Virus record (IMG/VR): IMGVR_UViG_3300034063_001114 | Span: 1 to 24,679 of that record | Length of the DNA: 24,679 bases | From: a virus | Strand: one strand, 5' to 3' | Shown here: positions 1 to 24,679 of the stretch, piece by piece | Position numbering within the stretch: the stretch's first letter is position 1 | How the letters are laid out: each line of letters opens with the position of its first letter | Translations under genes and position numbers: made by a program | Notes under the pieces: model-generated | What the model was told of the DNA's origin: nothing | Seen by the model: only the letters and a program-made list of their open reading frames with translations | Databases searched by the model: none

Positions 1-65
1 ACCACGGACGGTAGGGGTTGCGCTCAGTGGCCTTACTGCTGAGCCCGGCGGGGATGGGACCCGCA

Positions 66-97
66 CACAAGGCCCCTGGTACGCCGGGGGCTTTGTG
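66..97 (-). terminator. Strong hairpin directly after the neck gene, probable terminator
   Basis: A 14-bp stem with two G-U wobble pairs closes a 4-nt loop (TACG). It begins at the base next to the stop codon of the minus-strand gene ending at 98. The arms contain GGCCCC and GGGGGC and are flanked by AAA/TTT, as in many bidirectional phage terminators. There is no long T-run on the minus strand, so the call rests on stem strength and position. The remaining 65 bases to the window edge hold no gene I can support. Confidence 0.5.
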
Positions 98-607
98 CTA
101 CCTGCCCCCGGCTTCCGCCGCCAACTGCCTCCACCGCTGCACAAAAAACGGCAGCGGTGGTTGCGCCTCCAGAGCGGCCCCGATCCAGTTTCGGGGCCGT
201 TCTTTGTCGGACGCAGGTGTGCCCCTCCGCGAAAGCGGGTTGGAGTAGGCGTCAGGGTACGACCCCCGCAGCACCTCCATCGCATACGGCGCTGTCCACG
301 CGATGGTTAGCCTTCCATTGGCAACATGCGGAGGTTGCTGTGATGCCAGCAGCCTTCCGGTGTCGACAATGTCACGCTCGCCTTTCGGGATCAGCACCCG
401 CGGCCCCCCGGAAGTCTGCACGGTCTCGCCGCGCATGAACAGGCTCTGAAACCGCAGCGTCGCATTTGGCCACACCCACTTGACCGTCTTGATCTGTGTC
501 CGCGCCTCCTCCGCGATGATCGGCGCGTAGTCCTCAAGGATCCGGGTGGAACGCTGCACCAGCGCCGCCGCGTTCCACTCCTTGATCACCAGCTTCGTCC
601 GTGCCAT
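98..607 (-). CDS. HK97 gp10-like tail-completion/neck protein
   Basis: 169 aa, basic and without membrane segments. The central part (RDIVDTGRLLASQ, then a beta-rich stretch WTAPYAMEVLRG) has the look of the HK97 gp10-like family, which joins head and tail in siphophages; the DTGxL motif and the later 'APYA' motif are typical of that family. The start ATG shares one base with the stop of the upstream gene (TGATG), so the two are translationally coupled. The family call is from motif memory only. A strong hairpin follows the stop codon. A perfect 9-bp inverted repeat (GTGGAACGC/GCGTTCCAC, 546-578) lies in the N-terminal coding part. Confidence 0.6.
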   Translation of the reverse strand: MARTKLVIKEWNAAALVQRSTRILEDYAPIIAEEARTQIKTVKWVWPNATLRFQSLFMRGETVQTSGGPRVLIPKGERDIVDTGRLLASQQPPHVANGRLTIAWTAPYAMEVLRGSYPDAYSNPLSRRGTPASDKERPRNWIGAALEAQPPLPFFVQRWRQLAAEAGGR

Positions 608-996
608 CAGCTCTGGGTGCGACTCACGAGTCTCACCTTGCTACCTAGCACTCCGGTCAGCACCTCCCCCATCAGCCCGGCCGTCCCGTACGGCAGCCGC
701 GCCTCCAACACCTCACACTCCACCGGATCCGCCCCCGCAAACTCCACCTCCCCGCTGCTCCCCACCACAACCCGCGAGTCGAGCGCCCCCGACGTGATGT
801 AGCCCTCGTACAAGGTGCTCACCACGTTTACCCCGGGGTACGTCGCCTCCGCCACGCTCTCCGCCTTCAGGTACGCCGCGCACTCGACCGTCTCCGTGTT
901 GGCCACAACGTTCCCGGTATCGGGATCCACCGAGGTCCCCGCCGCCGGAACCACAAAGGTCAGCGTCGAGTTCTCCAGAGCCTGCAGCGCCGACAT
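607..996 (-). CDS. Putative head-closure/neck structural protein
   Basis: 129 aa, acidic, rich in Val, Ala, Gly and Thr, with no signal peptide or membrane helix, as expected for a small beta-rich virion protein. It sits immediately before the HK97 gp10-like gene and overlaps it by one base, the usual place of a head-closure (stopper) protein in siphophage neck modules. The ATG at 996 is supported by a promoter-like motif (GGGAAACTAGG, 1030-1020) ending exactly 23 nt upstream, the same spacing seen before four plus-strand virion or lysis genes. The specific role is inferred from position; I do not recognise the family with certainty. Confidence 0.5.
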   Translation of the reverse strand: MSALQALENSTLTFVVPAAGTSVDPDTGNVVANTETVECAAYLKAESVAEATYPGVNVVSTLYEGYITSGALDSRVVVGSSGEVEFAGADPVECEVLEARLPYGTAGLMGEVLTGVLGSKVRLVSRTQS

Positions 997-1019
997 ACAC
1001 CCTCTGCGTGGGTCGTACT

Positions 1020-1030
1020 CCTAGTTTCCC
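1020..1030 (-). promoter_or_regulatory. Class L motif upstream of the neck genes
   Basis: GGGAAACTAGG read on the minus strand, 23 nt before the ATG at 996. It faces a plus-strand copy at 1039-1049 and forms an imperfect inverted repeat with it, so it looks like one half of a divergent promoter pair. Confidence 0.55.
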
Positions 1031-1038
1031 ACCCCGCC

Positions 1039-1049
1039 GGAAAACTAGG
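1039..1049 (+). promoter_or_regulatory. Class L motif upstream of the tape measure gene
   Basis: GGAAAACTAGG followed by 23 nt and the GTG start at 1073. The AAAACT part aligns with a -10 box (compare TAACCT in the copy at 8233). It is back to back with the copy at 1020-1030. Confidence 0.6.
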
Positions 1050-1072
1050 ACATAGGAACGCACCCCGCCCCC

Positions 1073-4000
1073 GTGGCCGAGCAGCTAGGCGCAGCAGAAC
1101 TACAGCTAGATGTCAACTCCAGCAACTTCAAGACGAAGCTCGACGCCGCCGAGGCGCAACTTCTCGCCCTGCAGCGTGTAGGCGATTCTGTCGGCACCAG
1201 CCTCAACAATATTTTTGCCAAAGACTACAGAATTAACGTCACCGATAGCCAAGTCGACGCTGCAAACATACGGCTGAACAAAACCTTAGCGAAGCTCCGC
1301 GAGATAACCGCCAACCCGTATAACATCCGCCTCAACTTTATACAATCTGGCGCAGGCACCGGCGGCGGTGGCAAGTTCGATCCCGGCCGCATAGTTGACG
1401 ACGCTATCGAACAAATCCTTAAGGGGGGCCTAAGCGGCCAAGCCGCCGACATCCTCCGCGGCGGCGGTGGTGCGGGCGCCGGCCGCGTGGGCGCCGCCCG
1501 ATCCCAACAACTCCGCGAGACCCTCCTCGCCCGAACGGAACGCGGCAGCCTCGGCGCCGGCGGCTTCAACATCCCCGGCCTCCAAGAGATCGTTCGCCAA
1601 CTCGGCCAGACCCCACTCCCTAAGACAGCCGGCCGCGCCCAGATCCTCAAGCAGGCCCGCGAAACCATCCAGCAGGCAACTGACGCGGTGATTGATCGTG
1701 TCGGACAGAATCTACTCGATCTACAGCTAAACCTAAGGCGCACACAAGGTGCTCAGTCCGGCGGGCTCACTGCCGCCCAAACCCGCAATCTCGACCCGGG
1801 TGGCAGCTACCAAAAAATAATCAACTCACTATCACTTCTTACCGGAGACCCCAAGCGGTATCGCGGGCGTATGGCGTCCGTAGGTCTTGAAAATCTACCT
1901 TCATCTTTGCTTGCATCGGCTCAACGGCAGTTAGAGCTGGAGCAGCTGTCTCCACTAGCCAGGCAAATCCGTTTCCAGACAAAAAGCTCGCCACTAGACA
2001 AAATTATTGACGATGCCTTTTTCGGTAAAGCCAGCATCCCGAAAACCAGCGCGGCTCTGCAGAACCTATCGCGAGCCATCGAGCAGGTAGGTGCTACAGC
2101 CGAAGCCGCAGTACCTGCGGGGATCCTGACAAGCGCAGGCGGGCGGCCTCGTTTCCGTAGGCCCACCGGGTTGCAGCCTGGCACAATCCAGTCGTTGTTC
2201 GGTGCCACGATTCCACCGCCAGCGCCGCCTACACCCCCGGTGCCGCCGCCTCCGCGTAGACCTGCGGCTCCGCCACCCCCACCACCCCCACCCCCACCAC
2301 CCCCACCACCCCCACCACCCCCGCCCCCACCGCCCCCGCCCCCACCACCCCCGCCGCCGCGGCAGCGACCGGCTCCGGCTGCTCCCGCAGCCCCGCAGCA
2401 ACCGTTTCTCCGCGGCTCCGCTAGGGACGCCATCAGCTCCGGCCTCATCGGCTTCGGCTTCCCACTCCTATTTGGCCAAGGGCTTGGCGCGGCAGTCGGC
2501 GGCGGCATCGGCGGCGCCGGTGGCGGCCTGCTCGGCGGCGGCTTCGGCTTCGCACTGAGCATCATCGGCACCGCGGTCGGCTCTCAATTCGACATCATCA
2601 TCAGCAAATCCAAGGATCTCGCCAGCGCCCTGCGCGACCCCATCGCCAACTTCGACCTCCTCAAGCAGAACAGCCAACTTTCCAGCCGCAGCACCGAACG
2701 CTACATCGAAGCCCTCATAAAAGTGGGACGCGAAGGCGAAGCCGCCGCACTTATCCAGCAAGACCTTGCTAACACCTACGGCAACCTCGACGGCGCTCGC
2801 GCTCTGTCTACTGCCCAGGACGACTTAGCGCGGAGCTGGACAAAACTAGGTGGTATCTTGTCCACGCTAGTCCTACCGGGTATCACCGATCTCACAAATG
2901 GAATAGCGGGATTTATTAGCGACCTCAACAAAAACGCAAAGCTAGTTCAAACCACTCCCGGACTTAACGCGCCATCCCCGGAAACAGAGGTGGGTAACTT
3001 CGTCCTTTCCGGTTTCGGCCTCTTTCCGCAAGTTCCGAAAGCCCTGCAGGAAGCCGGCGCCGCAGCACGCAGGTCCCGCACTACTCCGCAACCACCGGCA
3101 CCGCCACCCCCGCCTGAAGTTCTGGAGGCCCAAAAAGATCGCGCCTCCCTACTTAGCAACGAGCTGCGCCTAATCACCGCGCAAACCCAAGGCTACAAAG
3201 AGCAGGAGCTAAGCCTCAAGCTCTCCGTCGCTGCCGACAAAGAGCGCGTCGATCTCGGAGTCCTGAACCTTCGCCAGAAGCAGGCCACCAGCAATGAGGA
3301 ACGCAAGGCTCTCCAAGTCGAGATAGACGCCCGGCGCACACAGACCCTCAAAGAGCGCATCCAGCTCGAAGAGGAGCTTGCCGAAGTGCGGCGCAAGAAC
3401 CGCATCACGCAGGACTTCCGCCCCGCAATCCAGCAGCAGTCGCTCGCCATCATCGACGCCCAGGCTCGGGGCGCCCAGCGGCAAGCCATCATCGAGGAGC
3501 GCCGCCTCGCCACGTTGGAAACCGAGCGGCAGCTCCGCTTGGAGGGAAACCGCGACCCCGTGCGCCGCGGCGAAATCGTGGATCAGGGCCTACTCACCCA
3601 GGCCCGCCTCACCGCCCAACTCAACCAGCTCGACAAGGAGCGGGCCGCCTTCACCCGCCAAACCACCTTCGACGCCCGCGAGCAAGGCCAGGTCGCCCAG
3701 CGCCAACTGGCCTTTGCCCGCCAGCGCCTCGGCCTCGAAACCGGCATAGCCCGCCAGACCCTAGAACAGCGCGAGGCTGTCATCGAGTCGATCGCCGCCG
3801 CCCGCGACCGGCAGAAACGCGCCCAGTTCTCCTTCACTGAGGCCCTGCGCCAGGGCGGCGACACCGGCCAGCAACGTGCCTTCGAGATCGCGTCCAAGGA
3901 CATCCCCGAGGCCGCCCGCCAGCTCCAGCTCAGCCTCATCAACGGCGCCACCGCCCTCAAGGACGCCGGCCGCGAAATCAGCCGCAGCATCGAGGACAAC

Positions 4001-4405
4001 GCCCGCGCCCTCCAGGACCTCTACCTCACCAGCCAGTTCGCCACCGGCGAGCAGCGCCAGCAGGCCCTTACCGACCTCGACCGCCAGGTCCAGGCCGAGG
4101 CCGAGCGCCGCAACATCCGCTTCACCGTCAGTGGAACGGAACAGGAGCGCATCGCCGCCAAGCAGGCGTTCCTAGGTTTCGGCCGCCAGGAGACCGAACT
4201 GCTGAATCAGAGCCGCCAACTTGCCGACGCCCTCGCCATCGCAACCAAACCGATCGTCGATTCCAACGCCGGCCTTATCGGCAGCCAAGCCACCCTCATC
4301 GAGGCCATCAACACCCTCAGCCAAAAGGACTGGAACGTGAATGTGGCGGTAGCCTCGGATGGCACGGTCAAGCCCGCGGGCGATCTAGTCCCCAGCTACC
4401 TGTAG
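1073..4405 (+). CDS. Tail tape measure protein
   Basis: 1110 aa, by far the longest tail gene, which fits the ruler protein that sets tail length in siphophages. The N-terminal part is low-complexity and helical. Residues 400-429 are 30 uninterrupted prolines inside a longer Pro-rich stretch. Residues about 456-504 form a glycine-rich hydrophobic segment (GLGAAVGGGIGGAGG), typical of the membrane-active part of tape measure proteins. Residues about 690-1000 are long Arg/Glu/Gln-rich helices likely to form coiled coils. The GTG start is chosen because a class L motif ends 23 nt upstream. Parts of the gene (about 1200-1330, 1690-2060, 2830-2960) use AT-richer codons than the rest. The chaperone-like gene usually found just upstream is instead about 9 kb downstream. 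Confidence 0.88.
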   Translation: MAEQLGAAELQLDVNSSNFKTKLDAAEAQLLALQRVGDSVGTSLNNIFAKDYRINVTDSQVDAANIRLNKTLAKLREITANPYNIRLNFIQSGAGTGGGGKFDPGRIVDDAIEQILKGGLSGQAADILRGGGGAGAGRVGAARSQQLRETLLARTERGSLGAGGFNIPGLQEIVRQLGQTPLPKTAGRAQILKQARETIQQATDAVIDRVGQNLLDLQLNLRRTQGAQSGGLTAAQTRNLDPGGSYQKIINSLSLLTGDPKRYRGRMASVGLENLPSSLLASAQRQLELEQLSPLARQIRFQTKSSPLDKIIDDAFFGKASIPKTSAALQNLSRAIEQVGATAEAAVPAGILTSAGGRPRFRRPTGLQPGTIQSLFGATIPPPAPPTPPVPPPPRRPAAPPPPPPPPPPPPPPPPPPPPPPPPPPPPPPRQRPAPAAPAAPQQPFLRGSARDAISSGLIGFGFPLLFGQGLGAAVGGGIGGAGGGLLGGGFGFALSIIGTAVGSQFDIIISKSKDLASALRDPIANFDLLKQNSQLSSRSTERYIEALIKVGREGEAAALIQQDLANTYGNLDGARALSTAQDDLARSWTKLGGILSTLVLPGITDLTNGIAGFISDLNKNAKLVQTTPGLNAPSPETEVGNFVLSGFGLFPQVPKALQEAGAAARRSRTTPQPPAPPPPPEVLEAQKDRASLLSNELRLITAQTQGYKEQELSLKLSVAADKERVDLGVLNLRQKQATSNEERKALQVEIDARRTQTLKERIQLEEELAEVRRKNRITQDFRPAIQQQSLAIIDAQARGAQRQAIIEERRLATLETERQLRLEGNRDPVRRGEIVDQGLLTQARLTAQLNQLDKERAAFTRQTTFDAREQGQVAQRQLAFARQRLGLETGIARQTLEQREAVIESIAAARDRQKRAQFSFTEALRQGGDTGQQRAFEIASKDIPEAARQLQLSLINGATALKDAGREISRSIEDNARALQDLYLTSQFATGEQRQQALTDLDRQVQAEAERRNIRFTVSGTEQERIAAKQAFLGFGRQETELLNQSRQLADALAIATKPIVDSNAGLIGSQATLIEAINTLSQKDWNVNVAVASDGTVKPAGDLVPSYL
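2270..2359 (+). repeat. Polyproline-coding CCN tract in the tape measure gene
   Basis: Thirty consecutive proline codons (CCA, CCC, CCG), largely built from CCA/CCC alternations that read as repeated CACCCC units. The tract is in frame and divides the gene between its N-terminal region and the hydrophobic segment. Such a run is prone to length change by slippage and to ribosome stalling. Confidence 0.9.
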
Positions 4406-4412
4406 GTGCCCC

Positions 4413-5180
4413 ATGACGATCACCCTCGGCACCTTCACCACCACCGCCCTCTTGGCCCAACCCTTCGGGTACGAAGGCACCGCTCGCACCGGCCTCACGG
4501 CCCGCACCTTTCGCGTCTCCGGCCTCCTCACCCCCGCGCAGTGGCAGGCCCTAACCACCGAGTACAACACCTGGCGCAACCTCCGCATCACCGACGCCGA
4601 CACCCTCTCCAGTGGAACGGTCGGCACCACCATCGCCCTCACCATCACCCCGGCCAACGGCCTGAGCGTCACCTCGCTGGCCTGTTGGTTTGCCGAGCCA
4701 CCTGAGGGCATCCAAACCGGCGCCTACATCTCTGCGTCGTGCGTCCTCGTCGATGCCGCGCAGGCCCTCGCCGTCCTGCTGCGCGAGGCCGAAAAATCCC
4801 GCCAGAACCAAGAGGCCACCGCCCGCCCAAACCTCGGCACCATCACCTTCACCCGCGCCACCGGCACCAGCCCCATCGTCACCCTCACCTCCCCACCGCA
4901 GACCCGCCGGGACGGTCCCGCCGTAGCCCTGACCTCCACAGGCACCTCGTACGTCACTGGCCCCTTGGTGGCCCACAAGGTCCGCCGCATCGAGGGCTAT
5001 CTGAGCACCGGCACCTACGACGACCTCCTTGCGTGGTACGACGAAACCATCGCCGCGGTGCCCACCGCCACAAGTTGGTTCCCGGTCGATCCACCCACTG
5101 CCACCGCTGAGGTCATCATCTCCGGCGGCGCCAAGTCCACCCGCTACAACGTGACCCTGACCGCCCTGCAGATCCTCTGA
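4413..5180 (+). CDS. Putative distal tail (Dit-like) protein
   Basis: 255 aa, Thr/Ala/Gly-rich and beta-strand-like throughout, with no membrane segment. It follows the tape measure gene after 7 bases and overlaps the next tail gene by one base (TGATG), so it lies in the tail-tip part of the operon, where siphophages encode the distal tail protein. The N-terminal half (ARTFRVSGLLTPAQWQALTTEY, residues about 30-51) and the C-terminal half (YNVTLTALQIL) look like two beta domains with an Ala/Glu-rich helix between. The function is inferred from order; no family is recognised with certainty. Confidence 0.5.
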   Translation: MTITLGTFTTTALLAQPFGYEGTARTGLTARTFRVSGLLTPAQWQALTTEYNTWRNLRITDADTLSSGTVGTTIALTITPANGLSVTSLACWFAEPPEGIQTGAYISASCVLVDAAQALAVLLREAEKSRQNQEATARPNLGTITFTRATGTSPIVTLTSPPQTRRDGPAVALTSTGTSYVTGPLVAHKVRRIEGYLSTGTYDDLLAWYDETIAAVPTATSWFPVDPPTATAEVIISGGAKSTRYNVTLTALQIL

Positions 5181-8100
5181 TGACTGTAGACATTCGCGCC
5201 ACGGTCACCTGCTCGCTGGGCACCCTCGTCCGCGGCAGCATCAGCGACGACTACCTCCAGGGCAACGGCCTCATCCGCACCCGCGGCAGCGTCATCATCA
5301 GTGGAACGATCACCCCTGCCATCGGCACGATCGTCACCTTCTCCTACATCAAAGGCGGCGTAACCCGCAACATCCCCCGCAAGCTCCGCGTCCTTTCCAG
5401 CTTCGCCGATCCCTACCGCCGCACCACCTCAGTCGAACTGGGCTGCAAGCTCACCTACCTGTCCGACCTCCGCCCCGCCGTCAACTGGACGGTCTTCAAC
5501 GACCCCGGAAACTCCGCCTACACGCAGGACGACTCCAAGGTCGTAACGCTGCCGATTCGGGCCGCCAACGTGATGAACGAGTGCCTCGCCAACCTCGGCA
5601 TCACCGCCAGCAGCAACCCCCTCACCAACACCTTCAGCATCGGGTCGTTCGACTTCAGCGCCGGTTTTGTCGATGTCCTCTCCGACCTCCTCGTATCCGA
5701 GTGTTACTGCGGCTACCTAACCTATAACGAAGTCCTACAAATTGTAGACCTAAAAGCTACCGGTGGTTCGGGGCGAGTCTACACAGAGTCCAACATCATA
5801 GACCACGGCCCCATCAACAGTGGTCAGCTCCCCGGCGAAGCTGTAACCGTCAACTACAGCACTATGAAGCTGAAACCACCCGACCCGGCCGAACCGGTTA
5901 CCACGAGAGACCGCCGCAACTGGGAGTACGAGATCACCCAAGCCGGCCCAAACTATTACTACATCGGTAACAGAACCTACACGGGTATCGAAACGGTCAC
6001 AACAAGAATAAGCTATGCGCCTATCGGCGATATAGATGTCCCCGTCCGGCGTGTGTCATCCGAAATCGGATCGACCGCCAAAGTAGCCGGAAGCATAGCA
6101 ACCGCATACGTCAACAACAACATAGGTTTTGGTGCTACCCGTACCGAACTACGCCAGGAAGTGGAAACCACTAGATACGACAAGGAAGGTAACCGCGTCC
6201 GCACAGAGATTGAAGTCTTCGAGAACGTTCTAGCTTTCTACGGAAGCGTCAGTCTTGACTACGTGTTCCCAAGTACCCGTGCTGGCGGATCCCCGTCGTA
6301 CGTCATATTCCCAAGCTCGGGACAGCGCCGACGCGAAAGAACAACTATAACCTATCGCCGAATTGGCGAAGCGGAACAACAAACGACTCAGACCTACGTG
6401 GCGTGGCTCGTCAGCACACCCGGTCAACAAGCCATCGCTGAAAACCGCGCCAACCTGACCACGGCCGCAGCGGTCGCTGCATTCCTGAATAAAGCCTCAT
6501 CGGCGGGGCTTGTTCTTGAGCGCAACATCGTCACTATCAACACTCGCAACACCATCCCAGGTCGTCCACGCAGCACCGCCGCCGCCGCCCTAGCCAAGAA
6601 AGGCGATCCCGCCAACAACTACCGACAAGTCAGCACCGCAAAACTACAACTTGCCCTAGGCAGTGGAACGGCCCAGCGCCGCATTGAGTTCTCCATGCCC
6701 TATGCACCCGACGACCAATTCGTCGGTCCTGCTGGGGGACCTTTCAGCGTCATCGTCAGCGACGCCCCACAGAAAGCCACCAACTTTGGGCGCGTCCAGA
6801 ACCGCCTAGCCTTGGGCAACCGCAACGGGATCAACCTCCAGATTGCTCCCGAGCTGCTCCAGGAAGCCCCCTTCGCCCCGATGTACGTCGCGGCCAACGG
6901 CCTCACCGCTCAGTACCGCGCCAATGGCAACCAGTGGTCGTTCGACTCCAACGGCATCGTCTGCAGCACCGACGCCCTCTTCTGGGCCGCTGTCGGTGGA
7001 ACGGGCACCTTCTGGTTCCCCGTGGCCCCCGGTATCACCACCCTCCCCACCACCCCTGCCCCCGTTGACGGCATCCTCACCCCGGGCACAACAATTCCAC
7101 CATATAACGAAACGGTAGAAATCCGGGCTGCGGTGGGGCCGGTACTCAACGTCACCCCACTGCCCTACAGCCTGAAGCCTGTCCTTACCGTGCTCAGCCC
7201 GCTCAAGCTGCGCACAACCCTGAGCGTGGCACGCATCCGCAAGGTCGAAATCCCCACGGCCAGCATCACTGTCACCGCCCACAACCCCGAAATCCTGGGC
7301 AGCGCCGCCAACATAATGATCCCGGAGATAAACGTCGCTGTCACCGCCCACGCCCCCGAATACGTGGTGCGCCCCAAGCTGCTGGTCCCCATCCCCGCGG
7401 CCGGCATCACCGTCGCCGCCCTGCCGCCGACAATCTCCACAGGCGCCGCTGTCGAAATCCCCGCCAGCACCATCACCGTGGCCGCACTCGCTCCGGCCTA
7501 TGTCGGCATGAGCAGCGACCCGTACATCGCCAACGTCTCTCTCCTGTTCCACATGGATGGAGCGAACAACAGCACCACCGTCATCGACAGCTCCCCCTCC
7601 CCGAGCACCGTCACCGTCTACGACGGAGCCAAGCTGAGCACCACCGAGAGCAAGTTTGGCGGCGCCTCCGCCTTCTTCGATGGAACGACCGCCTACATGA
7701 CCACCCCGTCCAACGCCAACGTCCGCTTCGGCACCGGCGACTTGACCATCGAGGGCTGGATCCACCGCAAGGCAAGCTGCCCCAACGGCGGCATCATCTG
7801 CGCAACCTACGATTTTGGTGTATCCGTGAACTTCGCAGTCTGCCTCGGCGACGTTGGCGCAAACCACTTCCTGCACGCAGGTTTCTACGACGGTGCGTGG
7901 AACTGGATAGCCGACACCGTGGACATCCCGCTCGATCAGTGGGTCTTCTTCGCCTACGTGCGTAAGGGCACAACTTTCTCCCTCTATAAGGACGAGAACC
8001 TCGTCGGCACGATCACCCGCAGCGGCACCCTCCCCGGCGCCGATATGCCCACCCGCATCGGCCGCGGATGGGACAGCCAGCGCTTCTTCAACGGCTACCT

Positions 8101-8227
8101 CGACGAGATCCGCGTCACAAAGGGCGTGGCTCGCTACGAAACGGGCACCGGCGCCAACGCGAACAAGATCGTGTTCGCCGGCACCAACACCCTTGCCCTA
8201 CCGACTGCCCCATTCCCTGATGCTTGA
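5180..8227 (+). CDS. Tail-tip/receptor-binding protein with C-terminal LamG-type domain
   Basis: 1015 aa. Residues 1 to about 230 resemble a baseplate-hub or tail-tip protein (beta-rich start, then helices and a Cys-containing strand region, CYCGYLTYNEVL). A long middle region uses clearly AT-richer codons (AGA, ATA, CTA) from about 5700 to 6440. Residues about 687-775 hold four repeats of about 22 residues with the core IPxxxITVxAxxP. Residues about 785-990 are a concanavalin A/LamG-like domain (LLFHMDG start, FDGTTAYM, DLTIEGWI, GYLDEIRVTKGVARY end), a fold used by phage tail proteins to bind cell-surface glycans. Start ATG overlaps the upstream stop by one base. The gene is the best candidate for the host-range determinant in this window. 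Confidence 0.75.
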   Translation: MTVDIRATVTCSLGTLVRGSISDDYLQGNGLIRTRGSVIISGTITPAIGTIVTFSYIKGGVTRNIPRKLRVLSSFADPYRRTTSVELGCKLTYLSDLRPAVNWTVFNDPGNSAYTQDDSKVVTLPIRAANVMNECLANLGITASSNPLTNTFSIGSFDFSAGFVDVLSDLLVSECYCGYLTYNEVLQIVDLKATGGSGRVYTESNIIDHGPINSGQLPGEAVTVNYSTMKLKPPDPAEPVTTRDRRNWEYEITQAGPNYYYIGNRTYTGIETVTTRISYAPIGDIDVPVRRVSSEIGSTAKVAGSIATAYVNNNIGFGATRTELRQEVETTRYDKEGNRVRTEIEVFENVLAFYGSVSLDYVFPSTRAGGSPSYVIFPSSGQRRRERTTITYRRIGEAEQQTTQTYVAWLVSTPGQQAIAENRANLTTAAAVAAFLNKASSAGLVLERNIVTINTRNTIPGRPRSTAAAALAKKGDPANNYRQVSTAKLQLALGSGTAQRRIEFSMPYAPDDQFVGPAGGPFSVIVSDAPQKATNFGRVQNRLALGNRNGINLQIAPELLQEAPFAPMYVAANGLTAQYRANGNQWSFDSNGIVCSTDALFWAAVGGTGTFWFPVAPGITTLPTTPAPVDGILTPGTTIPPYNETVEIRAAVGPVLNVTPLPYSLKPVLTVLSPLKLRTTLSVARIRKVEIPTASITVTAHNPEILGSAANIMIPEINVAVTAHAPEYVVRPKLLVPIPAAGITVAALPPTISTGAAVEIPASTITVAALAPAYVGMSSDPYIANVSLLFHMDGANNSTTVIDSSPSPSTVTVYDGAKLSTTESKFGGASAFFDGTTAYMTTPSNANVRFGTGDLTIEGWIHRKASCPNGGIICATYDFGVSVNFAVCLGDVGANHFLHAGFYDGAWNWIADTVDIPLDQWVFFAYVRKGTTFSLYKDENLVGTITRSGTLPGADMPTRIGRGWDSQRFFNGYLDEIRVTKGVARYETGTGANANKIVFAGTNTLALPTAPFPDA
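7240..7505 (+). repeat. Four imperfect protein repeats between hub and LamG domain
   Basis: The translated repeats share IPxxxITVxAxxP-like cores: VEIPTASITVTAHNPE, IMIPEINVAVTAHAPE, VPIPAAGITVAALPP and VEIPASTITVAALAP. They probably form a beta-strand stalk connecting the tail tip to the lectin domain. DNA identity between copies is modest, so they are old or diversified. Confidence 0.7.
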
Positions 8228-8232
8228 GCGCC

Positions 8233-8243
8233 GGTAACCTAGG
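8233..8243 (+). promoter_or_regulatory. Class L motif upstream of the 8267 structural gene
   Basis: GGTAACCTAGG followed by 23 nt and the GTG start at 8267. It contains a perfect TAnnnT -10 hexamer (TAACCT) and lies in the 39-base gap after the tail-tip gene. Confidence 0.55.
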
Positions 8244-8266
8244 TGTAGATCCGTGCGCGTTCCGCA

Positions 8267-8701
8267 GTGGCGACGATTGCTCTATACAACCACTCGACAC
8301 GGTTGTTCGCCAACGGCACCTTCACCGCCGCCGACACCTACAGGGTCAAGCTGCTCACCGCCGCCACGTTCGACGCAACCGACGTAACCCTCGCCGACAC
8401 CGGCGGCACCGAGGTCGCCAACGCCAACGGCTACACCACCAACGGCGTCGCTCTGACCGGCGTAGCGTTCACCACCGTCACCACCAACGACGCCAAGCTC
8501 GACGCCAACGACGCCTCTTGGACCGCTACCGGCGGCTCCATCACTGCCTCCTACGGCATCCTCTACAACGACACCAACGTCGATAACGCCCCCATCGCCT
8601 TCCTCGACTTCGGCGGGTCGGAAACGGCAAACTCCGGGACCGACTTCCGCGTTGTGTGGAACGCCAACGGTATCGTAACTTGGACCTACAGCGGAGTCTG
8701 A
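8267..8701 (+). CDS. Small virion/tail-associated protein
   Basis: 144 aa, Thr/Asn/Ala/Asp-rich and beta-strand-like, beginning MATIALYNHSTRLFANG. Proteins with this start and this composition occur among structural genes of many tailed phages, but I cannot name the function. The GTG start is supported by the class L motif ending 23 nt upstream. It is followed after one base by the 134-aa gene, which looks like a distant relative: similar length, a [Y/L][R/K]V[K/M]L strand early on and an NGY[T/V] motif in the middle. Confidence 0.7.
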   Translation: MATIALYNHSTRLFANGTFTAADTYRVKLLTAATFDATDVTLADTGGTEVANANGYTTNGVALTGVAFTTVTTNDAKLDANDASWTATGGSITASYGILYNDTNVDNAPIAFLDFGGSETANSGTDFRVVWNANGIVTWTYSGV

Positions 8702-8702
8702 T

Positions 8703-9107
8703 ATGGCCATCACCGCCACCATCAGCCGGCGCGAGCTGAAGCGCCTTGCGGGCCTAGGCTACGAAGGCGAGACCCTCAAGGTCATGCTCTGCGAAGTCGG
8801 CATGACCGGCTACACCGCCGAGAGCACCGTCGCCAACTGGCAGTCGGTCGAGCTGAGTGGTAACGGCTATGTCCGCTACTCCGAGGTCATCGGCACCGGC
8901 ACCTACAGCGAAACCACCGCCAGCTACAACATGCCAACGGTGGATGCCGAGTTCACCGCCACCGGCGATGGTTACAGCTACGACCGCATCATCGCCTACA
9001 TCGATGGGGAGACCTACATTTACTCCGAGACCGTCGAAGACCCCAACGTGACCATGGCCGCCGGCCAGACCCAGACCTACCGAATCGAACTGGCCATCGA
9101 TGACTGA
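8703..9107 (+). CDS. Small virion protein, possible paralog of its upstream neighbour
   Basis: 134 aa, acidic, Thr/Tyr-rich and beta-like, with ETLKVMLCEVG near the N-terminus and NGYVRYSEV in the middle. These stretches align loosely with YRVKLLTAA and NGYTTNGVAL of the preceding protein, so the two may descend from one fibre-associated module. It overlaps the next gene by one base (TGATG). The exact function is unknown; a virion role is inferred from context. Confidence 0.65.
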   Translation: MAITATISRRELKRLAGLGYEGETLKVMLCEVGMTGYTAESTVANWQSVELSGNGYVRYSEVIGTGTYSETTASYNMPTVDAEFTATGDGYSYDRIIAYIDGETYIYSETVEDPNVTMAAGQTQTYRIELAIDD

Positions 9108-9940
9108 TGGCCACCAATCTCAGCGTCAGTGTCACCGGCCACGGCCTAGTCGAGCGCTCCAAGCAGCAGCAGCGTGACGCCCGCACCGGCCGCCTAACCC
9201 GCGAGGCCATCACCCGCGACGCCGAAACCAACCGCGAGGAAATCCTTCGCGCCGCCGCCTCCCAGCCGGCCCTATCCCGCGCCCTGGCCCCCTCCCGCCC
9301 CATCGACACCGAAACCGCCCCATACTTCCGCGTAAACCGCCCCGCTGCTTCGCGCCTCCCGGATAAGGCGTTCATGCTAGTCGTCTATAAGAACATAGAG
9401 TTCACAAGGCTGTATTCATTCCGCGTTAGATTGACAGACTCTAGAGACAGATCAACAGTTCTTAACGGGGAACTTACTTTTTCTGACCCGAACGCGACAA
9501 ATAAAACGTACCTATTCCTTCCGCAAGGGCGACGGCTAACCCACTTTAGGCGCAGTCGCCCCTTCCCCGCAATTAACGGCACCACATTGATGAACCCCAC
9601 TTTCAACAGCATCAATGAGGCAGTCGGGTCCTTAGGCCGCCGCATAGACTACGTGGAACCCCCCTACAGTCTGCGCCCGTTCAAACCGGATCCGAGTGAG
9701 ACCTACACAGTCACTCTCCAGCCTATGGGCATTTCCGAAAATCCTCTACTTTTAGGTAGCGGCGGTGTGATAACTGGGTACTTCGACAAGCCTACCTACT
9801 CCGTGAACATATGGAACTTCTATGACGGTGCCGTAGAGTTTAATCCGGTGAACATTGCGCGTGGTGTTAGATGGGGCGTTACAACGGACGCCATACACCT
9901 CGGCGTCGGCGACTACTACCCACCCGGGTATCCGTCCTGA
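9107..9940 (+). CDS. Putative tail/virion protein with composition break
   Basis: 277 aa. Residues 1 to about 85 are Arg/Ala-rich and helical and encoded with the GC-rich codons of the neighbourhood. From about base 9365 to the end the DNA is visibly AT-richer (AGA, ATA, TTT, AAA codons) and the protein becomes aromatic and beta-rich (Tyr/Phe/Pro, ending YYPPGYPS). This suggests an N-terminal attachment part joined to a variable or acquired C-terminal domain. I do not recognise the C-terminal family. The start overlaps the upstream stop (TGATG). Confidence 0.65.
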   Translation: MATNLSVSVTGHGLVERSKQQQRDARTGRLTREAITRDAETNREEILRAAASQPALSRALAPSRPIDTETAPYFRVNRPAASRLPDKAFMLVVYKNIEFTRLYSFRVRLTDSRDRSTVLNGELTFSDPNATNKTYLFLPQGRRLTHFRRSRPFPAINGTTLMNPTFNSINEAVGSLGRRIDYVEPPYSLRPFKPDPSETYTVTLQPMGISENPLLLGSGGVITGYFDKPTYSVNIWNFYDGAVEFNPVNIARGVRWGVTTDAIHLGVGDYYPPGYPS

Positions 9941-9961
9941 GCGTTTTACGTCCCGGTCAGC

Positions 9962-10087
9962 ATGAACTCCCCAGACCCCCGCGCCCTCATCAAGCAGGCC
10001 CAGCAGCAAACCCAGGCCGCCCGCTACGCGCAGGCGCTGCGCGAGGCCAACCTGCGCATCATCAAACAGGTGGTGCGCAAAGGCTGA
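9962..10087 (+). CDS. Hypothetical 41-aa helical protein
   Basis: A 41-residue reading frame (MNSPDPRALIKQ start, IIKQVVRKG end) sits 21 bases after the previous gene. The composition (Gln, Ala, Arg, Lys; no Gly until the last residue) predicts one long basic helix, and the codon use matches the surrounding genes. It fills the gap between the tail gene and the next promoter. It could be a minor virion or assembly peptide; nothing more can be said. Confidence 0.45.
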   Translation: MNSPDPRALIKQAQQQTQAARYAQALREANLRIIKQVVRKG

Positions 10088-10090
10088 CCG

Positions 10091-10098
10091 GCTACACT
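10091..10098 (+). promoter_or_regulatory. Class E promoter-like box before the chaperone-like gene
   Basis: GCTACACT (TACACT as -10, fitting TAnnnT) lies 25 nt before the GTG at 10124. It overlaps a small palindrome, GGCTA-CACTGT-TAGCC (10090-10105), so an operator or a start-site hairpin is possible. Confidence 0.5.
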
Positions 10099-10123
10099 GT
10101 TAGCCAGTAACTGCCGACTCCTC

Positions 10124-10699
10124 GTGCTGCCATACGTCCAGCCCCCCGCTGCCGCCACCCGCCGCATTGGTAACGAGCACTCCGGCATCATCGAAATGGA
10201 GATCCGCGGCGGCCTCACCGTCAAGGAGTCCCGCATGATCTCGGCCATGTTGGCGGAGCACGAATCCGCTCTGGTGGCTAGCGCCAAGCTGGCCGACGCC
10301 ATCGCCACGGCCGAGAACATCACCATCACGGAAGCCTTCGACATCGTGCAGGCGGCCGTGCGCGGCGCCGACCTGGAGACCGCGGCCCGCGCCATCATGC
10401 TGCGCCACGCCGCCGAAATCGCCAAAATCGCCAACCTCCTTCAGAGCAGCAACGACCTCCCCGACGAGGCCACCGTCACCACGCTCATCCAGACCCGCTG
10501 CAACCGCCCCGACTGGTCCCACGCTGACACTCTCGGCCTCGATGGAGCGATCTTCCGAGGAATCCTGGAGTTCGCCGCCGCGGAGCAGGCCGCCGAGAAC
10601 ATGCCCGCCTCCCGCCCCTCTGAGGACGAGCTAAAAAAGCCGCCGCAGGACAGCGCGGAAACCCCCAAACGCCGTGGGACGAAATCTTCTGGGACCTAG
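10124..10699 (+). CDS. Tail assembly chaperone-like protein, short (0-frame) form
   Basis: 191 aa, mostly helical (VKESRMISAMLAEHES, then ENITITEAFDIVQAAVRG), with a charged, proline-containing tail (KKPPQDSAETPKRRG) that looks like non-conserved read-out beyond a frameshift site. A helical small protein with a -1 slippery site near its 3' end followed by a long start-less reading frame is the signature of the lambda gpG/gpGT type chaperones, which bind the tape measure protein during tail assembly. The assignment is by architecture, not by sequence identity. The GTG start is supported by the class E box 25 nt upstream. Its place after the tail-tip genes rather than before the tape measure gene is unusual. 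Confidence 0.62.
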   Translation: MLPYVQPPAAATRRIGNEHSGIIEMEIRGGLTVKESRMISAMLAEHESALVASAKLADAIATAENITITEAFDIVQAAVRGADLETAARAIMLRHAAEIAKIANLLQSSNDLPDEATVTTLIQTRCNRPDWSHADTLGLDGAIFRGILEFAAAEQAAENMPASRPSEDELKKPPQDSAETPKRRGTKSSGT

Positions 10700-11289
10700 C
10701 CCACGGCTTCCCAGGCCAGTTCCACCGCACCACCTTTGAGGACGAGCTTCGCGGCGTCGTCCTCGCTGCTTGGCGCCATCTCCAGCGCATCCAGCACGAT
10801 CAGGCGCACCTCCACGAGCTGCCCATCGCCGCCCTCCAAGCCCTAACCGCCAACATCAACCGCGACACCAAGTCCCGCCCCAAGGCGTTCACGACTGCCG
10901 AGTTTGTCATCTTCCGCCGCAGCGAGACCGACGACACCCTCCTACCCGGTCCCGTTGCCGCCACCGCCCTCGCCCTCCGCGCCGAGCACAAGGACTCCCC
11001 CATCCTGCTGGCCGCATGGGATCAGATACTCGCCAGCGCCGACGAGACCGCCCGCCCACCCCACATCCGCGCTCTCCACTCCGACGACAAACAGGTTTGG
11101 GTCCTCTGCCCCGAGTGGGAAGGTCCCAACATCCGCGGCGGCCTCGTGGCAGTCGGTGACCACCTTCACGGCCCCATCCGCCTCCGTGACGTGGATCGCC
11201 CCCTCTCCACTTACACGGTCGTCCTCCCTGACCGCCGCACCTTCGCGTGGCTGGAGGCCGGCCTCCTCCTGCAGACCCGGGAAAACTAG
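10124..11289 (+). CDS. Tail assembly chaperone-like protein, -1 frameshift fusion
   Basis: Codons up to Lys172 are read in frame 0. A -1 slip on A AAA AAG (10633-10639) continues at 10639 into a frame that is open from 10624 to the TAG at 11287-11289, giving a product of about 388 aa. The -1 frame has no ATG or GTG for several hundred bases, yet it shows strong coding character: a clean, globular sequence (DEIFWDLAHGFPGQFHRTTF, later WVLCPEWEGPNIRGG) with normal codon use for this genome. That frame therefore needs frameshifting to be translated. An SD-like AGGA at 10623-10626 lies just upstream of the slip site, as in known bacterial -1 sites. The stop codon lies inside the class L motif of the next gene. 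Confidence 0.7.
10633..10639 (+). other. -1 programmed frameshift slippery heptamer
   Basis: AAAAAAG in the register A AAA AAG relative to the 10124 frame (codons CTA AAA AAG). This is the most efficient class of bacterial -1 slippery heptamer. Frame 0 ends 57 nt later; the -1 frame runs on for 216 codons. Confidence 0.75.
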
Positions 11290-11290
11290 G
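11280..11290 (+). promoter_or_regulatory. Class L motif upstream of the 11314 gene
   Basis: GGAAAACTAGG followed by 23 nt and the GTG start at 11314. It overlaps the last two codons and the stop of the frameshifted reading frame. Confidence 0.58.
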
Positions 11291-11313
11291 CACAGGCCCC
11301 CTGCAGTGGTGCG

Positions 11314-11766
11314 GTGAACATCCTGCAGCTCCGCGCCGAGATAGAAGACCTCCTCGCCGACGAGCTGGGCGTCTACACCCTGCCCAACGGCGAGACCACC
11401 CCAGCCATCTCCGTCCGCGCCGATGGCGAGGCCCTCCCCGCCGGAACCACCGCCGAGGGCCTAGAGGTCGTCATCATCCGCGACCCCGACCTCACCCCAA
11501 TCCTGCAATACTCCGAGGCCGGCACTCTCAAGCGGTGGATCATCTTCCTCGTGGTGTGGAGCACCTACGTCGAGGTCGAAGTCGCCGCCGCCAAGCTGAT
11601 CTACGCCTACGCCGGTAGCCGCCTCGACACCGTTCCGGTCCCGCGTGGCACCGGCCCCATCAGCCAAACCCGCCTCGTCATCCCGAGTCCTCCGCCGCCT
11701 GTCGAAGTCCCGGCGGGCGAGGGCGTCTACGTCCCCGACGTGTTCGAGGTCGGGGTCTTCGTCTAA
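11314..11766 (+). CDS. Putative virion protein (neck/tail-terminator-like position)
   Basis: 150 aa. A helical N-terminus (ILQLRAEIEDLLADELGVY) is followed by a beta-rich domain (EVVIIRDPDLTPILQYSEAG, RWIIFLVVWSTYVEVEV) and a proline-bracketed acidic tail (SPPPPVEVPAGEGVYVPDVFEVGVFV). A small alpha/beta protein of this length in a structural operon would fit a tail terminator or tail-completion protein, but I cannot assign it firmly. The GTG start is fixed by the class L motif 23 nt upstream. Confidence 0.6.
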   Translation: MNILQLRAEIEDLLADELGVYTLPNGETTPAISVRADGEALPAGTTAEGLEVVIIRDPDLTPILQYSEAGTLKRWIIFLVVWSTYVEVEVAAAKLIYAYAGSRLDTVPVPRGTGPISQTRLVIPSPPPPVEVPAGEGVYVPDVFEVGVFV

Positions 11767-11778
11767 CCACCGGCCACA

Positions 11779-11789
11779 GGAAAACTAGG
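11779..11789 (+). promoter_or_regulatory. Class L motif upstream of the lysis cassette
   Basis: GGAAAACTAGG, 22 nt before a GTG at 11812 and 16 nt before a GTG at 11806. The spacing rule seen at the other four copies favours 11812 as the start. Confidence 0.55.
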
Positions 11790-11811
11790 TCAGAAGACCG
11801 CTTCCGTGCTT

Positions 11812-12015
11812 GTGGGACCTGAGCTACTCGCCGCCGGGATTGCCGCGATCGGGCTCAGCGGCGCAGGCGTCGCCGCCCTCTGGAAGATCGCCAACGGCCT
11901 GGGCAAGTTCGAGGCCCGCACCACCACGATCCTCAGCGGCATCCAGGAGATGCTGAGCGACCACGAGCAGCGCCTCCGATACGTGGAACGCCGCGCCCCC
12001 GACGGCGACCGCTGA
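11812..12015 (+). CDS. Small membrane protein, holin-like
   Basis: 67 aa with one N-terminal hydrophobic segment (LLAAGIAAIGLSGAGVAALWKIA) and a charged helical C-terminus (EARTTTILSGIQEMLSDHEQRL...RR). One transmembrane helix plus a soluble helix fits small phage holins or spanin-like accessory proteins, and the gene lies two positions before the endolysin. The GTG at 11812 is preferred over 11806 because of the class L spacing. No family is recognised; the lysis role is inferred from context. Confidence 0.6.
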   Translation: MGPELLAAGIAAIGLSGAGVAALWKIANGLGKFEARTTTILSGIQEMLSDHEQRLRYVERRAPDGDR

Positions 12016-12061
12016 GTCCCGCGGCTGTAGCATGACCTCGTACACGCCTATCAGAATAGTC

Positions 12062-12268
12062 ATGCCAGTCGTGAGCTACTTGATCGACAACTGGCGGCAG
12101 GTCTTCGAGGTCGTTATCGCGGCCCATGCCGTGGCCTTGCTGGTCGTCAACCTTACCCCTACCCCAAAGGACGACCGGGCCGTGGGCGCAATCGGAGCTG
12201 CCCTGCCCAAGCTCTACCGAGCCCTCGAAATCCTCGCCGGGATCGTGCTACCCATGGCCAAGCGCTGA
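12062..12268 (+). CDS. Small membrane-associated protein upstream of the endolysin
   Basis: 68 aa with one hydrophobic segment (VFEVVIAAHAVALLVVNL), then TPTPKDD and a second amphipathic helix ending in a basic tail. Small proteins with an NLTPTPKDD-like loop are common next to phage endolysins and are candidate holins. An in-frame ATG at 12032 would add ten residues; 12062 is preferred because a GTAGCAT -10-like box overlaps the upstream ATG and would lie 28 nt before 12062. Neither start has a clear SD. The gene ends 4 nt before the endolysin ATG. Confidence 0.6.
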   Translation: MPVVSYLIDNWRQVFEVVIAAHAVALLVVNLTPTPKDDRAVGAIGAALPKLYRALEILAGIVLPMAKR

Positions 12269-12272
12269 GCCG

Positions 12273-13427
12273 ATGACCTACGCCTCCGTCCGCACCGCCG
12301 TAGAGCACGCCATCCGCCAAGGCCATCTGCTCCCGCACCAGCTCGCCGCTTTCGAGGCCCTCGACCGCGATCTGACCGCAACCCAGCGCCAGACCTTCAC
12401 CGACGACTGGCGCTCCACCGGCAGCCCCGCAGCCGCCGCCACCCCCATCTGGATGGCCCCTGCCCGCGCCATCGTCAAGGAGTTCGAGGCGTGCCACCTA
12501 CGGGCTTCCCTCGACCCCGCCAACGCTTGGACCCTGGGGTGGGGCCACACCGGCCTCGATGTCCGCGAAGGCGTCGCCATCACCCAAGCCCAGGCCGACA
12601 CCCTCCTCGATCAAGACCTCACCTACTTCGCCGAGGGCATCCACCGCCTCCTCCCCGGCGCCAACAAGCTCGGCGGCAGGCAGCAGGCCGCCCTGATTTC
12701 CTGGGCCTTCGACGTGGGCCTCGCCGCGGTGGACACCAGCATGTTGCGCCGCCGCATCCTCGCGGGCGAGTCGTACGTCACCGTCATCCCGCAGGAGCTG
12801 CCGCGGTGGAACAAGGCGGACGGCATCGTCATGGTCGGGATGGTCCGCCGCCGCGCCGCGGAGGTGGCTCTCTTTGTCGGCAACACAGGCCGCACCAACC
12901 CGCTGCCAGTTCCCTACTTCGCGCAGCTCGACAGCAAGACCGATCAGGGCCGCCGCATGTGCTTCTCCAGCTCGTGCGCCATGCTGCTCGCATTTTTGAA
13001 ACCTGACCTCCTCACGGGCCCCAACGGCGACGATCAGTACCTCGCCCGGGTCCGCAGCTTCGGCGACACCACGAGCCCCTTGGCCCAAACCCGCGCCCTC
13101 GCGTCGTACGGCCTCTCCGCTGAGTACATCCAGAACGCCGACTTCGCTCTGGTGGAGCGCCTGATCGATGCCGGCATCCCTGTGCCCTGCGGCTACCTCC
13201 ATCGCGGCCCCGTATCCGCTCCCGCGGGCGGCGGCCACTGGCTCACCATCGTGGGCTACACCCCAACCCACGTCATCGTCCACGATCCACTCGGCGAGGC
13301 CGACCTCGTAACCGGAGCAACAATCGATCGCCCTGCCCGTTTCTGTCGCTACAGCCGCGAGAACTTCGGCCGCCGCTGGATGGTCGAGGGCCGCGGCAGC
13401 GGCTGGGCAATCGTCGCCAAGCGCTAG
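12273..13427 (+). CDS. Bifunctional endolysin: GH24 lysozyme plus C39-like peptidase
   Basis: 384 aa. Residues 1 to about 45 are a helical leader module. Residues about 65-205 are a T4/P22-type lysozyme that cuts the glycan strands of peptidoglycan: the catalytic triad spacing E-x8-D-x5-T is exact (Glu72, Asp81, Thr87, in FEACHLRASLDPANAWT) and is followed by GWGHTG. Residues about 215-384 match a papain-like C39_2 peptidase: Gln in PYFAQLD, Cys230 in RRMCFSSSC, His322 in GGGHWLTIVGY and Asp338 in VHDPLGE. The second domain may cut peptide cross-links or process another protein. The ATG at 12273 directly follows the small membrane gene; the open frame extends further upstream but overlaps that gene, so a longer start is unlikely. 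There is no signal peptide, so export depends on a holin. Confidence 0.85.
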   Translation: MTYASVRTAVEHAIRQGHLLPHQLAAFEALDRDLTATQRQTFTDDWRSTGSPAAAATPIWMAPARAIVKEFEACHLRASLDPANAWTLGWGHTGLDVREGVAITQAQADTLLDQDLTYFAEGIHRLLPGANKLGGRQQAALISWAFDVGLAAVDTSMLRRRILAGESYVTVIPQELPRWNKADGIVMVGMVRRRAAEVALFVGNTGRTNPLPVPYFAQLDSKTDQGRRMCFSSSCAMLLAFLKPDLLTGPNGDDQYLARVRSFGDTTSPLAQTRALASYGLSAEYIQNADFALVERLIDAGIPVPCGYLHRGPVSAPAGGGHWLTIVGYTPTHVIVHDPLGEADLVTGATIDRPARFCRYSRENFGRRWMVEGRGSGWAIVAKR

Positions 13428-13447
13428 ACTCTCACTGTTCAGCGCTT
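13419..13447 (+). repeat. Inverted repeat around the class E box after the endolysin
   Basis: AAGCGCT (13419-13425) and AGCGCTT (13441-13447) form a perfect 7-bp inverted repeat with a 15-nt loop. It overlaps the last codons of the endolysin and the promoter-like TAGACT box, so it could be an operator or a weak terminator hairpin. Confidence 0.5.
13423..13430 (+). promoter_or_regulatory. Class E promoter-like box before the 13455 gene
   Basis: GCTAGACT with TAGACT as -10 hexamer, 24 nt before the ATG at 13455. It continues as CTCACT, shared with the copy at 22009. Confidence 0.5.
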
Positions 13448-13454
13448 CCGCCCC

Positions 13455-13721
13455 ATGGCACAGGCCGATTGGATGATCCCGCGCCCATCCTTGGCGGCTC
13501 AGGCCCAACTGGAATACAGCCTGCGGGTGCTGCAAGCAGAAGGACCTGCCGAATGCGACAAGGTGCTATCCATCGCCGCCGATCTCATGCGCCAAAACAT
13601 GCACTACAAAACTCTACTCAATCAAGCCATTGCCCACATCACCCAGTTGGAAGCGTTGGCAGCTCTGCACGATCGTACTCCTGCTCTATGCGACTCATGT
13701 AAAGCCGTAGTCGATTCGTAG
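13455..13721 (+). CDS. Hypothetical small helical protein; weak NblA-like pattern
   Basis: 88 aa, almost all helix, beginning MAQADWMIPRPSLAAQAQLE and ending with a CxxC motif (LCDSCKAVVDS). The central pattern (QLEYSLRVL, a short loop, then RQNMHYKTLLNQA) resembles in spacing the two-helix phycobilisome-degradation adaptor NblA, which some cyanophages carry, but identity is low and an unrelated helical hairpin is equally possible. A class E box lies 24 nt upstream. The last 83 bases overlap the 3' end of the sigma factor gene on the other strand. Confidence 0.55.
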   Translation: MAQADWMIPRPSLAAQAQLEYSLRVLQAEGPAECDKVLSIAADLMRQNMHYKTLLNQAIAHITQLEALAALHDRTPALCDSCKAVVDS

Positions 13722-14574
13722 CCTTCGTGTAGACCTGCAAAACCCGCTGCCGGCTGACGCCATGGGCCTTCCCAATATCCGACCAATTCTGCGCCGTGTA
13801 CCCGTCAAGCCCTAGCCTCCTGTTCACGATGTCCCGATCGCGCTCAGGCAATCTCACCACTGCCTGCATGATCAGGCCAATTCTCTCCTCCTGAACCATG
13901 TTGTCGAGCGGCCCCTCGCCCTCCACGTCATCCGTGAGCGTGTTGACGATGGAGGTCCCATCGCCCTCCCGCACAACCAAGTCGAGCGACACCGGCGGCT
14001 GTCCCCGCTCCAAGTAGAGCAACACATCCTGCGGAGTCACACCGAACTCCTCCGCGATCTCGTCGGTGGTGGGCGCCCTGCCCAGCTCCATCCGCAACCG
14101 CTGCGTTCTAGCGCCCCAGTTCGCCGCCATATCTCCGATCTTCCCGGGCATATGCACCGATCGATCCTTCTTGATGATGGCGCGTGTGATGCCCTGTCGG
14201 ATCCACCAATAGGCATAGGTCGAGAACTTATACCCCATCGATGGGTCGTAGCGGTGGACCGCCGTGATGAGGCCGATGTTGCCCTCCTGCACCAGATCCA
14301 TCAGGTCCATGCTCTTGGTGACGCGGCTGTAGCGCTTGGCGCAGGACACCACGAGCCGCAGATTGCTGCGCACAAACTTGCGCTCCGCCCGCTCCCCAAG
14401 CGCCACCTCCCGCCGCTCCTGCTGCGTCAGTTCCCGCTCCATCGCCTTGAGTTCCTGTGCTCTGCGCACCTTCCTCCCGAGGTCGATCTCCTGATCGGGA
14501 GTCAGCAGCGGCACCCGCCCGATCTCGTTGAGGTAGGCGTGCGACGTGCTTTCGCCGGTTGTCCGAGTCTTCAT
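13639..14574 (-). CDS. Phage-encoded sigma-70 family (group 2 type) sigma factor
   Basis: 311 aa with region 1.2 (SHAYLNEIGRVPLLTPDQEI, residues about 11-30), region 2 with the RNA polymerase core-binding and -10 recognition helices (DLMDLVQEGNIGLI, then GYKFSTYAYWWIRQGITRAI), region 3 (about 160-210) and region 4 with a helix-turn-helix (NWSDIGKAHGVSRQRVLQV) after LPERDRDIVNRRLGL. It lacks the long region 1.1 of the housekeeping factor, like cyanobacterial group 2 sigmas. It would redirect host RNA polymerase to phage promoters. The start overlaps the thyX stop by four bases (ATGA), so it is the last gene of the replication operon. It departs from the usual motif after TRAI (KKDRSVHMPGKI). 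Confidence 0.9.
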   Translation of the reverse strand: MKTRTTGESTSHAYLNEIGRVPLLTPDQEIDLGRKVRRAQELKAMERELTQQERREVALGERAERKFVRSNLRLVVSCAKRYSRVTKSMDLMDLVQEGNIGLITAVHRYDPSMGYKFSTYAYWWIRQGITRAIIKKDRSVHMPGKIGDMAANWGARTQRLRMELGRAPTTDEIAEEFGVTPQDVLLYLERGQPPVSLDLVVREGDGTSIVNTLTDDVEGEGPLDNMVQEERIGLIMQAVVRLPERDRDIVNRRLGLDGYTAQNWSDIGKAHGVSRQRVLQVYTKATNRLRLYMSRIEQEYDRAELPTLPTG

Positions 14575-15323
14575 GGTGCGAGTCGTGCGCGAGTGAGTCG
14601 GGTCTTCTTATACCAAGCCGCAATCTCCGGCGCCCACGTCTCAAGATGCGGCCACATCAAATCGCAGAGCTGCCGGATTTCCAGCTGCGCATCCGCCTTA
14701 GCCCTCAGATCCAAAAAATGCAGCATGGCCCTAAGGCTGAAGCTAATTACAAAGTGCTGCCTGAAGTCGAACGGGAGGATACCGCGGGCGTGCTCCTCTG
14801 CAAACCCTGCGCGGATGAGATCGTGGTACCGTTGGGCTGCGGGCGCACAAAAGAACACCTTGTCTTCGCAGCGCTGGTTTTCCGTATAGGTGTACCTCTT
14901 ACCGTCCCGAGCAGTGTAGTCTCCAGCCGGGCGTAGATAGAATACCTCTTCTATGTAGGCGTAATCAGTACCGGCTTTTAAGATGCGCTCTCCCGTGTAG
15001 CGCATCGACTGCACATCGAAGCTCAAACCGACACGGTGCGTCCGCGCCTGTTGCATCACCGAATGAGGGAACCACCCAACGTTCAGTGTGATCTGTGGGT
15101 GCTCCAGCGGCCCGTAGTGCCCCCTATCCCCAGCCAGCAACCGCTGCACACAAATCTCCCCAGCGCGGGTCTCATCAGGCCAGTTTGCCCGATCGTCGTA
15201 GACATAACCCTCGCTGTAATCTTGGTGCATAGCCGCATAAATGCACTGCTGCGGATTCGGCGTAGCCGTAATAAGATCCACCCGAAACAGCGGATCCATC
15301 GGTGTGTTCCGTGTCTCAGTCAT
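14571..15323 (-). CDS. thyX: Flavin-dependent thymidylate synthase
   Basis: 250 aa. ThyX makes dTMP from dUMP using methylenetetrahydrofolate, FAD and NADPH, supplying thymidine for phage DNA. The diagnostic FAD/dUMP motif is present at residues about 93-110 as RTHRVGLSFDVQSMRYTG, a variant of the usual RHRxxSxNxxSxRY with RTHR at the start, which I associate with cyanobacterial-type enzymes. The conserved C-terminal RxMLHFLDLR-type segment (SLRAMLHFLDLRAKADAQLEI) is also present. The start ATG lies inside the 24-bp junction repeat, which also supplies GAGGAG as SD; the resulting N-terminus MTETRNTP copies that of the upstream small paralog, and Met9 (MDPLFRVDLI) may be the ancestral start. 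The stop overlaps the sigma start. Confidence 0.92.
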   Translation of the reverse strand: MTETRNTPMDPLFRVDLITATPNPQQCIYAAMHQDYSEGYVYDDRANWPDETRAGEICVQRLLAGDRGHYGPLEHPQITLNVGWFPHSVMQQARTHRVGLSFDVQSMRYTGERILKAGTDYAYIEEVFYLRPAGDYTARDGKRYTYTENQRCEDKVFFCAPAAQRYHDLIRAGFAEEHARGILPFDFRQHFVISFSLRAMLHFLDLRAKADAQLEIRQLCDLMWPHLETWAPEIAAWYKKTRLTRARLAP

Positions 15324-15339
15324 TGTAGGTAGGCTCCTC
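15316..15339 (-). repeat. Junction repeat 1 (third paralog / thyX)
   Basis: 24-bp sequence, identical to the copy at 15560-15583. Read on the minus strand it encodes EEPTYND-stop of the upstream gene, and its GAGGAG serves as SD ten bases before the ATG of thyX, which starts within it; the two genes overlap by 8 bases. Confidence 0.85.
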
Positions 15340-15567
15340 CACAATGAACACAGAAACACCTTCGCAGCCTTCCGGCATGTGTGAGGGCTTAATGGCCTTT
15401 GCTATGGCATAAGCATCGTTAAGATCGGACCATGTGCTAACATCTTCCGGTTTGAGCGTCGTGATAATAGTGTCGTTACCCCTTCCAACGTAGTAGACGT
15501 AGGGTACATCTATACCTGGAAAGTAAAACCGCACGCCATATCGCGTGACTGTTTTTGTGTCAGTCAT
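15316..15567 (-). CDS. Tandem small paralog 3 of 3, hypothetical
   Basis: 83 aa starting MTDTKTVTRYGVRFYF and ending VEEPTYND. It is the most diverged of three tandem relatives: it keeps TRYGV at the start, the W near residue 46 and the EEPTYND end, but loses the EDACTW block of the other two. It overlaps its upstream neighbour and thyX by 8 bases each. No known family is recognised; small soluble alpha/beta fold likely. Codon use is AT-richer than in the structural genes. Confidence 0.75.
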   Translation of the reverse strand: MTDTKTVTRYGVRFYFPGIDVPYVYYVGRGNDTIITTLKPEDVSTWSDLNDAYAIAKAIKPSHMPEGCEGVSVFIVEEPTYND

Positions 15568-15583
15568 TGTAGGTAGGCTCCTC
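15560..15583 (-). repeat. Junction repeat 2 (second / third paralog)
   Basis: Identical 24-bp copy of the junction repeat, encoding the C-terminus EEPTYND of the second paralog, an SD-like GAGGAG and the start of the third paralog, with the same 8-base gene overlap. Confidence 0.85.
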
Positions 15584-15802
15584 TACGGGATACACATTAA
15601 CCTGCCAACCATGCTTTTGCATACTTTTTGTTAATGCTGCAACCACAAGCTGTGCGGTGCTCTCCGGCTTCCATGTGCAAGCGTCTTCGGCTACATCGGT
15701 GAACATAGCGTCCAAATCACCGGATTTGTTTGGTATAAAGCCGGTTACATATACAGTGGTGCCGTCTACGTGCGCGGATACCCCGTAGCGCGTTTCAGTC
15801 AT
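15560..15802 (-). CDS. Tandem small paralog 2 of 3, hypothetical
   Basis: 80 aa starting MTETRYGVSAHVDGTTVYVTGF, with FTDVAEDACTW in the middle and VEEPTYND at the end. It aligns along its whole length with paralog 1 (TRYGV, VDGTxxYxTGF, AxFTxVxEDACTW, NVxPxEEPTxND). The open frame extends six codons upstream of the chosen ATG, but the ATG inside the junction repeat has the GAGGAG SD at ten bases and matches the pattern of the other junctions. The function is unknown. Confidence 0.78.
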   Translation of the reverse strand: MTETRYGVSAHVDGTTVYVTGFIPNKSGDLDAMFTDVAEDACTWKPESTAQLVVAALTKSMQKHGWQVNVYPVEEPTYND

Positions 15803-15818
15803 TGCAGGTAGGCTCCTC
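15795..15818 (-). repeat. Junction repeat 3 (first / second paralog)
   Basis: Third copy of the 24-bp junction repeat with one substitution (Tyr to Cys in the encoded EEPTCND). Distances between the three copies are 235 and 244 bases, that is, one gene length each. Confidence 0.85.
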
Positions 15819-16061
15819 AATAGGAACTACGTTAATCGTAGTACCGTAAAACCCGACGCTTTCTTTTAGGGATGCAACCGCCGCCTTTGCTTTGGCCTCA
15901 GATCCCCACGTGCAGGCGTCTTCACAAACCGAGGTAAATACGGCTCCCCACCCACAGCTACTATCGGGTCTGAACCCTGTCAAGTATCTAGGCGTACCAT
16001 CTACTCTATCTTGAATCGCTACACCGTACCTTGTGACGGTCTCTGTGTCGGGATGGTCCAT
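15795..16061 (-). CDS. Tandem small paralog 1 of 3, hypothetical
   Basis: 88 aa starting MDHPDTETVTRYGVAIQ and ending PIEEPTCND. It has the same body as paralog 2, including the FTSVCEDACTW block with two cysteines. It is the first gene of the cassette. The ATG at 16061 is preferred over a TTG at 16076 because a TAGTGT -10 box lies 22 nt upstream of it. The likely ancestral unit of the family; function unknown. Confidence 0.75.
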   Translation of the reverse strand: MDHPDTETVTRYGVAIQDRVDGTPRYLTGFRPDSSCGWGAVFTSVCEDACTWGSEAKAKAAVASLKESVGFYGTTINVVPIEEPTCND

Positions 16062-16083
16062 GGGCTGTGTGAACAACCCGCTT

Positions 16084-16091
16084 ACACTAGC
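16084..16091 (-). promoter_or_regulatory. Class E promoter-like box before the small-paralog/thyX/sigma genes
   Basis: GCTAGTGT on the minus strand (TAGTGT as -10), 22 nt before the ATG at 16061. It would drive the three paralogs, thyX and the sigma factor as one transcript. Confidence 0.45.
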
Positions 16092-16126
16092 AGGGTAGTA
16101 CCGCCGCCTGCGCCCTAGTCACAAAA

Positions 16127-16384
16127 CTACACACTCTGCTGCTTCGTGCGCTGGCGCCCCTGCACGCGGCGCCGCACCGCCTCAGCCCACAACGCCCCAT
16201 CCGCCGCCTCGGCAGCCCGGTAGTCCGACGCCGGCAGATCCTGCTGTAGTCGTTCGTAGACCATCTGCCGGATCAGCGCCGTCACCTTCATGTTCTTGGC
16301 CTGCGCCTCCCGCTCCAGCAGCTCGTACCTGTGCGGGTCCAGCAGCACCTGAGCGTAGAACTTGCAGCCCTGGCGCACCGCCAT
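16127..16384 (-). CDS. Putative ribbon-helix-helix (CopG-like) DNA-binding protein
   Basis: 85 aa. The N-terminal strand-helix-helix pattern (KFYAQVLLDPHRYELLEREA, then KNMKVTALIRQMVYERL) fits a ribbon-helix-helix repressor, with the strand at residues about 7-15 and two helices to about residue 48. The C-terminus is very basic (RRRVQGRQRTKQQ). It could regulate the operon or nearby class E boxes, several of which overlap palindromes. The ATG has a TAGACT box 20 nt upstream. The family call is by pattern only. Confidence 0.62.
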   Translation of the reverse strand: MAVRQGCKFYAQVLLDPHRYELLEREAQAKNMKVTALIRQMVYERLQQDLPASDYRAAEAADGALWAEAVRRRVQGRQRTKQQSV

Positions 16385-16404
16385 TGTGTCACACAGAAAA
16401 TGTC

Positions 16405-16410
16405 AGTCTA
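16405..16410 (-). promoter_or_regulatory. Class E promoter-like box before the ribbon-helix-helix gene
   Basis: TAGACT on the minus strand, preceded by TG and followed by GACA, 20 nt before the ATG at 16384. Confidence 0.42.
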
Positions 16411-16428
16411 CAGTACCACTCCAAACAA

Positions 16429-16620
16429 TCAAGAACCGTTGCGCCGCGCTCTCGACTGCCGCCGCTTGTCCTGACACCCCTTTCTGCAGTCGTACGCGAA
16501 CTCCAGAAACGCCGCAGCCCGCAGGATCTCTCCCGCGGTGGCACGCGACACGGCCTTCCCAAGCCGCACCATCACAATCTGCCTGCCTGTGAGCGCCGGC
16601 TTGCTTTCAGGCTCCGACAC
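16429..16620 (-). CDS. Hypothetical 63-aa basic protein
   Basis: 63 aa, helical in the middle (ATAGEILRAAAFLEFAYDCRKGC) with an Arg/Lys-rich end (QDKRRQSRARRNGS), so nucleic-acid binding is possible. The GTG start at 16620 is supported by a GCTACACT box exactly 24 nt upstream in the short gap after the polymerase gene. I do not recognise the family. Confidence 0.55.
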   Translation of the reverse strand: MSEPESKPALTGRQIVMVRLGKAVSRATAGEILRAAAFLEFAYDCRKGCQDKRRQSRARRNGS

Positions 16621-16644
16621 TCCACAGGCAGGCAGTTGTATGAC

Positions 16645-16652
16645 AGTGTAGC
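16645..16652 (-). promoter_or_regulatory. Class E promoter-like box between the polymerase and the 63-aa gene
   Basis: GCTACACT on the minus strand, 24 nt before the GTG at 16620. It overlaps a perfect palindrome, GTAGCG-G-CGCTAC (16648-16660), which may be an operator. Confidence 0.5.
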
Positions 16653-16656
16653 GGCG

Positions 16657-18489
16657 CTACTTGGCCTCGCTCCACGTGCGGCCCACCTTGGCCTCAGCCA
16701 GCGGTGGCACGTCACCGAGCCACCGGCTTTCCGCCTCCTCCATCACCTGGGCCAGCGTTACCGCCCAGCGCTCCGCCGCATCCTCGCGCACCAGCAGGAT
16801 CAACTCGTCGTGGATCGCCCCCGCCAGCCGCACCTCCGCCTCTCCCGCCTCCCTGAGCAGCGGCCACAGCTTCCCGAGCGTCAGCTTCATCACCGCCGCA
16901 CCGGCCCCCTGGATCGGGGTGTTGCATCGCGTGGTGAGCTTGTTGTGCTCCCCCGGCAGGAACCGCCGCAGGTTCGACACCCTGATGCGAATTGACGCAT
17001 CCTTCCCCGAGTTCTGCGCCGCCGCGGCGTTGTTGCGCTGCCACTTCGAGATCCCCGCATAGGCCGCGTGGAACTTGTCCCGAATCGCGCTGGCCTCGTC
17101 GAGCGTCATCTGAATCCCGTTGGTCCCCGCGTACGACCGCAACCCCTTCGCCCCGCTGCCGTAGAGCAGGCCGAAGTTCGCACTCTTGGCAATCTGCCGC
17201 TGCTCCTTCTTGACCTCTGACTCGTCGTCAAGCTCGTAGATCTCCATGGCCGTGATCGTGTGCAGGTCCTGCCCGGCTTGGAAGGCGCTCACCATTCGAA
17301 CATCGCCGGACTCCGCGGCGGCCAGACGCAGCTCCATCTGGGCGTAGTCCGCCACCACGAACACGTGCCCCTCCGGCGCCACCACACAGGCCCGGAACCG
17401 CGGATCCCGCGGCACCTGCTGCAGATTGGGGTTGAAGCAGCTCATCCTCCCCGTGTCCGCACCCATCTGCCAGTAGCTGGCCCGAATGAACCCGTCAATC
17501 TCATGGTGAGACAAAAGAGACTCAACCATCTGCCGCCGCTTCTCCACCCGCTTCCACGCCAGGTACTGCGCTACCACCGGATGGTCCGCCACGTACTCCC
17601 GCAGCGCCGCCCTGCTGGCGCTGGCCTTCCCGTCAGCATCCTTTGGCACCTGACCCAGCAGCGCGGTGAACACATCGAGGAGCTGCTTCGGCGAGTTGAG
17701 GTTGAACCCCGCCGGCCGCTTGTCCCCACCACGCACCGTCCCCGTCGCCTTCGGCCGCAGGTTCAACGACCCATCAGGATCCCGCGGTAACTTCTTCTCC
17801 TCGGGCAGCGCGGCATCCAGCGCCACGATGAACTCCTCCCCAAGTCGAACGTTGTCGGCCCCCAGCTCATCCCGCAGCGCCAGCAGCTTCTCGCGGTCGA
17901 ACGGCAGCCCCGTCCTCCACAACTGCGCCATCGCCGGCAGCGCCTTGCACTCCAGCGCCCAGGCCCCCATCAGGGCCCCAAACTGCAGCCGTTCCAGCAG
18001 CAGCGGCCATAGCTCCACCAGCACCATCACGTCCAGCGCCGCGTACTGGAGCTGCTCGGGCCGCAGCTCCACACGCCAGTCCGACTTCTGCTCCTCCTTG
18101 CTCAGCTCGCGCTTCAGGTAGCGCGAAACGAGGTGCTGGAGGCCATGCCGGACATTGGGCATCCCGTTGGTGAGCACCCGGCTGGCCAGCATCGTGCAGA
18201 ACACCTCCCCCTCCGGGTAAAGGTCGTGCGCCTGCAGCCACCCCAAGTCGAACACAGCATTGTGCGCCACCCAGCGGCGCCGCTGCCCGAGGAACCGACC
18301 CACGGCGTCCCAGCCGCTGTCCTCCAGCTCCCAGCAGTCGATCACCACCGGAAACTCGCCATCCGCGGCAAATTGCAGAAGGCGCATTCCCCCGGCCACA
18401 GGCTTGAGCCCCGTGGTCTCACAGTCGAACGCCACAACATCGGCATTCTCCAGCGTGGGTAGGTGCTGGACCCCAAAGTAGGTTTTCAT
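16657..18489 (-). CDS. polA: Family A DNA polymerase with 3'-5' exonuclease
   Basis: 610 aa, the size of compact phage replicases rather than bacterial Pol I; no 5'-3' exonuclease domain. Proofreading domain: Exo I FDCETTG (Asp22, Glu24), Exo II HNAVFD (Asn77, Asp81) and Exo III YAALDV. Polymerase domain: motif A DYAQMELR near residue 381 (usual DYSQIELR with Ser to Ala), motif B RQIAKSANFGLLYG near 430-444 with Phe at the position equivalent to E. coli Phe762, and motif C HDE near 560. All catalytic residues are present. It starts two bases after the upstream stop, with AAGGA as SD. It is the phage replicase, working with the primase-helicase upstream in the same operon. Confidence 0.92.
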   Translation of the reverse strand: MKTYFGVQHLPTLENADVVAFDCETTGLKPVAGGMRLLQFAADGEFPVVIDCWELEDSGWDAVGRFLGQRRRWVAHNAVFDLGWLQAHDLYPEGEVFCTMLASRVLTNGMPNVRHGLQHLVSRYLKRELSKEEQKSDWRVELRPEQLQYAALDVMVLVELWPLLLERLQFGALMGAWALECKALPAMAQLWRTGLPFDREKLLALRDELGADNVRLGEEFIVALDAALPEEKKLPRDPDGSLNLRPKATGTVRGGDKRPAGFNLNSPKQLLDVFTALLGQVPKDADGKASASRAALREYVADHPVVAQYLAWKRVEKRRQMVESLLSHHEIDGFIRASYWQMGADTGRMSCFNPNLQQVPRDPRFRACVVAPEGHVFVVADYAQMELRLAAAESGDVRMVSAFQAGQDLHTITAMEIYELDDESEVKKEQRQIAKSANFGLLYGSGAKGLRSYAGTNGIQMTLDEASAIRDKFHAAYAGISKWQRNNAAAAQNSGKDASIRIRVSNLRRFLPGEHNKLTTRCNTPIQGAGAAVMKLTLGKLWPLLREAGEAEVRLAGAIHDELILLVREDAAERWAVTLAQVMEEAESRWLGDVPPLAEAKVGRTWSEAK

Positions 18490-18491
18490 TG

Positions 18492-18737
18492 TCAGTCCTT
18501 GGTAATAAGTTTCCAGTCGTCAATCTCGCGCCCCAGCATATCCATTAGCTCCCTATCTGTCGGCCCGATTCTCGTGTCATCAGAAACGTACAGGGTGCCT
18601 CGGCACAGGGCAGGCCCATACTCCGGCGGGTCCAAGTCGGTCGCCGGCCTGAGCAACACCGCGTCCTCCAGGACAGCATCAACCACAAGAAAGTCGCCAT
18701 CACACTTCACATCACGGATCTCAAGAACCACGCTCAC
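18492..18737 (-). CDS. Hypothetical 81-aa protein upstream of the polymerase
   Basis: 81 aa, acidic, with beta strands first (VVLEIRDVKCDGDFLVVDAVL) and a helix at the end (TDRELMDMLGREIDDWKLI). The GTG start overlaps the stop of the upstream gene by four bases (GTGA) and its own stop lies two bases before the polymerase ATG, so all three are translationally coupled. No family is recognised; a replication-accessory role is suggested only by position. Confidence 0.65.
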   Translation of the reverse strand: MSVVLEIRDVKCDGDFLVVDAVLEDAVLLRPATDLDPPEYGPALCRGTLYVSDDTRIGPTDRELMDMLGREIDDWKLITKD

Positions 18738-19108
18738 GCAACACCTCCCTCGGGTGCCGCAGCTGCGGCGTCCTCGTGCACCTTTGCCTCATCTGCGAGA
18801 CTGCGCACAAGGACAAGCCGCTCCTCGCAGTTCCGCTTGTACTGCCGATACAGCTCGATGGCTGGGCTATCCATTCCAAGCCAATCGCTGTATTCGTAGT
18901 ACGACATACTCAAGAACATCTGAATGTCCTGCATCCCCTCCAGCATCATCTTGTGATGGTGCGGGGAAATGCCGAGCCTCCGGCACTCGGCAATCTCTCT
19001 ATTCAGCACCGTGCAGCCGTGCTCAATCGCCAGTAACCACGCAAACAACTTGTCATTGGGGGCTACGGCAACGGGTACGGGTTCGGTTAGGCAACGTGGT
19101 TGATTCAT
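18734..19108 (-). CDS. Hypothetical 124-aa protein
   Basis: 124 aa, mainly helical, with a HHHKMMLEGMQDIQMFLSMS stretch, a Tyr-rich loop (YYEYSDWLG) and an Ala/Glu-rich C-terminal tail. It overlaps the next gene by four bases. The 76-base gap upstream holds a TAGTGT box about 38 nt from the ATG that might restart transcription here. No family is recognised. Confidence 0.62.
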   Translation of the reverse strand: MNQPRCLTEPVPVAVAPNDKLFAWLLAIEHGCTVLNREIAECRRLGISPHHHKMMLEGMQDIQMFLSMSYYEYSDWLGMDSPAIELYRQYKRNCEERLVLVRSLADEAKVHEDAAAAAPEGGVA

Positions 19109-19184
19109 TGGGTAATTAGCGAATGTGGCCGGTCAGGCCCGCGCCAACACTAAGCGGACTACCACAGGCCGAACCACCTACACG

Positions 19185-19436
19185 TCACACTTCGTAACAA
19201 TCGCACTCCGAGAGCACCGTGAGGTCGTACCCCTGCTCCTCGGCCTGCTCGATGGCCATGAGGACGACCGTTGGGCCGCCCTCAAAGTCCGAGACCGCGA
19301 ACTCCTCGACGGTATCGGCCAGGCCCTCGTGGAACCACGTCAGGCGCAGCACCGCCAGCACCTCCGGCCCCACCTCCCCCTGGACAAACCTCACCATCGG
19401 CCTGCGGTGAGACTCACGCGACTTGGATTGCGTCAT
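19185..19436 (-). CDS. Hypothetical 83-aa protein
   Basis: 83 aa, acidic in its second half, ending with a Cys-containing tail (LSECDCYEV). The SD GGGAG is supplied by the last codons of the primase-helicase gene, whose stop lies three bases before the ATG, so translation is likely coupled. No family is recognised. Confidence 0.6.
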   Translation of the reverse strand: MTQSKSRESHRRPMVRFVQGEVGPEVLAVLRLTWFHEGLADTVEEFAVSDFEGGPTVVLMAIEQAEEQGYDLTVLSECDCYEV

Positions 19437-19439
19437 GGC

Positions 19440-21917
19440 TTACTCCCAGAGGTTGGCGGCGTTGGTTAGAGCCTCCGCAGACACCGCTCCACCCTCTGCG
19501 GAGCCATCCGCCTCGTGCGCGCACGCGGGGGGATATTCCCCAGAGTGTCCCCCGGTGGCAGATCCCTTGGTATCACTGCCTTTGACCGGGGGACAGGGGG
19601 TGCCTTTTTCGGGTAGGTGTCCCCCGGTCGCGCCACCCTCGCCGGAACCACCCCCTGACCGGGGGACACTTTGTTTTTCCACAGGGGGGGTGTCCCCCGG
19701 TCGATCGACTGCAGCGCAAGGGAAGTGCCCACTGGGGGACACATTTTTAACCTCTCCGCGTGCGCGCGTAGTGGAGGTATCAGGATGAACCAAAACCGCC
19801 CTGTAGTGGATCACGGTGGATCCCCTCGGCCCCGGCACGCTTTCCACCGCCTCTATTAACCCCCTCTTCACCAAACGCTGAATCGCCTTCTTCGTAGCAG
19901 CCACCCGCCCCCCAACGAGTGGGTCGCTATTGAGATCCGCCTGCCGCAGCGTCCGCGGGAACACCGTCCTCAACCGCTGCAGCACCCGATCCGAGTGGCT
20001 CGCCGGAGTGCTGTCATCCGGGTTGACCTCCGGCGTGAAGTCCCGGATCGAGAAGGACAGGTCGTCCTCCATCCGCATCAGCAGCTGTGTGCCCCCACGA
20101 CCGCACCGGGACTTCTCGATGGTTATGACCCTCGCAGCGGGCCCTACCTCCGCCAGCAAGGCCCCTTCGGGCTTCTTCAGGGCCCAGACCTCATTGACGG
20201 CATCCCGGATGGCGCTGGTGCCCCGGAAACCCCCCTGCTTGTTCGCGTGGTGGATCACCACGATCGTCGTGGCCGGGTACAGCACCCCGTTGTTCCGGGT
20301 GAGCCAATACAGCGGCTGCGCGAACTCGCTCTTGTTCTCGTCGAACGCCTTACCACCCGCGCACCCGATCAACGAGTCGATGATCACCAGCTTGGGCCGC
20401 CGCCGCTTCATCAGCTCCATGAACTGGGCGTAGTAGTGGAGCGACCACTCCCCCCGGATCAGCGTGCGCTCATCGAGGGGAAACTCCGCCTCCTGCAACT
20501 GCTCCTGCAGGTCGCTCAGCGGCTGGTCCCCGTTCAGGATCACCACGTCGCCCTGCTGCACCGGCACCGGCCTCCCCCGAACCATGAACGGCAACCCCTC
20601 CAGCACATGCCGCCCCAGCGTCCAAGCGCTCATCGACTTGCCGTCACCCCCCGAGCCGTACATCAGTACCACCCCCGGAGTGGGTAGCAAATCAGGGATC
20701 AGGTACTCCCGCTCAACCACGAAGTCGCGCAATTTGTCCGCCGTCAGCTCCCCTGGATTTTCCACAAATCCGACGTGATCGACATACACCTGCTCCAGCC
20801 GGCTCTGATCCCGATACCCGGCCTGCAGCGCCAACTGATTTAGCTCGAAGTTCCGCTTCCCCGGATCCTCCAGCTCCATCACCGCCTTCATCCGAGTCAT
20901 CGCCTCCTCGAACGACAGCGTTGCCTGTCTCACCTCCTGAACCTGGCGAGCTTCCGCCGCCTCAAGAACTCCCCTGCTGGCGTCCGAAAATCGCCGCCTC
21001 AACGGATCCTGCTGATCCGCCAACCAGACGAGGGTGGCAAACCCAATCCCCCCACCCTGCTTGAACGACCCCCAAGGCTTCTCACACGGATTCCCGTCCG
21101 CCCACTCGGCCGAATACTCCGGGTCCTCCGCACTCCACGCACTCCACAGCGTCAGCCCCAGCTCCCCCGGCAACGCCGAGTGGATCGCCATGCCCACCTG
21201 CAACCAGTGGTCCCGGCTCCCCGCCCCCTGCTGCGGAATCACCCGCAGGCAATCCTGCGCAATCTCGGCAATCTCATCCTCAGTCCTATCTGAGACATCC
21301 AAGGCTTTACGATTTTTTAAGAATCCCCTGCCATCTACCGAGTCGGACGCCGCCGCAGACTCCCGCATCTCCGCCAGCAGCCAACCTGGCGCCTCCGGGA
21401 TGGAACGCAAATCCCCAGACAGCGTGTACGCCCCCACAGGGGCCTTCCCATCGCTCGACCCCGGGTAGGCGCCGTACAGCAGCCCCTGGCGGCCCCACAG
21501 GACCTCGTAGCCCGCTCCCGTGGCCGCCAGGCTCAGCCCCTTCACCTCCCGCCAGTGCTTCTCGGGCACGAGGAACAGGAACTTGGCCGCGTTGGCCTTG
21601 GTGCTGGTGACACAAGGCGCCCCCTCCAGCGTCGCCCCCCACTTCTTCCTGAGTCGAGCGAGGTTGGCATCCACATCCAGGATCACCAGCCCCTGGCTCC
21701 GCGGCCCCGTGAACACGCCCACCGCTTGGAACACCTCGGGCCGCCGCTCGATCTGCAGCGCCACATCGGCAGGGTCCATGACCTGGTGCCGCGCCCTGCC
21801 GTGGGGCGACTTGCCGCGGCTCGGCTTCCCATCGCCCGGCATCACCGCCCCATCGGCGTAGATCGGCGCATAGGCGTAGCCCTCCGGCAGCGCCCTGACA
21901 AACGACAGCAGATCCAT
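19440..21917 (-). CDS. Primase-polymerase / RepA-like helicase fusion
   Basis: 825 aa. Residues 1 to about 190 look like a bifunctional primase-polymerase (PrimPol) domain, with the metal-binding DVD in GLVILDVDAN; the usual second motif with His is unclear (TSTKANAAKFLF). Residues about 215-305 match a PriCT-2-like domain (RDHWLQVGMAIHSA, later WGSFKQGGGIGFATLVWLA). Residues about 405-640 are a RecA/RepA-type hexameric helicase: Walker A GSGGDGKS near 420-428, Walker B LVIIDS near 512 and IHHANKQGGFRGTSAIRD. A winged-helix-like segment follows (LVKRGLIEAVESV) and then a disordered Gly/Pro/Ser tail (about 715-825) that is encoded over the iteron-like repeats. It unwinds and primes phage DNA. 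The SD is AGGAG, 8 bases before the ATG. Confidence 0.85.
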   Translation of the reverse strand: MDLLSFVRALPEGYAYAPIYADGAVMPGDGKPSRGKSPHGRARHQVMDPADVALQIERRPEVFQAVGVFTGPRSQGLVILDVDANLARLRKKWGATLEGAPCVTSTKANAAKFLFLVPEKHWREVKGLSLAATGAGYEVLWGRQGLLYGAYPGSSDGKAPVGAYTLSGDLRSIPEAPGWLLAEMRESAAASDSVDGRGFLKNRKALDVSDRTEDEIAEIAQDCLRVIPQQGAGSRDHWLQVGMAIHSALPGELGLTLWSAWSAEDPEYSAEWADGNPCEKPWGSFKQGGGIGFATLVWLADQQDPLRRRFSDASRGVLEAAEARQVQEVRQATLSFEEAMTRMKAVMELEDPGKRNFELNQLALQAGYRDQSRLEQVYVDHVGFVENPGELTADKLRDFVVEREYLIPDLLPTPGVVLMYGSGGDGKSMSAWTLGRHVLEGLPFMVRGRPVPVQQGDVVILNGDQPLSDLQEQLQEAEFPLDERTLIRGEWSLHYYAQFMELMKRRRPKLVIIDSLIGCAGGKAFDENKSEFAQPLYWLTRNNGVLYPATTIVVIHHANKQGGFRGTSAIRDAVNEVWALKKPEGALLAEVGPAARVITIEKSRCGRGGTQLLMRMEDDLSFSIRDFTPEVNPDDSTPASHSDRVLQRLRTVFPRTLRQADLNSDPLVGGRVAATKKAIQRLVKRGLIEAVESVPGPRGSTVIHYRAVLVHPDTSTTRARGEVKNVSPSGHFPCAAVDRPGDTPPVEKQSVPRSGGGSGEGGATGGHLPEKGTPCPPVKGSDTKGSATGGHSGEYPPACAHEADGSAEGGAVSAEALTNAANLWE
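19545..19742. repeat. Six alternating 12-bp repeats (iteron-like array), candidate replication origin
   Basis: GTGTCCCCCGGT at 19545-19556, 19617-19628 and 19690-19701; its reverse complement at 19585-19596 (one mismatch), 19658-19669 and 19731-19742 (one mismatch). Start-to-start distances are 40, 32, 41, 32, 41, giving a 73-bp period. The copies fall in different reading frames of the primase-helicase gene (RPGDT, SVPRS, TGGH, CPPV, VSPS), so they are conserved as DNA, not as protein. A DnaA-type box lies inside the array. Confidence 0.7.
19675..19683 (+). other. DnaA box (cyanobacterial form)
   Basis: TTTTCCACA, the form of the DnaA box used at cyanobacterial origins, centred between iteron-like copies four and five. 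Confidence 0.5.
20758..20766 (+). other. Second DnaA-type box within the primase-helicase gene
   Basis: A second exact TTTTCCACA, about 1.1 kb from the first. It lies in coding sequence with no repeats around it, so it may be chance. Confidence 0.25.
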
Positions 21918-21921
21918 CTGT

Positions 21922-21980
21922 TAGACTCCTAGTGGAATGTTCGGTTTCCGCCCCAGAGCCTAACCGCCTGGGGCGTTTTT
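21922..21980 (+). ncRNA. Candidate short RNA: -10-like box to intrinsic terminator
   Basis: A TAGACT box (21922-21927) is followed about 20 bases later by an 8-bp perfect stem, CGCCCCAG/CTGGGGCG (21949-21956 and 21968-21975), and five Ts. If transcription starts about 7 bases after the box, the RNA would be about 45 nt. No protein of useful length is encoded (MFGFRPRA at most). Whether a promoter is active here is not known; the terminator is the better supported half. Confidence 0.35.
21949..21980 (+). terminator. Rho-independent terminator between primase-helicase and ssDNA-binding-like gene
   Basis: 8-bp GC-rich stem, 11-nt loop and TTTTT on the plus strand. It would stop plus-strand transcription before the right-hand operon; on the minus strand it has no T-run and would become a 5' UTR hairpin of the primase-helicase transcript. 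Confidence 0.72.
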
Positions 21981-22008
21981 CCAGACTACCCCCCGCGGCT
22001 TCCGAGCT

Positions 22009-22016
22009 GCTACACT
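22009..22016 (+). promoter_or_regulatory. Class E promoter-like box before the right-hand operon
   Basis: GCTACACT followed by CTCACT, shared with the box at 13423. It lies 44 nt before the ATG at 22061 and only 8 nt before an in-frame ATG at 22025. Confidence 0.5.
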
Positions 22017-22060
22017 CTCACTCGATGGCACTCCCGCCGTCCTCCCCCAACCAACCACAC

Positions 22061-22645
22061 ATGGGATTCCTCAGCAAAACCGCCTCCGATGCCGTCAACG
22101 CCACCGCGGGCGGCAACTACTTCTCGCCCTCCAAGCTCCAAGACGGCGGCTCCATCCGCTTCGCCCTCCTGAGCGACGAGCCCCTTGAGTTCTATGAGAC
22201 CTGGGGCACCGACGCCTCCAACAAGTCCAAGCCCTTCCGCTTCGACTACGAACCCACCTTCGAGGATGTCCTTGCCGAACTCGGCGACTTCACCCCCCGC
22301 GAAGGCCGCGGTGGCCCTGGCACCGCGGATGTGAAGTTCTGTATCGCCGCCCCCATCTGGTCGTACGAGGCCGGCAACGTCCAGGTCCTCTCCGTTTCCC
22401 AGAAGTCGATCCTGCGCGAGCTTGACGCGATCTCCCAAGAGGAGGACTACGCCAACTTGACCGAGTGGGACTTCACCCTCTCCAAGAAGGGCAGCGGTCT
22501 AACCACCGAGTACAAACTTCGCCCCGCCCCCCGCAAGAAAGGCAGCGATGTCACAATCGCTGCCGCGTGGGAAGAAGCCAAGTCGGCCGGCTTCGACCTC
22601 TCCCGCCTCCTCACCGGCGGCAACCCCTTCAAGCCCGAAGGCTGA
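22061..22645 (+). CDS. Putative single-stranded DNA-binding protein
   Basis: 194 aa. The start MGFLSKTASDAVNATAGG, followed by a beta-rich core with aromatic residues (FALLSDEPLEFYETWG, FRFDYEP, APIWSYEAGNVQVLSVSQ), is typical of phage proteins annotated as ssDNA-binding, and the gene sits next to the replication operon. The lysine-rich C-terminal third and the aromatic core would suit nucleic-acid binding, although the usual acidic tail is absent (it ends GNPFKPEG). The frame is open upstream; ATG 22061 is chosen because the conserved-looking protein begins there, but 22025 is possible. A family-level search is needed to settle the call. Confidence 0.55.
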   Translation: MGFLSKTASDAVNATAGGNYFSPSKLQDGGSIRFALLSDEPLEFYETWGTDASNKSKPFRFDYEPTFEDVLAELGDFTPREGRGGPGTADVKFCIAAPIWSYEAGNVQVLSVSQKSILRELDAISQEEDYANLTEWDFTLSKKGSGLTTEYKLRPAPRKKGSDVTIAAAWEEAKSAGFDLSRLLTGGNPFKPEG

Positions 22646-22680
22646 GCTTCGCAGTCACCAAATCCTCCGCCTCTACCACA

Positions 22681-22902
22681 ATGGGTAACTACAACAACTC
22701 CGACGACACCGCCGCTCTCCTCGGCGCGGGCCTCGCCCTATTTCTTGCCGTGACCATCGCCGCCGGCAGCGCTGTCGGCTGGGTCCGCAACGTCATCGTC
22801 GTAACCCGCAGCGACTTTCACAACATCGACGGAGAGCTGGTCGTGCGTGTCGTGGGCATCCCCATGGCCCCAGTTGGTGCCGTCATGGGGTGGATCCCAT
22901 GA
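22681..22902 (+). CDS. Small membrane protein
   Basis: 73 aa with a long hydrophobic segment (AALLGAGLALFLAVTIAAGSAVGWV, residues about 11-35) after a polar start (MGNYNNSDD) and a hydrophobic C-terminal stretch (PMAPVGAVMGWIP). Its stop overlaps the start of the next small membrane gene by four bases (ATGA). No family is recognised; an inner-membrane location is inferred. Confidence 0.6.
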   Translation: MGNYNNSDDTAALLGAGLALFLAVTIAAGSAVGWVRNVIVVTRSDFHNIDGELVVRVVGIPMAPVGAVMGWIP

Positions 22903-23081
22903 CACACACGCTGGCCATGCTCGCCGGTCCGCTCTACGGATACATGGCGGCCTGCACGATGCTCGCAGCCGAGAGGAAGGTGCCACCCACTGGCACTATT
23001 GAACGAATCGGACTTGTCATCGCCGGGCTGGCGTGGCCCGTCGTTATCGGATCCGCGGTGATCTACAAGATCATTCGCTAA
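22899..23081 (+). CDS. Small membrane protein with two hydrophobic segments
   Basis: 60 aa with hydrophobic stretches at residues about 5-25 (LAMLAGPLYGYMAACTMLAA) and 40-58 (IGLVIAGLAWPVVIGSAVIY), separated by a short polar loop (ERKVPPTGTIER), so a helical hairpin in the membrane is likely. It is translationally coupled to the previous gene. A GTG nine bases upstream is a less likely start. Function unknown. Confidence 0.6.
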   Translation: MTHTLAMLAGPLYGYMAACTMLAAERKVPPTGTIERIGLVIAGLAWPVVIGSAVIYKIIR

Positions 23082-23091
23082 CACCTGGCCC

Positions 23092-23114
23092 GCCGGGAGC
23101 CCATCCCGGCCTTT
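23092..23114 (+). terminator. Hairpin after the small membrane genes
   Basis: 7-bp stem GCCGGGA/TCCCGGC with a GCCCA loop, followed by CTTT. A weak intrinsic terminator, 10 bases after the stop at 23081. Confidence 0.45.
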
Positions 23115-23149
23115 ATCACAAACACCGCCACCCACTCGCCACAAAAACC

Positions 23150-23323
23150 ATGCCCGAATGGATCACCCACCGTCTCCCCACCGACCGAGATGCCGACGAA
23201 GCCGGGGATGTGTGGATCCCGCGCCGTCCTCGCGCTAAACCTTCTTTCTTCGACGATTACAGTTTCCAACACTTCACGCTAGTCGTACCCGGACAACCGT
23301 GGTACTCCGCAGAGTCCGCGTAA
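23150..23323 (+). CDS. Hypothetical 57-aa phage protein
   Basis: 57 aa starting MPEWITHRLPTDRDADEAGDVW. The W-x-T-x-R-x-PT-x-x-DAD-x-x-G pattern is common in small proteins of phages, and the C-terminus ends VVPGQPWYSAESA. I can describe the pattern but not the function. The 68 bases upstream hold a terminator-like hairpin but no clear promoter. Confidence 0.55.
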   Translation: MPEWITHRLPTDRDADEAGDVWIPRRPRAKPSFFDDYSFQHFTLVVPGQPWYSAESA

Positions 23324-23375
23324 ACATCACCAACTGATCTCTAACCGCAAGCAATCCCCTAACCCCAACGACACC

Positions 23376-24212
23376 ATGGAACAGTTCAAGGCTTTAGATG
23401 AAGATTGGGAAGAAGTTGTTGACTGGTCTGAAAGGAAACCTGTTCGTCATGTTTATGCCAGCACCATCCGCGAACTCCGCGACCGCGTGGCGGCGCTGGA
23501 GAAGCAGCTGAGGCAGTTCGTGCCTGGACAGCTGGTGACCGCTGATGCGCCGGAGCCCGATGTATCCCCTGCCGCTGCCCCGGTTGCGGTGATGCCGTCG
23601 GATGAGAAGCTGCTTGCAGTCTGCAACCCCCTTGTGCTCACACCCGAGGAAGGCAACCGAGCCCTGTTCGCCTACGGCTATGAGCAGGGCCTTGCGGACG
23701 GCCGCGCCGAGCAGCAGGCAGCTACCGAGGAATCCTCGGCAGCTCAGTCAGATCCCGCCATGACCGCGCTGGAGCTGCCACGGGACTGGTATCCCGACTT
23801 CGCCGACTGGCTTAAGCGGCAAATGCCAGAAGGCACGGTGATAGGTGATCCGTGGTGGTGGGCTTCGTGCATTGCGGATTGGCTCATAGCAAAGGCCACC
23901 CTAGGGCCCGAGCCGAACCTGCACGACATTGCGCTGGACAGGGTGGACAGCTTGGGTCGGTCCTTCCACGTGCTTCCCGAAATCCTGGACACCCTGCGCC
24001 GGGCAATCCGTGAGCCGATGGTGTCGCAGCAGGCAGCCGCTGAGCCCGAGCCCATCCCGTCCCCGGCGGATGGATGGCTGATAGCGGCACTGGTGTGCAT
24101 TGGATTGGACGACGCGGCTCCCTATCGCGTCCTTTCCACAGTGGCCAGATGGCTGCGCAGCAAGGGCTGCCCCACCGCCGCCGAGCTGCTGGAGCAGGAG
24201 GCCAACCTATGA
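23376..24212 (+). CDS. Hypothetical protein with coiled coil and duplicated C-terminal region
   Basis: 278 aa. Residues about 28-50 form a coiled coil (STIRELRDRVAALEKQLRQF). The middle is Ala/Pro-rich (DAPEPDVSPAAAPVAVMP), then a segment FAYGYEQGLADGRAEQQA. Residues about 120-180 hold a Trp-rich region (DWYPDFADWLKRQ, DPWWWASCIADWLIAK). The last 75 residues contain DTLRRAIREPM and STVARWLRSKG...ELLEQEANL, both repeated in the next gene. The stop overlaps the next start (ATGA). The function is unknown. Confidence 0.65.
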   Translation: MEQFKALDEDWEEVVDWSERKPVRHVYASTIRELRDRVAALEKQLRQFVPGQLVTADAPEPDVSPAAAPVAVMPSDEKLLAVCNPLVLTPEEGNRALFAYGYEQGLADGRAEQQAATEESSAAQSDPAMTALELPRDWYPDFADWLKRQMPEGTVIGDPWWWASCIADWLIAKATLGPEPNLHDIALDRVDSLGRSFHVLPEILDTLRRAIREPMVSQQAAAEPEPIPSPADGWLIAALVCIGLDDAAPYRVLSTVARWLRSKGCPTAAELLEQEANL

Positions 24213-24560
24213 CCCACCCCACCCCCGAGCCCGACGCGCCTCAGACCCTGCACAGCGGTGCCTTGGGCCACGTGGACGGCCTGCGCAGGCTTGGAGTTAT
24301 CCCCCAGATATGCGACACCCTGCGCCGGGCGATCCGTGAGCCGATGGCGGACCTTACCCCAGAGCCCAACCAGGCCCCGGCGGCGGAGGCGGGGCTGGTG
24401 GAGGAGGTGCTGGATGCCATGGGCGAGGGCACAGAAGTGGAGGCTCGCGCCGCAATCCGCGCCGTGGCCAGATGGCTGCGCAGCGTGGGCAATTGCGGAT
24501 CTGCCGCCGATCTTGAGTGGGAGGCCAACCGATGACCCACCCCATCCCCGACCGGTTCCG
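23987..24560 (+). repeat. Tandem partial duplication (period about 323 bp)
   Basis: Three near-identical blocks recur: a DTLRRAIREPM-coding block near 23993 and 24313, an ARWLRS-coding block near 24142 and 24463, and the gene-junction block (EAN then stop overlapping MTHP) near 24201 and 24521. Spacing is 321-325 bases, so about one unit was duplicated, including the overlapping stop/start. Confidence 0.7.
24209..24535 (+). CDS. Hypothetical 108-aa protein, duplicate of the preceding C-terminus
   Basis: 108 aa starting MTHPTPEPDAP. It carries DTLRRAIREPM and AVARWLRSVG...DLEWEANR, matching the end of the upstream protein, so it looks like a copy of that C-terminal module that became its own gene. 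It overlaps both neighbours by four bases (ATGA). Function unknown. Confidence 0.6.
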   Translation: MTHPTPEPDAPQTLHSGALGHVDGLRRLGVIPQICDTLRRAIREPMADLTPEPNQAPAAEAGLVEEVLDAMGEGTEVEARAAIRAVARWLRSVGNCGSAADLEWEANR

Positions 24561-24679
24561 CGTCGGAGACGTGTGGCAGTCGCCACGCGGCAAGCAGTGG
24601 AGAGTTGAGCGCATTGACGTGACGAAAGGAGCCTTGCTTGTGGATGCGGCGGAGCTTCCCAATCGTTCGCGGCAATGGC
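24532..24679 (+). CDS. Hypothetical protein, cut by the window edge
   Basis: Forty-nine codons are visible, starting MTHPIPDRFRVGDVWQSPRG. The first four residues copy the start of the previous gene through the duplicated junction. The body (VGDVWQSPRGKQWRVERID) resembles a small phage protein type with a GD-x-W-x-S-x-x-G start. The stop lies beyond the window. Confidence 0.55.
   Translation, partial: MTHPIPDRFRVGDVWQSPRGKQWRVERIDVTKGALLVDAAELPNRSRQW

Follow-up and report, generated by a model that had tools for sequence, protein, structure and literature searches.

A putative late promoter without a -35 element and its pairing with a short phage sigma factor in cyanosiphoviruses and uncultured relatives

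The stretch of DNA analysed here (the window) is the whole IMG/VR virus record IMGVR_UViG_3300034063_001114, which comprises 24,679 bases with a GC content of 63%. It has no end repeats and is therefore probably a fragment. Judging from the nearest named phages only, its host would be cyanobacterial. A 49.6-kb contig, G003, is approximately 95% identical to the window over the shared stretches and extends it on both sides. The main features of the window are compiled in Table 1. A family search with the 1110-aa protein regarded as the probable tape measure gave no match. Just 5' of the endolysin gene lies a small ORF (11806-12015; GTG at 11812, 67 aa), which possibly encodes a holin. Region 10699-11169 is open on both strands, with an ORF of 129 aa on the plus strand and a frame of 157 codons on the minus strand (drawn from G003); this frame has matches of 36-56% in the contigs G004, G005, G018, and G026. 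The nearest named relatives of the long sigma factor are found in cyanosiphoviruses such as KBS-S-2A and S-CBS1, and neither of these two phages carries the motif described below in front of its genes. Adjoining the long sigma gene is a gene for a ThyX-type thymidylate synthase (14571-15359, minus strand). Synechococcus phage S-H1, in which no sigma factor was found, has a match 74% identical to the ThyX of G003. Many long-type phage sigma factors (L017-L055 and similar loci) combine a canonical region 2.4 (YAYWWIRQ) with a shortened or rebuilt region 4.2, for example ISKTRLQNLEKRG, which suggests that recognition of the -35 element was lost or changed in a large group of phages.

Table 1. Features of the window. 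Distances run from the last motif base to the start codon; hexamers, transcription starts, and promoter targets are predictions.
Feature	Position	Strand	Evidence	Predicted elements and targets
129-aa late gene	607-996	-	ORF conserved in all motif-bearing relatives	Control by the divergent promoter
Predicted late promoter core GGGAAACTAGG	1020-1030	-	Exact match; 23 nt before ATG at 996; kept before orthologs	-10 hexamer 1028-1023; start ~1016; genes 607-996 and 98-607 (minus strand)
Predicted late promoter core GGAAAACTAGG	1039-1049	+	Exact match; 23 nt before GTG at 1073	-10 hexamer 1041-1046; start ~1053; probable tape measure gene 1073-4405
Probable tape measure, 1110 aa	1073-4405	+	Size, position, conservation	Control by the 1039-1049 promoter
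Tail/baseplate-type genes	5180-8227		Family matches	
Predicted late promoter core GGTAACCTAGG	8233-8243	+	Exact match; 23 nt before GTG at 8267	-10 hexamer 8235-8240; start ~8247; 144-aa gene 8267-8701
Predicted late promoter core GGAAAACTAGG	11280-11290	+	Exact match; 23 nt before GTG at 11314	-10 hexamer 11282-11287; start ~11294; 150-aa gene 11314-11766
Predicted late promoter core GGAAAACTAGG	11779-11789	+	Exact match; 22 nt before GTG at 11812	-10 hexamer 11781-11786; start ~11793; 67-aa ORF at 11812 and lysis cluster
Endolysin (lysis cluster)	12126-13427			
Long sigma factor, 311 aa (regions 1.2, 2, 3, 4)	13639-14574	-	Pfam and PHROG matches	

Five exact matches to the motif GG[A/G/T]AA[A/C]CTAGG are present on the two strands of the window. 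The original prediction had read them as a late promoter, and both their positions and their distances to the start codons (23, 23, 23, 23, and 22 nt) were re-found exactly. For the slightly looser pattern GGNAANCTAGG, five occurrences compare with 0.13 expected from an order-3 Markov model of the window. The motif is informative in its exact form only, because tolerating two mismatches gives 21 matches in the window against 19.8 by chance. Between two start codons that lie 76 nt apart, the divergent copies at 1020-1030 and 1039-1049 are arranged back to back.

The search was extended beyond the window to related phages, which are represented by mostly incomplete metagenomic contigs with start codons taken from gene calls and N-terminal conservation. 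G003 contains 11 copies against 0.21 expected, all of them 19-23 nt before late genes, and there are none in its replication block of approximately 24 kb. The genes preceded comprise one with a head-fibre match, those for the scaffold and portal, a 114-aa gene 5' of the terminase, the lysis cluster, two genes of the tail region, the probable tape measure gene, the divergent 129-aa gene, a 253-aa tail-protein gene, and a 121-aa gene. Thus, the claim that the motif precedes virion and lysis genes only and spares the replication region holds for all 11 sites of G003. More distant contigs carry 10 (G005), 8 (G004), 4 (G017), and 4 (G018) copies, and the motif read backwards is absent from these four; the numbers expected in G003, G005, and G004 are 0.1-0.3. 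In G005 (47.6 kb), positions 1-190 recur at 47415-47605 and the motifs at 129-160 recur at 47551-47582; as the start of this contig is repeated at its end, it probably represents a complete genome.

An unbiased scan for words overrepresented in front of called genes, which replaced a plain word count swamped by coding bias, ranked the motif at the top in G003, G005, G004, G018, G001, and G002. In the more distant G034, the same scan brought up variant forms, GGCAACTTAG and GGCAACCTCG, in comparable positions. Comparison of orthologs revealed that the site is kept before the same genes and that the remaining upstream DNA differs; for instance, the site at 11280-11290 is retained before the orthologs of the 150-aa gene in G005, G004, G018, and G026. 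For eight late genes in 81 contigs of related phages, the motif was found in all 170 distinct upstream regions, compared with 8 in a reversed-sequence control. The divergent motif pair is conserved as well, with 0-10 nt between the motifs across clades. The fixed distance to the start codon that had originally been noted applies to the close clade of the window and breaks down in the wider set of relatives, where the distance is mostly 17-27 nt with outliers at 14 nt, at 31-32 nt, and, for one gene in one clade, at 2 nt.

Counted from the first motif base, the conserved bases are G1 G2 n A4 A5 n Y7 T8 A9 G10 (G11), followed by an A-rich position 15 that is A in 59% and C in 3% of the sites. 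The invariance of some columns in the alignment of the relatives' sites, including A4 and T8, is partly imposed by the search pattern. In the cultured phages P-SS2, S-CBS2, and S-CRES1, position 5 is no longer constrained to A, and TATACT, AATACT, CATACT, CATCCT, or AACCCT occupies bases 3-8. In -10 hexamers recognised by sigma-70, the most important positions are the second, A at -11, and the last, T at -7. The hexamer embedded in the window copies (AAAACT or TAACCT) had been described as a weak -10 element, and this fits well with the forms TATACT, AATACT, CATACT, and CATCCT that occupy the same slot in S-CBS2, S-CRES1, and P-SS2. Distant clades have C or T in place of the A of CTAG (base 9), so that the register depends on A4 and T8. 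The alternative register, in which the TAG of CTAGG supplies the "TA" of a -10 element, was rejected because of the same variation at base 9, whereas the A and T of the preferred register are kept.

Upstream of the motif, the aligned sites have no conserved columns that could represent a -35 element. A canonical sigma-70 promoter was rejected, as there is no signal approximately 17 nt upstream of the -10 element, where the -35 element would stand. A required -35 element is disfavoured because nothing is conserved upstream and because back-to-back motifs only 0-10 nt apart leave no room for it. The motif was also considered as an ECF-like -35 element with leaderless transcription from the annotated codon; no -10 element is conserved 12-17 nt after the motif, and the distances in relatives are too variable for this arrangement. 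The 129-aa gene of 23 contigs has its start codon 2 nt past the 11-mer. This position is close to where transcription is predicted to begin and suggests that the message of this gene is leaderless.

A second, short sigma-like protein of 181 aa is encoded in the virion module of G003 (46514-47059, minus strand; L122:6514-7059), approximately 680 nt past the left edge of the window. It matches phrog_351 (5.8e-14) and the Pfam family Sigma70_r2 (PF04542), and the latter match was obtained for 28 of 29 short-sigma relatives; none of the 29 matched region 4. Its best relative of solved structure by sequence is SigB of S. aureus. The AlphaFold model (pLDDT 76) is all helical and ends soon after region 3-like helices; in comparison with the PDB, it retrieved mainly sigma factors, with a modest best E-value (2e-3) and probabilities near 1. 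T4 gp55 was absent from the PDB sequence matches and from the top listed fold matches. The C-terminus carries a conserved "PTPW(D/E)xLE" tail, and one may speculate by analogy to the tail of gp55 that it binds a partner. Relatives of the short sigma were detected by a profile scan in 129 viral contigs. Distant homologs occur in the cultured phages P-SS2 (gp003; homologous to the 181-aa protein, hhalign 97%), S-CBS2 (gp077), and S-CRES1 (gp20); these P-SS2-type proteins, whose C-termini were examined by using Pfam, are longer (206-244 aa). A scan of bacterial and archaeal genomes gave one close match only, a 61% identical short sigma on a 3.3-kb contig binned as Rhodoferax (L270; JAURGS010000261.1). 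This contig probably is a stray phage fragment and therefore gives no host. Directly 5' of the start of the short sigma gene, several clades share a conserved GTTAGGCTG...ATG arrangement. This element looks like a TANNNT -10 box with a near-leaderless start and possibly links an earlier to the late gene class.

The short sigma is the sole conserved regulator-like gene that tracks the motif. Strict sites (GGNANNCTAG, 14-35 nt before starts) number 1-11 per genome in all 11 genomes that possess the short sigma, and no strict site so placed exists in any of the 16 genomes with the long sigma only. In the first genome set, a profile search (E<1e-80) detected the short sigma in G002, G003, G004, G005, G016, G017, G018, G026, and G034 and in no other genome of that set, and hence in motif genomes only. 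The unbiased scan of upstream words places GGNANNCT among the top words of P-SS2, S-CBS2, and S-CRES1, mostly 18-27 nt before structural genes, and the site generalises to GGNANNCTAG across genomes including these cultured phages. Orthologs of the 144-aa gene at 8267 are preceded by the motif in phages with the short sigma; where no short sigma was found, most of them lack the motif and instead show a ribosome site of the GGAG type immediately in front of the start codon.

Simple shared ancestry of the head genes fails to explain this pairing, because phages with close heads lack both partners and phages with distant heads have both. The major capsid proteins of KBS-S-2A, S-H1, and MED4-184 are 50-59% identical to that of G003, yet these phages have neither motif sites nor the short sigma. 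Conversely, neither the capsid nor the terminase of G003 has a match in P-SS2, S-CBS2, and S-CRES1, and the portal is only 22-24% identical, yet both the sites and the short sigma are present in these phages. The motif is also missing before the genes of S-2L, which like S-H1 and MED4-184 is close in some virion genes. A tail gene that adjoins the short sigma gene is distantly common to P-SS2, S-CBS2, and S-CRES1, and the tail module and the short sigma may thus have travelled together. Moreover, the co-occurrence partly reflects linkage, as the short sigma adjoins the genes it would control.

The reading proposed here, which we consider very probable, is an extended -10 late promoter that lacks a -35 element and is read by the host RNA polymerase with the short phage sigma. 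GG would form the extended -10 element at about -14/-13, bases 3-8 (nAnnYT) the -10 hexamer with near-invariant A(-11) and T(-7), and the subsequent AG(G) the discriminator. Transcription would start approximately 7 nt after the hexamer, around base 15 and often at A, and the leaders in the window would then measure approximately 19-20 nt. The reader would be the host polymerase equipped with region 2 and the following helical part of the short sigma but without a region 4, and the absence of a -35 element fits such a sigma. The promoter role that we infer from sequence comparison has strong comparative support. The copy placement, the conservation before late genes, and the co-occurrence with the short sigma also bear out the earlier suggestion that a dedicated factor reads this late promoter.

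Alternatively, the long sigma of the window might read the late promoter by means of an altered -35 recognition helix. This protein is a genuine sigma whose region 4 contains unusual residues (SRQRVLQVY), and the fuller motif-bearing genomes (G003, G004, G005, G026, and G034) encode it. However, homologous long sigmas also occur in the 16 genomes without strict motifs before genes, and nothing resembling a -35 element is conserved in the DNA preceding the motif. A role of the long sigma in reading the motif thus appears unlikely, and it probably serves another gene class. The motif might also be the site of a phage activator that recruits the host RNA polymerase, in which case the short sigma would travel with it through linkage or act as its partner. 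Phages commonly drive late promoters with activators, and eleven conserved bases are long for a -10 region. Such an activator is quite improbable, however, as no separate -10 or -35 element is conserved near the motif and the only conserved regulator-like gene that tracks it is the short sigma; furthermore, the drift of the slot to TATACT and AATACT in S-CBS2 and S-CRES1 would be expected of a -10 element.

If the motif acted at the RNA level, as a signal for translation or processing in late 5' leaders, this would be in line with the near-fixed distance between motif and start codon in the clade of the window and with the lack of an obvious ribosome site at most of the motif-preceded genes. 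On the other hand, the divergent copies stand back to back in the 76-nt gap, in which nothing else is conserved that could provide the promoters, the distances vary among relatives, and the signature tracks a sigma factor; a signal in RNA is therefore highly improbable. The compactness of the element and the AT-rich patch just downstream would also suit a promoter of a T7-type single-subunit RNA polymerase. The probability of this option is close to nil: 11 contigs including near-complete genomes gave no match to PF00940, a result to be read with the fact that the control genomes were unmatched too, and the motif is tracked by a sigma factor instead.

The proposed short-sigma promoter resembles several known systems in part. 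T4 gp55 offers a clear precedent; it is a small sigma whose similarity to other sigma factors is confined to domain 2 and which acts at late promoters with the help of gp33 and the sliding clamp gp45 (PMC2988020). Like gp55, the short sigma is a small phage protein of the sigma-70 family with only domain 2 recognisable, without domain 4, and predicted to recognise -10-type late promoters. The promoter sequence differs from that of T4, however, and the short sigma lies closer to the SigB/SigF type; the likeness to gp55 is one in kind. The -10 promoters of bacteria that are extended by TGn (TGn-TATAAT) are comparable in that they need no -35 element and are recognised by sigma region 2 and the segment that follows it, as is predicted here. 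In the phage motif, by contrast, GG directly precedes the hexamer, which is weak (e.g. AAAACT), and the predicted sigma is a dedicated one. Late promoters have also been defined from sequence in the cyanomyovirus Ma-LMM01; unlike the sites described here, they are SigA-like with a -35/-10 pair and involve no phage sigma (PMC5780444). P-SS2 has two sigma genes, of which the group 3 ("type III") sigma gp003 was proposed to recognise a particular regulon, with no sequence named (PMC2784084). This protein is a homologous short sigma, although at 214 aa it is longer than the 181-aa protein and distant in sequence, and P-SS2 also has a group 2 sigma and GGNANNCTAG sites before structural genes. A search of the open literature, with subscription papers outside its scope, found no promoter for these short sigmas.

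Taken together, cyanosiphoviruses and their uncultured relatives probably share a widespread late system, in which a short SigF-like sigma is paired with GGnAnnYTAG. The sequence would have drifted and the pairing been kept across unrelated head modules, and one clade would be leaderless for one structural gene. A second, group 3-type sigma has been known in cyanosiphoviruses since 2009 (PMC2784084), and a specific predicted promoter can now be offered for it. As the same pairing exists in the cultured P-SS2, S-CBS2, and S-CRES1 and in many uncultured relatives, the predicted switch is testable in cultured phages. The motif also provides a sequence rule for the late transcription units of uncultured viruses. 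Finally, such a compact pair of promoter and sigma would offer a simple means of studying -10-only transcription in cyanobacteria.

Follow-up and report, generated by a model that had tools for sequence, protein, structure and literature searches.

What is the role of a set of short inverted repeats that lies inside the coding sequence of a phage replication gene? This question is raised by a viral DNA of 24,679 nucleotides (IMG/VR record IMGVR_UViG_3300034063_001114; this whole stretch is the window), in which six 12-bp sites occupy the end of a gene for a primase-helicase. We suggest that the array is the cognate platform to which the very enzyme encoded by the surrounding gene binds, and most likely the origin from which this enzyme starts replication, and we put the probability of this reading at about 75%. 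The predicted recognition of the array by the C-terminal winged-helix (wHTH) domain of the enzyme is well supported by the co-variation of the two sequences; loading, melting and use as an origin, and thus origin activity itself, are steps that we infer.

The array and the gene that carries it

The gene and the parts of its product are as follows.

19440 to 21917, minus strand: primase-helicase gene, 825 aa, with PriCT_2, AAA_25, a C-terminal wHTH and a disordered tail
21018 to 21257, minus strand: PriCT_2 domain, aa 221-300 (Pfam PF08707, E 8.6e-16)
20232 to 20738, minus strand: AAA_25 RecA/RepA-like ATPase domain, aa 394-562 (Pfam PF13481, E 5e-19)
19797 to 19997, minus strand: winged-helix DNA-binding domain, aa 641-707 (from AF2 models and from fold matches in the PDB)
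19890 to 19892, minus strand: codon of K676, a recognition-helix residue that co-varies with bases 6-7 of the motif
19818 to 19820, minus strand: codon of S700, a wing-tip residue that co-varies with base 8 of the motif
19470 to 19790, minus strand: disordered-tail codons, aa 710-816, holding the array (mean pLDDT about 30)

Both Pfam matches are above the curated cut-offs (58.5 against 22 bits for PF08707, 69.1 against 27 bits for PF13481). The ATPase part has a fold match to DnaB and RSF1010 RepA, and a PDB sequence search with the family profile gave weak matches only, including RSF1010 RepA at E 0.23. For the winged helix, AlphaFold2 (AF2) predicts three helices and a two-strand wing (H56-66, H74-79, H87-100, E103-110 and E116-122), for which the PDB matches reach Z 9-10 with weak Foldseek E-values. 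In the AF2 models the disordered tail with the array codons follows directly after this domain.

The sites and their flanks are listed here.

19517 to 19528, no strand assigned: outer GC-rich inverted arm, partner of 19756-19767
19545 to 19556, plus strand: array copy 1, GTGTCCCCCGGT
19585 to 19596, minus strand: array copy 2, CTGTCCCCCGGT
19617 to 19628, plus strand: array copy 3, GTGTCCCCCGGT
19658 to 19669, minus strand: array copy 4, GTGTCCCCCGGT
19690 to 19701, plus strand: array copy 5, GTGTCCCCCGGT
19731 to 19742, minus strand: array copy 6, GTGTCCCCCAGT, one mismatch
19756 to 19767, no strand assigned: outer GC-rich inverted arm, partner of 19517-19528

The six GC-rich, strand-alternating copies that a preliminary description had reported were all recovered at 19545-19742, within the final 310 nt of the gene. 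Five of the six match the 11-mer TGTCCCCCGGT exactly, and the remaining copy (19731-19742) has one mismatch. The start-to-start spacings are 40, 32, 41, 32 and 41, with same-strand periods of 72-73, which agrees with the alternation of 32 and 41 bp and the same-strand period of about 73 bp described before; the layout is 50-23-50-23-49. The argument that differing reading frames speak against repetition at the protein level also holds, the translations across the copies being VSPS, PGDT, VPRS, TGGH, CPPV and TGGH. Of 2000 synonymous-codon shuffles that preserve the protein, none brought a 10-mer to five copies within the final 420 nt (maximum 3). In a 49.6-kb relative (G001, 98% identical), six of the six occurrences of TGTCCCCC in the whole contig are inside the array. 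The window array is a DNA-level feature and not the product of chance, protein repetition or an RNA fold. Comparable GC-rich arms, as judged by eye, flank the arrays of relatives, and protein conservation may be an alternative source of these arms.

Elsewhere in the window, three tandem paralogous small ORFs with a slight head-to-tail overlap, each ending in EEPT[YC]ND, lie on the minus strand at 15316-16076, and a phage sigma-70 factor gene adjoins a thyX (Thy1) gene at 13639-15359. A long unbroken proline run is encoded at window positions 2190-2330; it belongs to the 1110-aa protein of 1073-4405, which may be a tail or tape-measure protein.

Conservation of the array and co-variation with the winged helix

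Scanning viral contigs with protein searches and DNA patterns yielded several hundred relatives, and 144 non-redundant loci from IMG/VR were analyzed. Arrays are found in the same part of the gene in nearly all relatives, with 4-9 sites that have a TGTC core and a lineage-specific tail; the site sequences include TGTCGCATT, TGTCACATT, TGTCCCATT, TGTCCCACT, TGTCCACCC, TGTCCAGGG, TGTCCCCCT and others. With scoring anchored on TGTC, a core learned from the same loci, the controls being scored identically, the mean array score over the 144 loci is 5.07, compared with 1.16 for shuffled tails and 0.85 for gene-body pieces. The gene tail outscores all its own shuffles and gene-body pieces in 142 of the 144, and an unanchored search recovers the same arrays. 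The expectation that the array would be conserved in relatives is borne out, since it is kept in place.

In 113 of 117 arrays the first inverted pair is spaced by 48-51 bp, counted T to T between the TGTC cores, with inner gaps that depend on the lineage, and mirror symmetry (orientation, and gaps within 2 bp) is present in 58 of 112 arrays compared with 3.4% when gaps are permuted; related loci are non-independent, and therefore these fractions describe the family and are not a test of a null. A helical phasing of seven turns, proposed earlier, is not upheld: the best periods are 11.9 (same strand) and 10.2 (opposite strand), with no common optimum at 10.5 bp. Same-strand spacings vary among the relatives, and what is conserved instead is the 48-51 bp inverted pair.

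There is no close relative among the isolated phages of the INPHARED set. The distant relatives are in Synechococcus phage S-CBS4 and in cyanobacterial plasmids, from which we consider the host to be probably cyanobacterial. No clear array was seen in the tails of the primase/ATPase genes of S-CBS4, S-EIVl and Pam2. Pattern matches in Akkermansiaceae and Paraprevotella contigs (L044 and L045) are isolated pairs with no surrounding primase gene and were taken as chance, and about 20 matches to the TGTCGCATT pattern outside the family are at the chance level by our own estimate of the expectation.

Which part of the protein follows the changes in site sequence? Raw mutual information is distorted both by kinship and by the fact that the sites themselves encode some tail residues, and we therefore counted co-changes on trees and restricted the alignment columns to 1-722; the tree was built from aa 1-620 and has 116 tips. 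Motif bases 6-7 changed 22 times, 15 of them on branches that also change residue 676 (hypergeometric p=3e-12). This is the best of columns 1-722, the next column reaching 4e-4. Residue 676 ranks top on all three trees used (aa 1-620, 1-390 and 394-600), and its score was reached by none of 20,000 branch-length-weighted random placements. For motif base 8, 16 of the 22 changes occur together with residue 700 (p=1.7e-11), a result that holds on two trees, with a tie with residue 703 on the third, the ATPase-only tree. Weaker co-change links residue 701 to motif position 9.

The states of these residues are matched to the bases. Gln676 goes with A at motif position 6 (28 of 28), Lys676 with C at position 6 (14 of 14) and Arg676 with CA at positions 6-7 (62 of 65), while Lys or Arg700 goes with T at position 8 (42 of 45) and Tyr700 with C (27 of 27). 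In our own reading the pairs are chemically sensible, i.e., Gln with A, and Arg or Lys with the G opposite C. Residue 676 is in the recognition helix of the AF2 model and residue 700 at the tip of the wing. Had phages exchanged the entire C-terminal module, many columns should co-change, and this is not seen. The co-change on trees is strong computational evidence, and the principal evidence here, that the wHTH of the enzyme would itself read the array. Binding of the repeats by the encoded primase-helicase, which the preliminary description had named as a check, is very probable. Since the site sequence has changed in step with the wHTH in more than 100 related phages, the array very probably marks the spot on its own genome at which the enzyme lands to start replication.

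A proposed origin and its alternatives

We suggest the following mechanism. Several wHTH domains would bind the inverted sites, so that those of two primase-helicase rings occupy the two halves of the symmetric array. The mirror-symmetric layout would set these rings in opposite orientation, and the two rings could then load, unwind and prime, thereby starting bidirectional replication. As the sites are in codons of the disordered tail, initiator and origin would stay linked and their specificity could change jointly. GC skew, which had been put forward as a further indicator of an origin, gives no support, as it does not switch at the window array and keeps one sign nearly throughout the 49.6-kb relative.

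The alternative that survives best is that the array is bound by the primase-helicase as a control element and that the origin is elsewhere. Such an element could act in copy control or incompatibility, as P4 crr does, or could block transcription for autoregulation near the 3' end of the gene. Co-variation shows recognition only; it argues for binding, not for origin function, and the sites could also serve in regulation or copy control. In addition, the array lacks an AT-rich element for unwinding, its AT content (0.464) being that of the gene body. However, a 3'-terminal placement is unusual for an operator, the 49.6-kb relative has no second cluster of exact TGTCCCCC sites, and functional relatives employ such arrays as origins (PMC7581432). 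We therefore regard a control element as unlikely.

The preliminary description had also placed a DnaA box at the centre of the array. The sequence in question is as follows.

19675 to 19683, plus strand: TTTTCCACA, DnaA-box-like, about 35 bp off the array centre

The box is present, but it is not central, and TTTTCCACA occurs in only 4 of the 144 arrays, because of which it is at most lineage-specific. At L095 (8258-8290) an inverted TTTTCCACA pair sits at the array centre within an enlarged central gap, and L096 and L104 have two boxes each, again as an inverted pair at the centre. These loci and the box in the window would fit an origin that is opened by host DnaA, with the repeats as accessories, but its rarity across the family makes this very improbable. 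More doubtful still is a role of the repeats as mRNA hairpins in attenuation, stability or translation. The inverted pairs are able to pair in RNA, but the fold energy is no better than that of synonymous shuffles (z -0.5), relatives show odd copy numbers and same-strand neighbours, and the motif tracks a DNA-binding domain. A functionless low-complexity protein or mobile repeat, which the disorder of the tail might suggest, has a negligible chance of being right, given that the copies lie in different frames, that place and layout are kept despite changed sequence in 142 of 144 relatives, and that the site sequence co-varies with the wHTH.

A broader picture can also be drawn, to which we give even chances. 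A large, almost uncultured phage family would have as its origin a mirror-symmetric array in the disordered-tail codons of the initiator, read by a nearly one-residue-to-base code (residues 676 and 700). Joint switches of specificity would have taken place repeatedly inside a single gene, perhaps driven by competitors or by nucleases that attack origins, and two rings would be set head-to-head with neither DnaA nor an AT-rich element. This would be a clear case of an initiator and an origin diverging together within one gene. The finding makes a suspected origin into a testable protein-DNA code: recognition domain and site occur in more than 100 natural combinations, and two residues predict bases. 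Potentially, the array could help to locate candidate origins in hundreds of contigs from uncultured phages, probably of cyanobacteria, and could supply cyanobacterial genetics with orthogonal initiator/origin pairs.

Comparison with known systems

A single protein that is primase, helicase and origin binder is found in satellite P4, where the ori1 and crr repeats of the alpha protein are in both orientations; unlike the window array, these sites are outside the alpha gene. Lambda O is not a helicase, and neither is RepA_N. With respect to iteron plasmid origins that use DnaA, with direct repeats, DnaA boxes and an AT-rich region, the present array is different in that its sites alternate, the DnaA box is confined to those few loci and AT is not raised.

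Similar arrays exist elsewhere. The Anabaena cylindrica plasmid pANACY.03 (L179, 3917-4138) has eight TGTCCAA/TTGGACA sites in the coding tail of an AAA ATPase gene, after a wHTH-like stretch; the homologue is distant (29% identity over the ATPase-wHTH part), and the array may be the origin of the plasmid. In Pseudomonas phage vB_PstS-pAN (L182, 6723-7020), twelve TGTGTTGGG sites in both orientations are directly downstream of a PriCT-2 gene. With these two arrays, the kind is already known in outline. In a Synechocystis plasmid (L183, 4225-4300), the tail of an AAA ATPase gene carries repeats similar to CTACTAACACC. On an unrelated phage contig (L137, 11138-11433), 11 sites similar to TGTCCCATTG are clustered between genes, and a gene for a VapE-like helicase lies upstream; the motif is the same as in one branch of the primase-helicase array family, by either convergence or exchange. 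No description of the array was found in the open-access literature; what we did not find described there is a version that is both intragenic and symmetric and has a specificity code that can be read across a large family of uncultured phages.

The RepA_N initiators of PLE resemble the present system in that initiator and origin change specificity as one module, there under attack by the origin-directed nuclease ICP1 Odn (PMC8263062), but their iterons are in a non-coding region (PMC7145576) and those described here are coding. In lambda and the lambdoid phages the origin is in the middle of gene O (PMC7466680). The parallel drawn in the preliminary description stands, as here too the repeats are within the gene of their own initiator and are matched to it, in our case by co-variation. 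The differences are that lambda has an adjacent AT-rich region, which the window array does not, and that the binder here would be the PriCT_2/AAA_25 primase-helicase itself and not an O-type initiator.

A likeness is also suggested with the Rep (Pri-Rep) proteins of SaPIs and PICIs and with SCCmec Cch2, which are self-encoded helicases, sometimes fused to a primase, whose C-terminal domain reads short repeats located where the gene ends (3') (PMC7581432, PMC6092414). In the phage protein, the wHTH that follows the ATPase and co-varies with the motif strongly suggests a C-terminal domain of this type. In SaPI Rep and Cch2 the C-terminal domain binds iterons directly downstream of their own genes (PMC7581432), whereas the window sites form part of the coding region, close to its 3' end. 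In PICI origins an AT-rich tract is flanked by two sets of iterons (PMC6092414); the window array is strand-alternating and mirror-symmetric, with no such tract between two sets. The ATPase of the phage protein also differs, being a RepA/DnaB-like AAA_25. By analogy with these systems, the best explanation is a mechanism like that of the SaPI/PICI initiators, with the sites placed inside the gene as in lambda.
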